NCBI RefSeq assembly: GCF_013459645.1
Contig: NZ_CP054861.1
Location: forward strand, 5,072,001-5,136,000
Reading direction: 5' to 3'
Origin: Martelella sp. NC20
Lineage (GTDB): Bacteria; Pseudomonadota; Alphaproteobacteria; Rhizobiales; Rhizobiaceae
Length of the DNA stretch: 64,000 nucleotides
Below the pieces are notes generated by a model. The model searched no databases and had not been told where the DNA came from. It worked only from the letters and a program-made list of their open reading frames with translations. The position numbers were made by a program, and so were the translations under genes. Positions 1 through 64,000 of the stretch are shown piece after piece. Positions within the stretch are counted from its first letter, which is position 1, and the number at the start of each line of letters is the position of its first letter.

Positions 1-940
1 CCTTGGCGACATCCTCGGGGTTCTTGGTGTATTTGATGCCCACCAGAGCCGCGCCGCCCTTCAGGCCGGAGCATCCGACCGTGCCGCAGGGCGAGCCGGT
101 GGCCACCCAGTCGAAGCCGTCGCCGATCTTGGTCGACAGGTTCGCGACCTGCCAGCTTCCCGAATAGTAGAACGGGATCTGGGCATTGATGAAGTCGTCG
201 GCGGCCGCGCGATAGGTGGAGCCGGCGGCGGACACCCAGGTATCCTTCAGCATCAGGCCGTTATTGGTCCAGTCGACGAGCTTGGTCGCGAAGGTCTTGG
301 TTCCCTCGTCCACCGGCGCCGGCATTCCATCGGGGCCGATATAATTGGCGCCATAGGATACGTTCGGCCCGGAAATGCGGTGGCCGGAGCGGTCGATCGC
401 GAAGGCCGCTGCCGTCTGCTGGTTCTTGGCGACTTCGGCCGCGGCATTGACCCAGTCGTCCCAGGTGGCCTTGTCGCCCGGCAGATCGACGCCAGCCTGC
501 TCGAACAGGGTCTTGTTGGCAAAACCGCCGGTCAGCGTCAGCTGCGTCATGAAGCCGGTGATGGCGTCGGAGCCGTCCGGACGCATCCAGTCGGCCTGGG
601 CGCCGAAATTCTCCTCCCAGTAAGCCGGATCGGAAAGGTAGGGCCTGAGATCGAGCCAGTGCTGCGCCAGCGCCTTGAGGTCGGTGACGCGGGCGATATC
701 GGGACCCTGTCCGGCTTCGAGCTGGATCGGGAGCTGCTCCTGGATCACCTTGTAGGCGACGTTGTCGAGCGTGACGTTGATATCCGGGTTATCTTTCATG
801 AACCGGTCGACAAGGTCCTGCATGACCTCGCCCTCGACACCGTCCGAATACCACATGATCCGCACATCGCCCGCGAATGCGGATGTCGAGGCCATGAACC
901 CCGCCGCAACGATGGATAGAATGCTGACTGCATTTCTCAT
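1..940 (-). CDS. Sugar ABC transporter, family 1 extracellular substrate-binding protein (partial, C-terminus outside window)
   Basis: Periplasmic receptor of a carbohydrate ABC importer. The start is the ATG at 940 behind a strong GAGGAGGAAA ribosome site. The first 23 residues form a clean Sec signal peptide ending in AFA. The mature part begins GDVRIMWYSDGVEGEVM and carries the usual family 1 features (a QLEAGQGPDIARV stretch, then a conserved WDDW). About 313 codons are visible of the usual 410-440, so the C-terminus and any permease genes lie before base 1. It is the last visible gene of a minus-strand operon after the GH105, kduI and 832-residue genes, so its ligand is probably an unsaturated or uronic-acid oligosaccharide. 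The ligand is inferred only from that context. Confidence 0.9.
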   Translation of the reverse strand, partial: MRNAVSILSIVAAGFMASTSAFAGDVRIMWYSDGVEGEVMQDLVDRFMKDNPDINVTLDNVAYKVIQEQLPIQLEAGQGPDIARVTDLKALAQHWLDLRPYLSDPAYWEENFGAQADWMRPDGSDAITGFMTQLTLTGGFANKTLFEQAGVDLPGDKATWDDWVNAAAEVAKNQQTAAAFAIDRSGHRISGPNVSYGANYIGPDGMPAPVDEGTKTFATKLVDWTNNGLMLKDTWVSAAGSTYRAAADDFINAQIPFYYSGSWQVANLSTKIGDGFDWVATGSPCGTVGCSGLKGGAALVGIKYTKNPEDVAK

Positions 941-995
941 ATCATTTCCTCCTCTTCAACGGGCCTTCGCCCTTGCCGATCATCGGCCTCATATT

Positions 996-1013
996 GCCCG
1001 CCTTGCGGCGGGC
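996..1013 (-). terminator. Intercistronic hairpin
   Basis: A perfect 7-bp stem (GCCCGCC / GGCGGGC) with a 4-base loop lies in the 126-base gap between the 832-residue gene and the binding-protein gene. There is no T-run, so it is more likely an RNA-processing or stabilising hairpin than a full terminator. Confidence 0.4.
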
Positions 1014-1066
1014 GTCTCCCGTGGGCCTCTCCCTGCCCAGCGGCAAATCCCCGGGCTGAAAGCGCT

Positions 1067-3565
1067 TCAGAACGTCCGCGCCGCGCCCTCGATCGTCCAC
1101 TCCGCCGGATCGAGCCTGCGCCCTTCGGCTTCGACAGAGCCGTCGGCCCCGAAGCGAACCATACCGTATTCCGGGTCGTCCACCAGAATATCACCATTGG
1201 CCTGATCGACCCAACGCAGTGCTCCAACAGCATCTTCAAGCGCGCTTGCGCTGTCGTGGTCGCCCAGACGCACGATCCATGTGGCCTTGCGACCGGGCGC
1301 GCGCAGCTCGTTACCCGCTGTTGGCCCTGTCGTGACAAGCTGAAGGCCCGTATCGACCTTCAGCATAACGCATCCGCCGCCGCTCAACGCCAGCGCCGTA
1401 TTGCCTTCAATGCGCGCTTCGTCGAATGCGGCCTGCGGGAACCATGCATGGGTGAAATCCGGCTGCTCGTCCGCGCAGTCGAAACGCACCACGGCAAGGC
1501 CGCGATACTGGTGCACGCGCGGCAGCGTACCCGAGCCGCCCCAGTAGGACGGCCGTCCATAGCCCGAATGCAGCACCTCGCCCGGATGATTGATCCAGAT
1601 GGTCGCATCCGGATTGTCGCCGAGGCGCAGATGCAACACCGTCTCCTGATAACCCCATTGGTTCCAGCGATAGGCGACGGCGCTGCCAAGCGCATAGGAG
1701 GCGGTCTTGTAATGGTAGAGCCGCGCAAACCTGTCCTGCCCCTGCGCGAAGGTCCATTCATGCCCTTCATTACCGGAAACCGAGGCGACGGCCGCCAGTT
1801 CCCCGGGGATATGCAAACCGTGATCGCGCAGGCACAGCGCCAGTTGCGGCAGCGCGTGAAAGCGCATGCCGTAATTGCCCCGCCCCCAGATCATCCGCGC
1901 AATACCCGAAAGCTCAAGCGAGCGCGATGCCCGCAATGTGTGCTCATAGGAGCGGCCCTGCGCGCCGGTCATGACGCCGTGATGGGCCGAGCGGGCGACG
2001 ATTTCGACAAGCCGGATGATGGCCTTGCCCGCGCGGTCTGCAATGTCACCGTCGGGCGCCAGCGCATAGAGCGCGCACAGCCCCTTCAGGTCGATCGGGA
2101 AATAGGGCGCGGAATTGAACTCCGCCATCTCCCATTTCTCAAAGTGATCGAGCCAGGCGCGCACCCGCGCGGCCCCGACCGCCGATTGTTCGACGCCCGT
2201 CCGCCCAGATCGCACGAACCGGGCCTCGGGCAGCATATGCCCCGCCAGATAGGCCGCCGTATGAAACAGCAGCGCGTGGTTTTCCGAAAAATACCACTGC
2301 ACGTCATTGCCGGGCTCATCCATCCAGTAGCGATAATTGAGGATGGCGGCATCGACGCGGTCCCGGACTTCGGCGCCGATCTCATCGCCATAGGCGGCGC
2401 GGCACCAGATCAGCGGCACGAGAATGAAATCGGCGCAGTCATGGCAATCCTCGATCGCCGGCAGCGCGCTTGCGATCATGGCGTCGGTCGCCGCGCCGGT
2501 CATGCCGATGGCGAACCGCGCGAGCGCCCGCACCGTATCGGCCTCGGCGTGGTTTGCGACTTCGCCGAGCGCTTCCTCTATCCGCTCGGTGAGGCTTGCC
2601 GGCGCAAGCCCCTGACGCGCCACATGGCAGAGTTCGACGCCGAAAACGCGCGAAACCGCGTAATCGCCGCAGGAAAGCGTCACTTTGAAATGGCGGAAGT
2701 CGGCAGGCAGGTCGGCGGTATCGGCAACCGCCAGCCGCAGCGATCCGGCCGCAAGTTCCCGCTCGAAGCTCAGCGGCTTCTCGATCGACATGAAGTCGCC
2801 CTCGATCACCACCTTCGCCGTCACATCGACCGGCAGTCCGGTATCGGCAACCAGAGCCACCTCGCCCTCGCCATAGGCCGGCTTTTCGAAATGCATCGAG
2901 GCGAGCATGGCTTCCATCGCATCGGCGACCGGAGCCTCGACGGCAATGGGCAAGGCGTGTTCGACCAACGGGCCGGAAACATAATCGAGCTGGAAATAAT
3001 AGCGCGCGTCGCGCTCGGCCAGATCGTCAAAGAAGATGCCGATCACATTGTCACCGGCCTCAAGCTGGACGGTAAACTCTTCGATCGTCTCGAGATTGCG
3101 CCCGTAAGGCGCCATGAAACCGGCCTCGCGGCCATTGACGAACAGCACCGCGCCGCCGCAGGTGCGCAGCGCAAACCGCGCCGCGCCGGCCGATTGCGCG
3201 CGGATCGTGGTTTCGGCAAAGGTTGCAAGCTCGGTGGCGCGGAACCAGAAGCCCGAAAGGTCCACGCGCGGCGAGCCGAACGGCAGCCAGACGCGCGCAA
3301 GCTTCGGCGTCGTCGCCCCGACCTCGGGCCGCTTGCCTCGTCTTTCGGCGGCAAACAGCGTCCGGCAGGGATATTCGTGCGGAATGAAGTTCTTGTGCTT
3401 GGTCAGAAAGAAGAAGGGGTCCATTTCCCCCTGCATCGGCTGGTCGGGCGCATCGTAGCGCGCCTCGTCAGTGGCCGAAAGCCGCCAGTATACCACCGGC
3501 TCGCCCGCCTGAAGCGGACGCCTGAGCGTCATATCCGTCTCCATCTGGTTCGACGCCGAATTCAT
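1067..3565 (-). CDS. Uncharacterised 832-residue protein in uronate operon, possible (alpha/alpha)-barrel glycoside hydrolase or lyase
   Basis: I cannot assign a characterised family. The chosen ATG at 3565 overlaps the kduI stop in an ATGA arrangement; an ATG 9 codons later is also possible. No signal peptide or membrane segment is visible, so it should be cytoplasmic. Residues about 60-180 look like a beta-sandwich (phrases such as LFVNGREAGFM and GDNVIGIFFDDL). The middle, about 330-640, is rich in helical repeats with WYFSENHALLFH and EFNSAPYFPIDLKGL, reminiscent of alpha/alpha toroid hydrolases and lyases. The last 200 residues look beta-rich. Sitting between kduI and a sugar-binding protein, it probably cleaves an imported uronate-containing oligosaccharide. 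That role is inference. Confidence 0.75.
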   Translation of the reverse strand: MNSASNQMETDMTLRRPLQAGEPVVYWRLSATDEARYDAPDQPMQGEMDPFFFLTKHKNFIPHEYPCRTLFAAERRGKRPEVGATTPKLARVWLPFGSPRVDLSGFWFRATELATFAETTIRAQSAGAARFALRTCGGAVLFVNGREAGFMAPYGRNLETIEEFTVQLEAGDNVIGIFFDDLAERDARYYFQLDYVSGPLVEHALPIAVEAPVADAMEAMLASMHFEKPAYGEGEVALVADTGLPVDVTAKVVIEGDFMSIEKPLSFERELAAGSLRLAVADTADLPADFRHFKVTLSCGDYAVSRVFGVELCHVARQGLAPASLTERIEEALGEVANHAEADTVRALARFAIGMTGAATDAMIASALPAIEDCHDCADFILVPLIWCRAAYGDEIGAEVRDRVDAAILNYRYWMDEPGNDVQWYFSENHALLFHTAAYLAGHMLPEARFVRSGRTGVEQSAVGAARVRAWLDHFEKWEMAEFNSAPYFPIDLKGLCALYALAPDGDIADRAGKAIIRLVEIVARSAHHGVMTGAQGRSYEHTLRASRSLELSGIARMIWGRGNYGMRFHALPQLALCLRDHGLHIPGELAAVASVSGNEGHEWTFAQGQDRFARLYHYKTASYALGSAVAYRWNQWGYQETVLHLRLGDNPDATIWINHPGEVLHSGYGRPSYWGGSGTLPRVHQYRGLAVVRFDCADEQPDFTHAWFPQAAFDEARIEGNTALALSGGGCVMLKVDTGLQLVTTGPTAGNELRAPGRKATWIVRLGDHDSASALEDAVGALRWVDQANGDILVDDPEYGMVRFGADGSVEAEGRRLDPAEWTIEGAARTF

Positions 3566-4395
3566 CTGAGCTCCCTGATCGCTACCGGATCGACATCGGT
3601 ATAAGCCTGATTTTCGCCGGTCATGCCCCACACGAAGGCATAGGGCCCCGTGCCCGCGCCCATATGGATCGACCATGCCGGCGAGATCACGATATCCCCG
3701 TTCGCGACGACCAGATGGCGGGTATTGTCCGGACGGCCCATCAAATGGAAGACACGGTCTTCCTCGCCGAGATCGAAATAACAATAGGCCTCCATTCGCC
3801 GCTCATGGAGATGCGGCGGCATGGTGTTCCAGATGCTGCCCGGCGCCGGATCGGTAATGCCCATCAGAAGCAGGCAGGACGGCGCGACCTCGGGGTGGAT
3901 ATACATCCGCAATTCACGCTTGTTGGACTTCGCCGCATCGCCCATCACCAGCGGCTTGGATTCTTCCCTTTTGATCAGGCGGTGTGGTATGTCCGCCCCG
4001 GCGGGAACAGAATTCATGTAGAACCGTGCCGGATTTTTGGCATCCGCGCTTTCGAGGGTCACGTTCTGCGCGCCGCGTCCGACGTAAAGAATGTCGCGGT
4101 TTTCGAGGTCATGGCGCTTGCCATCGACCGTGATCGCGCCCGCGCCGCCGAGATTGGCGATCCCCATCTCGCGCGCGTCGAAAAATGCCTTCGTCCCGAC
4201 CTCTGCCCCGTCGCCGAAGCCGAGCGCATCGGAGGTCGGAACCGCGCCGCCGACAATCATGCGATCGACATGGGTATAGGCAAAGCGGAGTTCGCCGGCC
4301 GTGAAAAGCCCTTCCACCATGAACTCGTCGCGCAGCCGCGCCGTGTTCATGCTGTCGATATCGGCAGGCGAAGCGCCGTAAAGCGTTTTCAGCAT
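3562..4395 (-). CDS. kduI: 5-dehydro-4-deoxy-D-glucuronate isomerase (4-deoxy-L-threo-5-hexosulose-uronate ketol-isomerase)
   Basis: Cytoplasmic cupin-type isomerase that converts 5-keto-4-deoxyuronate to 3-deoxy-D-glycero-2,5-hexodiulosonate in the breakdown of pectin and other unsaturated uronates. The full 277-residue length matches the family. Zinc ligands are visible as H195, H197 and E202 in HLHERRMEAYCYF and H244 in AWSIHMGAGTGP, the pattern of E. coli KduI. The start has a GAGGAAA site. The gene overlaps the GH105 stop by 7 bases and the next gene by 4, so the three are translationally coupled. No kduD or kdgK is present in the window, so the later steps are encoded elsewhere. Confidence 0.96.
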   Translation of the reverse strand: MLKTLYGASPADIDSMNTARLRDEFMVEGLFTAGELRFAYTHVDRMIVGGAVPTSDALGFGDGAEVGTKAFFDAREMGIANLGGAGAITVDGKRHDLENRDILYVGRGAQNVTLESADAKNPARFYMNSVPAGADIPHRLIKREESKPLVMGDAAKSNKRELRMYIHPEVAPSCLLLMGITDPAPGSIWNTMPPHLHERRMEAYCYFDLGEEDRVFHLMGRPDNTRHLVVANGDIVISPAWSIHMGAGTGPYAFVWGMTGENQAYTDVDPVAIRELR

Positions 4396-5492
4396 GCTTT
4401 CCTCATCCTTTCATTGCTGTGATGCAGCCCTTCGGCAAGACACAGGATTGCGAGCGCCTGACCATAGCCTGTCGGCTGCACAGGAATATCACGATAGAAC
4501 TGGAGATCATGGCCCATGCGGGTGCCGTAGGAAACGTTCGAGACCACGCCGTCAGCGCTGATATTGGCCATGACCGCGTCCAGCGCCTTCAGCCCCGCTG
4601 CCCCGCTGCCGGGCGGGCCGAGGCCCTTGCGGGCGGCCTTCATCAGCCCGAAGCCGAAGCCGGCCGTCGCCGAAATCTCCTCATAGGAGGACGGGTCGTC
4701 CACCAGCGTGGTCCACGCGCCCGAAGCGGTCTGGAACTTCAGCAACGCCTCGATCTGGGTTTCGAGCACGCCGAGAAGATAGGCCTCCACCGCAGGCGAC
4801 AGATCGCAGAGTTCGATCAGTTCGAGAATGCCGACCGTGATCCAGGCATTGCCCCGGCCCCAGAGCGCGCCGGCGAAATTGTGCCGGCCGGAAAAGGTCC
4901 AGCCGTGATACCAGAGCCCGGATTTCGGATCGGCGAGATAGCGCGCGTGAACCAGAAACTGCCGCTCTGCCTCGTCGACAAAGCGCCGCTCGCCCGACGC
5001 CTGCCCGTAGGAGGCCAGAAACAGGGCGACCATGAACAGCGTGTCGTCCCACAATTCATTGTCGTTGATCTTGTCGGAGACATCGTGCTGGAAGCCGCCC
5101 TCCGGCGTTCTCGGCATGTCGGAGACCACCCGCTCGGCCCAGTCGCGCAAGACCGCCTCGTAGCGCGGCTGGCGTTCGCGACGCCAGATTTCGCTTAAGG
5201 CCAGCATCGGCGCGGTGGTGTTGACATTCATCTTCGGCAGGCCGGCCGCAATCCGGCGGTCGTACCAGCTCTCGAGAATTTTCAGTTGCGCGTCGTCGCC
5301 GGTATGCCGCCACAGACGCGCGAGCCCGTAAAGCCCGACGCCCTGCGGCCATTCCCAGCTGTCGAAACTGACGTAGTCGCCCGGCGTGCCGTCGAGATTG
5401 GGCTCGTTGAAGCGCCCGTCGTGGCGCAGTCCCGTCATCCCGCGCACCAGCGCCGACAATACATCGGAAATCTGTTCGGCCGTGGTCGGCAT
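4389..5492 (-). CDS. Glycoside hydrolase family 105, unsaturated rhamnogalacturonyl/uronyl hydrolase
   Basis: Predicted to remove the 4,5-unsaturated uronic acid left by a polysaccharide lyase at the non-reducing end, which then feeds KduI. The 367 residues match the YteR/YesR size. Family signatures are WEWPQGVGLYGL near residue 47, GGFQHDVSDKINDNELWDDTLFM around 137-159 with the catalytic-type Asp, and GRHNFAGALWGRGNAW. There is no signal peptide, so it acts on imported oligosaccharide. The ATG follows GGGAGGAAGC and is the first gene of the operon, divergent from the LacI gene. The substrate could be a rhamnogalacturonan, ulvan or other lyase product; the sequence alone cannot decide. Confidence 0.9.
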   Translation of the reverse strand: MPTTAEQISDVLSALVRGMTGLRHDGRFNEPNLDGTPGDYVSFDSWEWPQGVGLYGLARLWRHTGDDAQLKILESWYDRRIAAGLPKMNVNTTAPMLALSEIWRRERQPRYEAVLRDWAERVVSDMPRTPEGGFQHDVSDKINDNELWDDTLFMVALFLASYGQASGERRFVDEAERQFLVHARYLADPKSGLWYHGWTFSGRHNFAGALWGRGNAWITVGILELIELCDLSPAVEAYLLGVLETQIEALLKFQTASGAWTTLVDDPSSYEEISATAGFGFGLMKAARKGLGPPGSGAAGLKALDAVMANISADGVVSNVSYGTRMGHDLQFYRDIPVQPTGYGQALAILCLAEGLHHSNERMRKAC

Positions 5493-5542
5493 GCTTCCTC
5501 CCGTTCATTCCTCCGGGACGAACTGTTCCATAGATAAAGCTG

Positions 5543-5569
5543 TTGCGCAATTTGCAAATTTTTTGCAAA
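5543..5569. promoter_or_regulatory. Cluster of LacI-type operator-like palindromes
   Basis: In the 97-base divergent intergenic region three small perfect palindromes follow one another: TTGCGCAA (5543-5550), TTTGCAAA (5551-5558, inside AATTTGCAAATT) and TTTGCAAA (5562-5569). CG- or GC-centred palindromes of this sort are typical LacI-family sites. The adjacent LacI product is the likely binder, controlling both the uronate operon and itself. Confidence 0.5.
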
Positions 5570-5589
5570 CTTGGACCCATCAAGGAGAA

Positions 5590-6636
5590 ATGACCATTCA
5601 GGGAAAGCGCGGCAAGCCGAACAGACGGGTTCGGCTGGAGGAAATAGCCCGCAATTGCGGGGTCTCGGTTTCGACCGCCTCACGCGCGCTTTCGGGCACC
5701 GGCGGGGTCAAGGACGATTTGCGAGCGCGCATCGTCGAAACGGCGCTCGCGCTCGGCTATGTCAACCCGACATCGGCCGCCGGGCGACGGATCATTCTGG
5801 CGACATCCAGCGTCGCGATGATCGACCACCAGCGCAACCAGTTCACCTTTCACGTGCTGGACGGTCTGCAGGAACGCGCTGCCGCGCTCGGCATCGAACT
5901 GGTCACCCGCGCGGTTTCGACGCCGGAGGATGAAGCGCTGCTGCTGGCGGAAGGAGAACAGGATGCCTCGGTCGCCGGCTGCCTTTTCCTGACGCTTGAT
6001 GATGCCCAGGTCCTGACCCGCTCCGAGGGATTTTCCAAACCGATCGTGCTGATCAACGGCGATGACCCGGCCATGCGCCATTCGAGCGTGACGCCCTGCA
6101 ACCGGTCCGCGGCGCAGCTTGCCGCCGGCCATCTTCTGGATCAGGGCCACAGCCGTATCCTGTTTCTGATGCATCCGGGCCGGCGCACGATCGAGCGCCG
6201 TTTCGAAGGCTGGCGCGATGCGATGCGCTCACGCGGCGTCGATGACATTGATGATCTCGTGGTAACGGTCGACGACTGGCTGCCCGAGCTTGCAAGCCGG
6301 GCGATCGCCGGACGGCTTGCCGAGCGCGGTCCCGATTTCACCGCCGTGCTGACCGCCGGAGACAGCCTCGCCTACGGCGCGATGCTCGCCATAAAGCAGG
6401 CGGGTTACCGGGTGCCGGAGGATTTCTCTGTCGTCGGCATGGACGACCTGCCGCTTTCCGGCTTTTCCGACCCGCCGCTGACGACGATGCATATTCCCAT
6501 GCGCCACATCGGCTCCGCCGCGCTCAGCCTGCTGCTCGACGATCTCGGCGTCACCCGCCTGCCCGCGCGGCGCGTGGAGCTTGCCTGCTGGCTGGTCGAG
6601 CGCGCGTCGACCGCGCCTGTGAGGCTCCCCCGGTAA
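5590..6636 (+). CDS. LacI family transcriptional regulator of the uronate operon
   Basis: A 348-residue repressor. The N-terminal helix-turn-helix is RLEEIARNCGVSVSTASRALSG (residues about 14-35), followed by a hinge and a periplasmic-binding-like sensor domain (FTFHVLDGLQERAAALGIEL, VPEDFSVVGMDDLPLSGFSDPPLTTMHIP). It is transcribed away from the GH105-kduI operon across a 97-base gap that holds palindromic sites. The inferred inducer is a uronate oligosaccharide or catabolite. The chosen ATG follows AAGGAG with a short 2-base spacing; upstream in-frame codons have no better site and would add residues unlike the family. Confidence 0.9.
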   Translation: MTIQGKRGKPNRRVRLEEIARNCGVSVSTASRALSGTGGVKDDLRARIVETALALGYVNPTSAAGRRIILATSSVAMIDHQRNQFTFHVLDGLQERAAALGIELVTRAVSTPEDEALLLAEGEQDASVAGCLFLTLDDAQVLTRSEGFSKPIVLINGDDPAMRHSSVTPCNRSAAQLAAGHLLDQGHSRILFLMHPGRRTIERRFEGWRDAMRSRGVDDIDDLVVTVDDWLPELASRAIAGRLAERGPDFTAVLTAGDSLAYGAMLAIKQAGYRVPEDFSVVGMDDLPLSGFSDPPLTTMHIPMRHIGSAALSLLLDDLGVTRLPARRVELACWLVERASTAPVRLPR

Positions 6637-6833
6637 CGCGCGCCCTCACGCTGCCCCCAAGGCCGGTTGATACGCCAGAGGAACGGCTCCGATACTTTTT
6701 TCACCGCCGCGAAAATTGTCGGCGCTGAAACGCGTTTTTTTGTTTACGCACGTCCTTCAAAGGGACTAGCGAAAGGACAATCTCAGGCCGGGACGGCCAA
6801 CAACAAATCGAATTTCATATGGGAGGACATGAC

Positions 6834-7871
6834 ATGCAGGCACTGGTTCTGGAGAGAAAGGGCGAACTTTCGCTGCGCGATTTCGACGTACCGGTCGCGC
6901 TCGGCGCGAAGGATGTGCGGATCAAGACCCACACGGTCGGCATTTGCGGCTCCGATGTTCACTATTATACCCACGGCAAGATCGGCCATTTCGTCGTTCG
7001 CGAACCGATGATCCTCGGCCATGAGGCTTCCGGCACCGTGGTCGAGACCGGATCCGAGGTCACGCACCTGAAAGCGGGAGACCGGGTCTGCATGGAGCCG
7101 GGCATCCCCGACGTCACCTCGCGTGCGTCCAAGCTCGGCATCTACAATGTCGATCCCGCCGTGCGGTTCTGGGCGACGCCGCCGATCCATGGCTGCCTGA
7201 CGCCGGAGGTGATCCACCCGGCCGCCTTCACCTACAAGCTCCCGGATACGGTCAGCTTCGCGGAGGGCGCGATGGTCGAGCCGTTTGCGATCGGCATGCA
7301 GGCGGCGCTGCGCGCCCGCATCCGGCCCGGCGATATCGCCGTCGTCACGGGGGCCGGCCCGATCGGCATGATGGTGGCGCTGGCGGCCCTTGCCGGCGGC
7401 TGCGCAAAGGTGATTATCGCCGATCTGGCGCAGCCGAAGCTCGATATCATCGGCGCATATGACGGCATCGAGACGGTCAATATCCGCAATCGCCCAGCCG
7501 CCGAGGCGGTTTCCGAGGCCACCGATGGCTGGGGCGCCGATGTCGTCTTCGAATGCTCGGGTGCAGCGCCCGCGATCCTTGGCGTGGACAAGCTTGCCCG
7601 CCCCGGCGGGGCCGTCGTGCTGGTCGGCATGCCGGTCGAGCCCGTTCCCGTCGATATCGTCGGATTGCAGGCCAGGGAACTCAGGGTCGAGACCGTGTTC
7701 CGCTATGCCAATGTCTATGATCGCGCGATCGCCTTGATCGCCTCGGGCAAGGTCGACCTGAAGCCGCTGATCTCGGACACGCTGCCGTTTGCCGACAGCA
7801 TCGCCGCCTTCGACCGCGCCGTCGAGGCCCGTGAAACCGATGTGAAACTCCAGATCGTCATGCCGGATTGA
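6834..7871 (+). CDS. Zinc-dependent medium-chain polyol dehydrogenase (xylitol/sorbitol dehydrogenase type)
   Basis: 345-residue NAD(P)-dependent MDR enzyme, predicted to oxidise a pentitol or hexitol to a ketose. Catalytic zinc ligands are C38 in [13 protein letters not shown] and H63-E64 in LGHEASG; the nucleotide-binding motif is GAGPIGMM near residue 170. The structural-zinc four-cysteine cluster is absent: the equivalent loop (about 85-120) holds a single Cys, as in sorbitol and xylitol dehydrogenases. ATPPIHGCL is a polyol dehydrogenase hallmark. The start is the ATG at 6834, seven bases after GGGAGG; an ATG 15 bases upstream overlaps that site and is less likely. It begins the pentitol cluster. 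Confidence 0.9.
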
Positions 7872-7878
7872 TCCGTCA

Positions 7879-7912
7879 GTTGCTGGTCCCGCGCTCTCAT
7901 GGGGCCAGCAAC
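7879..7912 (+). terminator. Stem-loop after the polyol dehydrogenase
   Basis: GTTGCTGGTCCC pairs with GGGGCCAGCAAC (11 of 12 positions) across a 10-base loop, eight bases after the stop codon. No T-run follows, so termination may be weak or Rho-assisted. Confidence 0.5.
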
Positions 7913-8309
7913 GGCGCGGGAACCTTCCGGGTCCCGAAATGTTGGATTCGCCCCTCAAAACCTGCAAGAAAAGTATAAGGGCCGAATGGTGTTTATCCGC
8001 CGATCGCCTGCAGATTGACGATTGACGGGTCATGGCATTGTTGCAGCATTTTCCTTGTTTTAAGTCGTAAAACCGCGAGTTTCTCGTTGCAATGCGGTAT
8101 CAGACTTCTGCGATGCCAAATCCCTGGCTTCGTTCAGGGACAGCACCCTGTCGATTTCTTCCTTTTTTCAAGCAAAAAAGTATCAGTAAATTTTTTGTGG
8201 TGATGTTGAGGCGGACCTCGGGCGCAGCGTAGTGTTTCCTCAACGCCGATGCCGTGGAGGGAGCCACGACAACCGCCGCAAGGCAATCGACGGCGAGGGA
8301 GGATAGAGG
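7913..8309. other. Non-coding leader region upstream of the AraC gene
   Basis: About 400 bases without a credible gene. It is noticeably T- and A-rich around 8035-8200. It holds a small hairpin (TCCCTG / CAGGGA, 8121-8140) and ends with the GAGGGAGGA ribosome site of the AraC gene. It probably contains the promoter and a long 5' leader; I could not place a confident -35/-10 pair. Confidence 0.5.
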
Positions 8310-9194
8310 ATGCAGCCGGATCTGGAGCTTGTTCATATTCGCAAGGGTGAATCCTTCGCGGCATGGAAGCATGGCTACCCGTTCCGCACCGTGCGCTGGC
8401 ACTATCATCCCGAATACGAAATCCATCTGATTGCAGCGACCTCGGGCAAATTCTACATCGGCGACTTCATCGGTGATTTCCAGCCCGGCCAGTTGATCAT
8501 GACCGGACCGAACCTGCCGCAGAACTGGATCAGCGATGTGGGGACCGACGAAATCGTTCCGGCGCGGTCGCTGATCATCCAGTTTCCCGAAAAGTTCATC
8601 GAGGATGCCTGTAAGGCGATGCCGGAAATGCAGGCGATCCGGCCATTGCTGGAGCGCTGTCATCGCGGCCTTCTTTTCGACGACGCCACGAGCCGGATCG
8701 TGCGGCCGCTGATGGAACATCTGATCGAGGCGCGCGGCATGCAACGCCTTTCGCTGTTCTGGCAGGTGCTCGACATTCTGGCCGAGGCCCCCGAGCCGGA
8801 AGTGCTCGCCAGTCTCAGCTACGAGCTCGACGTTTCCGATAACGATGCCGGCGGGGTCAATCGTGCCATAGCCTATCTGCGGGAACACCTCACGGAGCCG
8901 GTCGACGAGAGCGAACTCGCCGACCTCGTGGGACAGAGCGCAAGCGCCTTTTCGCGCGCCTTCAAGCGGCACACCGGCACGACGCTGGTTCGCTACAAGA
9001 ACCAGTTGCGGATCGATCTCGCCTGCCGGCTTCTTCTTGATTCCGAGGAGATCAAGGTGGCCGAGATCTGCTACGAAGTCGGGTTTTCGAACCTGTCGAA
9101 CTTCAATCGCCACTTCCTGAAGTTCAAGGGCATGTCGCCCTCGCAGTTCAGGACGACGTTTGCGGCCAACGGGGCTCTGGCCATGGCCGACTGA
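8310..9194 (+). CDS. AraC family transcriptional regulator
   Basis: 294 residues. The N-terminal cupin-like sensor starts with WHYHPEYEIHLIAATSGKFYIGDFIGDF (about residues 30-57). The C-terminal AraC domain carries two helix-turn-helix units: LTEPVDESELADLVGQSASAFSRAFKRHTG and KVAEICYEVGFSNLSNFNRHFLKFKGMSPSQFR. It lies between the polyol dehydrogenase and the transporter operon on the same strand and is therefore the probable activator of the pentitol genes. Start support is GGGAGGATAGAGG immediately before the ATG. The inducer is inferred to be a pentitol or pentulose. Confidence 0.93.
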   Translation: MQPDLELVHIRKGESFAAWKHGYPFRTVRWHYHPEYEIHLIAATSGKFYIGDFIGDFQPGQLIMTGPNLPQNWISDVGTDEIVPARSLIIQFPEKFIEDACKAMPEMQAIRPLLERCHRGLLFDDATSRIVRPLMEHLIEARGMQRLSLFWQVLDILAEAPEPEVLASLSYELDVSDNDAGGVNRAIAYLREHLTEPVDESELADLVGQSASAFSRAFKRHTGTTLVRYKNQLRIDLACRLLLDSEEIKVAEICYEVGFSNLSNFNRHFLKFKGMSPSQFRTTFAANGALAMAD

Positions 9195-9289
9195 GCGCAG
9201 ACCACAATCGAAATTCAGCAATTCGGGCGACATGGTGTTGTCCGGAAACGGGAGGCCTTTGCCTACCCGCACCAATGGGAGGACTTGAA

Positions 9290-10204
9290 ATGAATGTTCT
9301 GACGAAGACACTGTCCATTGCAGCCCTTGCCGCGACGACGGCACTGCCGGCGCTCGCCCAGGATGACGGCCTGAAGATCGGCATGACCTTTCAGGAGATG
9401 AACAATCCCTATTTCGTATCAATGAAGGAAGCGCTCGATGAAGCGGCCGCCAGCCTTGGCGCCGAGGTGATCGTGACCGATGCCGGGCACGATGTGGCCA
9501 AGCAGATTTCCGACGTTGAAGACATGCTGCAGCAGAATATCGACATTCTTCTGCTGAACCCGACCGACAGCGCCGGCGTCGAGGCGGCCGTGAACATGGC
9601 CAAGCAGCAGGGCGTGATCGTCGTTGCCGTGGATGCCAATGCCGCAGGCCCCGTCGACACGTTCGTCGGCTCCAAGAACCGCGATGCCGGTTATCAGTCT
9701 TGCAAATATCTCGGCGAGGCGCTGGGCGGCTCGGGCGAAGTCGCGATCCTCGACGGTATTCCGGTGATCCCGATCCTCGAGCGTGTCGAAGGCTGCAAGG
9801 CCGCCCTTGGTGAATTTGACGGCATCGAACTGGTCGATACGCAGAACGGCCGTCAGGACCGCTCGGTGGCACTTGGCGTGGTCGAGAACATTATCCAGTC
9901 GCACCCGAACCTCGCCGGCATCTTCTCCGTCAATGATGGCGGCGCAATGGGCGCGCTGGCGGCCATCCAGGGGTCCGGCAAGGATATCAAGCTGACGTCG
10001 GTCGATGGCGCTCCAGAAGCCGTCAAGGCGATCAGCGATGGCACGCCGTTCATCGAGACCACCGCGCAGTTCCCGCGCGACCAGGTTCGCGTCGGTCTTG
10101 CCATGGCGCTCGCCCAGAAGTGGGGCGCCCGCGTGGTGCCGAAGGAGGTTCCGATCGACGTCCGTGTTGTCGATTCCGAAAACGCAGCGGATTTCAGCTG
10201 GTAA
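9290..10204 (+). CDS. RbsB-type sugar/polyol ABC transporter substrate-binding protein
   Basis: 304-residue periplasmic receptor. The signal peptide spans about residues 1-24, ending PALAQ. The mature protein starts [25 protein letters not shown], the peripla_BP_4 pattern of ribose-type receptors, and later carries [22 protein letters not shown] and a [16 protein letters not shown] loop. The ATG at 9290 follows GGGAGG; the ATG 15 bases upstream overlaps that site and is rejected. It leads an RbsB-RbsA-RbsC operon that continues into two SDR dehydrogenases, which points to ribitol, xylitol or a related pentitol as ligand (context inference). Confidence 0.93.
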
Positions 10205-10219
10205 CGTCTCCTCCAGGTC

Positions 10220-10247
10220 GCCCCCGCGTTCTTTTGGGGCCGGGGGC
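10220..10247 (+). terminator. Intercistronic GC hairpin after binding-protein gene
   Basis: GCCCCCG pairs with CGGGGGC in the 68-base gap between the binding-protein and ATPase genes. Position and composition fit a 3' stabiliser or partial terminator that lets the receptor be made in excess over the membrane parts. Confidence 0.5.
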
Positions 10248-10272
10248 GGCCGTCCATGCTCGGGAAAAGATC

Positions 10273-11775
10273 ATGCTGGAACTGAACGGCATCAAGAAAA
10301 GCTTCGGGAGGATCGAGGTCCTGCATGGGGTCGATCTCCATGTCGAGGCGGGTGAAATCCATGCGCTTCTGGGGGAAAACGGAGCCGGAAAGTCGACCCT
10401 GATGAAGATCGTCTGCGGCATCTTCCGGCCGAGTGAAGGCACGATCCGCGTTGACGGCAACGAGCGTCATTTCGCCGATTATGACGAGGCGATCGAAGCC
10501 GGCATCGGTATCGTCTTCCAGGAATTCAGTCTTGTTCCCTATCTCACAGCCGTCGAAAACATGTTTCTTGCGCGTGAGATCAGCAATCGTTTCGGCCTGC
10601 TCGACCGCAGGGCGATGCGGCAACGCGCCCGCGAGATCCTGCGCCGGCTCGATGTCGATCTTCCGCTCGATGTTCCCGTCGGCCGGCTTTCCGTCGCCGA
10701 ACAGCAGTTTGTCGAAATCGCCAAGGCGCTGTCCCTCAATGCGCGGATACTGGTTCTGGACGAGCCGACGGCGACGCTGACGCCATCGGAAGTCGAGCAT
10801 CTGTTCAAGGTCATGCGCGAGTTGCGCAGCCAGGGCGTCGCGGTTGTCTTCATATCCCACCATCTCGAGGAGATTTTCGAGATCTGCGACCGCATCACGG
10901 TGCTGCGCGACGGAGAATTCGTCGCCACCTGCCGCGTGGCCAACGTCGATCACGACCGGCTTGTCGAGATGATGGTCGGGCGGCGCATCGAAAACAGCTT
11001 TCCGCCCAAGCCTGAGCCAAGACCGAACGCGCCCATGCGGCTTGAGGTCAAGGAGATCCAACTGCGCAAGGGCGGGCCGGTCTCGCAGTTCGAACTGCGC
11101 GAGGGCGAAATTCTGGGTTTTGCCGGTCTGGTCGGCTCCGGCCGCACCGAGACGGCGCTGGCCATGCTCGGCGCCCATCCGGCAAGCCGCTGCAAGATGC
11201 TGATCGACGGCGTGGAGACGCGCCTCAGTTCGCCGGCCGATGGTCTGGCGCGGGGCATCGGCCTGCTGCCGGAAAGCCGCAAGACGGAGGGGCTGATTAC
11301 CAGCTTTTCCATTTTGCAGAATGTTTCGCTCAACAATTACCGCAAGTACCGGGCGGCTCGGCTCTTCATCGACATGAAGAAGGAGATGTCCTCCACGCAG
11401 ACCGCGATGGACCAGGTGCGCGTCAAGGCACAGGGCCCCCGCGCCCGTGTCGATACGCTGTCCGGCGGCAACCAGCAGAAGGTGGTGATCGCCCGCTGGC
11501 TCAATCACAATATGAAGGTCCTGATCTTCGACGAGCCGACGCGCGGCATCGATGTCGGCGCCAAGGCCGAAATCTACCAGCTGATGCGCGATTTTTCGGC
11601 CAAGGGCTATTCCATCATCATGATCTCGTCGGAGCTTCCGGAAATCGTCGGCATGTCGGACCGCGTCTGCGTCTTCCGCCAGGGCGGCATCGTCGCGACG
11701 GTTGCGGGCGAGAGCATCAATTCGGAAGAAATAATGAAGCACGCAACCACCGGGAGGGTTCAAAATGTCGCATGA
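10273..11775 (+). CDS. RbsA-type sugar ABC transporter ATP-binding protein (two ABC domains)
   Basis: 500-residue cytoplasmic energiser with duplicated ABC cassettes, as in RbsA/MglA/XylG. The first half has Walker [10 protein letters not shown] (about 37-45), signature LSVAEQQ and Walker [10 protein letters not shown]. The second half has the degenerate A loop GLVGSGRTE, the signature LSGGNQQK and [11 protein letters not shown]. The ATG at 10273 gives the canonical N-terminus [12 protein letters not shown]; the reading frame extends further upstream but without family similarity. Its 3' end overlaps the permease gene by 11 bases, so the two are coupled. Confidence 0.95.
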
Positions 11776-12751
11776 TGCAAATGCCGATGCGGTCGACGCT
11801 GACGACAGGGCAAACGACAAAAGCTGGAGCCGGCTGCTTCATTCGCCGCTTGTTCTGCCGCTCGCCGGGCTTGTCGTGGTTTCCATCCTGATGGGGCTCG
11901 CCAGCGATAACTTCTTCAGTGTTTCGAACATCTTCAATGTGTTGAGGCAGGTTTCGATCGTCGGCATACTGGCGGTCGGCATGACCTTCGTCATCCTGAC
12001 CGGCGGCATCGATCTGTCCGTCGGCGCGGTGATGGCGTTTGCCGGAACGATCGCGGCAGGCCTGATGGTCAATATGGGTCTGCCGGGCTGGGTGGGACTT
12101 CTGGCCGGGATCGGCGTGGGCATAGGCCTCGGCGTCTTCAACGGCGTGCTCGTCGCCTGGGGAAGGATGCCGGCGATCATCGTGACTCTTGCCACGATGG
12201 GCATCGCCCGGGGCCTGGGGCTGATCTATTCCGGAGGCTATCCGATCAGCGGCCTTCCCTCCTGGATCGCATGGTTCGGGATCGGGCGGATCGGCAATGT
12301 ACCGGTTCCGGTCATCCTGATGTTCATCGTCTACGGGCTTGCCTGGGTCCTGCTTCAGCGTACGCCCTTCGGCCGCCATGTCTACGCCATCGGCGGCAAT
12401 GAAACCGCGGCAAAGCTCTCGGGCGTGAAGACCCAGTACGTGAAATTTGCCGTCTACGCGATTTCCGGACTGACGGCGGCGCTCGCGGCCGTGGTGCTGA
12501 CGGGACGGCTGATGTCCGGCCAGCCCAATGCCGGCGTCGGTTTCGAACTCGACGCGATCGCCTCGGTCGTGCTCGGCGGCACCGCGATTGCCGGCGGGCG
12601 CGGTCTGGTGCTTGGCACGCTGATCGGCGCGGTGCTTCTCGGCATCCTCAACAACGGCCTGAACCTGATGGGCATCAACCCTTACCTGCAGGACGTGATC
12701 AAGGGCTTCATCATCCTGCTCGCCATCTATATCGGCCGCGAGTGGCGCTGA
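11765..12751 (+). CDS. RbsC-type sugar ABC transporter permease
   Basis: 328-residue inner-membrane protein with about 8-10 hydrophobic segments after a 35-residue charged N-terminus. Family hallmarks are the [20 protein letters not shown] stretch, [19 protein letters not shown], the [14 protein letters not shown] loop and [12 protein letters not shown]. It forms the pore of the pentitol importer with the overlapping RbsA-type ATPase. The ATG at 11765 is retained because the reading frame gives a typical polar N-terminal extension. Confidence 0.94.
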
Positions 12752-12802
12752 AACGCGTGTAACAAACACACAACAAAAAAACGCAGATTCTAGGAGAAAA
12801 GA

Positions 12803-13534
12803 ATGTCTGTATCGCTGGAAGGCAAAATCGCCGTCATTACCGGAGCGGCCTCGGGCATCGGGCTTGCCACAACCGAAAAGCTTCTGGCGGCAGGCGCGAC
12901 GGTGGTGATGGTCGACCGCAACGCGCAGGCGCTCGACGAGCTCGTCACGCGCCTTGGCCCCAAAGCCGTTCCACAGGTCACCGACCTTCTGGATTTCGAC
13001 AGCTGCAACGCCATGGTGCCCGAGATCCTGCAGAAGGTCGATCACATCGATATTCTGTATTGCAATGCCGGCACCTATATCGGCGGCGACCTGGTCGATA
13101 CCGATCCGGCCGCCATCGACCGTATGCTGAACCTCAACGTCAATGCGGTGATGAAGAATGTCCACGCCGTGGTTCCGCACATGACCGGGCGCAAGACCGG
13201 CGACATCATCGTCACCTGCTCGATCGCCGGCCATTTCCCGGCCTATTGGGAGCCTGTCTACACCTCGTCGAAATGGGCCGTCACTTGTTTCGTGCAGACC
13301 ATGCGCCGCCAGATGATCCCGCATGGCGTTCGCGTAGGACAGGTTTCGCCCGGACCCGTGGTCTCCGCCCTTCTGGCCGACTGGCCCGAGGAAAACCTGC
13401 GCAAGGCGAAAGAATCCGGTGCGCTAATCGAGCCGGAGGAAGTCGCCGATGCGGTCGAATACATGCTGACCCGCAAGCGCACCGTCACAATCCGTGACAT
13501 GATCGTGCTTCCGACGGCTTTCGACAGGGTCTGA
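12803..13534 (+). CDS. rbtD: Ribitol 2-dehydrogenase-like short-chain dehydrogenase
   Basis: 243-residue SDR predicted to oxidise ribitol (or a related pentitol) to D-ribulose with NAD. The cofactor motif is TGAASGIG near residues 14-21; NAG is NAGTYIGG; catalytic Y153 and K157 lie in PVYTSSK. The stretches CNAGTYIGGDLVDTDP, AGHFPAYWEPVYTSSKWAV, QVSPGPVVSALLADWPEENL and TVTIRDMIVLP resemble known enterobacterial ribitol dehydrogenases from memory of that family. It follows the transporter operon by 51 bases and shares its direction. Substrate is inferred; a close pentitol alternative is possible. Confidence 0.85.
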   Translation: MSVSLEGKIAVITGAASGIGLATTEKLLAAGATVVMVDRNAQALDELVTRLGPKAVPQVTDLLDFDSCNAMVPEILQKVDHIDILYCNAGTYIGGDLVDTDPAAIDRMLNLNVNAVMKNVHAVVPHMTGRKTGDIIVTCSIAGHFPAYWEPVYTSSKWAVTCFVQTMRRQMIPHGVRVGQVSPGPVVSALLADWPEENLRKAKESGALIEPEEVADAVEYMLTRKRTVTIRDMIVLPTAFDRV

Positions 13535-13566
13535 TACCAACGGTCATTGAAAACGGCCGTTGGTAT
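13534..13566 (+). terminator. Stem-loop at the ribitol dehydrogenase stop codon
   Basis: ATACCAACGG (13534-13543) pairs perfectly with CCGTTGGTAT (13557-13566). The left arm starts in the last base of the TGA stop. It is the first of several hairpins in this intergenic region. Confidence 0.6.
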
Positions 13567-13571
13567 TCCGT

Positions 13572-13650
13572 TTGCGAATTCCCAAGTCATCAGGACAATT
13601 GGGAAATTCGCAATTCCTTCAAGGCGAGGATGCGTCAGCATCTTCGCCTT
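13572..13650. repeat. Two further inverted repeats in the rbtD-xylulose reductase spacer
   Basis: TTGCGAATTCCCAA (13572-13585) pairs with TTGGGAAATTCGCAA (13599-13613) with one bulged base. AAGGCGAGGATGC (13621-13633) pairs with GCATCTTCGCCTT (13638-13650) with one mismatch over a 4-base loop. With the preceding stem-loop they make three successive hairpins; a weaker echo (ACGCATCCTCGCC / GGCGAAATGCGT) sits near 13747-13782. The rest of the 263-base spacer shows no gene. Confidence 0.6.
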
Positions 13651-13797
13651 GCCATGAGAGGGTCGGTCCCGGACCGAGCGCGATCACACCGGAGCGGAGC
13701 TGCCTTTCACGCAGATGCGGCCCCGCTCTATCTGTTTGTTTTTAGACGCATCCTCGCCGACATCAGGCAAAGGCGAAATGCGTGAATGGAGGCATTG

Positions 13798-14523
13798 ATG
13801 CAATTTTCGGACAAATCCGTCATCATCACCGGCGCGGGCAAGGGGATCGGACGCGCCTGCGCAACGCTGATGGCCAGACGTGGAGCCGAGGTGATCGCGC
13901 TCAGCCGCACCATGGCCGACCTCGACAGCCTGAAGGCCGAAACCGGTTGCCGCATCATCGCGGTCGACCTGCAGGACCCGAAGGCTGCCCGCGCCGCCAT
14001 GGCCGAAGCCGGCACGGCGGATTATCTGATAAACAGCGCCGGGATCAATGTGCTCGAAAGCACGTTCGACATGAGCGAGGCGGGCTATGAGGCCGTGCTG
14101 GGGGTCAATCTGCGGGCAGCGCTGATCACCTGCCAGGAATTCGCGAGGGCCCGACGTTTGGCCGGCGGCGGCGGCGCGATCGTGAACATTACGTCTATCG
14201 CCGGGCATCGCGGGTTTTCCGAACATCTCTGCTATGCCGCCTCCAAGGCCGGCCTCGAAGGCGCGACGCGGGTGATGGCCAAAGAACTTGGCCCGCACAA
14301 TATCCGCGTGAATGCGGTTGCCCCGACCATCACGCTGACCGAACTGGCCGTCGAAGCCTGGAGCGATCCCGCAAAAAGCGAACCGATGATGGTGCGCCAC
14401 CCTCTCGGGCGATTTGCCGAGGCGGACAATATCGCCGCCGGTATCGCGATGCTGCTCTCGGATGATTGCGACATGGTGACCGGCGCCGTCCTGCCAATCG
14501 ATGGCGGGTTTCTGGCCGTGTAA
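13798..14523 (+). CDS. L-xylulose reductase-like (DCXR-type) short-chain dehydrogenase
   Basis: 241-residue SDR. Cofactor motif TGAGKGIGRA, NSAGINVLES, catalytic Y146 and K150 in CYAASK, and the C-terminal stretch NAVAPTITLTELAVEAWSDP followed by PLGRFAEADN, which closely follows dicarbonyl/L-xylulose reductases. Expected reaction: xylitol to L-xylulose or the reverse with NADP(H). The ATG at 13798 has GGAGG five bases upstream; the ATG 12 bases earlier overlaps that site. With rbtD and the MDR enzyme it makes three polyol dehydrogenases around one importer, suggesting several pentitols are handled. Confidence 0.85.
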   Translation: MQFSDKSVIITGAGKGIGRACATLMARRGAEVIALSRTMADLDSLKAETGCRIIAVDLQDPKAARAAMAEAGTADYLINSAGINVLESTFDMSEAGYEAVLGVNLRAALITCQEFARARRLAGGGGAIVNITSIAGHRGFSEHLCYAASKAGLEGATRVMAKELGPHNIRVNAVAPTITLTELAVEAWSDPAKSEPMMVRHPLGRFAEADNIAAGIAMLLSDDCDMVTGAVLPIDGGFLAV

Positions 14524-14566
14524 TGGGCGCCACCGGATTTCTTCTTTCAATCCGGGGCGCCTGTCC

Positions 14567-15973
14567 TCAGAACCTGATTTTCAACGTCGCCCTGAAATTG
14601 TGCCTCGGGGTGCCGTCGCCGAACTGGCCGGTATAGCTGATGCCGAGGTTGGCATTGTGCCGGAGCCGCGTCTGCAAGCCCGCCGAAAGCACCGCGTAAT
14701 TCTCTGCCTGCGACGCACCGCCCAACTCCGTGAACGCATCCCAATCCCGATGGATATAGGCCGCCCCCAGGAACGGCTTGACATGGAAGCTGTCGGTAAT
14801 CTTGAACCTGTGGCTGATCCTGCCATAAAGCTGGAATACTCCTGCGTTGTAGCTGTCCGTAATCTGCTCCGGAAGCATCGAGAAGACGATGTTGCGCCGG
14901 CTCGAAACGTCGTGCCAGGTATAGGCCGCCCCGAAATCGACGCCGAAGCCATCGAAAGCGCTGCCGCCATAGACGCCGAGCGTCAAGTGATCGGACGAGC
15001 CATCGGCATTGTTGGACTCATTCTGGTAGTTCAAGTGGCCATAGCCGGCGAGCCCGCCGAAATGCATGGTCGGGGACGCCGCGAAATCGCCGCCGACAAG
15101 GAAACCGTTAAACTGGTCGGTGATCGCAGCCACATTGCCGTTGCCGTCGGGCTTCGACCACGAGCCATAGCCCGTCGTCCACAGCCGGATGCCTGAATTG
15201 CCCTCCTCGAGCAGGCCCGAAGCGACGTCCATCCGGTCCGCCGTCGCCTCACGGACATGACGGCTGACCGCCGCCATCGCCGCATCGCTCGAAAGCGCAT
15301 CGAGTGCCGTCACCGCATCATCGCGCTGCCCGGCCATCGCCTTGCCGAAAAGCAAGTCGCCCTCGCCCAGCCCCTTGAAGACCCCGCAATCATCCCGCGT
15401 TAAGCCGCCGTTTGCGCAGGATGCCAATATCAAGGCGTTTTCCTTGAGGTCCATCACCAGCATATTCGGGTTGCCGGGAGAGACCGGAAAGCTGATGTCG
15501 ACGTTGCGAGCTTGCGGGTCGCTACATTCCATATTGCCGTAATTGACGGGGCTCCCGGCCATAATGACCGAATCGGCGTCTTCCCTGGGCACCCCGACCT
15601 TGAAGACGACTGTGCCGTAATGAGGCGCGCCGATATCGACAGCGCCGCCCGTAGCCTTATCCCCTGCTCCCGTGTTCATGTATATTTTGTAGTCGGCATT
15701 TACCGAAAAGGTCTGCGGCTCGGCAACGGTCCCCCCGCATTGTTGTGCTCCTTGAATCGTATAATTGGCGGCATCCGCGTCCGGACCGGATTTTCCCGCC
15801 ACGACGGCCGCCGCCCGCGCGCCGTCGACCTCTCCAGGATGGAAGCCGCCGCCAAGGAAGAGGCAGCCCATCACCGCCATGCGGTAAAGAAAGCAACCGA
15901 CTGTTGCGCGCAATGCATGAGGCCGCATCCTCATCTCGACAACGGAATGATCCCGGAGCTCCGCGGTGGCCAT
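14567..15973 (-). CDS. Autotransporter with short passenger and C-terminal outer-membrane beta-barrel
   Basis: 468 residues. The start at 15973 follows GGGAG and gives a long polar N-region before a hydrophobic signal segment (about 33-45), a feature of autotransporters. The passenger is short (about 55-200) and holds four cysteines (AQQCGG, MECSDP, ASCANG, DDCGVF), possibly two disulfides. A helical linker rich in AMAGQRDDAVTALDALSS leads to a barrel of about 230 residues: alternating aromatic strands (GVYGGSAFDGFGVDFGAAYTW) and the terminal RHNFRATLKIRF with final Phe, the BAM signal. It converges on the DCXR gene. Passenger function is unknown. Confidence 0.85.
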   Translation of the reverse strand: MATAELRDHSVVEMRMRPHALRATVGCFLYRMAVMGCLFLGGGFHPGEVDGARAAAVVAGKSGPDADAANYTIQGAQQCGGTVAEPQTFSVNADYKIYMNTGAGDKATGGAVDIGAPHYGTVVFKVGVPREDADSVIMAGSPVNYGNMECSDPQARNVDISFPVSPGNPNMLVMDLKENALILASCANGGLTRDDCGVFKGLGEGDLLFGKAMAGQRDDAVTALDALSSDAAMAAVSRHVREATADRMDVASGLLEEGNSGIRLWTTGYGSWSKPDGNGNVAAITDQFNGFLVGGDFAASPTMHFGGLAGYGHLNYQNESNNADGSSDHLTLGVYGGSAFDGFGVDFGAAYTWHDVSSRRNIVFSMLPEQITDSYNAGVFQLYGRISHRFKITDSFHVKPFLGAAYIHRDWDAFTELGGASQAENYAVLSAGLQTRLRHNANLGISYTGQFGDGTPRHNFRATLKIRF

Positions 15974-16316
15974 TCAAGTGCTCCCGACAACATGCGGCGG
16001 CAGCGAACGCCGCCCGCGCAATCTCAACGCGAACCTTTACTACATGTGTTTTTCCTGACTTCAATGTTATATTTATAAATACATAAAATCAACTTACATG
16101 TTCATTTATAAATTCTGGAGAAAAGTAATTATACAAATTTAAACATGTATATATTTTGTTTTTTATTACTTTGCTTCTGACTTTCCTCCTGCGCGGGCAC
16201 CGAGTTCGGTGAAAAGGGAATTCGGGCTATGAGCACGGGTGACCTTCCCGATTTGCCTTCCGGGGATAATACCAGTATAAGTCCACATCATTTTTTACGA
16301 CCCACCGGATTAGTCC
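15974..16316. other. AT-rich intergenic control region between autotransporter and GntR genes
   Basis: 343 bases without a gene. Bases about 16030-16190 are strikingly AT-rich for this window (runs such as TTATATTTATAAATAC and TTTAAACATGTATATAT), with ACATGT-type palindromes. Both flanking genes are transcribed outward from it, so it must hold both promoters. The composition suggests a target for a nucleoid-type silencer (MucR/Ros or H-NS-like), which is inference. Confidence 0.6.
16266..16283 (+). promoter_or_regulatory. Putative GntR half-site upstream of its own gene
   Basis: GATAATACCAGTATAAG lies about 35 bases before the GntR start and shares GATAATACCAGT with the palindromic site before the nanEK gene. 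The second half is degenerate. Confidence 0.4.
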
Positions 16317-17066
16317 ATGGCCGCAACGGACATAATAGAGCGCGTTCGCACTGCCCTTGCTGACAGCTCGGCCGATATTCCCTTGTACAAGCGGCTGAAG
16401 ACGGCGCTCGAACAGGTCATCCTTTCCAATGCGCTGCATGCCGGCGAGCGGTTGCCGGGCGAGCGCATTCTGGCCGATGAGCTCGGGCTTTCGCGGGTCA
16501 CCGTGCGCAAGAGCTTCACGCTGTTGCAGGAGGACGGGCTGCTCAGCCGGCGTCATGGCGCAAGGACGGAAATTGCCTCCAAGGTCGAGAAGACGCTGTC
16601 GACGCTGACCAGCTTTTCGGAGGACATCCGCTCGCGCGGCATGGAGCCCGGATGTATCTGGCTTTCCAAGCTTATCAGCCGGCCTTCGCCGACGGAAATG
16701 ATGGCGCTCGGCATGGGGGGCAGCGAGCATGTCCTGCGCATGCGACGCATCCGCACCGCCGACGGCAAGCCGATTGCCATCGAGATCGCCAGCGTGCCCC
16801 AGCGCTACCTGCCGTCGCCCGAACTGGTCGGCAACTCGCTCTATGAGGCGCTGGAGGCGCGGGGCTACCTGCCGCAACGGGCGGTTCAGCGCATGCGCAC
16901 GCGCGCCGCCTCGCGCGAAGACAGCGAACGGCTTTCGTGCCCACCCGCCGCGCCGCTTCTGGTGACCGAACGCAGATGCTTCCTGGCGCAGGGCGACGTC
17001 ATCGAATATTGCGAGACGCGCTATCGCGGCGACGTTTACGATTTCGTTTTCGAACTGCAACGATAA
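16317..17066 (+). CDS. GntR family regulator (HutC/UTRA subfamily), likely amino-sugar responsive
   Basis: 249 residues: winged helix domain at about 20-85 (PLYKRLKTALEQVILSNALHAGERLPGERILADELGLSRVTVRKSFTLLQEDGLL pattern) and a C-terminal UTRA ligand domain (EHVLRMRRIRTADGKPIAIEIASVP, VIEYCETRYRGDVYDFVFEL), the layout of NagR/YvoA. It is followed after 46 bases by the NanE-NanK gene, with an operator-like palindrome in that gap, so it should control the amino-sugar operon. No strong ribosome site is seen before the ATG. Confidence 0.92.
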   Translation: MAATDIIERVRTALADSSADIPLYKRLKTALEQVILSNALHAGERLPGERILADELGLSRVTVRKSFTLLQEDGLLSRRHGARTEIASKVEKTLSTLTSFSEDIRSRGMEPGCIWLSKLISRPSPTEMMALGMGGSEHVLRMRRIRTADGKPIAIEIASVPQRYLPSPELVGNSLYEALEARGYLPQRAVQRMRTRAASREDSERLSCPPAAPLLVTERRCFLAQGDVIEYCETRYRGDVYDFVFELQR

Positions 17067-17067
17067 T

Positions 17068-17084
17068 ACCAGTTATAAACTGGT
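17068..17084. promoter_or_regulatory. Operator-like palindrome before nanEK
   Basis: ACCAGTTATAAACTGGT is a 17-bp near-perfect palindrome in the 46-base gap after the GntR gene. HutC/NagR-type regulators bind similar ACCA/TGGT-armed sites, so this is the likely operator of the amino-sugar operon. Confidence 0.6.
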
Positions 17085-17112
17085 TGCATTCTGGTCTCTT
17101 CTGCGTTGCTAT

Positions 17113-18675
17113 ATGCAAAAAGCAGCGGGGATTGCGGTGCAGCCGGACATTCTGAAAAACAGCCTGATCGTTTCATGCCAGCCGGTGCCCGGCGGTCCGA
17201 TGGACGAGCCGGTTTTCGTGGCGGGTTTTGCCATGGCGGCCGTCGCGGCCGGGGCCACGGCGCTCAGGATCGAGTCCGCCCGCTATGTCCGGGCCGTGCG
17301 GCCGAAGGTCGATGTGCCGATCATCGGCATCGTCAAGCGCGACCTTGAAGACAGCCCGGTTCGAATCACGCCGTTTCTCTCCGACGTCGAGGATCTCGCC
17401 GCGGCCGGCGCGGATATTATCGCGATCGACGCAACCAGCCGGCCGCGCCCCGTGGCCCTTGCCGATCTGGTCGTCGCCGCCCGCGCCCATGGAAAGCTCA
17501 CCATGGCGGACTGCTCCTCGCTCGAAGACGCGCGCCACGCGCTTGAGTGCGGCATGGACTTCGTGGGCACAACGCTTTCCGGCTATGTCGGCGGTCCCGA
17601 GCCCGAGGACCCGGATATCGCCCTGATCACCGAAATGGCTGCCCTGACCCCCTATGTCATCGCCGAGGGCCGCATCCGCACGCCGCAGCAGGCAGCCGAT
17701 GCCGCCCGCGCCGGCGCGTTTGCGGTAACGGTCGGCTCCGCCATCACCCGCACGGAACACACCACGGCCTGGTTCCGCGACGCGCTGGCCGACGCCTACC
17801 GGGCAGATGACGACCGCGCGGTGCTGGCGATCGATATCGGCGGGACGAAGTCGATGGCGGCCCTGGTCTCCGATGGCAGGCTCATCGAGCGGGTCCAGGC
17901 GCCGACGGCTGCCGGCGGCACGCCCGACGGCTGGCTCGCCGCCATCCATGCCGCCACCCGGGACTGGCATGGCCGCTATGGTTCTGTCGGAATTGCGGCC
18001 ACAGGTCTTGTGGAACAAGGCCTGTGGCAGGCGCTGAACCCGGCCACGCTCGATATTCCGGGCCGCTACCCCCTGAAGCAACAGGCCGAGAGCCTGTTCG
18101 GCGCACCGGTCCTTGCCGTCAATGATGCCCAGGCGGCGGCGTGGGGCGAATATCTGGCCACCGGCAAGACGACGGGATCGATCGTGTTTCTGACGATCTC
18201 GACGGGCATTGGCGGCGGCGTTGTCAGCAACGGCGCGCTGATGACCGGGCTTGCCGGACATTTCGGGCTGACGCGCAGCGCCTCGGGCGGCGCAGCCCCG
18301 CTTGAGGACCGGGTCTCCGGCAAGTTCATCGCGGCCGAAGCCGCTCGTCTGGGCCACGATCAAGACACGCCGGCGGTTTTCCGGGCCGCCGCCAATGGCG
18401 AAGAATGGGCCGCCGATATTGTCGATGGCTCGGCAGCCAAGGTCGCCTCGCTCTGCGCTGATATCAAGCTGATGTTCGACCCCGATACCATCGTCATCGG
18501 CGGCGGCATCGGGCTGGCCGATGGCTTCCTTGGCCGGGTCACGAAACATTTCGCCGCGCTGCCGCCGCGCCTGAGGCCGGAACTCAAGGCGGCGCGCTGC
18601 GGCGCCGAGGCCGGGCTGATCGGCGTCGCCGATCTGGCGCGCGCGGCGGCAGCCAAGGGCAAATGCACCACGTAA
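17113..18675 (+). CDS. nanEK: Bifunctional N-acetylmannosamine-6-phosphate 2-epimerase / N-acetylmannosamine kinase (NanE-NanK fusion)
   Basis: 520 residues joining two sialic-acid pathway enzymes. Residues about 10-228 are NanE: SLIVSCQPVPGGPM, IVKRDLEDSPVRITPF, DATSRPRP, MADCSSLEDA, TTLSGYVG and AEGRIRTPQQ. From about 233 a ROK kinase begins with LAIDIGGTKS, continues with VNDAQAAAWGEYLA (catalytic Asp) and STGIGGGVVSNGAL. The ROK zinc site is missing: the usual Cys-Cys-Cys cluster after the GH is replaced by SASGGAAPLED. Predicted route: ManNAc to ManNAc-6-P to GlcNAc-6-P. No nanA lyase is in the window. The first ATG is used although its ribosome site is weak. Confidence 0.9.
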   Translation: MQKAAGIAVQPDILKNSLIVSCQPVPGGPMDEPVFVAGFAMAAVAAGATALRIESARYVRAVRPKVDVPIIGIVKRDLEDSPVRITPFLSDVEDLAAAGADIIAIDATSRPRPVALADLVVAARAHGKLTMADCSSLEDARHALECGMDFVGTTLSGYVGGPEPEDPDIALITEMAALTPYVIAEGRIRTPQQAADAARAGAFAVTVGSAITRTEHTTAWFRDALADAYRADDDRAVLAIDIGGTKSMAALVSDGRLIERVQAPTAAGGTPDGWLAAIHAATRDWHGRYGSVGIAATGLVEQGLWQALNPATLDIPGRYPLKQQAESLFGAPVLAVNDAQAAAWGEYLATGKTTGSIVFLTISTGIGGGVVSNGALMTGLAGHFGLTRSASGGAAPLEDRVSGKFIAAEAARLGHDQDTPAVFRAAANGEEWAADIVDGSAAKVASLCADIKLMFDPDTIVIGGGIGLADGFLGRVTKHFAALPPRLRPELKAARCGAEAGLIGVADLARAAAAKGKCTT

Positions 18676-18711
18676 CGACTGCAGAAACCAAACAAGAGAA
18701 GGGAACTCGAC

Positions 18712-20034
18712 ATGATCAGGAAAACCACAATAGCAGCCATTGCAGCACTTCTGGCCGGCACCGCGCTGCCGGGCCTTGCCAACGCCAAGGTGACGGTACT
18801 CGGCTGGCCGGGCGGCTCGGAAGAAGCCGCCTTGCGGGCGGCGACCGAGGTCTACAACGAAACCGCCGCCGATGACGACAAGGTCGAGCTGATCTTCTTC
18901 AGCCGCGACGGTTTTTACGACAAGCTGCAGGCCGATCTCGCGGCCGGCTCCGACGCCTTCGACATCAACCTGATCGCGACCTACTCGATCGGACGCTACG
19001 CCCCCTATATGGAGCCGATCGACCTTGGCGACACCGCCGAGAGCGTGTTCGGCAAGGCGGTTCTGGAAACCATGCAGTATGAGGGCAAGCAGTACGGCGT
19101 GCCGACCGACCTTTCGCTCCACTTCATGTATTACCGCACGGATCTGATGGACGAACTGCTCGGCGATGACGATGCCAAGGCTGAATATTCGAGGATCGCT
19201 GAGGAATATCTCGGCAAGCCGATGGAGCCGAAGCCGGCTGACGAATGGACCTGGGACGACTGGGCGGCAACCGCGCTCTATTTCACCAAATCCGTCAATG
19301 GTGACAGCCCGGTGCGCTACGGCACGGTTCTGCAGATGAAGAACCTGCTGTTCAACATGATGGTGTTCCAGTCCCTGCCGCGCTCCTATGGCGCCGACTG
19401 GCGCGATGCCGACGGCAACATCACCATCGATTCCGAGGGCTATCGCAAGGGGCTCGAACTCTACAAGACGCTCTACGATGCCGGCGCCACGCCCAAGGAT
19501 TCGCTGTCCTATGAATATGCCGAAACCAATGCCGCCTTTGCCTCCGGGCAGGTGGCGACGGCCCTGCAATGGAATGCGGCCGCGGCCGAACTGACCGATC
19601 CCGAAAAGACCCCGGCCGTGGCCGACGTCACCGGCGTGGTCGCCCCGCCGGCAGGTCCCGAAGGCCGCGCCGATCATATCCACGGTCTCGGCCTCGGCCT
19701 GAACAAGAATGCCGCAAACAAGGAAGGCGCGGTGAAATTCCTGCAATGGCTCGCCACGGAAGATGCAGCCCTGCTTTACGCCGAAAACGGCGGCTCACCG
19801 GCGCTGATGCCCGATGTGGTGGCAAAAATCGCCGACGAGCGGCCGGATCTGGTGGACCTCGGCAATTTCGCCAGCCAGTATGGCTATGTGATGGATGGCG
19901 GCACCTCGGCCAATGCGCTGTCGATCTATGAGGTGCAGGCGCGGGAATTCACCGGTTACTGGTCCGGACAGCAGAGCCTCGACGAAGCGCTCGCAAACAC
20001 CAAGGCGGAAATGGAAAAACTGCTGAACCAGTAG
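18712..20034 (+). CDS. Family 1 extracellular sugar-binding protein of amino-sugar locus
   Basis: 440-residue periplasmic receptor with signal peptide to about residue 24 (PGLANA). The mature start KVTVLGWPGGSEEAALRAATEVYNE, the GSDAFDINLIATYSIGRYAPYMEPID stretch, a WTWDDWAATALYF motif and VAPPAGPEGRADHIHGLGLGLNKNAANKEGAVKFLQWL are typical of family 1 receptors. It lies 36 bases after nanEK behind AGAAGGGA, so the imported sugar is probably N-acetylmannosamine or a glycoside containing it; sialic acid is possible. Confidence 0.9.
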   Translation: MIRKTTIAAIAALLAGTALPGLANAKVTVLGWPGGSEEAALRAATEVYNETAADDDKVELIFFSRDGFYDKLQADLAAGSDAFDINLIATYSIGRYAPYMEPIDLGDTAESVFGKAVLETMQYEGKQYGVPTDLSLHFMYYRTDLMDELLGDDDAKAEYSRIAEEYLGKPMEPKPADEWTWDDWAATALYFTKSVNGDSPVRYGTVLQMKNLLFNMMVFQSLPRSYGADWRDADGNITIDSEGYRKGLELYKTLYDAGATPKDSLSYEYAETNAAFASGQVATALQWNAAAAELTDPEKTPAVADVTGVVAPPAGPEGRADHIHGLGLGLNKNAANKEGAVKFLQWLATEDAALLYAENGGSPALMPDVVAKIADERPDLVDLGNFASQYGYVMDGGTSANALSIYEVQAREFTGYWSGQQSLDEALANTKAEMEKLLNQ

Positions 20035-20044
20035 CAGGGAGACC

Positions 20045-20071
20045 CATGGCGGCGGTGATCACGCCGCCATG
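20045..20071 (+). terminator. Intercistronic hairpin after binding-protein gene
   Basis: CATGGCGGCG pairs perfectly with CGCCGCCATG across a 7-base loop, ten bases after the binding-protein stop. No T-run. Confidence 0.55.
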
Positions 20072-20111
20072 ACGGTTCCCGGATTAACGATGAACATCGG
20101 CGGTTAACCTT

Positions 20112-20984
20112 ATGCAACTTGTGAAACCGGGCGAAGGTCGGCTGTTTCTGTCCCCGCTTGTCATATTCCTGCTGCTCTTTCTGGGCTTTCCGGCGATCGT
20201 CAATCTGGTCTACTCGGTCTCGTCGGTCTCCTTCGAGAACCTGCGCGCGCCGGAACTCAGCGGATTTGGAAACTATCTGGAAGTGCTGAACGACCGGTAT
20301 TTCTGGCAGGCCTCATGGTTCTCGCTGCGCTTCGGCATCATCACCGCGCTGGCTGAATGCCTGATCGGGCTGTTTCTGGCGATCTTTCTCAGTCCGCTTC
20401 TCGGCAAACGGCCCTATCTGATGGCGCCCCTGATGCTGCCGCTGATGGTCGCACCCGCCATGGTCGGCCTGATGTATCGGTTGGTGCTGCATGAGTTCGC
20501 GGGGCCCGTCCCCTATTATCTGTGGATGTGGTTCGGCGACAGCCCCGCCTTTCTTGATGCGAACAACGCCTTCAAGACGCTTGTCGTCATCGAAACGCTG
20601 CAGTGGACGCCGTTCGCGTTCCTGCTGTTTCACACGGCCTATTCCGCGATACCGACGGATGTGCGCGAAGCCGCTTCGCTCGACGGCGCCCGCGGATGGA
20701 TGATGCTGACCAGGATCGAGCTTCCGCTGATCATGCCGACGCTGGTGATCGCGTTCTTCATTCGCTTCATCGATGGGTTCCGCGTTTTCGACAACATCTA
20801 CGCGCTCACCGGAGCCGGAGCGGGCGGTTCGACGACGTCGCTGTCGATCTATATCTATCAGGCATTCTTCAAGCAGGGCGCGATCGGCAAGGCCGTCGCC
20901 GCCTCCGTCATTCTGTTCATCGCCTCGCTCATCGTGCTGTACGCCCTGACAGCGCTCGGTGCGCGCAGAAAGGGCCGGTCATGA
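20112..20984 (+). CDS. MalF/UgpA-type sugar ABC transporter permease
   Basis: 290-residue inner-membrane subunit with six predicted transmembrane segments. The EAA loop that docks on the ATPase is visible at about 183-202 as DVREAASLDGARGWMMLTRIELP. It pairs with the next permease, which it overlaps by 4 bases (ATGA). No ATPase gene follows in this operon. The ribosome site before ATG 20112 is weak. Confidence 0.93.
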   Translation: MQLVKPGEGRLFLSPLVIFLLLFLGFPAIVNLVYSVSSVSFENLRAPELSGFGNYLEVLNDRYFWQASWFSLRFGIITALAECLIGLFLAIFLSPLLGKRPYLMAPLMLPLMVAPAMVGLMYRLVLHEFAGPVPYYLWMWFGDSPAFLDANNAFKTLVVIETLQWTPFAFLLFHTAYSAIPTDVREAASLDGARGWMMLTRIELPLIMPTLVIAFFIRFIDGFRVFDNIYALTGAGAGGSTTSLSIYIYQAFFKQGAIGKAVAASVILFIASLIVLYALTALGARRKGRS

Positions 20985-21802
20985 TGAAGACGCTGCGCTG
21001 GATCGTGTTCGCCGTCGCCGCGATCGCCATGAACTTCCCGGTGATCGTGACGCTGATCACCTCGTTCAAGAGCGCGCGCGAGATCAGTTCCAATGCCGGC
21101 TTCTGGATCAACAGCCCGACGCTTTCCAACTATCTTTCGGTGCTGACGGACACGACCCGTTTCAACATCTGGCTCTATCTCTTCAACTCCACGGTGGCCG
21201 CGCTGATCGGCACGGTGCTGGCGATGATCCTGACCTTTCCGGCGGCCTATGCCATCGCCCGGTCTCAGGTCGGCCGGAAAGTCCTGTTTCCCGTGGTCGT
21301 CAACCTGCGCGCCGTGCCGCTGATCATCTTCGCGATCCCGCTCTACATGATGTACCAGTGGCTGGGCCTGCTCGACACGCGGATCGGCCTCGGGCTGATC
21401 CTGACGATCGTCAATATCCCGCTGGCGCTGGTCATCCTCGTCAACGCCATTTCCGAAGTCCCGGTCGATCTTGATGAAGCCGCCAAGGTCGATGGCGCAT
21501 CGACGCCGCAGATCCTGCGGCAGGTGATATGGCCGGTGGTCCGTCCCGCCATGCTGACCACCTTCATCTTCGGCTTCATCACCGCCTGGAACGAGTTCCT
21601 GTTCGGCCTGATGCTGACCACCAGCAAGGCCGTGCCGATGACGGTGGGCGCCTCGTTCTTCTTTGCCGCCAGCGGCGGTGGCGTCAACTGGGGCACGGCT
21701 TCCGCCGTCATGATCATCGGCGCGCTGCCGCCGGCCGTTATCGGGCTTTTGATGTACAAGCAGATTTTCGGCTCGATGACCACCGGCGCCGTCAAGGGCT
21801 AG
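20981..21802 (+). CDS. MalG/UgpE-type sugar ABC transporter permease
   Basis: 273-residue partner permease with six hydrophobic segments; the EAA loop reads VDLDEAAKVDGASTPQILRQVIWPVVRP. The ATG at 20981 overlaps the previous stop; a much longer upstream frame is only the shadow of the first permease. The TAG stop is the first three bases of a dispersed repeat. The importer has receptor and both permeases but no ATPase here, so it should borrow one, most simply the UgpC-type protein at 28535. Confidence 0.93.
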   Translation: MMKTLRWIVFAVAAIAMNFPVIVTLITSFKSAREISSNAGFWINSPTLSNYLSVLTDTTRFNIWLYLFNSTVAALIGTVLAMILTFPAAYAIARSQVGRKVLFPVVVNLRAVPLIIFAIPLYMMYQWLGLLDTRIGLGLILTIVNIPLALVILVNAISEVPVDLDEAAKVDGASTPQILRQVIWPVVRPAMLTTFIFGFITAWNEFLFGLMLTTSKAVPMTVGASFFFAASGGGVNWGTASAVMIIGALPPAVIGLLMYKQIFGSMTTGAVKG

Positions 21803-21836
21803 AGCGGCGGGCGAAAAAGTGGAATCCGGTTTTTCG
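21800..21836. repeat. Dispersed palindromic repeat, copy 1
   Basis: TAGAGC at the permease stop is followed by CGAAAAA-GTGGAATCC-GGTTTTTCG, a hairpin with 7-bp outer arms. The same core occurs near 30750 and 62330 in this window. It resembles short intergenic repeats common in Rhizobiales. Confidence 0.7.
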
Positions 21837-21863
21837 TCAACCCGACGCGTCAAAATAAAGAAT

Positions 21864-21887
21864 CTGGAGCATATGGCGATGCTCCAG
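21864..21887 (+). terminator. Stem-loop downstream of permease gene
   Basis: CTGGAGCAT pairs perfectly with ATGCTCCAG across a 6-base loop. It lies between the amino-sugar operon and the LacI gene and could end the upstream transcript. Confidence 0.5.
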
Positions 21888-21959
21888 GCCCCGTTCATTA
21901 TCCGCCCGGAACAACCCGAACCGAAAAGTGCAGGAAAGGGTTGCAGTCTATCCGGGTTT

Positions 21960-21975
21960 TGGTAAAAATTTACCA
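21960..21975. promoter_or_regulatory. Operator-like palindrome before the LacI (EbgR-like) gene
   Basis: TGGTAAAAATTTACCA: arms TGGTAAA and TTTACCA around two bases, about 45 bases before the LacI start. The TTTRGTAAAAA element recurs at 23097-23111 before the binding-protein gene, suggesting autoregulation and control of the downstream operon by the same repressor. Confidence 0.55.
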
Positions 21976-22018
21976 GAACTGCCAGACCGTTGTGGTTCCG
22001 GCTGCCTCGGGGGAGATG

Positions 22019-23086
22019 ATGGTCACAATCCGTGAAATTGCGAAGGCGGTCGGCGTTTCCGCCGGTACGGTTTCCCGCGTGCTGAACTACGATCCCACCC
22101 TGTCGGTGAGCGAAGCCAAGCGCAAGGCGATCATCGAAACCGCCGAGGCGCTGGATTACGCAACGCCGCGCAACCGCAATCGCCGCAAGGTCGCGCCGAT
22201 CCGCCCGCAGCAACCGCGCGCGGACCTTTTGCCCCGCATTGCCACGGTTCACTTCCTGGAGCGCGACGAAGAGCTGATCGACCCGTATTATATCGGGGTA
22301 AGGCTGGGCATAGAGAGGCGTTCGCAACACTACCAGAGTGAAATCGTGAAGGTGTTTCACGCCGACCTTTTCAACGAGGGCAGCCTGCTGCAGGGGGTCG
22401 CCGGCATCATCGCCGTCGGCAAGCACAGGCCCGAGGAGATTGCCTTTCTCGAAGAGTGTTGCGACCACCTGGTATTCGCCGACTTCCAGCCTTCGGATGA
22501 ACAATACGACTGTGTTTACAGCGATCTTGCTCTGGCGACCACGAAAATTCTCGATAGCCTTGCCGCTGCCGGCTATCGGCGCATCGCCTTCATCGGCGCG
22601 GAGGACAGGATCAGCTTTGGCGATGTTCCCTACAGCGAAACCCGCTGCCGGGCCTATGTGGACTGGCAAAAGGCCCGCGGGACATTCGATCCGGCCCTGA
22701 TCGCACTCAATAATGACTGCAATGACGGCCAGAATTTGCGGCTCGAAGTCGGCTATGAGCATGCCCGCGACCTGCTCGACCGCACGGAACGCCCGGATGT
22801 GATCCTGACCGCGAATGACAATATCGCGATCGGAACCGGCCGGGCTCTGGCCGAAGCGGGACTTTCCGTGCCGGACGACATCGCCATCGCTTCCTTCAAC
22901 GACATACCGGTCGCCCAGTTCCTCAATCCCGCGCTTTCCACCATGAAGATACCGGGCGAAGCCATCGGCGAATGCGCCGTCGACCTGCTCGTCGAGCGCA
23001 TCAACGGGCGTGAATATACCAAGCGCGTGATCATCCCCAGCGAGATGATCTGGCGCGACAGTTGCCGCCGGCCGCCAGCCGGATAG
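22019..23086 (+). CDS. LacI family repressor, EbgR-like
   Basis: 355 residues. DNA-binding region VTIREIAKAVGVSAGTVSRVLNYDPTLSVSEAKR; the sensor domain begins RIATVHFLERDEELIDPYYIGVRLGIERR and ends with IASFNDIPVAQFLNPALSTMKIPGEAIGE and VIIPSEMIWRDSC. The DPYY.G.R.GIE stretch and overall order resemble EbgR, the evolved beta-galactosidase repressor, fitting the GH2 glycosidase downstream. Two adjacent ATGs (22016, 22019) are possible; the second has better spacing from GGGGGAG. Likely inducer is a beta-galactoside or beta-glycoside. Confidence 0.9.
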   Translation: MVTIREIAKAVGVSAGTVSRVLNYDPTLSVSEAKRKAIIETAEALDYATPRNRNRRKVAPIRPQQPRADLLPRIATVHFLERDEELIDPYYIGVRLGIERRSQHYQSEIVKVFHADLFNEGSLLQGVAGIIAVGKHRPEEIAFLEECCDHLVFADFQPSDEQYDCVYSDLALATTKILDSLAAAGYRRIAFIGAEDRISFGDVPYSETRCRAYVDWQKARGTFDPALIALNNDCNDGQNLRLEVGYEHARDLLDRTERPDVILTANDNIAIGTGRALAEAGLSVPDDIAIASFNDIPVAQFLNPALSTMKIPGEAIGECAVDLLVERINGREYTKRVIIPSEMIWRDSCRRPPAG

Positions 23087-23096
23087 AAATATTTAC

Positions 23097-23111
23097 TTAG
23101 TTTTTTACTAA
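23097..23111. promoter_or_regulatory. Second operator-like palindrome, before the sugar-binding protein
   Basis: TTAGTTTTTTACTAA (arms TTAGT/ACTAA). On the minus strand it reads TTTAGTAAAAAA, matching TTTGGTAAAAAT at the site before the LacI gene. It lies just after the LacI stop in an AT-rich spacer holding the transporter promoter. Confidence 0.5.
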
Positions 23112-23203
23112 ATTTTTTATTGCGAAGTTTTCCAATTTGCAGTTAGCTTGTTGAAGGGCGGCAGGGAGAGCCGCCGGGCAATTGTCCAAACGGGAGGAAA
23201 CCA

Positions 23204-24475
23204 ATGGATAAGCAGAAAGTGCTGGGCCGCATCACGGGTGTGGCGCTGTCGGGGGCGTGTGTATTCGGTGCGACCGCCGCCTTCGCGGGCGAAATTACCA
23301 TCTGGTGCTGGGACCCCAATTTCAATGTCGCGATCATGAAGGAAGCGGGCGAGATCTATTCGAAGTCGCATCCCGACACGACCTTCAACGTCGTCGATTT
23401 CGCCAAGGCCGATGTCGAGCAGAAGCTCCAGACGGCCCTTGCCTCCGGCGCCACCAATGCGCTGCCGGATATCGTGCTGATCGAGGACTACGGCGCGCAG
23501 AAATATCTCCAGTCGTTTCCGGGCGCCTTTGCGGCCATGGATGGCGTCGTCGATTATTCAGCCTTCGCACCCTACAAGGTGCAGTTGATGACGGTCGACG
23601 GCAAGGTCTACGGCATGCCTTTCGACACCGGCGTCACCGGCATGTATTACCGCCGCGACTATCTGGAGGAAGCCGGTTTCAAGCCCGAGGACATGCAGGA
23701 CATCACCTGGGACCGGTTCATCGAGATCGGCAAGGATGTCGAGGCCAAGACCGGCCACAAGATGACCACGCTCGACCTCAATGACGGCGGCATGACCCGG
23801 ATCATGATGCAGTCGGCCGGAAGCTGGTATTTCGACGAAAACGGCGACCTCGACGTTCTCGATAACGCAGCCCTCAAGGCCGCTCTCGAAACCCAGGCCA
23901 AGATCGCCAAGGAAGGCCTGATCTATCCGGCGACGGGCTGGTCGGATTACGTCAACGCGTTCACCTCCGGCAATGTCGCCTCGGTCATCACCGGCGTGTG
24001 GATCACCGGCACCATCAAGGCGCAGGAAGACCAGTCCGGCAAATGGGGCGTCGCCCCCATCCCGAAACTTGATGGCATCGACGGCGCGATCAATGCCTCC
24101 AACCTCGGCGGCTCGAGTTGGTATGTCCTCGAAAGCTCCGATATCAAGGACGAGGCGGTCGATTTCCTCAACGAAATCTACGCCAAGGACACCGGTTTCT
24201 ACCAGAAGATCCTGGTCGAGCGCGGCGCGGTCGGATCGCTGCTGGCAGCGCGCGAAGGCGAAGCCTATCAGCAGGCCGATCCGTTCTTCGGCGGCGAGAA
24301 GGTCTGGCAGAAATTCTCCGATTGGCTGAACCAGATCCCGGCGGTCGATTACGGTATTTTCACCAACGAACTCGACGTCGCGGTCACCTCCAACCTCCAG
24401 TCGCTGGTCGACGGCAAGCCGGTCGACGAGGTGCTGAAGGCGATCAACGATCAGGCCAAGTTCCAGATCCAGTAA
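23204..24475 (+). CDS. Family 1 extracellular sugar-binding protein
   Basis: 423-residue periplasmic receptor. Signal peptide to about residue 29 (ATAAFA). Mature start GEITIWCWDPNFNVAIMKEAGEIY, then LASGATNALPDIVLIEDYGAQKYLQSFPGAF and a TGVTGMYYRRDYLEEAGF segment, as in sugar-oligomer receptors. Strong ribosome site GGGAGGAAACCA. It heads an operon of two permeases, a GH2 enzyme and a UgpC ATPase, so the ligand is probably a beta-linked oligosaccharide cleaved after uptake. Confidence 0.92.
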   Translation: MDKQKVLGRITGVALSGACVFGATAAFAGEITIWCWDPNFNVAIMKEAGEIYSKSHPDTTFNVVDFAKADVEQKLQTALASGATNALPDIVLIEDYGAQKYLQSFPGAFAAMDGVVDYSAFAPYKVQLMTVDGKVYGMPFDTGVTGMYYRRDYLEEAGFKPEDMQDITWDRFIEIGKDVEAKTGHKMTTLDLNDGGMTRIMMQSAGSWYFDENGDLDVLDNAALKAALETQAKIAKEGLIYPATGWSDYVNAFTSGNVASVITGVWITGTIKAQEDQSGKWGVAPIPKLDGIDGAINASNLGGSSWYVLESSDIKDEAVDFLNEIYAKDTGFYQKILVERGAVGSLLAAREGEAYQQADPFFGGEKVWQKFSDWLNQIPAVDYGIFTNELDVAVTSNLQSLVDGKPVDEVLKAINDQAKFQIQ

Positions 24476-24482
24476 GGTGTCT

Positions 24483-24510
24483 GGCCGGGGCGGGTTCGCC
24501 TGCCCCGGCC
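24483..24510 (+). terminator. Intercistronic GC hairpin after binding-protein gene
   Basis: GGCCGGGGC pairs perfectly with GCCCCGGCC across a 10-base loop in the gap before the first permease gene. No T-run. Confidence 0.6.
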
Positions 24511-24564
24511 TCGCCATCATGATTGTTGGAGAACCGGCTCGCCCGCCGGCAACTGGGATCCACC

Positions 24565-25461
24565 ATGGCTAATGCAAGACCCGGCAATCTGAAGCGGTTC
24601 TACGACGTCAACGGCTGGCTGTTCGTGGCCCCTGCCCTCATTCTCGTCGCCGCCTTCATGTTCTATCCGATCATCCGTTCGCTGGTGCTGTCGTTCTATT
24701 CCGGCCGCGGCATGATGATGAATTTCGCCGGTTTCTCGAATATCCAGCGGCTCTGGTACGACGCCGTGTTCTGGCAGGCGCTGACCAACACGCTGACCTT
24801 CCTGATCATCCAGGTGCCGATCATGATCGTGCTGGCGCTGATCCTCGCCAATGCGCTCAACAATCCGCGGCTCAGATTCTCCGGCCTGTTCCGCACGGCG
24901 ATCTTCCTGCCCTGCGTATCCTCGCTGGTCGCCTATTCGATCCTGTTCAAGAGCATGTTCGCCACCGACGGCATCATCAACAGCACGCTGATAGCGATAG
25001 GGCTTGCCGACAGTCCGATCGAATGGTTCACCGATCCGTTCTGGGCCAAGGTGCTGGTCATCCTCGCCATCACCTGGCGCTGGACCGGCTACAACATGAT
25101 CTTCTATCTCGCCGCGCTTCAAAATATCGACAGGTCGATCTACGAGGCCGCCCGCATCGACGGGGTGCCGGCTTACCGGCGGTTCCTGCATATCACCATT
25201 CCGATGCTGAAGCCGGTGATCCTGTTCACCACGATCACCTCCACCATCGGCACGCTGCAGCTCTTCGACGAGGTCTACAACCTGACCGAGGGCAAGGGCG
25301 GACCGGCGAACGCGACGCTGACGCTGTCGCTCTACATCTACAACCTGACCTTCCGCTTCATGCCCAATTTCGGCTATGCGGCCACGGTCTCCTACGTCAT
25401 CGTGCTGATCGTCGCGGTGCTCTCCTTCCTGCAATTCTATGCCGCGAGGGAACGCAATTGA
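24565..25461 (+). CDS. MalF/UgpA-type sugar ABC transporter permease
   Basis: 298-residue inner-membrane protein with six transmembrane segments. EAA loop: SIYEAARIDGVPAYRRFLHITIPMLKP near residues 190-216. The ATG at 24565 is preferred over an upstream TTG at 24523 because family members start close to the first helix; its ribosome site is only GGGA. Ends in a 4-base overlap with the next gene. Confidence 0.92.
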   Translation: MANARPGNLKRFYDVNGWLFVAPALILVAAFMFYPIIRSLVLSFYSGRGMMMNFAGFSNIQRLWYDAVFWQALTNTLTFLIIQVPIMIVLALILANALNNPRLRFSGLFRTAIFLPCVSSLVAYSILFKSMFATDGIINSTLIAIGLADSPIEWFTDPFWAKVLVILAITWRWTGYNMIFYLAALQNIDRSIYEAARIDGVPAYRRFLHITIPMLKPVILFTTITSTIGTLQLFDEVYNLTEGKGGPANATLTLSLYIYNLTFRFMPNFGYAATVSYVIVLIVAVLSFLQFYAARERN

Positions 25462-26282
25462 CGCCCCGCCGCCTCACCCGCCTCGCCACCGGCTCGCTGA
25501 CATATATCCTGCTGGGGATCGCCGCCTTCATCTCGGTGTTCCCGTTCATCTGGATGGTGATCGGCGCGACCAACACCACCGCCGATATCGTCATCGGCAA
25601 GGTCACATTCGGCCATGCGCTGATGACCAATATCGAGGGGTTCCTCGCGCAGGTCGATGTCGTGCGGATCATGTGGAACTCGATCAAGATCGCCGGTCTC
25701 GGCACCTTCCTGACGCTCGCGGTCACCTCGCTTGCCGGTTACGGTTTCGAGGTGTTCCGCTCCAAGCTGCGCGACCGGGTCTACGCCATCGTGCTTCTGA
25801 CGCTGATGGTGCCGTTCGCGGCGATCATGATCCCGCTGTTCATGATGACGGCCAAGGCCGGCTTGATCGACACCCATATCGCCATCATCCTGCCGTTCAT
25901 CGCCTGGGCCTTCGTGATCTTCTATTTCCGCCAGGCCACCAAGTCCTTCCCCTCCGAACTGCGCGATGCCGCCAAGGTCGACGGGCTGAAGGAATGGCAG
26001 ATCTTCCTCCACATCTATTTCCCGGTGATGCGCTCGACCTATGCGGCGGCGTTCGTCATCGTGTTCATGCTGTACTGGAACAACTATCTCTGGCCGCTGA
26101 TCGTGCTGCAGTCGAACGAGACCAAGACGATCACGCTGGTGGTCTCCTCGCTCGCCTCCGCCTATTACCCCGATTACGGCACGGTGATGATCGGCACGAT
26201 CCTTGCGACCCTGCCCACGCTCCTCATCTTCTTCGCCATGCAGCGCCAGTTCGTCCAGGGCATGCTCGGTTCCGTCAAATAG
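25458..26282 (+). CDS. MalG/UgpE-type sugar ABC transporter permease (TTG start)
   Basis: 274-residue permease with six hydrophobic segments and EAA-type loop SELRDAAKVDGLKEWQIFLHIYFPVMRS. The start is a TTG at 25458 that overlaps the previous TGA (TTGA), with GAGGGAA upstream. No in-frame ATG exists before the first transmembrane helix, so TTG is needed to give a full-length protein. Forms the pore with the preceding permease. Confidence 0.9.
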   Translation: MTPRRLTRLATGSLTYILLGIAAFISVFPFIWMVIGATNTTADIVIGKVTFGHALMTNIEGFLAQVDVVRIMWNSIKIAGLGTFLTLAVTSLAGYGFEVFRSKLRDRVYAIVLLTLMVPFAAIMIPLFMMTAKAGLIDTHIAIILPFIAWAFVIFYFRQATKSFPSELRDAAKVDGLKEWQIFLHIYFPVMRSTYAAAFVIVFMLYWNNYLWPLIVLQSNETKTITLVVSSLASAYYPDYGTVMIGTILATLPTLLIFFAMQRQFVQGMLGSVK

Positions 26283-26291
26283 GTCATACAC

Positions 26292-28526
26292 ATGCGTAAA
26301 GTTCAGAATTTCAATGCCGGCTGGGTCTTCTCCGAAGGGTTCGATGACGCGGCGACCAGCGCCCTTCGTAATGGCGAGAAGGTGCGCCTGCCGCACACCA
26401 CCGTCGAACTGCCCTTCAACTATTTCGACGAGACGCTCTATCAGCGCGCCTTCACCTACCAGAAGGTGTTCGCCAATGATTCTGACTTTGCCGGCAAGCG
26501 CGTCACCCTCGTCTTCGATGCCGCAATGGCGGATGCGGTGGTCTGGCTCAACGGCACAGAGATCGCCGCGCACAAGGACGGCTATACCCCCTTCGAGGTC
26601 GAGATCGGTCCATATCTGAGGGATGGCGACAATCTGCTGACGGTAAAGATCGACGGTTCGGAAAACCCGGAAATCCCGCCCTTCGGCAATGTCATAGACT
26701 ATCTGACCTTTGCCGGCATCTATCGCGATGTCTGGCTGAAGGTGACGACCCCGGTCGCGATCGACAACGTCAAGATCGAGACGCCCGACGCGCTCGCCGA
26801 AACCAAGTCGGTGACCGCCGACGTGTTCCTGACGGATGAGACCGGCGGCAGGCTCAGCGCCACGCTCAGCGATGACGAAGGCAACACGGTAGCCACCACC
26901 GAGACCTCCTTTTCGGGAAGAAAGGCGCGTCTTGAACTGTCCGGCCTGAAAGGGCTCAGGCTGTGGGATATCGATGACCCGGCGCTCTATACCCTGACCG
27001 TGACGCTCGACACCGAAGCCGGCACGGATGCAGTTTCAAGCCGTTTCGGCTTCCGCACCGCGTCCTTCGCCAGCGACGGCTTCCGCCTCAATGGCAGGCT
27101 TCTGAAACTGCGCGGCCTCAACCGCCACCAGAGTTATCCGCATCTCGGCTACGCCATGGGAAGACGCGGGCAGGAAAAGGATGCCGACATCCTCAAATTC
27201 GAACTCGCCTGCAACATCGCCCGGACCTCGCACTATCCGCAGTCGAAATATTTCCTCGACCGCTGCGACGAGATCGGCCTTCTGGTTTTCGAGGAAATTC
27301 CGGGCTGGCAGCATATCGGCGGCGCGGTCTGGAAGCAGGAATCGGTCGAAAACGTCCGCCGGATGATCACCCGCGACTGGAACCATCCGTCGATCATCAT
27401 CTGGGGCGTGCGCATCAACGAATCCGCCGACGACCATGATTTCTACGCCGAGACCAACCGGGTTGCCCGCGCGCTTGACGCCACCCGCCAGACCGGCGGC
27501 GTGCGCTGCATCGAGAACAGCGAGATGCTGGAAGACGTCTACACCATGAACGACTTCGTCCTCGGCGACGAGGAGCAGCCCGGCCGCAACCACGCAAGGA
27601 TATCCACCCGCGACCAGAAGCAGGTGACCGGGCTTGCCAAGACGGTGCCCTACATGATCACCGAATATAACGGCCACATGTATCCCACCAAGCGCTTCGA
27701 TCAGGAGAGCCGCCAGGCCGAGCACGTCACCCGCCACCTGCAGATGATGAACGCCGTCGCCGGCGATCCGACGATTTCGGGCAGCACCGGCTGGTGCATG
27801 TTCGACTACAACACCCATCAGGATTTCGGCTCCGGCGACCGCATCTGCTATCACGGCGTGATGGACATGTATCGCGAACCGAAGTTCGCGGCCTATGCCT
27901 ATGCCTCGCAGGGCGAACCCGAGGACGGGGTTGTGCTTCAGCCGGTCACCTTCTGGGCGCGCGGCGAACGTAATATCGGCGGCGTGCTGCCGCTGATCAT
28001 CCTGACCAATTGCGACTATATCGAGCTTACCGTCGGCGACAGCGCGCCGAAGCGGGTGGAGCCCGACCGCGCGACATATCCGCACCTCCCTCACCCGCCG
28101 GTCATTCTCGACAGCCACAATGTATCCGCCGAAGAGTTCGGGGATTGGGGCCGCCAATGGTTCGACGGTACGCTGACGGGTTATATCGACGGCAAAGCGG
28201 TCAAGACGATGAAGCTTTCCGCCAATCCCGTGCCGACGACGCTCGAGATCGTGCCGGATGCGACCGAGTTGAGGGCGGCCGAGAAGGATTGCGTGCGCGT
28301 CATCCTGCGCGCCCTCGACCAGTGCGGCAACATCATGCCCTTCTTCGATGAGCCGGTCGTGCTTTCACTTGAAGGACCCGGTCGCATCGTCGGACCGGAG
28401 ATCACAAGCCTCAGGGGCGGCACCGCAGGCCTCTATGTCGAGGCGGGTGAGGAGACCGGAACGCTGACGCTTTCGGTTCGCTGCGCTCCGTTTGCCGACG
28501 ACGCCGTCACCTTCACGCTCACCTGA
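26292..28526 (+). CDS. Glycoside hydrolase family 2 (beta-galactosidase/beta-glucuronidase type)
   Basis: 744-residue intracellular beta-glycosidase; no signal peptide. An N-terminal sugar-binding sandwich (LPHTTVELPFNYFDETLYQRAFTY, LVFDAAMADAVVWLNGTEIAAHKDGYTPFEVEI) and an immunoglobulin-like domain precede the TIM barrel (about 265-560), which begins LLKLRGLNRHQSYPHLGYAMG. E377 in RINES fits the acid/base and E458 in MITEYNGHM the nucleophile. The final 150 residues are beta domains. It sits inside a sugar-uptake operon under an EbgR-like repressor, so it splits an imported beta-galactoside or similar. The exact sugar specificity cannot be read from sequence. Confidence 0.92.
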   Translation: MRKVQNFNAGWVFSEGFDDAATSALRNGEKVRLPHTTVELPFNYFDETLYQRAFTYQKVFANDSDFAGKRVTLVFDAAMADAVVWLNGTEIAAHKDGYTPFEVEIGPYLRDGDNLLTVKIDGSENPEIPPFGNVIDYLTFAGIYRDVWLKVTTPVAIDNVKIETPDALAETKSVTADVFLTDETGGRLSATLSDDEGNTVATTETSFSGRKARLELSGLKGLRLWDIDDPALYTLTVTLDTEAGTDAVSSRFGFRTASFASDGFRLNGRLLKLRGLNRHQSYPHLGYAMGRRGQEKDADILKFELACNIARTSHYPQSKYFLDRCDEIGLLVFEEIPGWQHIGGAVWKQESVENVRRMITRDWNHPSIIIWGVRINESADDHDFYAETNRVARALDATRQTGGVRCIENSEMLEDVYTMNDFVLGDEEQPGRNHARISTRDQKQVTGLAKTVPYMITEYNGHMYPTKRFDQESRQAEHVTRHLQMMNAVAGDPTISGSTGWCMFDYNTHQDFGSGDRICYHGVMDMYREPKFAAYAYASQGEPEDGVVLQPVTFWARGERNIGGVLPLIILTNCDYIELTVGDSAPKRVEPDRATYPHLPHPPVILDSHNVSAEEFGDWGRQWFDGTLTGYIDGKAVKTMKLSANPVPTTLEIVPDATELRAAEKDCVRVILRALDQCGNIMPFFDEPVVLSLEGPGRIVGPEITSLRGGTAGLYVEAGEETGTLTLSVRCAPFADDAVTFTLT

Positions 28527-28534
28527 GGTTTGCC

Positions 28535-29620
28535 ATGGCAGATGTTTCCCTCAAAGAAATCCGCAAGTCCTTCGGCGCCATCGAGGTCATCAAGGGCGTC
28601 GATCTTGACGTGAGGTCCGGAGAGTTCATCGTCTTCGTCGGCCCCTCCGGCTGCGGCAAGTCGACCCTGTTGCGGATGATCGCGGGGCTGGAGGACATCA
28701 CCGCCGGTTCGCTTTCGATCGGCGGCAGGGACATGACGGACGAGGATCCGGCCAAGCGCGGCATCGCCATGGTGTTCCAGACCTATGCGCTCTACCCGCA
28801 TATGACGGTGCGCGAGAACATGGGCTTCGCGCTGCGCTTCGCCGGCATGAACAAGCAGGAGATCGAACGGCGGGTGATGGATGCGGCGAAAATGCTGGAG
28901 CTGGAGCCCTATCTCGACCGCAAGCCGAAGGCGCTTTCGGGCGGCCAGCGGCAGCGCGTGGCGATCGGCCGCGCCATCGTTCGCCATCCGGACGTGTTCC
29001 TGTTCGATGAGCCGCTGTCTAACCTCGATGCGGAGTTGCGCGTGCACATGCGCGCCGAACTCTCCGCCCTTCACGACCGGCTGAAGACGACCATGATCTA
29101 TGTGACCCATGATCAGGTGGAGGCAATGACGCTCGCGGACCGGATCGTGGTTCTGCGCGCCGGCAAGGTCGAACAGATCGGAACGCCGCTGGAGCTGTTC
29201 AACACCCCGGCCAATCTGTTCGTCGCCGGCTTCATCGGTTCGCCGGCCATGAATTTCCTGCCGGCAAGCGTTATCGATGCCGGTGAGGCCGGGCCGAAGA
29301 TCAGCCTCCTCGACGCGGAAATGCTCGATCTGGCGATCACCGGCGCGCGGCCTGCTTCCGGCGCGAAGGTGACGCTCGGCGTGCGGCCGCAGCATATCAG
29401 GCTCGCGACAGGCGAACAGGCGGGTTTCGAGATCGCCATCACCCTGGTCGAGGCGCTCGGCACGGAAACCGTGGTTTACGGAAAAGCCGGCAATGGCGAG
29501 CGGGTCATGGCCGTGCTTGCCGGCCAGCACGGGCTGAAAACCGGCACAACCATCCGTGTCACCTTCGATGTCGCCGATGTCCATATCTTCGACGAATCCG
29601 GTCAACGCATCGAGCGTTGA
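28535..29620 (+). CDS. ugpC: UgpC/MsmX-type sugar ABC transporter ATP-binding protein
   Basis: 361 residues, cytoplasmic. Walker A GPSGCGKST (about 37-45), Q loop FQTYALYPHM, signature LSGGQRQR, Walker B VFLFDEPLSNLDA, then a TOBE/OB regulatory domain from about 240 (GVRPQHIRLATGEQ). Its TGAGG ribosome site is formed by the GH2 stop codon. It energises the permeases at 24565-26282 and, being the promiscuous UgpC/MsmX type, may also serve the ATPase-less importer at 18712-21802. Confidence 0.94.
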   Translation: MADVSLKEIRKSFGAIEVIKGVDLDVRSGEFIVFVGPSGCGKSTLLRMIAGLEDITAGSLSIGGRDMTDEDPAKRGIAMVFQTYALYPHMTVRENMGFALRFAGMNKQEIERRVMDAAKMLELEPYLDRKPKALSGGQRQRVAIGRAIVRHPDVFLFDEPLSNLDAELRVHMRAELSALHDRLKTTMIYVTHDQVEAMTLADRIVVLRAGKVEQIGTPLELFNTPANLFVAGFIGSPAMNFLPASVIDAGEAGPKISLLDAEMLDLAITGARPASGAKVTLGVRPQHIRLATGEQAGFEIAITLVEALGTETVVYGKAGNGERVMAVLAGQHGLKTGTTIRVTFDVADVHIFDESGQRIER

Positions 29621-29737
29621 TCCCATCTGGAACCCTCGACGCCTGAGCGCTCCTCAGGCCATCGAAAGAGATACTCATTCGACTCCACAGCCAGACTGTA
29701 TAAGATCGGGTATCCAGGAACTGACCGGGGCGGAGGC

Positions 29738-30733
29738 GTGGACGAACAAGCGGATATCCAGTCGCCGGAACGCCTTGCCGATCAGGGGCGTTCGGGCGCG
29801 CCATTGCGCTTTCAGGCTCCCGATGGCATGGGGCTCGGCGGCTTCATATGGCGCCATGCCGATGGCGAAAGGCCCGTTGTGGTGATATCCGCGGCGACAT
29901 CGGTTCGATGCCGATACTACGCACGCTTTGCGGATTACCTGTTCGGAAATGGCTTCAACGTCATCACCTACGATTATCGCGGCATCGGAGAATCCCGGCC
30001 GCGGTCGCTGCGCGGTTTCGACGCGGACTGGGTGGACTGGGGCGAAAACGATCTCGAAGGCGCGCTTCGCCATGCGGAAACAGCGTTTCCAGGACAGGTG
30101 ATCCATGTTGTCGCCCATTCGATCGGCGGGTTTGCGATTGGCCTGGCGCCATCGAGCCACAAGATCGGACGCATCCTTACCGTCGGATCGCAGTTCGCCT
30201 ACTGGCGCGACTATGCCGCCGGCCACCGCCTCCGGATGTATGCGAAGTGGCATATCGTCATGCCGATGGTGACGGCGCTGGCCGGCTACTTCCCGGCCAA
30301 GCGCCTCGGCTGGATGGAGGACACGCCGGCCGGCGTCGTCAGCGACTGGAGCGGCATGAAAGCGCGCTTCGAGGAGACCGTGCGTCAGGACCGCATCATC
30401 GATGACCAGCGCCAGTCCGAAGAGTTGCGTCAGCGGTTCACCGGGGCGACAGCGCCGATCCTGGCGATCGGCCTCGACGACGATCCCCACGGAACGCCGG
30501 CAGCGATCGACCGGCTTCTGGCCTATTTCACCGCCAGTCATCGGCGGCACTGGCGCATCCGCCCCGATGACATCGGCGTCGAGACGATCGGCCATTTCGC
30601 GTTTTTCCACGATCGCTTCAAAGACAGTCTGTGGCCGATCGCGCTGGCATGGCTGCGAACCGGCGATGTCCCCGCCGCTACGCCCGGCCGGCTGGCAAGT
30701 GAGGCCATGCCTGAGGAAAATCGTCCCTCCTGA
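29738..30733 (+). CDS. Alpha/beta hydrolase (serine-type esterase/lipase-like)
   Basis: 331 residues with an alpha/beta-hydrolase fold: strand-loop VVVISAATSVRCRYYARFADYL, NVITYDYRGIGESRP, nucleophile elbow VVAHSIGGFAIG (Ser in A-H-S-I-G-G, about residue 129), a late Asp-containing LAIGLDDDPHG and the histidine in ETIGHFAFF. No signal peptide; no clear membrane helix. Natural substrate unknown. The GTG at 29738 is taken as start but GGAGG is only one base away, so the true start could differ slightly. It follows the ugpC gene by 117 bases and may be transcribed on its own. Confidence 0.8.
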   Translation: MDEQADIQSPERLADQGRSGAPLRFQAPDGMGLGGFIWRHADGERPVVVISAATSVRCRYYARFADYLFGNGFNVITYDYRGIGESRPRSLRGFDADWVDWGENDLEGALRHAETAFPGQVIHVVAHSIGGFAIGLAPSSHKIGRILTVGSQFAYWRDYAAGHRLRMYAKWHIVMPMVTALAGYFPAKRLGWMEDTPAGVVSDWSGMKARFEETVRQDRIIDDQRQSEELRQRFTGATAPILAIGLDDDPHGTPAAIDRLLAYFTASHRRHWRIRPDDIGVETIGHFAFFHDRFKDSLWPIALAWLRTGDVPAATPGRLASEAMPEENRPS

Positions 30734-30736
30734 CCG

Positions 30737-30840
30737 CTAGAGTTTGTCAGGGAAAAGTGGAATCCGGTTTTCCCGAAAAGACAAACGAAAACAAATAAAT
30801 CTAGAGTCTGTCTGGTTCGATTTGAACCTGACAGACTCTA
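30737..30840. repeat. Dispersed palindromic repeat, copy 2, with terminal hairpin
   Basis: CTAGAGTTTGTC is followed by the core GGGAAAAGTGGAATCCGG (then TTTTCCC) and by GACAAAC, so arms flank arms. A second palindrome, TAGAGTCTGTC (30802-30812) with GACAGACTCTA (30830-30840), closes the element and could terminate transcription from both sides of this convergent junction. Confidence 0.7.
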
Positions 30841-30961
30841 TTGTCCCCGTTTTGTCTCATACAAATATCGCCGGAACCGCAACGGCGCTGTCTGATCATT
30901 CGGCACATCGTGGAAAGCGCGAGGAAAGCCGCGCGAATATCCATGGCTCGCTCTCACGGGT

Positions 30962-31585
30962 TCAGCAGCCATGGCGGGCGCGAAAGCGGGCCAGTTCCCG
31001 CTCGTCCGGCGCCTGCCCGGTATAGATCCTGACATATTCCGCCGCCCGTTCGACGCGCGTGGCGGTATCTTCCGTGACCTGCAGCGAGATATAGCCGATC
31101 TGCACCAGATACACCGCGTGGGCACGCACATCCGCCTCTTCTTGCGCAAAGCCGAAGCGGACGAAAAGCGCCTTGATCGCTGAAATCCGCCTGCTGTCGG
31201 CACTGGCGACCCGCGCCGTGACATCGGCGGATTGCGCCGCCCAGCCGCGAACGGAGAAATCGAGACGCGGGTCGAATTCCGCCTCCGCGATGAAGACGCT
31301 GATCAGGTTGAGAATGCCTTCCGTAAGGGTCTCGGCATAGGCATCGCAGGCTTCGATCAGCGCGCCGGTATTGGTGTCTTCCCAATGTTCCAGAAGCGCG
31401 TCCAGAAGCGCCGCACGATCCTTGAAGAACCAGTAGAAGCTGGTGCGCGACAGCGACAGCCGGTGGGCCAGCGCCTGAATCCTGACCGCATCCAGGCCGG
31501 TTTCGACAAACGCCTGCCGGGCCGCATCGAGCCATAATGCGCGCGAACCGCGCCAGCCTGCATTCTTTTCCGTGTCAGCATCCAT
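30962..31585 (-). CDS. TetR family transcriptional regulator
   Basis: 207 residues. The N-terminal helix-turn-helix is ALWLDAARQAFVETGLDAVRIQALAHRLSLSRTSFYWFFKDRAALL split over residues about 14-60; the C-terminal helical ligand domain is unassigned. The ATG at 31585 gives the usual short N-terminus; a longer frame begins 12 codons upstream. Divergent from the flavoenzyme at 31700, with palindromes overlapping a TTGACA in the gap, so it probably represses that gene. Confidence 0.9.
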   Translation of the reverse strand: MDADTEKNAGWRGSRALWLDAARQAFVETGLDAVRIQALAHRLSLSRTSFYWFFKDRAALLDALLEHWEDTNTGALIEACDAYAETLTEGILNLISVFIAEAEFDPRLDFSVRGWAAQSADVTARVASADSRRISAIKALFVRFGFAQEEADVRAHAVYLVQIGYISLQVTEDTATRVERAAEYVRIYTGQAPDERELARFRARHGC

Positions 31586-31647
31586 GTGCCGCAGACTAGC
31601 CGCAAGGCGGGGCCGATACAAGAAAATAGACGATGATGTAGATTAAC

Positions 31648-31665
31648 TTGACAGTACTGTACAGT
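31648..31665. promoter_or_regulatory. TetR-operator-like overlapping palindromes on a -35-like TTGACA
   Basis: TTGACA (31648-31653) overlaps ACAGTACTGT (31651-31660), which overlaps ACTGTACAGT (31656-31665); both are perfect 10-bp palindromes. Binding here would block the flavoenzyme promoter. Confidence 0.5.
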
Positions 31666-31699
31666 TATGTCGAACTTCTCTCAACCAGAGGAGAACGCC

Positions 31700-33736
31700 A
31701 TGAACAACGATCCGCTGCTGCAGCCCTACCAGCTCAGGCATCTGCGCCTGAAGAACCGCATCATGATCACCTCGCACGAGCCGGCCTACCCGGAGGACGG
31801 CATGCCGAAGGAGCGTTATCGCGCCTATCACGTCGAGCGCGCCCGCGCCGGCGTGGCCCTGACGATGACCGCCGGTTCGGCGTCGGTGGCGCGCGACAGC
31901 CCGCCCGTCTTCAACAATATCCTCGCCTGGAAGGACGAGGTGGTCGGCTGGATGAGGCGGCTCGCCGATGAGTGTCACGAGCATGACTGCGCGGTGATGA
32001 TCCAGCTGACCCATCTTGGCCGCCGCACCCGCTGGGACAAGGCCGACTGGCTGCCGGTGGTCTCCGCCGGCCACGAGCGCGAGGCGGCGCACCGCGCCTT
32101 TCCGAAAAAGGCCGAGGACTGGGACATCGCCCGCCTGATCACCGATTATGCCGATGCCGCCGAACGCATGAAAGCGGCCGGCCTGGACGGCATTGAAATC
32201 CAGGCCTATGGCCATCTGATGGATCAGTTCTGGTCGCCGCTGACCAATGAACTGGATGCGCCCTATGGCGGCTCGCTCGACAACCGGCTGCGGTTCACCT
32301 TCGAGGTGCTCGCCGAAATTCGCAGGCGGGTTGGCCCGGATTTCCTGGTCGGGGTGCGTTACACCGGCGATGAACGGCTGGAGGGCGGTTTCGGCCGCGA
32401 GGAAGGCATCGAGATTTCGCGCCGCCTGAAGGACAGCGGGCTGGTCGATTTTCTCAATGTCGTGCGCGGCCATATCGATACCGATGCCGGCCTGACCGAC
32501 GTTATCCCGGTGCAGGGCATGGCCAGCGCCCCGCATCTCGATTTCGCCGGCGAAATCCGCGCAGCCACGAATTTCCCGACCTTCCATGCCGCCAAGATTC
32601 AGGATGTCGCGACCGCCCGCCACGCGATTGCCAGCGGCAAGCTCGATATGGTCGGCATGACCCGCGCGCATATGACCGATCCCCATATCGTTGCCAAGAT
32701 CATCGCCGGCGAGGAAGAGCGCATCCGGCCCTGTGTCGGGGCAAACTACTGTCTCGACAGGATCTATCAGGGGGGGCTTGCCTTCTGCGTTCACAACGCG
32801 GCAACGGGCCGCGAGGAAACCATGCCGCAGACCATTCAGCCGGCGGCCCAAAGGCGCCGCGTCGTGATCGTCGGCGCGGGGCCCGCGGGCATGGAGGCCG
32901 CGCGCGTGGCCGCCGAGCGCGGGCACGAAGTGATCGTGCATGAGGCGGCCAACGACCCCGGCGGCCAGATCCGTCTTGCGGCCCGGAGCGAGCGCCGTCG
33001 CGAGATGATCTCGATCATCGACTGGCGTTTCGCCGAATGTCGACGGTTGGGCGTCGCCTTGCATTTCAACAGCTTCGCCGATGGCGAAACCGTGCTTTCC
33101 GACCGGCCCGATATCGTCATCATCGCCACCGGCGGCCTGCCCCACACCGATGTGACCGGCGCGGGAGAGGACCTCGTGGTTTCCGCCTGGGATATCCTGA
33201 CCGGCGACGTCAAGCCCGGCAATAACGTGCTGATCTATGATGATGCCGGCGACTATCCGGCGCTTCAGGCGGCCGAGAAGATCGCCGAGACCGGCGCGAA
33301 GGTGGAGATCATGACGCGCGACCGGTCCTTTTCGCCGGAGGTGATGGCAATGTCGCTCACGCCGTTCATGCGCGCCCTGCAGAAACGCGATGTCACCTTT
33401 ACCGTGACCTGGAAGCTGAAGCGCGTCGAACGCGACGGCAACCGGCTTCTGGCCACCATCGACAGCGATTACGGCGGGGTGACGCGCACCCGTTCGGTCG
33501 ATCAGGTGATCGTCAACCACGGCACCCGTCCGCTCGATGATCTCTATTTCGAACTGAAGCCCGGATCATCCAATCTCGGCGCGGTCGATTACGAGGCGCT
33601 GGTGGCTGGGACCCCGCAGGCGGTCAACGCCAACCCGGACGGCGCCTACCGGCTGTTCCGGATCGGAGACGCCGTCTCTGCCCGCAACATCCATGCCGCC
33701 ATCTATGATGCCCTGCGGCTGGTGAAGGATCTGTAG
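31700..33736 (+). CDS. NADH:flavin oxidoreductase / N-methylproline demethylase-like (old yellow enzyme plus FAD/NAD domain)
   Basis: 678 residues of the trimethylamine-dehydrogenase/2,4-dienoyl-CoA-reductase architecture: FMN TIM barrel (about 1-350; RLKNRIMITSHEPAYPEDGMP, GLDGIEIQAYGHLMDQFWSPLTNELDAPYGGSLDNRLRF split), cysteines CVGANYCLDRIY and AFCVHN for a 4Fe-4S cluster, then a Rossmann FAD/NAD part with VVIVGAGPAGMEAA near 392. Wording around the cysteines resembles StcD-type enzymes for stachydrine/N-methylproline breakdown. The ATG at 31700 follows GAGGAGAAC. No other stachydrine gene is nearby, so substrate assignment is tentative. Confidence 0.82.
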   Translation: MNNDPLLQPYQLRHLRLKNRIMITSHEPAYPEDGMPKERYRAYHVERARAGVALTMTAGSASVARDSPPVFNNILAWKDEVVGWMRRLADECHEHDCAVMIQLTHLGRRTRWDKADWLPVVSAGHEREAAHRAFPKKAEDWDIARLITDYADAAERMKAAGLDGIEIQAYGHLMDQFWSPLTNELDAPYGGSLDNRLRFTFEVLAEIRRRVGPDFLVGVRYTGDERLEGGFGREEGIEISRRLKDSGLVDFLNVVRGHIDTDAGLTDVIPVQGMASAPHLDFAGEIRAATNFPTFHAAKIQDVATARHAIASGKLDMVGMTRAHMTDPHIVAKIIAGEEERIRPCVGANYCLDRIYQGGLAFCVHNAATGREETMPQTIQPAAQRRRVVIVGAGPAGMEAARVAAERGHEVIVHEAANDPGGQIRLAARSERRREMISIIDWRFAECRRLGVALHFNSFADGETVLSDRPDIVIIATGGLPHTDVTGAGEDLVVSAWDILTGDVKPGNNVLIYDDAGDYPALQAAEKIAETGAKVEIMTRDRSFSPEVMAMSLTPFMRALQKRDVTFTVTWKLKRVERDGNRLLATIDSDYGGVTRTRSVDQVIVNHGTRPLDDLYFELKPGSSNLGAVDYEALVAGTPQAVNANPDGAYRLFRIGDAVSARNIHAAIYDALRLVKDL

Positions 33737-33858
33737 GGCCCCGGCCACCGTTTGGCGGAACGAACGGAAGATCGATCCGGCCTGCCGGCTCCTGACGGTT
33801 CCCGTTCGATGTCCCGAATTCCTCAGGAAAACCCGGCACGGGACAGCGTCTTGCGATA

Positions 33859-34788
33859 TCACATGCCGTAATAGAGCGTCACCGTGTGCCGTGCTTCGGC
33901 GAAGAACAGCCAGCGTTCGACCAGCATGCCGGCAAGTTGCAGGGGGACGGCGGCGAGCGCGAAGATCAGCGCTCCCGGAAGCAGCAGCGACAGCGTGAGA
34001 CAGGCTGCCGGCAGGGCGAAGGCCAGGAGTTGCGCGATCCGGCGCAGCCTTGCGGCATGCTTGCGCGCGACGCGATAGCCCATTTCCTTGAGCAGGTAGT
34101 TCTGCTCGCTGTGCGGGGACTGCACCTGCCGGATCGCGCCCTCGCCAAGGCCGAGCGCCTGATTGGCGGTGGGTTGCCCCCTGCCGCTGTCGCGGTAGGC
34201 CCAGTAGCCGCGCTTGACCGCCCATCCTGAGAGCGCCAGGACCACCGCCAGCGCGGTAACGAACCGGCTTGCGGGGCCGAAGAGCACGAGCAGAGCGTTG
34301 AGCAGCGTCAGACCGGTCATCGCGGCAAAGACGAGGTAGGCGGGCAATGTCCAGGGGCCGTGCCATTCCGCGATCGGCCTGAGCGAGGCGTAGATCATCG
34401 CCGTCATGCTGACCGTCGCGACGGAGCCGATCGCGGCAAGCCCGCCGGCGAGCGCGACCCAGCCGCCGCTTTCGTGCAGGATCACCCAGCCGAAGGCCAG
34501 CGCGACGGCGGGGATATAGGTCGCAACGGAAGAAACCCCTTCGCGCGAAAGCCATGACGACCGCCACTGGCTGAAGGCCCGCCAGGCGCGCTCGGGGCGG
34601 CCGAGATGGGCGCTCGACGCCAGCAGCCCGGCCGAGATCAACCCGAGCGACAGGCCGAAGCCGGAAACGCCAAGCCCGAAATCCGGCGGCAGCAGGCCGA
34701 GCGCAGCGGCGATCCCGAGCGCGAACAGCAGGCCATAGCCCGCGCCCGAGGCGGTGGTGAAGAAGATGACGGAAAAGGCGGGATGCAT
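33859..34788 (-). CDS. soeC: DmsC/SoeC-like membrane anchor subunit
   Basis: 309-residue inner-membrane protein with about eight hydrophobic segments, starting MHPAFSVIFFTTASGAGYGLL, the typical DmsC-family opening. Contains SAHLGRPERAWRAFSQWRSSWLSREG, a conserved loop of these quinone-interacting anchors. It follows the iron-sulfur subunit by six bases. Expected to hold the complex at the membrane and pass electrons to quinone. Confidence 0.85.
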   Translation of the reverse strand: MHPAFSVIFFTTASGAGYGLLFALGIAAALGLLPPDFGLGVSGFGLSLGLISAGLLASSAHLGRPERAWRAFSQWRSSWLSREGVSSVATYIPAVALAFGWVILHESGGWVALAGGLAAIGSVATVSMTAMIYASLRPIAEWHGPWTLPAYLVFAAMTGLTLLNALLVLFGPASRFVTALAVVLALSGWAVKRGYWAYRDSGRGQPTANQALGLGEGAIRQVQSPHSEQNYLLKEMGYRVARKHAARLRRIAQLLAFALPAACLTLSLLLPGALIFALAAVPLQLAGMLVERWLFFAEARHTVTLYYGM

Positions 34789-34794
34789 CGGCGT

Positions 34795-35529
34795 CTACCT
34801 CGAAAGCATGCGGTCGACCCAGCCGAGAAACCCGCCTTCAGGCGCGGCATCCTCGAGCGGCAGGGCATCTGTCGCGGTGGCTGCGTCGCGCCGCGGGCGT
34901 GGGGGCAGGTAGCGGTTGACCGGGTTGTAGCCGAGCTCCGGCATCAACGCGACGCCGCCGCGCTCCTCGGAAAGCTTCGAGATCGGCGATTCCGGATCGC
35001 CGAAATCGCCGAAGTGACGCGCGCCGGTAGGACAGGCGGCGACGCAGGCGGGCACCCGATCCTCCTCGGCGAGGTTTTCGTTGTAGATCCGGTCGACGCA
35101 TAGCGTGCATTTCTTCATCACGCCGACATCGACGTCGAATTCCCGCGCGCCGTAGGGACAGGCCCAGGAACAGAGCTTGCAGCCGATGCACTTGTCCTCG
35201 TCCACCAGCACGATGCCATCCGAGGCGCGTTTGTAGGACGCGCCGGTGGGACAGACGGTGACGCAGGCCGGCGTGTCGCAATGCAGGCATGAGCGCGGGA
35301 AATGGATGGTTGCCCCGCCCTTCGGCGTATCCTGCTCATAGGTGTGGACCCGGTTGAAGAACACCCCGTCCACCTTGTCGGCATAGGGATTGAGATCGGT
35401 CAGCGGGGCCATGTGCCCGCCCGCATTCCATTCCTTGCACGAGGTGACGCAGGCATTGCAGCCGACACAGGTGTCGAGGTCGATCGCCAGACCGAGCTTG
35501 CGGTCGGTCTTTTCGGGAAGACAGGTCAT
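34795..35529 (-). CDS. soeB: Four-cluster ferredoxin subunit of DMSO-reductase-family complex (SoeB/DmsB-like)
   Basis: 244 residues with four cysteine groups for 4Fe-4S clusters: CVGCNACVTSCKEWN near 18-32, CLHCDTPACVTVCP, CIGCKLCSWACPYGA and CTLCVDRI with CVAACPTGA. Transfers electrons between the molybdopterin subunit and the membrane anchor. Overlaps the large-subunit stop by 4 bases (ATGA). Confidence 0.92.
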   Translation of the reverse strand: MTCLPEKTDRKLGLAIDLDTCVGCNACVTSCKEWNAGGHMAPLTDLNPYADKVDGVFFNRVHTYEQDTPKGGATIHFPRSCLHCDTPACVTVCPTGASYKRASDGIVLVDEDKCIGCKLCSWACPYGAREFDVDVGVMKKCTLCVDRIYNENLAEEDRVPACVAACPTGARHFGDFGDPESPISKLSEERGGVALMPELGYNPVNRYLPPRPRRDAATATDALPLEDAAPEGGFLGWVDRMLSR

Positions 35530-38465
35530 TTCGCGCGCTCCCTTGGTTTATGCGTTGGCTTGAATTCAGCGCCATAGGTCAGCTTGTCAGGACCTTCGGA
35601 GAGGCCCGGGGGCAGTTCAACCGGCGGATCGAGCGGGGCGGTTGTGCCCGCTTCTTCGGGCGAGCATTTCACCAGCCTTATGCGCAGATCGAACCAGGCG
35701 GCCTGCCCGGTCACCGGATCGGAATTGCTGAACCGGCGGCCCTTGGCATCCGGCGGCAGCAGTTCGGTGATGGCGTGGTTCAGAAGAAAGCCGCGGTTTG
35801 CCTCCCCGGCATCCGCATGCAGGCCCCATGTCCGGCGGCGCTTGCCGATGGCGTTCCAGGTCCAGACCGTGTTCGGGTTCACCCCCTCGACCAGCGTGAT
35901 CTGGCCGCGCACCCTTCCATGCGGGCTTTCGATCCAGACCCAGTCGTCGTCGTCGAGGCCCTGGCTTGCGGCAAGGTCGCGATGCACGAACAGCTTGTTC
36001 TGGTTCATCACCTGCCGCAGCCACGCATTCTGCGACCCCCAGGAATGGTACATGAACATCGGCCGCTGCGTCAGCGCGTGGACGGGATAGTCCTCCGTCG
36101 AGATCAAGGTCTCCTCAAGCGGCTCTGACCAGAACGGCAGCGGGTCGAAATGGGTGGCGACCCGCTCGCGTTCGCTCTCGGGCGGCTGGACCGGACCGTG
36201 GCCCTTCGCCGCCAGACGGAAACGCTGCAGCGGTTCGGAATAGATCTGGAGGATGATCGGCTCGGCCTTGGGCAGGAAGCCGAACTGCACCGCTGTCTCC
36301 AGATAGGCCTTGTTGGCCATCTTGTAGAACCGTTCCTCCGGCCTGAACTCATGATGCCAGAAGCCGCCATGCTCGATATAGCGCTCAAGCTGGTTTGCGT
36401 TCGGCGCGCCGCGGCCGTGCCGATCGCCGTCCTCGCCGCGCCAGCCGGCGAGCGGGCCGATGCCGGGGCTGCGTTCATGGTTGACGATGTAATCGGCATA
36501 GTCGCGGTATTTCGCGCTGCCGTCATCATTGACGAAGCCCGGCAGCCCCAGCCTTGCGCCGAGGTCGATCAGCACCGACTGGAAGCCGCGCACGTCGCGG
36601 TCGGGTTCGAGAACCGGATGCCGGATCGCATCGCCCGGCCCGTCCGCATGGCTGATCGGCCGGTCGAGCAGGCTGATGCAGTCGTGGCGTTCCAGATAGG
36701 TCGTGTCCGGCAGCACCAGGTCGGCGTAGGACACCGTCTCGGAATGATAGGCGTCGGAATAGATGATGAACGGGATCTTGTAGTCGCCGTTCCCGTCCTT
36801 GGCCGTCAGCATCCGCGCCGTCTCGGTGGTGTTCATCGACGAGTTCCACGCCATGTTCGCCATGTAGAGAAACAGCGTGTCGATCGGATAGGGATCGCCG
36901 TCATGGGCGTTGCGGATCACCATGTGCATCAGCCCGTGGGCGGAGAACGGCGCCTGCCAGGAATAGGCCTTGTCGATGCGGATCGGGCCGCCGTTTTCGT
37001 CAACCAGCAGATCCGCGGGATCGGTAACGAAGCCGAGCGGCGCGCCGGCGAGCGGCGTGTCGGGCTTTCCGCCATCCTTGCCCGCCGGCTTCAGCGGCGG
37101 CGGGACCGGTTTCGGATAGGGCGGCTTGTAGCGGAAGCCGCCGGGGACATCGACGGTTCCGAGCAGAACCTGAAGCAGGTGGATGGCGCGACAGGTGTGA
37201 AAGCCGTTGGAATGGGCCGAGATGCCGCGCATGGCATGCATCGAGACCGGACGGCCCTTCATCGTCTTGTGCTCGCGCCCCGCCCAGTCCGTCCAGGCGA
37301 TTGGCAGCTCGATTTCCTCCTCGAAGGCGACCTTCGCGAGTTCCGCCGCGATCCGGCGGATGGTGGCGGCGGGCACGCCGCAGGAATCGGCCACCGCCTC
37401 GGGTGCATAGCCCTTCGACAAATAGCGCTCGGCGAGAAGCTGGAAAGCGGGGCTGACGGTTCGGCCAAGCGCCTGAAACGTGCCGCTCATTGCCGGAGAA
37501 ATGGCCGGATCGCTGGAAATCGCGGTGGTGCGTTTGTCGCGTTCCCAGCTCAGGATATTGCCGTCGCCATCGCGCAGGAACAGACCATCGTCGGCAGCAC
37601 CTGGATCGCGGATCACCAGTTGGTGCAGGTTTGTGTAGCGGATCAGGTAATCGAGATCGACCTTGCCCGCGCGCAACAGCTCATGCACCAGCGCAAGCAC
37701 GAACAACCCGTCAGTGCCCGGACGGATGCCGATCCATTCGTCGGCGATCGCGTTATAGCCGGTGCGGCAGGGATTGATCCCCACCACCTTGGCGCCGTTG
37801 GCCTTGAGCTTGCCAAGGCCGATCTTGATCGGGTTGGAATCGTGATCCTCGGCCACGCCAAACAGCATGAAGTATTTCGAGCGCTCCCAGTCGGGCTCGC
37901 CGAATTCCCAGAACGCGCCGCCGATGGAATAAAGGCCCGCAGCGGCCATGTTGACCGAACAGAAACCGCCATGGGCGGCGAAGTTCGGCGTGCCGAACTG
38001 CGTTGCCCACCAGCCGGTCAGCGATTGCGACTGGTCGCGGCCGGTGAAGAAGGCCAGCTTCTTCGGGTCTGTGGCGCGGATACGGGCAAGGCGCTCGGTG
38101 ACGATCCGTAACGCTTCGTCCCACTCGATCTCGCGATACTCGCCCTTGCCGCGCGGACCGGTGCGCAACAGCGGCTTGCGCAGCCGCGCCGGGCTGTAAT
38201 GCTGCATGATGCCGGCGCTGCCCTTGCCGCACAGAACGCCCTGGTTGACCGGATGGTCCTTGTTGCCGTTGATGTAGCGGATCTTGCCGTCGCGGAGATG
38301 CACGTCGATCCCGCAGCGACAGGCGCACATGTAGCAGGTGGTTTTCGCGACCCGATCGCCGATCCGGGGAGAGGTTACGACCCCGTCGCCCTCATCTGGA
38401 GCGGGACTGTCATGGAGGGCTTGCTGCGAGGGGGCGGAATTCGCGCCACGGTCATTTCGCGCCAT
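35526..38465 (-). CDS. soeA: Molybdopterin oxidoreductase, SoeA-like (putative sulfite dehydrogenase, quinone)
   Basis: 979-residue catalytic subunit of the DMSO-reductase family. An N-terminal 4Fe-4S motif CYMCACRCG with LCGKGSAGIMQHYSPARL (about 43-95), possible Mo-ligand Cys in GGFCSVNM, and a C-terminal molydop-binding domain (PMFMYHSWGSQNAWLRQ). No twin-arginine signal is seen, so it should be cytoplasmic, which matches SoeABC rather than periplasmic DmsA/PsrA. The ATG at 38465 follows AAGGAG; a TTG five codons earlier includes that site. Sulfite as donor is inferred from family resemblance. Confidence 0.75.
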   Translation of the reverse strand: MARNDRGANSAPSQQALHDSPAPDEGDGVVTSPRIGDRVAKTTCYMCACRCGIDVHLRDGKIRYINGNKDHPVNQGVLCGKGSAGIMQHYSPARLRKPLLRTGPRGKGEYREIEWDEALRIVTERLARIRATDPKKLAFFTGRDQSQSLTGWWATQFGTPNFAAHGGFCSVNMAAAGLYSIGGAFWEFGEPDWERSKYFMLFGVAEDHDSNPIKIGLGKLKANGAKVVGINPCRTGYNAIADEWIGIRPGTDGLFVLALVHELLRAGKVDLDYLIRYTNLHQLVIRDPGAADDGLFLRDGDGNILSWERDKRTTAISSDPAISPAMSGTFQALGRTVSPAFQLLAERYLSKGYAPEAVADSCGVPAATIRRIAAELAKVAFEEEIELPIAWTDWAGREHKTMKGRPVSMHAMRGISAHSNGFHTCRAIHLLQVLLGTVDVPGGFRYKPPYPKPVPPPLKPAGKDGGKPDTPLAGAPLGFVTDPADLLVDENGGPIRIDKAYSWQAPFSAHGLMHMVIRNAHDGDPYPIDTLFLYMANMAWNSSMNTTETARMLTAKDGNGDYKIPFIIYSDAYHSETVSYADLVLPDTTYLERHDCISLLDRPISHADGPGDAIRHPVLEPDRDVRGFQSVLIDLGARLGLPGFVNDDGSAKYRDYADYIVNHERSPGIGPLAGWRGEDGDRHGRGAPNANQLERYIEHGGFWHHEFRPEERFYKMANKAYLETAVQFGFLPKAEPIILQIYSEPLQRFRLAAKGHGPVQPPESERERVATHFDPLPFWSEPLEETLISTEDYPVHALTQRPMFMYHSWGSQNAWLRQVMNQNKLFVHRDLAASQGLDDDDWVWIESPHGRVRGQITLVEGVNPNTVWTWNAIGKRRRTWGLHADAGEANRGFLLNHAITELLPPDAKGRRFSNSDPVTGQAAWFDLRIRLVKCSPEEAGTTAPLDPPVELPPGLSEGPDKLTYGAEFKPTHKPRERAK

Positions 38466-38525
38466 CTGGGGCTCCTTCAAGCGGGGACGGAAAGGGGACG
38501 GTCGGAGACGATATGCGCGCCGCCA

Positions 38526-38852
38526 TCAGCGGACACCGATCATCAGGAGCGTGATCACTCCCAGCAGGGCGACAGAGATGCCGGTGATCAGCACTTCCTG
38601 CCGTGGCGCAAGGTGATGCGGCAGCGGTCGCCGCCCGAGCCGTCGCGTGCGTCTCGCGCCGGTCAGCATCATCATGATGGAAAGCGCCATGGCGAAGCTG
38701 CCGCCGAGAATTGACAACAGGCCCCGCGGCCCGCCTTCCCGCAGCAGCAGAAGCCCACCGAAGATGGCAACGACCAGTGCTGCGCGGACCCAGGACAGGT
38801 CCGTCCGCTCGGGCTGCAAGCCGGGGCGACCGGGGATGAGACGTTCGGTCAC
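38526..38852 (-). CDS. DUF202 small membrane protein (YidG-like)
   Basis: 108 residues with three hydrophobic segments and the DUF202 opening GRPGLQPERTDLSWVRAALVV. Starts at GTG 38852 behind AGGGCAGG. Lies 60 bases upstream of soeA on the same strand, after another DUF202 gene, as the pair yidG-yidH occurs in E. coli. Function unknown. Confidence 0.8.
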   Translation of the reverse strand: MTERLIPGRPGLQPERTDLSWVRAALVVAIFGGLLLLREGGPRGLLSILGGSFAMALSIMMMLTGARRTRRLGRRPLPHHLAPRQEVLITGISVALLGVITLLMIGVR

Positions 38853-38870
38853 GGGCCTGCCCTTTCCCGA

Positions 38871-39287
38871 TCACAGGAGGCCACCGCTCAAAAGCGCGGT
38901 GATCCCGGCAAGGCCGCCGGTCAGGATGATGAGACCCGACAGGAACCAGATGACGATGCCGCCGGGCAACGGCGCATCGTGGCACATGGCCCGCTGGACG
39001 CTGTGCCACCGCCATGTTGCGTAAATGATGGCCGCGAGACCCGCACCGGCCAGCCCGATGGCGAAGAACTTGTCGGGATCGACGCCGGTCAGCGGTTTCG
39101 CGAAATGCATCAGCCCCACCGCGCCGGCCAGAAGCGCCAGCGCCGTGCGCACCCAGGCAAGGAAGGTTCTTTCATTGGCGAGCGTGAAACGGTAGTCGGG
39201 CTCGTGCTCATCCGTGGTCTGCGGCGGCCCGGTCAGAGCGCTGCCCGCCGAAGGGCTGGAAGCCGTGTCGTCGGCTTGTGGCATCAT
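38871..39287 (-). CDS. DUF202 membrane protein (YidH-like)
   Basis: 138 residues from the ATG at 39287 (adjacent ATG at 39284 and a longer frame to 39311 are alternatives). After about 35 polar residues comes RFTLANERTFLAWVRTALALLAGAVGLMHF, the YidH/DUF202 signature, then two more hydrophobic segments. First gene of the likely yidH-yidG-soeABC operon. Function unknown. Confidence 0.78.
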   Translation of the reverse strand: MMPQADDTASSPSAGSALTGPPQTTDEHEPDYRFTLANERTFLAWVRTALALLAGAVGLMHFAKPLTGVDPDKFFAIGLAGAGLAAIIYATWRWHSVQRAMCHDAPLPGGIVIWFLSGLIILTGGLAGITALLSGGLL

Positions 39288-39550
39288 GCCTTCATGGCTG
39301 GTCCTGCGCATTGTCGGGTTCCTCGTCCGGTAGTCCGGTTAAACCATACGTAGAGAAACCGGACGAAACGGTCCAATACGGGGATTGGATACGTTCAATC
39401 TGGAATTCCGATGGATTGCGGTATGTGCCCGCACCGCTGCCTTTCCGGGCCCCGCTCCCCGGAGTGGTAAGGCCCGTCGCCGAAAAACCGGACATCGGCC
39501 GCGCCGCAAGTCTCCCGGCGCGGGCCATCAAGACGTGTCGACGGCGAGGT

Positions 39551-40465
39551 TCAATGCTTTTCGGATTGTGTGCCGTTCGCCGGCTCGACGATGCCCAGCT
39601 GGTTCAAGAACGCCGCCACGGCGCGGGTCGGGCGACGGGCGGCGAGACGCAGGGCGATGAATGATCGTTCCGGCAATTCAAGAGGAACGTGATGCAGCAA
39701 TCCCGCCTCCAGGCTGGGCGCCGCAACCGAAGCCGACATCGCCGCTGCCCCGAGCCCGGCTTCAACCGCCGCGCGCACCGCCTCGTTGGACGGCAGTTCC
39801 ATGGCGATGCGAAACCCCGCCACATCCGCGCCCAGCGCGAGGGCTGCGTGTTCGAAAGCGGAGCGCGTACCCGATCCCGTCTCGCGCCGCACCCAATCGC
39901 TTTCCGACATTTTGACGGGGTCGAGCCGCGTCAGTCCGGCCCAGGGATGGTCGGGCGCGACAACGACGATCAGGCGATCGGCGGCGACGGGGTAACAGAC
40001 CAGTTGCGGATGAACGACCTCGTCCTCGACGAAGCCGAGTTCGACAGCCCCCGTCAGCACCGCATCGGCGACCTGCTGGGTGTTCTCGATCTTCATGCGG
40101 AGCGTAATGCCGGGATGCGCCCGGCGAAATGTGGCCAGCCGCGCGGGCAGCCAGTAGCTCGCGATCGTCTGGCTCGCCTCGACCAGCAGCGTCCCGCGCA
40201 ACAGCGTGCTGAACTCGCTCAGCGCCAGTTCGGCGCGCTCCACCTGCCCCAGGATCGCGCTCGCCTCGGTGAGTAGCGTTCGGCCCGCTTCGGACAGCTC
40301 GATCCGTCGCCCGACGCGGTAGAAGAGCTGGGTATCGTAGCGCGCCTCAAGCTGGGCGATCGCGTGACTGGCTGCGGATTGAGCGATGTTGAGCGCCTGC
40401 GCGGCCTGCGTGACATGCTGACGCTCGGCCACTTCGACGAAGATGCGCAATTGCTCGAAAGTCAT
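39551..40465 (-). CDS. LysR family transcriptional regulator
   Basis: 304 residues: N-terminal helix-turn-helix FEQLRIFVEVAERQHVTQAAQALNIAQSAASHAIAQLEARYDTQLF pattern (3-48) and a LysR substrate-binding domain from about 90 (LLVEASQTIASYWLPARLATFRRAHP, VELGFVEDEV). It is upstream of the DUF202-soe genes in the same direction, separated by about 260 bases, and could control them, possibly in response to a sulfur compound. The ligand is not readable. Confidence 0.9.
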   Translation of the reverse strand: MTFEQLRIFVEVAERQHVTQAAQALNIAQSAASHAIAQLEARYDTQLFYRVGRRIELSEAGRTLLTEASAILGQVERAELALSEFSTLLRGTLLVEASQTIASYWLPARLATFRRAHPGITLRMKIENTQQVADAVLTGAVELGFVEDEVVHPQLVCYPVAADRLIVVVAPDHPWAGLTRLDPVKMSESDWVRRETGSGTRSAFEHAALALGADVAGFRIAMELPSNEAVRAAVEAGLGAAAMSASVAAPSLEAGLLHHVPLELPERSFIALRLAARRPTRAVAAFLNQLGIVEPANGTQSEKH

Positions 40466-40807
40466 CGCAGGTCCCCCACCTGATCAGAAGGTCAGCTCGA
40501 TCGCGCAATCTGGCTTCTGTTTTTCGGCACTATAGCTTTCCGGCATCCGCTAGGCAAACAGCGTAAAACGCAGTGAATCCGGATGTTTGGGCCGCCGCTT
40601 TCCGCCGCGCGGTTGACCCGCGCGGCCCGTATCCGGCGGATAATCGAGCCGGGCGGACTTGGCGAACCCGGAAAATCGCACCCGGCTGCGCCTTCTTGCT
40701 TTCGGCTCGGGCAGGCCATATGACAGGCCGATGGCTCTTCCCGGCAGCGGCCACTCGACCGCTCGGCTCGTGGTAACCGTAAACCATTGCTTTTGAAAGG
40801 AATACCC
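40466..40807. other. Intergenic region between LysR and mutarotase genes
   Basis: 342 bases with divergent flanking genes and no credible reading frame. It must hold two promoters. A short TGGT/ACCA-armed inverted repeat sits near 40769-40784 just before the mutarotase gene; otherwise I see nothing distinctive. Confidence 0.5.
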
Positions 40808-41242
40808 ATGCTGAAAGGGATTGATCCGCTTCTCGGACCCGACCTGCTGCACGTCCTTGCCATGATGGGTCATGGCGACGAGATCGTGATCGTGGATGCC
40901 AATTTCCCCGCAGCCTCCGTTGGCGAGCAGACCGTCTACGGGTCGGCGCTTACGATCGGGTGCGACGCGCTTCAGGCATTGTCGGCAATCGTTTCGCTGC
41001 TGCCGCTCGACGAATTCGAACCCGACCCGGTTCTCACCATGCAGGTCGTGGGCGAACCCGACGCCGTGCCGCCGGTAATCGCGGAGGCCATGCCGACGCT
41101 CGATGCGCTTGGCCACAAGCCGGTCGGACTGGAGCGTTTCGCCTTTTACGAGCGCGCCAAAGAGTCGTTCGCCGTGGTCCAGACAAGCGAAATGCGCCCC
41201 TACGGCAATTTCATTCTCCGCAAGGGCGTGATCTTTTCGTGA
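40808..41242 (+). CDS. RbsD/FucU family sugar mutarotase
   Basis: 144 residues that interconvert anomers of a free sugar. Family features: MLKGIDPLLGPDLLHVLAMMGHGDEIVIVDANFP (catalytic His in MGHGDEI) and the C-terminal TSEMRPYGNFILRKGVI. The ATG at 40808 follows AAAGGA. It precedes the FGGY kinase on the same strand and belongs with the RbsABC-type system transcribed towards it, so the imported molecule is probably a free aldose or ketose. Confidence 0.92.
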   Translation: MLKGIDPLLGPDLLHVLAMMGHGDEIVIVDANFPAASVGEQTVYGSALTIGCDALQALSAIVSLLPLDEFEPDPVLTMQVVGEPDAVPPVIAEAMPTLDALGHKPVGLERFAFYERAKESFAVVQTSEMRPYGNFILRKGVIFS

Positions 41243-41336
41243 CCTTTCGGGGCGCGGCGCAAGCGCTGCGCCCCTGCCCCGATCGCTATCCCGCATTGCG
41301 GCCGCCGGAATACCGGCATGGCGGTAACCGGCACCA

Positions 41337-41358
41337 CTTGACTACATATATGGACAAG
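41337..41358. promoter_or_regulatory. Operator-like site A of the putative GntR regulon
   Basis: CTTGACTACAT followed by ATATGGACAAG. Same length and ends as site B at 50044-50065, sharing TTGACTACAT with site C. It overlaps a -35-like TTGACT and ends 14 bases before the kinase start. Confidence 0.6.
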
Positions 41359-41372
41359 CCATAGTGACGGGC

Positions 41373-42875
41373 ATGTATCTTGGAATCGACATCGGCACAT
41401 CCGTCATCAAGGCCGCTCTCTTCGACGAAAACGGACAGCAGCAGGCAGAGGCAAGCGAGCGCATGTCCCTGCTCGACGCGCCGCTTGGCTGGTCGGAACT
41501 CGACGGCGAGGCCACCTGGGAAACGGCGGTTCGCGTTATCGGCGATCTTCTTGCGGCCGCTGCCATCGATCCGACTTCGATCAGGGGCATCGGCATTACT
41601 GGCGTCATGGTCGGCGTCTGGGCGCTGGATGAACACGACCGGCTTCTGCGCCCGCCGATCCTGTGGAACGATGCCCGCGCACAGGACCTCGTCGCAAGGC
41701 TTCAACGTCAAAAGCCGGAGCTGATATCCTCCGTCTTCAGCCATTCCGGCTCGGTGATGCAGCTTGGCTGCACATTGCCGGTGATCGCCTGGCTTGCCGA
41801 AAACGAGCCGGACGTGCTGGCCAAGGCCCGCCACATCCTGACCGCCAAGGATTTCATCCGCTACCGGCTGACCGGCGCGGTCGCAACCGATGAATCCGAA
41901 GCCGCAATGGCCCCGGGTTCGGCCGTTACCCGCGATTTCCACCCCGATCAGGCAGCCCTCCTCGGCATCGAAGACCATGTCCACCTGCTCTCGCCCGTCG
42001 CTCGCGGCGAAACGCTTGCCGGCGCGGTCACCGAAAAGGCCGCCGCGGCGACCGGCCTTGCCGCCGGCACGCCGGTGGCCATCGGCACCGGCGATACCAG
42101 CGCCTGTGTTCTTGGGGCCGGCGCCCACAGGCCGGGACAGGCCGTCAGCGTGCTCGGCACCACCTGCCTCAACGGCGTCATCTTCGACCGCGCCGTTTAT
42201 GAGCCGCGCGACCTCGGGCTGCTGTTCATCGTTCCGGGAAATCGGTGGATGAAATCCATGGTCAATGTCGCGGGCACCACCGTGCTCGACTGGTGCCTCG
42301 AAACGCTCTGTCCCGATCTCGCCGCCGGTGAAGCGCCCTATGAGGCGCTGGGCGCGCTGGCGGCACAGAGCCCGCCGGGCGCCAATGGCGTGTGTTTCAT
42401 TCCTTATCTGTCGGCTGCGGGCGTCATCGCGCCGCGTATCGAACCAAGAGCCCGCGCCGGCTTTCATGGTCTTGCCCCGCATCACCGCCGCGCCGACATG
42501 GTGCGCGCCGTCTATGAGGGGCTGGCCTATGCGATCCGTGACTGCTTCGAGGCGATCGGCGGCGTCGAAACCTCGATCCGCCTCGTCGGCGGCGGCGCCC
42601 GAAGCCCGTTCTGGTCGCAGCTGATTGCCGATGTCACCGGCGCGCCGGTGGAAGTGCCGGAAGGCACGCAGTTCGGCGCAAAGGGTGCCGCGCTCTGCGC
42701 CGCCGTCGCCATCGGCGATTTTGCCACGCTGGACGAGGCCTGCGAAGCGACCTTCAGGCTCAAGGCCCACTATGACCCGTCCGATATCGTAAAACCCGCC
42801 TATGACGCGGGATTTGCACGGTTTCAGGCAGGCAGCGAGGCCGCTCTTGGCGTATTAAGGGCGGTTGCCGGATAA
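41373..42875 (+). CDS. FGGY family carbohydrate kinase
   Basis: 500-residue sugar kinase from the ATG at 41373 (a GTG three codons upstream is an alternative). N-terminal phosphate loop GIDIGTSVIKAALFDENG, GITGVMVGVWALDE, catalytic-region PPILWNDARA, C-terminal ATP region LGTTCLNG and IRLVGGGARSPFWSQLIADVTG. Phosphorylates a ketose, polyol or sugar acid; the xylulokinase/L-xylulose-kinase branch looks nearest but the substrate is unassigned. It converges on the GntR gene with one base between stops and has operator-like site A upstream, so it joins the minus-strand transporter operon in one regulon. Confidence 0.92.
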   Translation: MYLGIDIGTSVIKAALFDENGQQQAEASERMSLLDAPLGWSELDGEATWETAVRVIGDLLAAAAIDPTSIRGIGITGVMVGVWALDEHDRLLRPPILWNDARAQDLVARLQRQKPELISSVFSHSGSVMQLGCTLPVIAWLAENEPDVLAKARHILTAKDFIRYRLTGAVATDESEAAMAPGSAVTRDFHPDQAALLGIEDHVHLLSPVARGETLAGAVTEKAAAATGLAAGTPVAIGTGDTSACVLGAGAHRPGQAVSVLGTTCLNGVIFDRAVYEPRDLGLLFIVPGNRWMKSMVNVAGTTVLDWCLETLCPDLAAGEAPYEALGALAAQSPPGANGVCFIPYLSAAGVIAPRIEPRARAGFHGLAPHHRRADMVRAVYEGLAYAIRDCFEAIGGVETSIRLVGGGARSPFWSQLIADVTGAPVEVPEGTQFGAKGAALCAAVAIGDFATLDEACEATFRLKAHYDPSDIVKPAYDAGFARFQAGSEAALGVLRAVAG

Positions 42876-42876
42876 G

Positions 42877-43695
42877 CTATTCGCCATCCGACCGGAAATT
42901 CCCGAAGCCGACCATGTAGGTCCATTCCCTGGCAGCAGGGCTGCGGTTGTCCGGTTCGGCGGAGGGGAAGCCGACATTGCGGATCGAGATGTCGAGCGGC
43001 ACCGGCAGCATGACGATGCGCGACACCTCAAGCGGCGCGCCCGTCTGATCGCGCGCCTCACGCACGGCCAGAAACACCGGCGCGCCTTCGGGAAGCATCA
43101 GGAGGGATGCAATCTCGGCATCGGCTGCGACCGGCATGTATTTGTCGTCGGCGACGACCACGGTGCGGCCGAATCTCTCGCGCAAAACCTTATAGAGCGA
43201 GCCGGAGAGCGCGGAAAGTTCGAGCCCTTCCAGAACGGCGAGATTGAGGCTGGTGGAAACCACGGCAAGCGGCTTGCCATCGGCCACCGCCAGCCGCTTG
43301 TGGCGATAGACCGTGCTACCTTCGGGAAGCCGGAAAAAGCGGCTCTCCGCCTCGCCCGCCGGAACCTCGCCGCTTTCGAGAACCGTATAATCGGGCCTCA
43401 GCCCCTGCCCGACCATGCTCTCGGTGATCGAGGCGATCGCGTGATAGCGCTTTTCGACGCCCTTGCGGTTGATGAAGGTGCCCATGCCGTGCTGGCGCAC
43501 GAGCAGGCCCTCGCGCACTAGGATCTCTAACGCCTGCTGGATCGTCCGGCGGCTGACCTGCCATTGCGCGGCCAGCTTCAGTTCGCCGTCAACCTTGTCG
43601 TCGTAGAAACCCGAAACGATCCGGGCTCTCAGCGTTTCGGCAATCTGGATATAGACCGGGCGATGGTCCTTCGCCGCGGGGGCATCTGCGCGCAA
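42877..43695 (-). CDS. GntR family regulator with UTRA domain (TTG start)
   Basis: 272 residues: winged helix (VYIQIAETLRARIVSGFYDD, WQVSRRTIQQALEILVREGLLVRQHGMGTFI) and UTRA sensor (EGSTVYRHKRLAVADGKPLAVVSTSLN). The start is a TTG at 43695 with AGGAG upstream. It is the last gene of the sugar/lactone operon that begins at 49994, so it would be autoregulated through site B and probably also controls sites A and C. Effector unknown, probably the phosphorylated sugar. Confidence 0.9.
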   Translation of the reverse strand: MRADAPAAKDHRPVYIQIAETLRARIVSGFYDDKVDGELKLAAQWQVSRRTIQQALEILVREGLLVRQHGMGTFINRKGVEKRYHAIASITESMVGQGLRPDYTVLESGEVPAGEAESRFFRLPEGSTVYRHKRLAVADGKPLAVVSTSLNLAVLEGLELSALSGSLYKVLRERFGRTVVVADDKYMPVAADAEIASLLMLPEGAPVFLAVREARDQTGAPLEVSRIVMLPVPLDISIRNVGFPSAEPDNRSPAAREWTYMVGFGNFRSDGE

Positions 43696-43766
43696 GAGGG
43701 GGCTCCTGAAAACGGTTCGGATGTCATCGTGTCCGCAATCTCCGAGAAGCCGAAGTCCTCCGCCGC

Positions 43767-44543
43767 TCAGCTATTGCCGTGAAGCTGCCTAGCATAGAGG
43801 ACGGCTATCTGCTTTGCCATATTGGCCAGCACAACCTTCAGGATTTTTTCGCCTTTTTCCGCTGTTGCCGCGCGGGCATCGCCCAGGACCGGGCTTTCGG
43901 AAAAATCGGTCCAGCGATAGGCAATCGTTGCAAAATCCTCCGGAAACTCCGGATAGTTTTCGATGGCCCTGCCCATATCGACCGCGTCCGGCGCCAGATG
44001 CAGCATATAGGACGTCTCGATCTCGCAGGCATGCATGTAGGAAGGATGGGCTTGCCTTTTCTGGCGCACCTCCTCGATCACCGGGCCGGCGCCGGGATAG
44101 AAGAAATTCGCCAGCGTGATGCCCTTGTCCCGCAACCGGCGCTGCGCATCGCGAATGGCAACGGCGTTGCCGAGATGCGCGTTGACGACCACCACGGTGC
44201 GGATGCCCTTCCCGGCGGCGCTGAGGGCGATCTCGACAATCGTGTTGCTGACCGTCTCGTTGCTGACGCCGAAGGATCCCGCCGCTTCGCCAAGCGACCA
44301 GACCTGGCCGAACGGCAGCACCGGTAACCTGAGCACCGGCGTTTCACCGTCGATCGTCCTGACCAGTTCCTCGACGAGCCTTGCCGCCAGAATGTTGTCG
44401 GTTCCCGCCGGCAGGTGATCGCCATGGCTTTCCACCGCGCCGATCGGCAGAAGAAGCACCGGCGTTTTTGCCAGCGCCGCTTCCATGTCGCTGTCGTTGA
44501 GGCGCGAGATATCGGTTTTATCGTATTCCAAGGGGATGCTCAC
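43767..44543 (-). CDS. Creatininase/creatinine amidohydrolase family protein
   Basis: 258 residues with the metal-site signatures of the creatininase family: LLLPIGAVESHGDHLPAGTDN (Glu, His, Asp ligands), VVVNAHLGNAVAI (family NGHGGN replaced by NAHLGN) and HACEIETSYML. Members hydrolyse cyclic amides or act on lactone-like rings, so it may open or rearrange a cyclic intermediate here rather than use creatinine. Begins with GTG overlapping the previous stop (GTGA). Confidence 0.85.
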   Translation of the reverse strand: MSIPLEYDKTDISRLNDSDMEAALAKTPVLLLPIGAVESHGDHLPAGTDNILAARLVEELVRTIDGETPVLRLPVLPFGQVWSLGEAAGSFGVSNETVSNTIVEIALSAAGKGIRTVVVVNAHLGNAVAIRDAQRRLRDKGITLANFFYPGAGPVIEEVRQKRQAHPSYMHACEIETSYMLHLAPDAVDMGRAIENYPEFPEDFATIAYRWTDFSESPVLGDARAATAEKGEKILKVVLANMAKQIAVLYARQLHGNS

Positions 44544-45514
44544 TGCTTGAAGACAAAGGCGCGCTGCGGATTCTTGACGAAGAACTTTTCAAACAGCGCC
44601 TTGCCGTCGAAGCCCGCCTCGCCGGCCTGTTCCATGAAACGCGGCGCCCAGCTTTCCAGAATGTAGCCGAGACCGAGACCGCCCTCGCCATAATTGCGGT
44701 ACATGGTACGCCGGGCGATATCGCCGCCGACGACGATCTGGTCCTCATGGCCGTGGCTGACGAGATTGAGGATGCAGTCGATCAGCACGCTTTCGGGATG
44801 GTACTTGATGCGGCTGATGCCGTCGAAGCACATGAACAGGCCCGTTTCGGCCGCTTTCAGGTGCAGCCAGTGATCCGGGTTGCGGTCGACATGGGCCATG
44901 GTCAGCCGCGTCGGGTCGACGCCTTCCTGCTTCAGGATGGCGAGCTGTTCGAGGATCAGCGTGCCGAGTTCGGTGTGGGAATGCAGCGGGCAGCCGGTTT
45001 CCTTGTGGGCGTCGAGAACGGCGCGGGTGACCTTGTCCTCGGCCTCCGAGATCGTGTTGTAGCCGGTCCCGAACTTGGCGACGCCGCCCTTGAGGTCGGT
45101 GCCATCCATGCCGACGGTCAGTTCGGCCACGACATGGTCGCGGATCTCGGCGCGCGAATGCCCGTCGATCCATTGCTGGAACGTGCCGCCGGTGCCCGCC
45201 ATCTGGCCCGGCCACATGATCGCCTTGTTGAAGCCGGCGGTGGCGATGATCCTGATGCCGGTGCGGTCGGAGATTTCCTTCAGCGCGGCGGGCTTGCGGC
45301 CGTAGTCGATTGCGGTCGCATCATAGACGGCCTGGCCGCCCTCGGCGGTGAACAGCTCGACATCCCTGATCGAGGCCTCGATGTCATCGATCATGAAATC
45401 GTCGATCTTCTTTTCCTGCCACAGCGGCGGAATGCAGAACAGGTGATCATGCGAATAGGTGACGCCGAGGTCCTCCGGCGCGATATCGCCGTTGAGTGTC
45501 CGAATGAATTCCAT
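44540..45514 (-). CDS. Phosphotriesterase-family amidohydrolase, probable sugar(-phosphate) lactonase
   Basis: 324-residue TIM-barrel metal enzyme. Metal ligands: TYSHDHLF (H-x-H), HSHTELG, MAHVDRNPD and the late Asp in VVGGDIAR. Characterised members near carbohydrate genes hydrolyse phosphorylated sugar lactones, which would fit beside an FGGY kinase; true phosphotriester activity is unlikely. The ATG at 45514 is chosen from ribosome site AAGGA and the family start; the frame continues upstream as a shadow of the permease gene. Four-base overlap with the creatininase gene. Confidence 0.85.
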   Translation of the reverse strand: MEFIRTLNGDIAPEDLGVTYSHDHLFCIPPLWQEKKIDDFMIDDIEASIRDVELFTAEGGQAVYDATAIDYGRKPAALKEISDRTGIRIIATAGFNKAIMWPGQMAGTGGTFQQWIDGHSRAEIRDHVVAELTVGMDGTDLKGGVAKFGTGYNTISEAEDKVTRAVLDAHKETGCPLHSHTELGTLILEQLAILKQEGVDPTRLTMAHVDRNPDHWLHLKAAETGLFMCFDGISRIKYHPESVLIDCILNLVSHGHEDQIVVGGDIARRTMYRNYGEGGLGLGYILESWAPRFMEQAGEAGFDGKALFEKFFVKNPQRAFVFKQ

Positions 45515-45516
45515 GT

Positions 45517-46470
45517 TCAGCGGTCCTTTTTGAAGTTTGAAAGCGCAAGCGCGAGAATGATGATCGAGCCCTGCAGGACGAAGCGCGCCGCGGGCGGCAG
45601 CGACAGGACGTAGAGCAGGCTCTGGAGGAAGAACAGGATCAGGCTGCCGGCGGCGGCCCCCAGCGGCAGGAACACGCCGCCGGTGAACAGCGCGCCGCCG
45701 ATGACCGCCGCCGCGATCGAATCCACCGTATAGGTATCGGCAATGCCGATCGACGCCATGCCGGTGATCGACGACAGCATGATGCCGCCAAGCGTCGCCA
45801 TGAAGCTCGCCAGCACGAAGGAAAAGATCACCATGCGGTCGGCGGCGATCCCGTTGCGGCGCGCGGCAGCGGCATTGGCGCCGGAAAGCAGCATTTTTCG
45901 GCCGGACAGCGAATAGTGCACGAAGGCAAGCAGGATCAGGCTGGCAATAACCCAGATAACCACCGACCACGGCACAATGCCGAAGAACCAACCTTCCGAG
46001 ATGACCCGGAAACCTGCCGGTATTGAGCCTCTGGGGCTGCCGCCGGTATAGACGAGGATGGCGCCCGACAGCACCAGCGAGGTTGCGAGCGTGGCGAGAA
46101 ACGCAGGAATCCGCAGCAGCACCACCAGTACGCCATTGGCAAGGCCGACGAGCAGGCCGAAGAACACCGTGATCGCCAGTGCCGCTGCCATATTGTCCAT
46201 ATCGCCGGCAAAGCTTGCCGCCAGCACGACATTGGCAAGGCCTGCCGTCGCGCCGACGGAGAGGTCGAGCCGGCCCATCATCAGGATCAGCGCCTGACCG
46301 AGCGCGATCAGCCCGAGGGGCGCCGCCTGGCGGGCATTGTCCATGATCTGCACCATCGAGACGCGGCCCGAGAACACGAACAGCACGACCAGCAGGATGG
46401 CGAGAAGCGCCAGCGCGCGCCATGTCGCGCCGGCCGGTCTGGCATTGGAAAGGTAGGCGGAAAGCGCCAT
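45517..46470 (-). CDS. RbsC-type sugar ABC transporter permease
   Basis: 317-residue inner-membrane protein with about 8-10 hydrophobic segments. Signature LIALGQALILMMGRLDLSVGATAGLANVV and VIGGALFTGGVFLPLGAAAGS. Second of two non-identical RbsC paralogues in this operon, so the channel is probably a heterodimer. It starts one base after the upstream permease stop and its own stop is two bases before the lactonase start. Confidence 0.93.
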   Translation of the reverse strand: MALSAYLSNARPAGATWRALALLAILLVVLFVFSGRVSMVQIMDNARQAAPLGLIALGQALILMMGRLDLSVGATAGLANVVLAASFAGDMDNMAAALAITVFFGLLVGLANGVLVVLLRIPAFLATLATSLVLSGAILVYTGGSPRGSIPAGFRVISEGWFFGIVPWSVVIWVIASLILLAFVHYSLSGRKMLLSGANAAAARRNGIAADRMVIFSFVLASFMATLGGIMLSSITGMASIGIADTYTVDSIAAAVIGGALFTGGVFLPLGAAAGSLILFFLQSLLYVLSLPPAARFVLQGSIIILALALSNFKKDR

Positions 46471-46471
46471 G

Positions 46472-47404
46472 TCAGTTCTCCTTGCCGCGCATGAAGAACA
46501 CCAGCGCCACGATGAAGATCAGCCCCTTGGCGATGTTCTGCAGGCTGGTGTCGATGTCGAGCAGGTTGAACATGTTGTTGATGAGCACGAGCGAGAGTGC
46601 TGCGAACAACACGCCGACGGCATTGCCGCGACCGCCCTGCAGCGCGACGCCGCCGAGGATCGCCGCCGAAACGGCATCGAGCGTGTAGGATTCGCCGATC
46701 AGCGGATCGCCGGAGAGGATGCGGATCGACAGCACGATGCCGGCGGCGGCGGCCAGCACGCCCGACAGGCCGAAGACCATCAGGTCGACCCGGAACGCCG
46801 AGATGCCGTTGGAAAAGGCCGCGCGCGGGTCGGAGCCGAAGGCGTAGATCGACCGGCCGAGCCGCGTCCAGTTCATGGCAATCGCGATCACGGCAAAGAC
46901 GGCGAGCGAGATCACAAGCGGCGCGGAGAACAGGCGCTCTGCGCCGAAAAGCGCTTCATAGAAGGCATAGTCGACCTCGCCGCCCGGAGAGGGCAGCAAG
47001 AGCATGGTGATGCCCTTGACGATGGCCGCCGTCGCCAGCGTCATCACCAGCGGGTTGATCCTCAGGAAATTGACGCCGCAGGCCGTGAAGATGCCGCAGG
47101 CAAGCCCGGCGAAAAGCGCCAGCGGAACCGAGAACCATCCGATCGATCCCGAAGTCAGCGCCATGATCGCCGTCGCAAGGCTCATGATCGAGCCGACGGA
47201 AAGATCGATCCGGCCGGCAAACAGCACCAGCGCCTCGCCCAGCGCCACCAGCCCGAGCGGCAGAAGCCGGGTGGACAGGTTGGTCAGGTTTGAATCACTC
47301 AGGAAATTCGGAGAGAGAAAGCCGGTGACCGCGATCAGCAGAACCGCGAGCGCAAGCGCCGGCAGGCTCAAAATCAGGTTGTGGCGAAGCGAACCTTCAA
47401 ACAA
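46472..47404 (-). CDS. RbsC-type sugar ABC transporter permease (TTG start preferred)
   Basis: 310 residues with the RbsC patterns LVALGEALVLFAGRIDLSVGSIMSLA, NPLVMTLATAAIVKGI and ILGGVALQGGRGNAVGVL. The TTG at 47404 has GGGGAGG seven bases upstream and overlaps the ATPase stop by 8 bases; an ATG at 47425 is an alternative that adds seven residues. Pairs with the next permease. Confidence 0.9.
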   Translation of the reverse strand: MFEGSLRHNLILSLPALALAVLLIAVTGFLSPNFLSDSNLTNLSTRLLPLGLVALGEALVLFAGRIDLSVGSIMSLATAIMALTSGSIGWFSVPLALFAGLACGIFTACGVNFLRINPLVMTLATAAIVKGITMLLLPSPGGEVDYAFYEALFGAERLFSAPLVISLAVFAVIAIAMNWTRLGRSIYAFGSDPRAAFSNGISAFRVDLMVFGLSGVLAAAAGIVLSIRILSGDPLIGESYTLDAVSAAILGGVALQGGRGNAVGVLFAALSLVLINNMFNLLDIDTSLQNIAKGLIFIVALVFFMRGKEN

Positions 47405-48947
47405 GGGGCACCTCCCCGCCTGCATTCCGCTGTTCGGCCGGCAGGCCGGCTGCATAGCGCATGATCTTCTCCTCGGAGAAGTCGGAGCGGGCGATCTCGC
47501 CTGTGACGCGGCCTTCATAGAGCGCCAGTATGCGGTCGGAGAGGCCGATCAGCTCCATCAGATCGGATGAGATGAGGATGACGGAGACGCCCTTTTTCGA
47601 AAGCGCACCGACCAGATGATAGATCTCGCTTTTCGACTCGACGTCGACGCCCTTGGTCGGCTCGTAAAGCACCAGAAGCTTCGGCTCATGCGCCAGCCAG
47701 CGGGCGAAGACGACCTTCTGCTGGTTGCCGCCGGAGAGTTCGCCGACAGGCTGTTCCATATCGGTCGAGCGGATCGAGAAGCGCTTGCGGGCGTCCTGGA
47801 CGAATTCGCGCTCATAGCCGAGCGGCAGGAAGCCGGCGCGCGCGCGCTCCGAAATCGCAAACAGGCTCATATTGAGGCGGATCGGCAGCGACAGCGCCAG
47901 GCCTTCATGCTTGCGGTCGTCGGGAATGCTGGCAATGCCGGCGTCGATGGCTGCCGCGGGCGATTTGAGATTGACCTCTTCACCATCGATCTCGACCCGG
48001 CCGCTTTTGAACGGCGCAAAGCCGCACAGCGCATCCGCCAGCGGCTTCTGCCCCTGCCCTTCGAGACCGGCAATGCCGAGCACCTCGCCGCGACGGACGG
48101 AAAAGTCGATTTCCGGGAGGTTCGCATTGGTGCCGCCGGTTACGGAAAAACGGACAGCCAGATCGCCCGGCGCCGGGCGCTTTGGAAAGATGTTTTCCAG
48201 TTTGCGGCCAACCATGGCGTGGATCAGGTCGTCCTCGGTAAATTTGCCGCGGGCGGCCGCAAGCGTCAGCGCGCCATCCTTCAGCACCACGACGCGGTCT
48301 GCCGCCTCCATGATCTCGCCCATGCGGTGCGAGATGAAGATGATCGAGGTGCCTTCCCGCTTCAGTTCGTTCATCAGCTTCAGCACGGACTGTGCGGCTT
48401 CGGCGGAGAGCGATGCCGTCGGCTCGTCTAGGATCAGCAGGTCCGGCCTTGCGGAGATGGCGCGGGCGATCTCGACCAGTTGCCGTTCGGCAGCGCTCAG
48501 CCGCCGCCCGAGCCGCTTGCCGTCGAGGCTGAAGCCGAGAGATGCGGAAAGGGTTTCGAAATCGGCGTGAAGCCGTTTCTGCCGGATCAGGCCGAGCGCA
48601 TTGCGCGGCTCGCGGCGGAAGAAGGTATTTTCGGCAACCGTCAGGTCCGGCATGATCGCCGTTTCCTGGTGCGCGATGGCAACGCCGCTGCCCGCCGCTT
48701 CGGCGGGGTTTGCCGGGCTGTAGGCCTTGCCGTTCAGGCGGATCTCGCCGCTGTCAGGGGCAAGGTTGCCGGACAGGATGTTCATGAGGGTGGACTTGCC
48801 GGCGCCGTTTTCGCCGACAAGCGCCAGAACTTCCCCCCGGCCAAGCGAGAAAGAAACGTCTTTCAAAACGGCGTTGCGCCCGAAGGACTTCGACAGACCC
48901 GTGACCGCTAACAGTGGGGGGAGTTGTGCGGAGGTTTGGCTTGTCAC
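47397..48947 (-). CDS. RbsA-type sugar ABC transporter ATP-binding protein (two ABC domains)
   Basis: 516 residues. First cassette: GENGAGKST (about 40-48), LSAAERQ, LLILDEPTASL. Second cassette: GLEGQGQK as degenerate P-loop, LSGGNQQK, then LLVLYEPTKGVD, where the usual DEP is YEP, a Walker B Asp-to-Tyr change in the less active half. Starts with GTG at 48947 behind GAGAGA. Energises the paired permeases downstream. Confidence 0.93.
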   Translation of the reverse strand: MTSQTSAQLPPLLAVTGLSKSFGRNAVLKDVSFSLGRGEVLALVGENGAGKSTLMNILSGNLAPDSGEIRLNGKAYSPANPAEAAGSGVAIAHQETAIMPDLTVAENTFFRREPRNALGLIRQKRLHADFETLSASLGFSLDGKRLGRRLSAAERQLVEIARAISARPDLLILDEPTASLSAEAAQSVLKLMNELKREGTSIIFISHRMGEIMEAADRVVVLKDGALTLAAARGKFTEDDLIHAMVGRKLENIFPKRPAPGDLAVRFSVTGGTNANLPEIDFSVRRGEVLGIAGLEGQGQKPLADALCGFAPFKSGRVEIDGEEVNLKSPAAAIDAGIASIPDDRKHEGLALSLPIRLNMSLFAISERARAGFLPLGYEREFVQDARKRFSIRSTDMEQPVGELSGGNQQKVVFARWLAHEPKLLVLYEPTKGVDVESKSEIYHLVGALSKKGVSVILISSDLMELIGLSDRILALYEGRVTGEIARSDFSEEKIMRYAAGLPAEQRNAGGEVPLV

Positions 48948-48966
48948 TGTTTCTCTCTCGCTTGCA

Positions 48967-48990
48967 ATACCAGGGACTGGTCCCTGGTAT
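48967..48990 (-). terminator. 24-bp perfect palindrome between binding-protein and ATPase genes
   Basis: ATACCAGGGAC and GTCCCTGGTAT flank a two-base centre. As RNA it would need a few more unpaired bases but still forms a strong stem. It matches the position of hairpins after the other binding-protein genes; an operator role (ACCA/TGGT arms) is an alternative. Confidence 0.55.
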
Positions 48991-48998
48991 AAGCCCGG

Positions 48999-49994
48999 TC
49001 AATCCTGGAAGGTTGCCCGGACCTGTTCGTCGCTGAGGCGGGTATTGGCCCAGAAGGAGTCGGACAGGTCGTCGCGGGTGAACTCGCCGAGGTTTTCCGA
49101 GGTGATCATCGGCACGTCATATACCTTGTTCTTTTCGACCTCTTCGCCCTGAAGCAGGTCGAGCGCGACCAGAAGGGCTTCGGAGCCGAGCCATGTCGGC
49201 TTCGAGGGCGCCACGGATTCAAAGCCGTCGGCCTCAAGCGCCGTCCAGCGCTTCAGATAACCGTTATTGTCCTCGCCGGTCATCGGCACCAGCGGACGCT
49301 GCGCCGCCTCGAAGGCATCGATCGCGCCGAGCGTCATGCTGCCGCCCTGCGACCAGACGCCGTCGATTTCCGGATTGGCCGCCAGAAGGTTGGAAACCGC
49401 GACCTTGGCCTTGGCATAGTCCCAGCCGGCATCGACGACGCTGATGACCTCGATATCGGGGTATTCCTCGAAAACGGCCTTCGCGCCGGTCCAGCGGTCA
49501 TCGCTGGCGGAAATGCCGGAAATGCCGTTGAGCGCGATGATCCTGCCCTTGCCGTCCAGCTTGTCGGCCAGCCATTCGGCGCCCGCCTTGCCGAAATCGA
49601 CATCGTCGACGGTAACCAGCGCGTCATAATCATCGCTGCGGATGGTCGAGGCGAGCAGCACAATCCTGATGCCCTTGGCTTCAGCCTTCTTCAGCACCGG
49701 GATAACCGCCGTCGGCGAGATCGGCGTGAGGATGACGGCGTCGACGCCGCGCGTGATCATGTCCTCGATGTTGGAGACCTGCTTGTCGGCCTTCAGCTCG
49801 GACTCGGTATAGACGACATCGACTTCGTCGCGATGCCGTTCGGCCTCGGCCTCGAACTCCTTCGAGAGCTGAACCGACCAGGAATTGCCGTTGAAATAAT
49901 TGTCGTAGCCGATGGTGAACTTTTCCTCAGCCATGGCAGGAACCGCCATGCCCGCAAGGACGGAGGCGACGAGAAGCAGTTTCTTCAGTTTCAT
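48999..49994 (-). CDS. RbsB-type sugar ABC transporter substrate-binding protein
   Basis: 331-residue periplasmic receptor with signal peptide to about residue 22 (MAVPAMAEE). Mature part FTIGYDNYFNGNSWSVQLSKEFEAEAERH, SNIEDMITRGVDAVILTPISPTA and GVWSQGGSMTLGAIDAFEAAQ. The ATG at 49994 follows AAGGGGAAAAAC. First gene of the seven-gene minus-strand operon reaching the GntR gene at 42877. Ligand is unknown. Confidence 0.92.
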   Translation of the reverse strand: MKLKKLLLVASVLAGMAVPAMAEEKFTIGYDNYFNGNSWSVQLSKEFEAEAERHRDEVDVVYTESELKADKQVSNIEDMITRGVDAVILTPISPTAVIPVLKKAEAKGIRIVLLASTIRSDDYDALVTVDDVDFGKAGAEWLADKLDGKGRIIALNGISGISASDDRWTGAKAVFEEYPDIEVISVVDAGWDYAKAKVAVSNLLAANPEIDGVWSQGGSMTLGAIDAFEAAQRPLVPMTGEDNNGYLKRWTALEADGFESVAPSKPTWLGSEALLVALDLLQGEEVEKNKVYDVPMITSENLGEFTRDDLSDSFWANTRLSDEQVRATFQD

Positions 49995-50043
49995 GTTTTT
50001 CCCCTTTTTCGAGAAGCCAAGCATGGCTATGCCTTATTGTTAG

Positions 50044-50065
50044 CTTGTACACTCATGTAGTCAAG
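50044..50065. promoter_or_regulatory. Operator-like site B of the putative GntR regulon
   Basis: On the minus strand it reads CTTGACTACAT then GAGTGTACAAG, 22 bases, same frame and ends as site A. It lies about 50 bases upstream of the binding-protein start and overlaps a -35-like TTGACT. Confidence 0.6.
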
Positions 50066-50115
50066 TTGGAATCCGCGAAAGCAGATCGTTTTGCGGCAAC
50101 ACGCCATCCTGCCTG

Positions 50116-51306
50116 TTATTGCGGCAGACCGTCGACGGCGCGACGCACCCAGTCCAGCCGCTTTTCCGGGATAAGGCCGTAATTGTAGAAGTTGATGCCG
50201 TCCGCGCCGGCCTCGATCGCGGCCCGGGCCCGATCGGCGAGGGCCTCGGGCGAGGTCACTTCCGGGTAGAAGACCCGGTAGCCGGCGCCGAGATATTTTT
50301 CCGGGCCGAGCGCTTCACGCCCCGCCTTCATCAGGGCTGCGACCTGTTCGGGCTCCATGAAATAGCAGCACAGGATCGCGCCGTCGCAGACCTTGCCGAC
50401 GGCCTGAAGATCGACGCCGCCCATCCAGCCATCGGCAAGATCGATGAGCACGATCCTGCTTGCAGGATCGGCCTTGGCGCGGATTTCGGCAATCAGGCTG
50501 GTGACCGGCTCCGTGCGCCATTCGAGGAATGCACGCAGCGCCGGCCAGGCATTGAAGGCGTCATTGCCCGCCGCCGGGAAGTCCGGAAACTGCCTTTCGG
50601 GCACATCGCGCTCGCAAAGTTCGGCAATGAAGCCGCGCACCGTAGCGCGCGCGTCCTCCATCGGCACGCTGGCCAGCCGGCCGCGCGCCATGCAATGGTC
50701 GCAGAAGCACAGCGACAGCAGGAAATCATCCTCGGCATTGAGCCCGACGCCGTCCTTCTCATGGTGGAATTCATGGGCAAATCCCATGAAATTGGGGCTT
50801 TCGAGCTCGACCATGTCAGGCCGGTAACGCGTCGTCATATCGCGCACGAGGGTGACCACGTAGTCGCGCGCGGCAGGGCTCGACGGGCAGAGGTTATAGT
50901 AGTTGGGATTGCCGAACGCGTTGCGCGTCACATGACCGGGATGCAGCATGCCAAGCCGGGTATTATGCAGACACACCGTCCAGCACGACACCTTCATGCC
51001 GCTGCCGGCATCGCGCGCAGTCGTGAGCGCTTCCAGCATGTCGCCGCGCTCGGCCACATTGTCGGCCATCAGCGGGCGGATCGACTTGCCTTCCCACAAC
51101 GCTTCGTCGGGACGGAAATAGACCGTTCCGTCCTGCGGGAAGTAGGCCTTTTGCTTGGGGCTGCGCGGCTGGAGGAACCGGCCGGCGTGATAGGACGAGG
51201 CAAGAGAAATGCTGTTCAGCCCCGCCCGCCCGGCAAGATCGAAAAACGTCCGTTCAAGCCCCTGACCCTGCACGTCCCAGGGATAGGTCCACATCGAAAG
51301 ATGCAT
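50116..51306 (-). CDS. Uncharacterised 396-residue protein, probable TIM-barrel enzyme
   Basis: No characterised family recognised. Soluble, no signal peptide. It opens MHLSMWTYPWDVQGQGLE and has segments suggestive of a beta/alpha barrel: LNSISLASSYHAGRF, KVSCWTVCLHN, DMVELESPNFMGFAHEFHHEKDG (Glu and His rich), ILCCYFMEP, GINFYNYGL. LCFCDHC offers a possible metal site. The ATG at 51306 has GGAG seven bases upstream; the longer frame to 51339 would run into operator site C. It is transcribed towards the start of the sugar/lactone operon and shares its operator type, so it likely acts on the same substrate. Confidence 0.8.
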   Translation of the reverse strand: MHLSMWTYPWDVQGQGLERTFFDLAGRAGLNSISLASSYHAGRFLQPRSPKQKAYFPQDGTVYFRPDEALWEGKSIRPLMADNVAERGDMLEALTTARDAGSGMKVSCWTVCLHNTRLGMLHPGHVTRNAFGNPNYYNLCPSSPAARDYVVTLVRDMTTRYRPDMVELESPNFMGFAHEFHHEKDGVGLNAEDDFLLSLCFCDHCMARGRLASVPMEDARATVRGFIAELCERDVPERQFPDFPAAGNDAFNAWPALRAFLEWRTEPVTSLIAEIRAKADPASRIVLIDLADGWMGGVDLQAVGKVCDGAILCCYFMEPEQVAALMKAGREALGPEKYLGAGYRVFYPEVTSPEALADRARAAIEAGADGINFYNYGLIPEKRLDWVRRAVDGLPQ

Positions 51307-51328
51307 CTGAAGCTCCGCATGTTGATCA

Positions 51329-51350
51329 CATGACTGCACATGTAGTCATA
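51329..51350. promoter_or_regulatory. Operator-like site C of the putative GntR regulon
   Basis: Minus strand TATGACTACATGTGC then AGTCATG, sharing TGACTACAT with sites A and B. It ends 22 bases upstream of the 396-residue gene. Confidence 0.5.
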
Positions 51351-51756
51351 TAAATCATGCAGGTGTCAAATGTACTTCGACCTGTCAGTTGTGAATTGAC
51401 GCCAGTCACCGGGTCTGAAGCCGTCCGGTGGTGAGACGACGGCTCTTCAGGTCGTGAACAAGCGTCCCAAGCCGACACGGCGCCGCCGAATTGCCATCCG
51501 TGGTTATGCACATATGTGCATAATTTTTTTTAAAACTCTCTAATCCTACAATATTTCATATATATTTCAGATAGTTAAACAAATTATTTGATTGCACTCG
51601 CGTGTCATTTTTTGAATTTTCCCTTTGACACCTTTGGAAATTGCTGCAACCGTGCACGTCAGATCGTCGATCCATGGCTGTATCGGTTTCCGCGATGCAC
51701 GGGAGTGCAATCGGAAAACCCTGCAAATGGCTGGTGACGACCACGGGAGGAGAGAC
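51351..51756. other. Control region upstream of the phosphate-ester transporter operon
   Basis: About 400 bases without a convincing gene, AT-rich at 51515-51620. It contains a 20-bp perfect palindrome, TTATGCACATATGTGCATAA (51504-51523), followed by a T-run, and the LacI-type site at 51634-51654. It probably carries the promoters of the orphan 396-residue gene and the rightward operon. Confidence 0.6.
51634..51654. promoter_or_regulatory. LacI-type operator-like site, copy 1
   Basis: TTGGAAATTGCTGCAACC and the next three bases match 18 of 21 positions of the site at 63402-63422 just upstream of the LacI gene. The core resembles GTTGCAAC, a typical LacI-family centre. It lies about 100 bases before the first cistron of the transporter operon. 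Confidence 0.65.
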
Positions 51757-51807
51757 ATGAAACAGAATATTCCACCGCTGCGCATGCGGGGTTTGCGCAA
51801 TGAGTAA
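51757..51807 (+). CDS. 16-codon leader ORF overlapping the permease start
   Basis: An ATG at 51757 stands behind GGGAGGAGAG, the strongest ribosome site of the operon, and opens a 16-residue peptide, MKQNIPPLRMRGLRNE. Its TAA (51805-51807) falls just inside the permease gene, whose ATG is at 51800. The permease itself has only a poor GGGG site, so it may be translated by coupling to this leader. It could instead be a non-functional coincidence or a leader-peptide regulator. Confidence 0.5.
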   Translation: MKQNIPPLRMRGLRNE

Positions 51808-53632
51808 CGCCGCGGAACCTGTTGGCCGACCAGCCGGGTCGAGCTGGATCACCAGGCTGAAATACCGGACCCGGATCGCCATGCGGGAGCCGACCACGGT
51901 GATCGGCCTGCTGATGGCGGTTTTGTTCACCTATCTGATTGTCGTTCCGATCATCTCGATCCTTCTCGACGCCGTGCAGACCCAGTTCGGCGATTCACGA
52001 CGCACCGGCGCCGCCGTCGGCGAATGGACCAGCTATTACCTGCACAGGACTTTCCTGTCCCCGGTCGCGCGCGACATGTTCTGGGAGCCGCTGAGGAACA
52101 CGCTCAGCGTTGCCTTCGGCGCAATCGTCGTATCGGTGATCGTCGGCGGCATCCTCGCCTGGCTGATCAGCCGCACCGACATGTTTGCGAGGCGCTGGTT
52201 CGCCACGGCGCTGATCGTGCCCTACATGCTTCCCGCCTGGACCTTCGCGCTGGCCTGGAACACGCTTTTCAAGAACCGCACGGTCGGCGGCCAGCAGGGC
52301 TGGGTCGAGGCGATGGGTTTCTCGCCGCCGGACTGGCTGGCTTACGGCCAGGTGCCGATTACCGTTATCCTGGCGCTGCACTATACCCCCTTCATCATCC
52401 TGCTGTTCGGCAGCGCACTGCGCCGCTTCGACAGCCAGCTCGAGGACAGCGCGCGGATGCTCGGCGCCAGCCGGGGCCGGATCGCATGGTCGATCGTGCT
52501 GCCGCTGATGAAACCGGCGCTGATCTCGGCGATCGTGCTGATCTTCGCCAAATGCCTGGGCGAGTTCGGCGTCGCCTATGTGCTGGGCCTGCCGGTCAAG
52601 TTCGACGTGCTCGCCACCTCGCTCTACCGCAATCTCGGCTCGCGCCAGACCGGCGTCGCGGGCGTACTCGCCGCTTCGATCATGATCCTCGGCATTATGA
52701 CGCTTTTGATCGACGCCTATCTGATCCGCGAGGCCCGCAGGTTCGTGACCGTGGGCTCCAAGGGCTCGATGAACCGCCTGTCCCGGCTGCGGGGCATGCG
52801 GCTGCCGGCGACCGGTTTCGCCGCCTTTATCTTCCTGATCAGCGTCGGCCTGCCGGTTCTGACGCTGTTCCTGTCCACCGTGATGCACGTCCCGGCGCGT
52901 TTCACCTGGGAGAACTTTACGCTCGATTACTGGCTGGGCACCAATCTCGACACGGTCGCGCTGCAGCAGGGCATCCTGCTGACGCCCGAACTGTGGAGCG
53001 CGGCCTGGAACACGTTGTGGATCGTCGGCTCGGCGTCGGTCGTGTCCGGGCTCCTGGGCCTGCTCGTCGGCTACGCCGTGGTCCGCACGCCGTTGCGCCC
53101 GCTTGGCAGTTTCCTCAGGCAGGTGACGTTCTTCCCCTATCTGGTGCCGGGCATCGCCTTCGCGGCGGCCTATCTGTCGCTGTTCGCCGTCCAGCGCGGC
53201 CCGATACCGGCCCTTTACGGAACCATGGCGATCCTGATCCTGGCGCTGATCGCCGACCAGATGCCCTATGCCTCGCGCGCCGGGATCTCGGCGATGATGC
53301 AGCTCGGCAAGGAACCCGAGGAGGCGGCGCAGGTCGCGGGATCGAGCTGGTTCCACCGGATGACCCGCATCGTCGTGCCAATCCAGAAGGGATCGCTGGT
53401 CACCGGCGTGCTGCTGCCGTTCATCTCGGGCATCAAGGGCCTCAGCCTGTTCGTGGTGCTGGCGGTGCCCTCCACCGACGTGCTGACCACCTATTCGCTG
53501 CGGCTCGTCGACTACAACTATACCCAGGCCGCCAATGCGGTGGTCCTGATCGTCGCGGGGCTCGCCTATTTCGGCACGCTCATCGCGCAGAAGCTTACCA
53601 AGACAAATCTCGCCGAAGGCCTGGGAGGATAA
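51800..53632 (+). CDS. Fused double permease of Fbp/Afu-type ABC importer
   Basis: 610-residue inner-membrane protein with about twelve transmembrane segments and two BPD_transp_1 domains. EAA-like loops are seen at about 213-240 (QLEDSARMLGASRGRIAWSIVLPLMKP) and 500-530 (EEAAQVAGSSWFHRMTRIVVP). Tandem-domain permeases occur in iron (FbpB/SfuB) and sugar-phosphate (AfuB) importers. Clustering with four phosphatase genes favours an organophosphate or sugar phosphate over Fe3+. Four bases separate it from the ATPase gene. Confidence 0.9.
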   Translation: MSNAAEPVGRPAGSSWITRLKYRTRIAMREPTTVIGLLMAVLFTYLIVVPIISILLDAVQTQFGDSRRTGAAVGEWTSYYLHRTFLSPVARDMFWEPLRNTLSVAFGAIVVSVIVGGILAWLISRTDMFARRWFATALIVPYMLPAWTFALAWNTLFKNRTVGGQQGWVEAMGFSPPDWLAYGQVPITVILALHYTPFIILLFGSALRRFDSQLEDSARMLGASRGRIAWSIVLPLMKPALISAIVLIFAKCLGEFGVAYVLGLPVKFDVLATSLYRNLGSRQTGVAGVLAASIMILGIMTLLIDAYLIREARRFVTVGSKGSMNRLSRLRGMRLPATGFAAFIFLISVGLPVLTLFLSTVMHVPARFTWENFTLDYWLGTNLDTVALQQGILLTPELWSAAWNTLWIVGSASVVSGLLGLLVGYAVVRTPLRPLGSFLRQVTFFPYLVPGIAFAAAYLSLFAVQRGPIPALYGTMAILILALIADQMPYASRAGISAMMQLGKEPEEAAQVAGSSWFHRMTRIVVPIQKGSLVTGVLLPFISGIKGLSLFVVLAVPSTDVLTTYSLRLVDYNYTQAANAVVLIVAGLAYFGTLIAQKLTKTNLAEGLGG

Positions 53633-53635
53633 GGC

Positions 53636-54754
53636 ATGCCGGGAATTACGCTGAAGAACATCAAGAAAAGTTACGGCGCCTACGAGGCGATCCACCAACT
53701 GGATCTCGCGGTGGCGGACGGAGAATTCCTGTGCCTGCTGGGCCCGTCGGGGTGCGGCAAGACCACAACGCTCAGGATGATCGCGGGACTGGAGAACCTG
53801 TCCAGCGGCGAGCTGGCGGTCGGCGATCGTGTCGTCGACTGCCCCGAGACCGCCACCTTCATCGCGCCTGAAAAACGCGGCATGGGCCTGGTATTCCAGA
53901 GCTATGCGCTGTGGCCGCATTTGACCATCGAGCAGAATGTCGAATTCGGCCTCAAGCTCCGCAAGGTCCCCAAGGCCGACCGCCAGAAACGCACCGCCGA
54001 GGTGATGGAGGCACTGGGGATCGGCAAATACGGCGAACGCTATCCCTCGCAGCTTTCGGGCGGTCAGCAGCAGCGCGTGGCGTTGGCCAGAATGCTGGCG
54101 GTGAACCCGAGCGTTCTGCTTCTCGACGAACCGCTCTCCAACCTCGACGCCCGCCTGCGCCTTGAAATGCGGGCCGAACTGAAGCGGATACACAACCAGT
54201 TCTCGACCACCATCGTGTTCGTCACCCACGACCAGTGGGAGGCGATGACGCTCGCCGACACGATCGCGGTGATGAACGAGGGCACGCTGCAACAGCTCGG
54301 CACGCCCGACGATATCTACGAGCGACCCGCCAACCGCTTCGTCGCGGAATTCGTGGGTTCGCCGCCGATCAACATCCTCGACTTCGCCCGCAAGGACGAA
54401 CTGGTCCAGAACGTGATGCGCTTTCTTTCGGTGCGCCACCCGGAGATTTCCGGCATCGGCTCGGTCGGCATCCGTCCCGAGGCGATTTCGCTGGTCGCCG
54501 GCAAGGACGATCTGGCCGAGGGCGATTTCGGCGCGCCGGCGCGGGTGGCCGCTATCCTGCCCACCGGCGGAAGCTGGATCATCGAGCTCGAAACCGGCGG
54601 CGAGGTGATTTTCATGAACACCCATATCGCGCCGGGCGTGCGCGAGGGAGACCGGATGCATTTCCGCGTCCAGGCGCGCGCGCTGAACGTCTTCGACGGC
54701 GACGGCAACCGCATCCACGCGGCGGACGAGGTTCTGGCCGCCGCCGCCGCATGA
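53636..54754 (+). CDS. Fbp/Afu-type ABC transporter ATP-binding protein
   Basis: 372 residues. Walker A GPSGCGKTT (about 36-44), Q loop VFQSYALWPHLTIEQN, signature LSGGQQQR, Walker B VLLLDEPLSNLDA, H-loop VTHDQWEAM, and a C-terminal TOBE domain (IRPEAISLVAGKDDLAEGDFG). Sits between the fused permease and the three receptors and drives the import. Confidence 0.94.
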   Translation: MPGITLKNIKKSYGAYEAIHQLDLAVADGEFLCLLGPSGCGKTTTLRMIAGLENLSSGELAVGDRVVDCPETATFIAPEKRGMGLVFQSYALWPHLTIEQNVEFGLKLRKVPKADRQKRTAEVMEALGIGKYGERYPSQLSGGQQQRVALARMLAVNPSVLLLDEPLSNLDARLRLEMRAELKRIHNQFSTTIVFVTHDQWEAMTLADTIAVMNEGTLQQLGTPDDIYERPANRFVAEFVGSPPINILDFARKDELVQNVMRFLSVRHPEISGIGSVGIRPEAISLVAGKDDLAEGDFGAPARVAAILPTGGSWIIELETGGEVIFMNTHIAPGVREGDRMHFRVQARALNVFDGDGNRIHAADEVLAAAAA

Positions 54755-54782
54755 ACCACTGTTTTTCAGGGAGGAGAAACAC

Positions 54783-55904
54783 TTGACCATCAACGACAAA
54801 ACCACCACCGCGCTCTCGGCGCTGGCCCTCGGGATCGCGCTTGGCGGCGCGGCTCAGGCGCAGGAGAGCGGTTTCGACATCGACGCGCTCGTCGAGGCAG
54901 CCCGGGCCGAGCCGCCGATCACCGTCTATGCGGTGACCGGCAAGATCGTCGGCACCGCCGAGGCCTTCACCGCGCTCTACGGCGTCGTGGCCGCCGGCAA
55001 GAAGGTGAACGAGGCCGACCAGATCGACCTGATGATCCGCGAATATCAGGCCGGCAACATTGTCGGCGATCTCGGCGTGGCCGCCGATGTCGGCTCGATC
55101 ATGGGACAGTTGATCCCGGAAGGCATCGTCACAAGCTGGCTGCCGCCGGACCTTGCGGGCAACATCCCCGAAGGACAGCAGGATCCGGTGGTGGTCGTGT
55201 CGGACCCGCATGTCTGGACCTATTCCACCGAGGTCTATGACGCCTGCCCCGTCGACAATATCTGGGCGCTGACCGAGCAGGAATGGCACGGCAAGGTCGC
55301 CATGCTCGACCCGCTGGTGAAGCCGAACTACGCCGACTGGTTCAACCAGCTCGAGACCCATCACGACGACGCCATGGCGGAAGCCTACGAGGCTCATTTC
55401 GGCAAGCCGATCGACCGGTCGGATGAAAGCGCGACCCAGCAATGGGTGCGGATGTATGCCGGGAATGCGCCGCTTCTGGGCGACAGCACCTCGGTCGCCG
55501 AGGCCGTGGGCGCCGTCGGGCAGGCGGAGCCGTTCTTCGGGATCATGTCGACCGCGAAGTTCCGGTCCAATACAAGCGGCGAAACCGCGCTCGGCATTTG
55601 CGGCGGGATGCAGCCTTTCTCCGGCTGGCTCTATCCGGGGCTCGCCGTGATGGCCGCCGGCACGGACAGCCCGAACGCGGCGAAGCTCTTCGTCCATTAC
55701 CTGCTCAGCGAAGACGGCATCGCGCCGATGTCGGTCGACGGCAAGGTCTCGTCCAACAGCGCCGTGCCGCCTAACCCGCAAGAGGTGTCGGGCGTCGCAG
55801 GGTTCATGGACGAGTTGATGGTCTACGACACCGCGACTGCCGCGGAGGATTTCGACAAGCGCCAGGACTGGCAGGATTTCTGGCGCATTCACTACAGCCG
55901 ATAA
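54783..55904 (+). CDS. Periplasmic binding protein paralogue 1 (Fbp/Afu-type)
   Basis: 373 residues. TTG start at 54783 after GGGAGGAG; signal peptide to about residue 27 (GGAAQAQ). Mature part FDIDALVEAARAEPPITVYAVTGKIVGTAEAF. Shares with the next two genes the patterns WLPPDLA, YD.CPV..IW, ADWFNQ.E.H.DDA, GTDSPNAA.LF.HY and the C-terminal RQDWQDFWRIHYSR. Two conserved cysteines (in YDACPV and GICGG) could form a disulfide. It is the most divergent copy: it has VTGKIVGT where the others have DSTGKIV.M. Confidence 0.88.
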   Translation: MTINDKTTTALSALALGIALGGAAQAQESGFDIDALVEAARAEPPITVYAVTGKIVGTAEAFTALYGVVAAGKKVNEADQIDLMIREYQAGNIVGDLGVAADVGSIMGQLIPEGIVTSWLPPDLAGNIPEGQQDPVVVVSDPHVWTYSTEVYDACPVDNIWALTEQEWHGKVAMLDPLVKPNYADWFNQLETHHDDAMAEAYEAHFGKPIDRSDESATQQWVRMYAGNAPLLGDSTSVAEAVGAVGQAEPFFGIMSTAKFRSNTSGETALGICGGMQPFSGWLYPGLAVMAAGTDSPNAAKLFVHYLLSEDGIAPMSVDGKVSSNSAVPPNPQEVSGVAGFMDELMVYDTATAAEDFDKRQDWQDFWRIHYSR

Positions 55905-55908
55905 CTTC

Positions 55909-55930
55909 CGGCCCGCGGAGGAGCGGGCCG
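55909..55930 (+). terminator. Hairpin after binding-protein paralogue 1
   Basis: CGGCCCGC pairs perfectly with GCGGGCCG over a 6-base loop, five bases after the stop codon. Confidence 0.6.
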
Positions 55931-55962
55931 CAACCACATCTCAACGGGAGGAGAGGAAAGAC

Positions 55963-57072
55963 ATGAGACGGACTATTTTAAAAACAACCGGCGCGCTCGC
56001 CCTTTGCCTGACGGCGATCGGCGCTCATGCCGAGGAATTCGACCTCGACGTGTTGATCGAGAGCGCGAAGGGCGAGCCGCAGCTTACGGTGTTCGACAGC
56101 ACCGGCAAGATCGTGACGATGGCGGAAAACTTCTCCGCCAAATACGGCTTGGAGGCGGTGGGCCAGAAGGTCAAGGCCCATGCCCAGCTGGAGATGATGG
56201 CGCGCGAGGCGATGGCCGGAAACGTGCAGGGCGACGTCTCGATCATCTCGGACGCGCCGGCGGCGATCACGGAGCTGTTGCCGAACGACTTCGCCGTCAG
56301 CTGGGTGCCGCCGGACCTCGCCGACGTGATCGAGGCGCGCTATCAGAACCCGCTGGTCGTGGTCACGATGGCCAATGTCTGGACCTACAACACCGAGCTC
56401 TACGATAGCTGCCCCGTCTCGAATGTCTGGGAACTGACCCGGCCGGAATGGCGCGGCAAGGTGGCGATGCAGGACCCGCTGAACAAGTCGGTCTACACCG
56501 ACTGGTTCAACCAGATGGAATCCCACGGCGACGATGCTCTCGCCGCCGCCTATGAGGACTTTTTCGGCAAGCCGATCGATACGTCCGAACAGAGCGCGAC
56601 GGAGCAATGGGTCGCCATGCTTGCGGCGAATGCGCCGCTGCTCGGCGGCTCCGACAGCAACGCGGCCGAGGCCGTGGGCGCGCCCGGGCAGAAGGAAGGC
56701 TTCATGGGCCTGATGAGCTCGGCGAAATACCGCGACAACGAGGCCTCCGGCTACAAGCTCGGCCTTTGCGGCGAGATCAAGCCGTGGCTGGGCTTCACCA
56801 ATGTCGGCGTCGGACTGATTGCACCCGGCACGGACAGCCCGAACGCGGCCAGGCTGTTCATCCATTACGCAATGACGGCCGAAGGCATCGCCCCGCAGGC
56901 CGAGGATGGCAAGAAATCCGCCAATACCGAGGTCGGCCTGCCTGACGACGAGCCCTCGGGCATCGCCGCCGCCTGGGACCAGTTGCTGACCTACGACCTC
57001 ACCACCGCGATGGAAGACTACGACACGCGGCAGGACTGGCAGGATTTCTGGCGCCTGAACTACGCCCGATAA
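55963..57072 (+). CDS. Periplasmic binding protein paralogue 2 (Fbp/Afu-type)
   Basis: 369 residues with signal peptide to about residue 23 (IGAHAEE). Mature region FDLDVLIESAKGEPQLTVFDSTGKIV, SDAPAAITELLPNDFAVSWVPPDLADV, YDSCPVSNVWELT, GTDSPNAARLFIHYAMT and C-terminal RQDWQDFWRLNYAR. Very similar to paralogue 3. Ribosome site GGGAGGAGAGG. The small differences around the likely ligand cleft suggest distinct but related ligands. Confidence 0.9.
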   Translation: MRRTILKTTGALALCLTAIGAHAEEFDLDVLIESAKGEPQLTVFDSTGKIVTMAENFSAKYGLEAVGQKVKAHAQLEMMAREAMAGNVQGDVSIISDAPAAITELLPNDFAVSWVPPDLADVIEARYQNPLVVVTMANVWTYNTELYDSCPVSNVWELTRPEWRGKVAMQDPLNKSVYTDWFNQMESHGDDALAAAYEDFFGKPIDTSEQSATEQWVAMLAANAPLLGGSDSNAAEAVGAPGQKEGFMGLMSSAKYRDNEASGYKLGLCGEIKPWLGFTNVGVGLIAPGTDSPNAARLFIHYAMTAEGIAPQAEDGKKSANTEVGLPDDEPSGIAAAWDQLLTYDLTTAMEDYDTRQDWQDFWRLNYAR

Positions 57073-57079
57073 ACGAACT

Positions 57080-57104
57080 GGCCGGGCAACCAAAATGCCC
57101 GGCC
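57080..57104 (+). terminator. Hairpin after binding-protein paralogue 2
   Basis: GGCCGGGCA pairs perfectly with TGCCCGGCC over a 7-base loop, seven bases after the stop codon. Confidence 0.6.
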
Positions 57105-57127
57105 GTCATCAGGGGAGGAGACCCGAT

Positions 57128-58246
57128 ATGAACAACATGACGCAGATACAAACGAGCATGACAGCCCTGGCGCTGACGGCCGCACTGGCCGCGCCGGCGC
57201 TTGCCCAGGATTTTAATCTCGACGCACTGGTCGAGGCCGCAAAGGGCGAACCGCAGCTGACCGTCTACGACAGCACCGGCAAGATCGTGGAAATGGTCGA
57301 GAACTTCGCCGGCAAATACGGGGTCGACGCCATCGGCCAGAAAGTCAAGGCGACCTCGCAGCTTGAAATGGTGATCCGGGAATCGCAGGCCGGCAACGTG
57401 CAGGGCGACGTGCTGATGATCACCGACGCGCCGGCAGCGCTTGCCCAGCTTCTTCCCGAGAACTTCGTCTACAGCTATCTGCCGCCGGACATGGCCGATG
57501 TGATCCCCGCCAGCTATCAGGACCCGCTGACGGCGACCACCAATGCCAACGTCTTCGCCTATAACACCGAGGTCTACGACACCTGCCCGGTGACCAACAT
57601 CTGGGCGCTGACCGATCCGGAGTGGAACCGGCGCTTCGCCATGATCGACCCGCTGTCCAAGTCGAGCTACACCGACTGGTTCAGCCAGATGGAAAGTCAC
57701 CATGACGACGCCGTCCGCGCCGCCTACGAGGCGCATTACGGCAAGCCGCTCGAAACCGAATTCGACAGCGCCACCAAGGCCTGGGTCGCAGCCATTGGCG
57801 CAAACGCGCCGCTGGTGACGGAGGGCGACGACAACACCTCCGCCGCCGTCGGCGCGCCCGGCCAGCAGGAGCCGTTCTTCGGGCTGATGTCCTCGGCCAA
57901 GTTCCGCGATGTCGCGGACAAAGGCTATGAAATGGCCATCTGCGACACGCTGGAGCCGTGGGTCGGCTGGACCTATTCCAAGCTGGCGCTGATCGCATCG
58001 GGCACCGACAGCCCGAACGCGGCCGAGCTGTTCGTGCACTATGTCCTGACCGAGGAAGGCATTGCCCCGCAAATGGTCGACGGCAAGGTGCCGACGAACA
58101 CCACCATCGCGATGCCCGATGATGAGCCGTCCGGCATCGTAGACCTTTGGGACAACCTGCAGGCCTACGATTCAACGACCGGGCTGGACGATTGGGACAG
58201 CCGCCAGGACTGGCAGGATTTCTGGCGCATCCACTACAGCCGCTGA
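57128..58246 (+). CDS. Periplasmic binding protein paralogue 3 (Fbp/Afu-type)
   Basis: 372 residues from the ATG at 57128, after AGGGGAGGAGAC. Signal peptide to about residue 28 (APALAQ). Shares FNLDALVEAAKGEPQLTVYDSTGKIVEM, YDTCPVTNIWALT, GTDSPNAAELFVHYVLT and RQDWQDFWRIHYSR with its neighbours, including both conserved cysteines. A third receptor for one permease/ATPase pair suggests a widened ligand range. Confidence 0.9.
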   Translation: MNNMTQIQTSMTALALTAALAAPALAQDFNLDALVEAAKGEPQLTVYDSTGKIVEMVENFAGKYGVDAIGQKVKATSQLEMVIRESQAGNVQGDVLMITDAPAALAQLLPENFVYSYLPPDMADVIPASYQDPLTATTNANVFAYNTEVYDTCPVTNIWALTDPEWNRRFAMIDPLSKSSYTDWFSQMESHHDDAVRAAYEAHYGKPLETEFDSATKAWVAAIGANAPLVTEGDDNTSAAVGAPGQQEPFFGLMSSAKFRDVADKGYEMAICDTLEPWVGWTYSKLALIASGTDSPNAAELFVHYVLTEEGIAPQMVDGKVPTNTTIAMPDDEPSGIVDLWDNLQAYDSTTGLDDWDSRQDWQDFWRIHYSR

Positions 58247-58262
58247 CCTCCCAGGCAGCCGC

Positions 58263-58289
58263 GCCCCGGGCTCTCGATGAGCCCGGGGC
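58263..58289 (+). terminator. Hairpin after binding-protein paralogue 3
   Basis: GCCCCGGGCTC pairs perfectly with GAGCCCGGGGC over a 5-base loop, the strongest of the three receptor hairpins. It separates transport genes from enzyme genes. Confidence 0.65.
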
Positions 58290-58312
58290 ACAACAACGAA
58301 GGACCCAAGACA

Positions 58313-59182
58313 ATGACCGCCATCGCCGAAACCGCGCTCCCCTCGCCCGCCCGCCTGCGCGAAGTCGCCGAAACCGTGGCGCGGGCCGCGGGTACGCCGC
58401 TGACCGCCGTGTTTCGCGCCGACATGACCGTGGACTACAAGGCCGACCTGCATGACCCCGTGACGGTCCACGACAAGCGCACCGAGGCGATGATCCGCGA
58501 AAGCCTGCTGGCCGAGGTCCCCGGCTCCGCCATCGTCGGCGAGGAAGGCGGCGAGATTGGCAGCGGCCCGGTCAAATGGTTCGTGGATCCGATCGACGGC
58601 ACCTCGAATTTTGCCGCCGGCCTCGCCTTCTGGTGCGTCTCGATCGGGGCCGTGGTCGATGGCCGGATCGTCGCCGGCGCGGTCTACGACCCGATGGCCG
58701 ACAACCTGTTTTCCGCCGATACCGACGGCGCATCGCTGAACGGCGCGGCGCTCATCTGCCCCGAGGTCCGCGACGAGGCGCGCGCGACGCTGATCACCGG
58801 CTACCCGGTCCAGCGCGACTTCCGTCTGGAAGGACGCGAGGCGGCATTGGCGGGGCTCGGCGATCTGATCTCCGCGTTCTCGTGCCTGCGCCGTCCCGGC
58901 AGCGCTGCCCTCAGCCTCTGCCATGTCGCGGCCGGCTGGGCGGATGCGGCCGCGGGCTTCGGCGTCAACGCCTGGGACGTTACCGCCGCGATCCTGATCC
59001 TGGAACGCGCCGGCGGCAACTATCGTCCCCTGACGCTGGGCAAGCAGCCAGACGGAGCGCCGGCGCATCACTGCCCGGGCTATGTCGCGCAGGGCCCCGG
59101 TGGTCGTTTTTCAACCCTCGACCGCGTCGCCGACGCCGTGGATTCCCGCCGCCGCGCAAGCGCCATGGCCCCTGCCCTGTGA
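58313..59182 (+). CDS. Inositol monophosphatase-family phosphatase 1
   Basis: 289 residues from the ATG at 58313 (AAGGA upstream; a longer frame to 58277 overlaps the hairpin). Mg-dependent phosphatase motifs: GEEGGE near residue 77, WFVDPIDGTSNF at about 90, and NAWDVTAAILILERAGG at about 219. The family removes phosphate from inositol-, sugar- or nucleotide-phosphates. Cytoplasmic. Positioned directly after the transporter, it would act on the imported phosphorylated ligand. Confidence 0.92.
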   Translation: MTAIAETALPSPARLREVAETVARAAGTPLTAVFRADMTVDYKADLHDPVTVHDKRTEAMIRESLLAEVPGSAIVGEEGGEIGSGPVKWFVDPIDGTSNFAAGLAFWCVSIGAVVDGRIVAGAVYDPMADNLFSADTDGASLNGAALICPEVRDEARATLITGYPVQRDFRLEGREAALAGLGDLISAFSCLRRPGSAALSLCHVAAGWADAAAGFGVNAWDVTAAILILERAGGNYRPLTLGKQPDGAPAHHCPGYVAQGPGGRFSTLDRVADAVDSRRRASAMAPAL

Positions 59183-59246
59183 CGATGACCACCTTTACCA
59201 AAACACCGGCGCCCGCGCGCCGTCTCTTCAACGGAGCCTCCCCTGC

Positions 59247-60092
59247 ATGAGCCAAGCAGCCACATCCGCAGACAAGCAAATCCTCGATCGCGCCGACCTG
59301 TGTCTCTCCCTCGCCCAGAGCGCCGGCCGGATCGCGCTGGACGGTTTCCGCCGCCGCGAATTCGAAGAGATCGCAATGAAGGGATCGCAGGATTTCCTGA
59401 CCGAGACCGATGCCGCGGTCGAAGCGCATCTGAAAGCGCGCCTTGAAAGCGCCCTGCCCGAGGACGAGTTCCTCGGCGAGGAAACCGGCGGCGCGGTCAG
59501 CGGGCGCTCGGTCTGGGTCGTGGACCCGATTGACGGCACCGCCAATTTCGCCCGCGGCATTCCGCATTTCTGCATTTCCATCGCCTATGTCCGCGATGGC
59601 ATCACCGAGATCGGCGCGATCTTCGCCCCGGCGACAAAGGAGCTGTGGTTTGCTCGGCGCGGCGCGGGTGCGACCTGCAACAGCCGGCCGATCCACGTCG
59701 CCGGAACCCGCAGCTTCTCAGCCGCCTGCCTGGAGCTCGGCTGGAGCAACCGCCGCCCGCAGCAGGACTATCTGACGGTCATGAACCGCTTGCTCGATCA
59801 CGGCGCGAACCTCCGCCGCGCGGCCTCCGGCGCGCTGGGGCTTGCCTATGTTGCCGATGGCCGCTCAGACGGTTATGCAGAATTGCACATGAATGCCTGG
59901 GATTGCCTGGCCGGCCTGCTGCTGGTCGAGGAGGCCGGCGGCCGGGTCAGCGACCTGCCGGAGGATGGCCTGGGCCAGGGCGGCCCGGTGCTGGCCGTCG
60001 TGCCGGCGCTGGCCTCGGCAGTCAGCGCGGCGACCGGCATTGCGCTGGCCTCCCTGTCGAACGAAACAGACCGCGCAAGGATGATCGCATGA
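59247..60092 (+). CDS. Inositol monophosphatase-family phosphatase 2
   Basis: 281 residues with GEETGG (about 77), WVVDPIDGTANFARG (about 91) and MNAWDCLAGLLLVEEAGG (about 216), the three metal-binding motifs. Clearly diverged from its upstream neighbour, so the pair probably handle different phosphate positions or sugars. The ATG at 59247 follows ACGGAG; the frame upstream overlaps the first phosphatase. The stop overlaps the next gene by 4 bases. Confidence 0.92.
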   Translation: MSQAATSADKQILDRADLCLSLAQSAGRIALDGFRRREFEEIAMKGSQDFLTETDAAVEAHLKARLESALPEDEFLGEETGGAVSGRSVWVVDPIDGTANFARGIPHFCISIAYVRDGITEIGAIFAPATKELWFARRGAGATCNSRPIHVAGTRSFSAACLELGWSNRRPQQDYLTVMNRLLDHGANLRRAASGALGLAYVADGRSDGYAELHMNAWDCLAGLLLVEEAGGRVSDLPEDGLGQGGPVLAVVPALASAVSAATGIALASLSNETDRARMIA

Positions 60093-60742
60093 ACCACGCC
60101 AGCCCGTTGCCCAAATCGCCCCGCTATGACCGCCCCGAAATCAGCCTGATCGAGGAACGGCTGGAGCCGTACGGCATCGCCGTCTATGTCGGCGGACGCG
60201 AGGGCATGTCGAACCTGCCGCTGCTGCGCGAACACAACATCACCACCGTCGTGAACTGCGCCGTCAATCTCGACATCAACCTCGTCGACGCCCCCGACCC
60301 CTCGATCGAAGAGGGGCACCTGACCTATGGCCACGGCGCCTATCGCTATTACAAGCTCGGCCTTGTCGACGGCGCCGGCAATGCCGAAACCATGATTCTT
60401 GCCGGCTATTACCAGCTGCTTGGCGCGCTGTCGCAAATCCTGCCGGACCGCGCCTCCTATCCGCGGCGCGAACGCGGCAATGTGCTGGTGAACTGCCGTG
60501 GCGGTCGCAGCCGTTCGGTGGCGCTCGTGGCGCTGCTCCTGCATAAGCAGATGCCCGACCGCTACCCGACGATCGAGGGTGCGCTGGACCACGTCCGCAC
60601 CCGGCGTGAACTGCGCCCCGACGAATGGTTCGAAGCGCCCAAGCCGATGCTGGTCGAGGCCACGCGCAAGGCCTCCGCCTGGATCGACCGGATCGACCAC
60701 CGCGACCCCGAACATGCGGACAGGGACGGTCACGCGCAATGA
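60089..60742 (+). CDS. Dual-specificity (cysteine-type) protein phosphatase-like
   Basis: 217 residues. The active site VNCRGGRSRSVALVALLL holds C136 and R142 (C-x5-R) but the usual His before the Cys is Asn. DSP-type start IAVYVGGREGMSNLPLLREHNITTVVNCAVN. The usual conserved Asp general acid may lie in the YYKLGLVDGAGNAE loop. Such enzymes can act on phosphoproteins or on phosphoinositides and inositol polyphosphates; context favours a small-molecule role. Coupled to both neighbours by ATGA overlaps. Confidence 0.82.
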   Translation: MNHASPLPKSPRYDRPEISLIEERLEPYGIAVYVGGREGMSNLPLLREHNITTVVNCAVNLDINLVDAPDPSIEEGHLTYGHGAYRYYKLGLVDGAGNAETMILAGYYQLLGALSQILPDRASYPRRERGNVLVNCRGGRSRSVALVALLLHKQMPDRYPTIEGALDHVRTRRELRPDEWFEAPKPMLVEATRKASAWIDRIDHRDPEHADRDGHAQ

Positions 60743-62319
60743 TCCGCATCGCCGTCCTGTCCGATCCGCATCTGCATGACGTCCGCTTCGGCAGCGCCGC
60801 CGCCGAGGCGCGGTTCGTGCGCTCGCTTTCCGACAGCCTGCACTCCACCCGCGTCTTCAACGAAAGCGAGGCGGCGTTTCGCGCGGCCCTCGACACCGTC
60901 GCGGCCGAGGGGATCAGGCTGTGCATCATCGTCGGCGATCTGACGGATGACGGCCAGTCCGCGAACTGGCAGGCGGTCTCGGACTTTCTGGCGGACTATA
61001 GCCGTCGCCATAGCATCCGCTTCTTCGCCACGCCCGGAAACCACGACCAGTGGTCGATGACCGGCAAGCCGCTAGCCAAGAATTTCGTCGACCCGGCCGG
61101 CAATGTCGCGGCTTTCGCGGGCCAGGGCCTGCCGGGTAGCGACGGCGCGCAATCCTGCCCCGGCATGCGCATGCTCGGCTATGACGAAGCGCTGCCCTAT
61201 GCCGGAGAGTTCGGCTACCACCCGCACCCTTCCGACCTGCACTGGGAAACCCCCTTCGGCACCACGCCCGATATGGCAGGCCGCAGGTCGCGGGTCACCT
61301 CGGACCGGGGCGACAGCGCCCTGATCAGCGACATGTCCTATCTGGTCGAGCCGGTCGAGGGGCTGTGGCTGCTCTCGATCGATGCGAATGTCTATCTGCC
61401 GGACGGGGACGGCGGTTTTGTCGATTGCAGCAAGGACGGCTGGAACGCCACGCTGCGGCACAAGCCCTATCTGCTGGACTGGATGCGCGATGTCGCCCGC
61501 CGGGCCAGGGCGGAAAACAAGCGGCTGGTCGCGTTCTCGCACTACCCCGTCGCGGATATCTTCTGCGGCCTGACGGCAGAGCTCGAAACCCTGCCTGGCT
61601 CGCGCGCCGGCGCAAGGCGGATGCCGACGTCGGATGTCGCCGCCGCCATCGCCGCCACCGGTATTCCACTGCATTTCAGCGGTCACTGGCACGTGGATGC
61701 CACAGCGACTGCGGGCGGGCTGGTCAACGTCTCCGTACCCTCGACCGTCGCCTATCCCGCCGGCTGGAAATGTCTCGAGATCGACGCCGACGGCACGCAT
61801 ATCTCGGACCGCGCCCTGCCCGATGCTCCCGGGTTCGATGCCTGGTTCGCCCGCTACGCCGCCGAGGCCGACCGCACGGGACAGGACAGATCGGTTCTGA
61901 GCGCCGCGGATTACCGCCAGTTCCTCGACCGGCACTTCCGCGCCATCGTCCTGCAGCGTCGCCTGCCCGAGGACTGGCCGCCACAGTTGCAGGCGATGGC
62001 GGAGCGCGCGCGCCTGCCGGAACTCGTCACGCGCCTGTCGCTTCCGCAAGCCGCCCGTCCCGACATTGCCTTCGCCGATATCTTCGTCGACTGGTACCGC
62101 CTGCGCGAGGCCGGCGGGGGCGCTGCGGCCGGCGTATCGAGGGAGCGCCGCGCGCTTTACGCCGAGCTTGCGCAAGGCTGCGCCCGGATGGATTACCCGG
62201 AGGGCTCCGACGCCGCCATTCTCGCGGTCTTCCTGCGCACGCTCGGACTTCTGCTCAAAGGCTATGACGCGAAACGGGCGGCGCTCGACCGGCTCAAGGA
62301 GGCCTATGTCCCGTGCTAG
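60739..62319 (+). CDS. Calcineurin-like metallophosphoesterase
   Basis: 526 residues. Metal motifs: SDPHLHD (D9, H11), GDLTDDG (66-72), GNHDQ (100-104), FSHYPV and GHWHVD (about 314-319). The C-terminal 170 residues are helical and not part of the standard fold. No signal peptide, so cytoplasmic; a phosphodiesterase step before the monophosphatases is plausible (for example on a glycerophospho- or nucleotide-linked ligand). The TAG stop forms the start of a dispersed repeat. Confidence 0.88.
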   Translation: MIRIAVLSDPHLHDVRFGSAAAEARFVRSLSDSLHSTRVFNESEAAFRAALDTVAAEGIRLCIIVGDLTDDGQSANWQAVSDFLADYSRRHSIRFFATPGNHDQWSMTGKPLAKNFVDPAGNVAAFAGQGLPGSDGAQSCPGMRMLGYDEALPYAGEFGYHPHPSDLHWETPFGTTPDMAGRRSRVTSDRGDSALISDMSYLVEPVEGLWLLSIDANVYLPDGDGGFVDCSKDGWNATLRHKPYLLDWMRDVARRARAENKRLVAFSHYPVADIFCGLTAELETLPGSRAGARRMPTSDVAAAIAATGIPLHFSGHWHVDATATAGGLVNVSVPSTVAYPAGWKCLEIDADGTHISDRALPDAPGFDAWFARYAAEADRTGQDRSVLSAADYRQFLDRHFRAIVLQRRLPEDWPPQLQAMAERARLPELVTRLSLPQAARPDIAFADIFVDWYRLREAGGGAAAGVSRERRALYAELAQGCARMDYPEGSDAAILAVFLRTLGLLLKGYDAKRAALDRLKEAYVPC

Positions 62320-62355
62320 AGCAATTCCAGGAAAAGCGGATACCGGTTTTCCGTC
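62317..62355. repeat. Dispersed palindromic repeat, copy 3
   Basis: TAGAGCAATTCCA then GGAAAAGCGGATACCGG and TTTTCC. As in copy 1, TAGAGC includes the stop codon of the upstream gene. It lies in the convergent gap with the LacI gene and may serve as terminator. Confidence 0.7.
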
Positions 62356-62372
62356 CGGAGGTGCGTGACATT

Positions 62373-63392
62373 CTAGCCCATGCGCACGGTCTTGCGCCAG
62401 ACCGGCAGCACCTCGAAGGCGGAATCGCTGCCGATGGTATCCGAGGTCAGGATCTCGGCAATGCGGGCGACCATCTCGTCCATGGGCTGGCGGAACGTGG
62501 TCAGCTCATAGCAGGACCAGCGCGCCTGCGGCACGTCATCGAACCCGATCACGCAAAGGTCGCGCGGGATCTCGACGCCGAATATGTTGCGGGCGGCATC
62601 GATGAAGCCGAAGGCCAGCAGATCGGTCACGCAGAACACGCCGTCGGGCGGGTTCGACCGCCCCAGAAGAACGCGGGCGGATTCCTGACCGGTTTCATAG
62701 CTAGTGGGGCCGACCCGGACAACGTCGATCTCGATCCCCACCTCGGCGGCGGCCTCGGCGAAGGCGCTCTCGCGCGTGGTCATGGACGAGGTCCGCGCCT
62801 GCGACGAGACACAGGCCAGCCGCGCGCAGCCCGCCCGCCTAAGCAGCGCCAGCGCTTCGCGGCAGGCCGAGCGATTGTCGATACGGATGCGCTCGGCGCC
62901 TTCGGCGTCGTCGTCGCGGTTGACCAGCACCACCCGCTGACCGTTCGAAAGACAGCTCTGCACCAGCTTTGCCGGCGGCGACCCGCTGAGCACCACCGAG
63001 GCTTCTGCACGGTAGTGCAGGCTTTGCCTCAACGCCTGGCTGACGCTATCATCGTCGCCGGCGGTATTGATCAACATCGCCACCTTGCCGTGGAGCTGAA
63101 GCTGGCGGGTGACCTTGTCGATCATCGCGCTATGGTAAGGCTGCCCGACATCGGCGGCGATCAGACACACGATCTTGGACGGCTCGCCGACCAGTCCACG
63201 CGCCAGGAGATTGGCATGATAGCCCAGTTCCTCTGCCGCTTTCATCACCTTGCGCCGCGTGGCGGGCGCCACGCTGCCGGCGCCGGAAAAGGTGCGCGAC
63301 ACGGCCGACCGGGAAACCCCGGCGCGTTCCGCCACCTCGTTGGCGCTGACGTAGGAAACCCTGTCGGCGCGGGGCGTGGTCGATCCAGTCAT
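62373..63392 (-). CDS. LacI family regulator of the phosphate-ester locus
   Basis: 339 residues from the ATG at 63392. Helix-turn-helix SANEVAERAGVSRSAVSRTFSGAGSVAPATRRKV (about 16-49), then a periplasmic-binding-like sensor (IVCLIAADVGQPYHSAMIDKVTRQL, PPDGVFCVTDLLAFGFIDAAR, CVIGFDDVPQARWSCYELTTFRQP). It is convergent to the phosphatase genes and divergent from the Na/Pi gene. The 21-base site 10 bases upstream of its start recurs before the transporter operon, linking it to both. Confidence 0.9.
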   Translation of the reverse strand: MTGSTTPRADRVSYVSANEVAERAGVSRSAVSRTFSGAGSVAPATRRKVMKAAEELGYHANLLARGLVGEPSKIVCLIAADVGQPYHSAMIDKVTRQLQLHGKVAMLINTAGDDDSVSQALRQSLHYRAEASVVLSGSPPAKLVQSCLSNGQRVVLVNRDDDAEGAERIRIDNRSACREALALLRRAGCARLACVSSQARTSSMTTRESAFAEAAAEVGIEIDVVRVGPTSYETGQESARVLLGRSNPPDGVFCVTDLLAFGFIDAARNIFGVEIPRDLCVIGFDDVPQARWSCYELTTFRQPMDEMVARIAEILTSDTIGSDSAFEVLPVWRKTVRMG

Positions 63393-63401
63393 GCACAGCC
63401 T

Positions 63402-63422
63402 TTGAAAATTGTTGCAACCATG
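63402..63422. promoter_or_regulatory. LacI-type operator-like site, copy 2
   Basis: TTGAAAATTGTTGCAACC and the next three bases; contains the palindrome GTTGCAAC (63411-63418). It matches the site at 51634-51654 in 18 of 21 positions. It lies in the divergent LacI / Na-Pi spacer and could regulate both. Confidence 0.65.
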
Positions 63423-63511
63423 TTCACTCGTGAGACTAATGCCTTGCCCCGCGCCGCTCAAGCAAAAGCTGACGCCGGCATGCCACCGGCAAACCGGAGC
63501 GGAGGCGCGGC

Positions 63512-64000
63512 ATGAACTCGACGATCCAGCTCATCGATCTTCTGGGTGCGGGCGCGCTGGTTCTCTGGGCCCTGCGGATGATCAAGTCGGGGATCCTGTC
63601 GGGCTTCGGCGCTTCGCTCAGGCAGGGCATCGCCAGGGGCACCGGCAACCGGGTCTTCGCGGCGATCTCGGGCATGTTGGTCACCATCGCGGTGCAATCC
63701 TCGACGGCAACCGCGGTGATCGCCGGCTCTTTCGTCTCGCGCAACATCATCGCCCCGCGCATGGCGCAGGCGGTGCTGCTCGGCGCCAATCTGGGCACGG
63801 CCCTGACCGCCGCTATCCTGGTGCGTGACCTGCACTGGCTGTCGCCGGCGCTGGTTCTGTGCGGCGTCGTGATCCATGCCCGCAGCCGGCTTGCGCGCGG
63901 GCGGGGCATTGGCAAGGCGCTGATCGGGCTTGGCCTGATGCTGCTGGCGCTGGAACTGCTCGGCGGCGCCACGGAGCCGCTTCGGGAGGCGGAGGTGACC
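63512..64000 (+). CDS. Na/Pi cotransporter family protein (PNaS), N-terminal part only
   Basis: 163 codons visible, open at the window end. Hydrophobic segments alternate with conserved family motifs: LGAGALVLWALRMIKSGI, the ion-site VQSSTATAVIAGSFV and LLGANLGTALTAAI. Bacterial members such as E. coli YjbB export phosphate. The ATG at 63512 has GGAGG eight bases upstream. Position beside four phosphatases and the shared LacI-type site suggests it relieves cytoplasmic phosphate overload during growth on a phosphorylated substrate (inference). Confidence 0.88.
   Translation, partial: MNSTIQLIDLLGAGALVLWALRMIKSGILSGFGASLRQGIARGTGNRVFAAISGMLVTIAVQSSTATAVIAGSFVSRNIIAPRMAQAVLLGANLGTALTAAILVRDLHWLSPALVLCGVVIHARSRLARGRGIGKALIGLGLMLLALELLGGATEPLREAEVT

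Follow-up and report, generated by a model that had tools for sequence, protein, structure and literature searches.

A LacI-associated transporter–phosphatase cassette in Martelella sp. NC20, probably serving the import and intracellular dephosphorylation of inositol phosphates

The window analysed is a 64,000-nucleotide stretch of the Martelella sp. NC20 genome (NZ_CP054861.1, positions 5,072,001 to 5,136,000), and the locus described here lies at its 3′-end. A putative leader ORF of 16 codons (51757–51807, + strand), which has a strong ribosome-binding site upstream, overlaps with its 3′-end the start of a gene encoding a 610-residue ABC permease in which two BPD_transp_1 domains are fused (51800–53632, + strand). 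All genes from the permease to the metallophosphoesterase are codirectional. The permease gene is followed by those for an ABC ATPase with a TOBE domain (53636–54754), three periplasmic receptors (receptor 1, with a TTG start, 54783–55904; receptor 2, 55963–57072; receptor 3, 57128–58246, 57128 being the likely start of an ORF open from 57095), two IMPases (IMPase 1, 58313–59182, with 58313 the likely start of an ORF open from 58277; IMPase 2, 59247–60092), a DSP-type phosphatase (60089–60742) and a calcineurin-like metallophosphoesterase of 526 residues (MPE; 60739–62319), all on the + strand. A divergent pair comes next, formed by a LacI-family regulator ORF (62373–63461, − strand; start probably at 63359 or 63392, judged by eye) and a Na/Pi transporter with PhoU domains (63512–64000, + strand), which is cut by the end of the window and has 551 residues in full (L009:16513-18165). 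The gene set named in the original prediction (permease, ATPase, three receptors, four phosphatases, LacI regulator and Na/Pi transporter) is present in its entirety; the 'several ATGA overlaps' also mentioned there do exist, but this was a slight overstatement, since just two were seen, at IMPase 2/DSP and DSP/MPE.

The transporter was compared with curated family models. Among NCBIfam models the permease comes closest to PhnU2 (TIGR03262) but scores 142.9 bits where the curated cut-off is 593, so the protein is not a member of the 2-aminoethylphosphonate permease family. The ATPase is closest to UgpC (368.3 bits; cut-off 432) and then to PhnT2 (343.2 bits; cut-off 457.7), while its score with the ferric model NF008513 is 278.7 bits (cut-off 496). 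The window proteins fall under all these curated cut-offs, and membership of both the phosphonate family and the ferric uptake family was rejected on scores far below them. Uptake of 2-aminoethylphosphonate by a system of the PhnSTUV or PhnU2 type, towards which the closest permease model points, is hardly credible given that score, and no C–P bond enzymes were noticed by eye among the 45 largest neighbour clusters. A second reading takes the cargo to be ferric iron or a metal chelate and the phosphatases to be bystanders. It agrees with existing labels (the best solved relatives of the receptors carry an iron-binding protein annotation, and two plasmid records name the permease 'iron ABC transporter permease') and with a FecBCD-like siderophore system seen by eye downstream of the locus; the low ferric score of the ATPase and the conserved association with genes for phosphatases and Pi transport, documented below, nevertheless make it very improbable, though the ligand may still be a chelate of metal and inositol phosphate.

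The permease of the myo-inositol importer IbpA-IatA-IatP is of the ribose class (BPD_transp_2). The Pfam matches of the window permease are to BPD_transp_1 alone, in two stretches, which places it in another transporter class. The three receptors each match SBP_bac_11 above the cut-off and are 52–60% identical to one another; receptor 2 is the best match for the single receptor found in gammaproteobacterial cassettes. The receptor profile matches the solved structure 4r72 (E = 4.8e-8), and the entry group 4r72-4r75, which we take to be AfuA, is among its solved relatives. With its Fbp-type ABC transporter and related receptors, the cassette is a variant of AfuABC-type importers. An alignment revealed a set of basic residues common to all three receptors (K49, K69, R81, K175, K255 and R257), which might fit the needs of a polyanion binder.

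Both IMPases pass PF00459 (167.5 and 189.7 bits; cut-off 27), and their translations contain GEE, DPIDGT and NAWD, the IMPase metal-site motifs (GEEGGE, DPIDGTSNF and NAWD in IMPase 1; GEETGG, DPIDGTANF and NAWD in IMPase 2). The DSP-type protein is divergent, as it reaches only 29.6 bits with DSPc (PF00782; E = 7e-7) against a cut-off of 33.5, a relative in locus L046 scoring 33.8 bits. Its CX5R P-loop, a feature of the DSP/PTP phosphatase fold, is intact (CRGGRSR), with C136 and R142 invariant in 15/15 aligned sequences. DSP-type phosphatases are labelled protein phosphatases in records. The MPE has the motifs DxH, GD, GNHD, HYP and GHWH. The complete Na/Pi transporter matches PF02690 (115.4 bits) plus PhoU. 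By eye, signal peptides are visible on the receptors and on none of the phosphatases, which suggests that phosphorylated forms would be taken up by a dedicated transporter.

The conservation of the cassette was followed with the DSP gene as its marker. This gene is rare in an even sample of the class (4/385 genomes at E ≤ 1e-25), which made that sample of little use. The permease was traced through 394 Rhizobiaceae genomes. The conserved-neighbourhood search that had been proposed for the permease gave a DSP gene within 15 kb of 24/24 orthologues of at least 70% identity. The original prediction had also stated that a usual lack of phosphatase neighbours among homologous transporters would speak against it; checked from the permease side in the same genomes, 25/30 permeases of at least 59% identity have a DSP gene within 15 kb. 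Five of the six permeases at 59–66% identity have none nearby: four of these adjoin a two-component system, no phosphatase being seen alongside, and one adjoins a LacI gene and a second ABC–IMPase set. This gene set appears repeatedly in both Alpha- and Gammaproteobacteria, the latter having a core version, which argues that the association is more than chance.

A set of 80 named relative loci was inspected for functions that might reveal the ligand. Genes for IolB, C, D or E, phytase or MINPP-like proteins occur in 16/80. The iolB/C/D/E genes are present in the fetched stretch of eight loci (Devosia, Neorhizobium, Parasedimentitalea, Cucumibacter and Marinomonas) and were not seen in that of the other 72; representatives of IolB, C, D, E, G and MMSDH exceed the NCBIfam cut-offs. 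In locus L021 an iolG ORF starts, in the same orientation, 12 bases past the Na/Pi gene, and in L039 iolG lies directly 5′ of IMPase–DSP–MPE, again on the same strand. The Gfo/Idh and aldehyde dehydrogenase genes of L078, L054 and L079 were excluded from this linkage. Beta-propeller phytase (PF02333) was found in 3/80 loci (L020 and L021 by Pfam, L022 as a short ORF), and MINPP-like His_Phos_2 proteins in 7/80, six of them Halomonas/Vreelandella; two representatives of the latter were Pfam-confirmed, and all 14 solved relatives (E ≤ 0.001) of the one in L066 are named MINPP or histidine acid phosphatase. The occurrence of two unrelated phytase types next to one importer points to the same substrate class. 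Where the original prediction had left the ligand as a phospho-sugar, a phospho-cyclitol or a phosphodiester, these iol, phytase and MINPP neighbours narrow the candidates to the phospho-cyclitol, the other two being less favoured.

At the genome level, IolB above the cut-off was found in 30/31 DSP-bearing Rhizobiaceae genomes compared with 233/363 others (Fisher P = 4e-5, a test that ignores kinship). Fifty cassette genomes were also hand-picked from the 80 loci for diversity; as they include all eight iol loci, the unbiased count remains 8/80. Within them, IolB lies within 15 kb of DSP in eight and within 30 kb in ten, and is missing above the cut-off from six; beta-propeller phytase genes lie away from the cassette in three of the six genomes having one, and His_Phos_2 genes in six of nine. 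No beta-propeller phytase was found in 13/13 genomes of the genus, so this enzyme is not part of this copy of the cassette. In the NC20 genome iolG and iolCDEB are present together with a gene that looks iolR-like by eye; its iol operon lies 2.36 Mb from the cassette.

The substrates of phytase and MINPP are phosphomonoesters. This bears on the proposal of an inositol phosphodiester as ligand, for instance the glycerophosphoinositol derived from deacylated phosphatidylinositol, with the MPE cutting the diester and the IMPases finishing the inositol-1-phosphate. The iol linkage would be equally compatible with it, and the MPE gene, joined to the operon by an ATGA overlap, is present in 45/64 non-gammaproteobacterial loci. 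It was found, however, in 0/16 gammaproteobacterial loci (one of them a 4-kb contig), which indicates that diester cleavage is not a core function. The MPE is an accessory component, and with phosphomonoester enzymes as neighbours we consider a diester ligand unlikely.

Two putative LacI operators lie 5′ of the permease, one the perfect palindrome ATGCACATATGTGCAT (51506–51521) and the other ATGCACGGGAGTGCAA (51695–51710). A palindrome scan requiring a central CG returned no shared operator; when this requirement was dropped, the class WTGMACNNNNGTKCAW (TTGCAC-N4-GTGCAA) was found. Scanning the 80 relative loci for it gave 91 matches in 61 loci, where 719 permuted palindromes averaged 1.3 matches, and 89 of the 91 lie near the starts of cassette genes. 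In L020, L021 and L081 (Devosia, Vibrio) a phytase or MINPP gene diverges from the permease with the operator in between. The 6.1-Mb NC20 genome contains three strict sites: the two 5′ of the permease and a third preceding a gene for a LacI paralogue (52% identical) beside iolG and iolCDEB. The chance expectation for a strict site in a 6-Mb genome is ∼1 (an estimate; the reversed pattern gave 0), so the weight of the third site comes from its position and not from its number. In this genome the paralogue and its operator are the cassette's only link to iol or phytase genes. No operator with fewer than two mismatches is present in the LacI/Na-Pi intergenic region of the window. The best Pho box 5′ of the permease, scored with a consensus, has five mismatches and was equalled in 179/200 shuffles, which gives no ground for proposing regulation by PhoB.

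Sugars are common effectors of LacI regulators, and this, together with the transporter class and AfuA-like receptor relatives noted above, would suit an AfuABC-like importer of hexose or heptose phosphates whose linkage to iol and phytase genes is incidental. The recurrence of iol, phytase and MINPP genes in several genera, some with the same operator, and the failure to notice any such sugar-phosphate pathway by eye in the 45 largest neighbour clusters render that explanation quite improbable. A precedent for myo-inositol sensing within the LacI family is IpsA, for which myo-inositol is the effector (PMC3899939); unlike the regulator proposed here, it is an actinobacterial activator of inositol synthesis.

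The function we favour, and judge probable from the genes and their neighbourhoods, is that of a LacI-controlled catabolic cassette by which inositol phosphates are imported and dephosphorylated inside the cell, the myo-inositol being used and surplus Pi exported. Up to three receptors would capture the partly dephosphorylated products of phytate, from InsP1 to perhaps InsP3, different receptors possibly attending to different isomers, and the Fbp/Afu-type transporter would bring them in with their phosphates still attached. In the cytoplasm all four phosphatases (both IMPases, the DSP and the MPE) would act to remove these. IMPases handle some positions poorly, for example the axial 2-phosphate, and the extra phosphatases may serve positions of this kind. 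Free myo-inositol would then enter the Iol pathway and surplus Pi leave through the Na/Pi transporter, for which YjbB offers a precedent of Pi export (PMC10055408). LacI would act as a repressor at the TTGCAC-N4-GTGCAA operators, with inositol or a derivative relieving the repression. The import of a phosphorylated compound, its dephosphorylation inside and Pi export under one LacI regulator, as originally envisaged, thus appear well founded in the conserved neighbourhoods, the operator and the signal-peptide pattern.

Several known systems share parts of this scheme. In the catabolism of agrocinopine (acc) encoded by Agrobacterium Ti plasmids, a sugar phosphodiester is similarly imported and then processed by an intracellular phosphodiesterase and an IMPase-like phosphatase, but with a peptide-type ABC transporter and a different regulator. 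The alphaproteobacterial IbpA-IatA-IatP transporter, encoded with iol genes and IolR, feeds the same Iol pathway, although its cargo is free inositol (PMC2597717). In Mitsuokella the route also runs from phytate via myo-inositol to central metabolism, but there a periplasmic phytase yields Ins(2)P and inositol ahead of uptake (PMC7618129), whereas the phosphatases of the window, with no visible signal peptides, imply dephosphorylation after it. AfuABC itself, formerly annotated as an iron uptake system, is an Fbp-type ABC importer that carries a phosphorylated polyol inward, namely hexose and heptose phosphates, AfuA contacting the sugar through H205, D206 and E229 (PMC4546632). Compared with that system, the window cassette comes with a LacI regulator, a Pi transporter, as many as three receptors and four phosphatases, and its relatives adjoin iol, phytase and MINPP genes. 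Among the matches listed for the open-access PMC literature, no bacterial inositol-phosphate importer appeared in the titles and abstract starts.

Inositol phosphates, phytate foremost, are a major pool of organic phosphorus in soils and seeds, and phytate is a main phosphorus store of plants. In the accounts of bacterial phytate use consulted, phytases act before uptake, and a dedicated inositol-phosphate importer would be a new step. More tentatively, and with somewhat less confidence than an even chance would warrant, the cassette may belong to a large family of phospho-compound importers that combine an Fbp-type ABC transporter with cytoplasmic phosphatases specific to the ligand and, in many cases, a Na/Pi exporter; IMPase plus DSP would denote inositol phosphates, and HAD, histidine phosphatase or metallo-beta-lactamase-fold enzymes other ligands, so that many 'iron ABC transporters' would serve the uptake of organophosphate carbon. 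In the present case the compounds reaching the cytoplasm intact would be inositol phosphates, perhaps in chelated form with a metal. If the proposed function is correct, some bacteria draw their carbon from inositol phosphates and release phosphate, which would bear on soil and marine phosphorus cycling and on plant-associated bacteria, and would provide a function for bacterial DSP-type phosphatases now labelled protein phosphatases and for transporters now labelled iron uptake.

Window positions 51800-64000 were translated in all frames and scanned against NCBIfam and Pfam. On the plus strand, this revealed genes for a tandem-domain ABC permease, an ATPase, three SBP_bac_11-type receptors, two PF00459 phosphatases (IMPases), a DSP-type phosphatase (DSP; 60089-60742) and a 526-aa metallophosphoesterase, in that order. 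A LacI gene lies on the minus strand, 3′ of the metallophosphoesterase gene, and divergent from it is a gene for a Na/Pi transporter with PhoU domains, which extends 1167 bases past the window end (locus stretch L010). ATGA overlaps join the second IMPase gene (59247-60092) to DSP, and DSP to the metallophosphoesterase gene. Signal-peptide-like N-termini, judged by eye, are present on the receptors and absent from the four phosphatases, all of which contain what we take to be their catalytic motifs. The window occupies C1:5072001-5136000 of a 6.1 Mb genome (G000), and the closest named DSP relatives are from Martelella. A 16-codon ORF with a strong ribosome-binding site (51757-51807) runs a few bases into the permease gene and is possibly coupled to it translationally. 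Nearby, the minus strand at 47397-51339 bears ribose-type ABC ATPase and receptor genes plus one for a 407-aa protein (50116-51339) for which no Pfam match reached E ≤ 1e-4. Beyond the Na/Pi gene, a siderophore-interacting-like protein, FecBCD-like ABC genes and a TonB receptor (L010:1174-8501; by eye) apparently form a siderophore uptake set, a unit separate from the cassette.

A search of genome contigs with DSP gave 136 relatives, 80 of which were kept, several of these stretches ending at contig ends. LacI was present in 76 of the 80 loci, an IMPase in 73, a related permease (at least 30% identity) in 71, a metallophosphoesterase in 45 and a Na/Pi transporter in 36. The 16 gammaproteobacterial loci have a permease-ATPase-receptor-IMPase-DSP-LacI core; the metallophosphoesterase and Na/Pi transporter were found in none of these 16, one of which is a 4-kb contig. 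Since this set had been gathered by DSP, the linkage test was repeated starting from the permease. Searching 394 Rhizobiaceae genomes at E ≤ 1e-80 gave 65 permease places, around which a DSP match (E ≤ 1e-80) was sought within 15 kb, distances being taken by hand from the match lists. DSP was found at all 24 places with permeases at least 70% identical, at one of six in the 59-66% range, and at six of eleven in the 37-48% range. Neighbourhoods were fetched for the five DSP-less places in each of the latter two groups, and for five of the 24 places at 32-36%. Four permeases of the 59-66% group (L107, L109, L110 and L111) stand next to genes for a histidine kinase and a response regulator, a two-component system identified by Pfam in L111 and by eye in the others, and in L109 and L111 an extra receptor-like protein follows; no phosphatase was seen beside the permease in these four fetched stretches. 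The fifth, L108, has LacI, plus an IMPase accompanying a second ABC set. A phosphatase-like gene occurs at all five places of the 37-48% group: an IMPase in L112 (some 6 kb away) and L113, an IMPase-like ORF in L116, and a HAD phosphatase with a Na/Pi transporter in L114 and L115 (Pfam calls for both made on L114). In these last two (genomes G639 and G684), the 37% permease, HAD and Na/Pi genes form one run behind an RpiR-like regulator (by eye), an arrangement suggestive of a further phospho-compound importer that relies on a different phosphatase. At 32-36%, a branch-1 histidine phosphatase was present in two of the five stretches and a Na/Pi transporter in two; L117 had neither in its fetched stretch.

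Two further related systems occur in the window's own genome. A second, distant cassette version (L103, G000:C1:3712000-3730000; genes at L103:7276-13853, minus strand) has a permease, ATPase, DSP and LacI respectively 25%, 40%, 34% and 41% identical to those of the window, and carries a metallo-beta-lactamase-fold protein (PF00753); no IMPase or metallophosphoesterase match was found in L103. The third (L119, G000:C2:154000-173999; genes at L119:4670-11977, minus strand) comprises an RpiR-like regulator (by eye), a receptor (30%), permease (33%), ATPase and Na/Pi transporter (32% identical).

Genes around the cassette were clustered across the 80 loci, mapped for 14 of these and counted in all 80. 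Eight loci contain iolB, C, D or E (L020, L021, L039, L062, L069, L070, L072 and L076); these span five genera, three Marinomonas among them being close kin. Representatives scored above the curated cut-offs for IolB (373 vs 205 bits), IolG (433 and 426 vs 355), IolE (359 vs 290), IolD (937 vs 715) and an IolC fusion (698 vs 600). In L021 an iolG ORF opens 12 bases past the Na/Pi gene, with a probable start about 60 bases beyond that opening; in L039 iolG shares the strand of IMPase-DSP-metallophosphoesterase and lies immediately 5′ of them. The stretches of L020, L021 and L022 include a beta-propeller phytase (in L022 as a 254-aa frame), and a MINPP-like enzyme occurs in seven loci (L066, L077, L081, L083, L086, L090 and L091); that of L066 matched 14 solved sequences at E ≤ 0.001, every one named MINPP or histidine acid phosphatase. 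At least one iolB/C/D/E, beta-propeller phytase or MINPP-like gene is thus present in 16/80 loci. Because the inositol pathway and phytases of two unrelated types occur beside one transporter, the neighbours in this fifth of the loci point to inositol phosphates as the probable substrate. Neither iol nor phytase genes adjoin the window copy.

Across 50 cassette genomes hand-picked from the 80 loci, the eight iol-linked ones included, IolB was over cut-off in 44, a beta-propeller phytase was present in six and His_Phos_2 in nine (each near the cassette in three). The distance between DSP and IolB is at most 15 kb in eight of the 50 and at most 30 kb in ten; chance would yield ∼0.4 within 16 kb, but the eight loci were chosen with iol already seen. 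Among the Rhizobiaceae, IolB (status judged from best E-values, the listing of places being incomplete) was over cut-off in 30/31 genomes with DSP (E ≤ 1e-80) vs 233/363 others, kinship being uncorrected.

The upstream regions share a palindrome, the best form of which is TTGCACA-NN-TGTGCAA. The predicted operator class WTGMACNNNNGTKCAW gave 91 matches in 61/80 loci, compared with a mean of 1.3 for 719 permuted palindromic patterns, the top three of which (64, 48 and 39 matches) are near-copies of the operator pattern. All but two of the matches (89/91, in 60 loci) are near a cassette gene start, and a site lies between the divergent permease gene and the phytase (L020, L021) or MINPP-like gene (L081). 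The predicted window sites, at 51506 and 51695, match the class. A third strict site in the genome (C1:2759939) is 33 bases before a LacI gene whose product is 52% identical to the window LacI, and which adjoins iolG, an iolR-like gene and iolCDEB. About one strict site would be expected by chance in a genome of such size (an estimate; a reversed control pattern gave none), and it is therefore the position of the third site, not the number of sites, that constitutes evidence.

The cassette is best placed among the phospho-compound ABC importers, as an apparently undescribed variant. The nearest described transporter in kind is AfuABC (PMC4546632), and IbpA-IatA-IatP is an alphaproteobacterial importer of free inositol (PMC2597717); no bacterial inositol-phosphate importer appeared among the matches listed from the open-access literature. 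Membership of the AEP and ferric families was rejected, scores being below the curated cut-offs. Six Lys/Arg positions (K49, K69, R81, K175, K255 and R257) do not vary between the three receptors of the window and are conserved in at least 42 of 46 rows of the alignment. Genes, motifs, conservation, operator and linkage are observed, and the mode of action that follows is inferred. The receptors would bind lower inositol phosphates, and the ABC transporter would import them still phosphorylated. The IMPases, DSP and metallophosphoesterase may each remove different phosphates, the inositol then being consumed by Iol enzymes encoded elsewhere in the genome. Pi would exit via the Na/Pi transporter; YjbB, one such transporter, is said to promote Pi export (PMC10055408). 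No Pho box was found before the permease, an absence consistent with a role in carbon supply and not in the response to phosphate starvation. In the Mitsuokella model, phytase acts ahead of uptake (PMC7618129). Since none of 13 genomes of the window's own genus has a beta-propeller phytase, the window strain would depend on products supplied by others, or on those of other phytase types.
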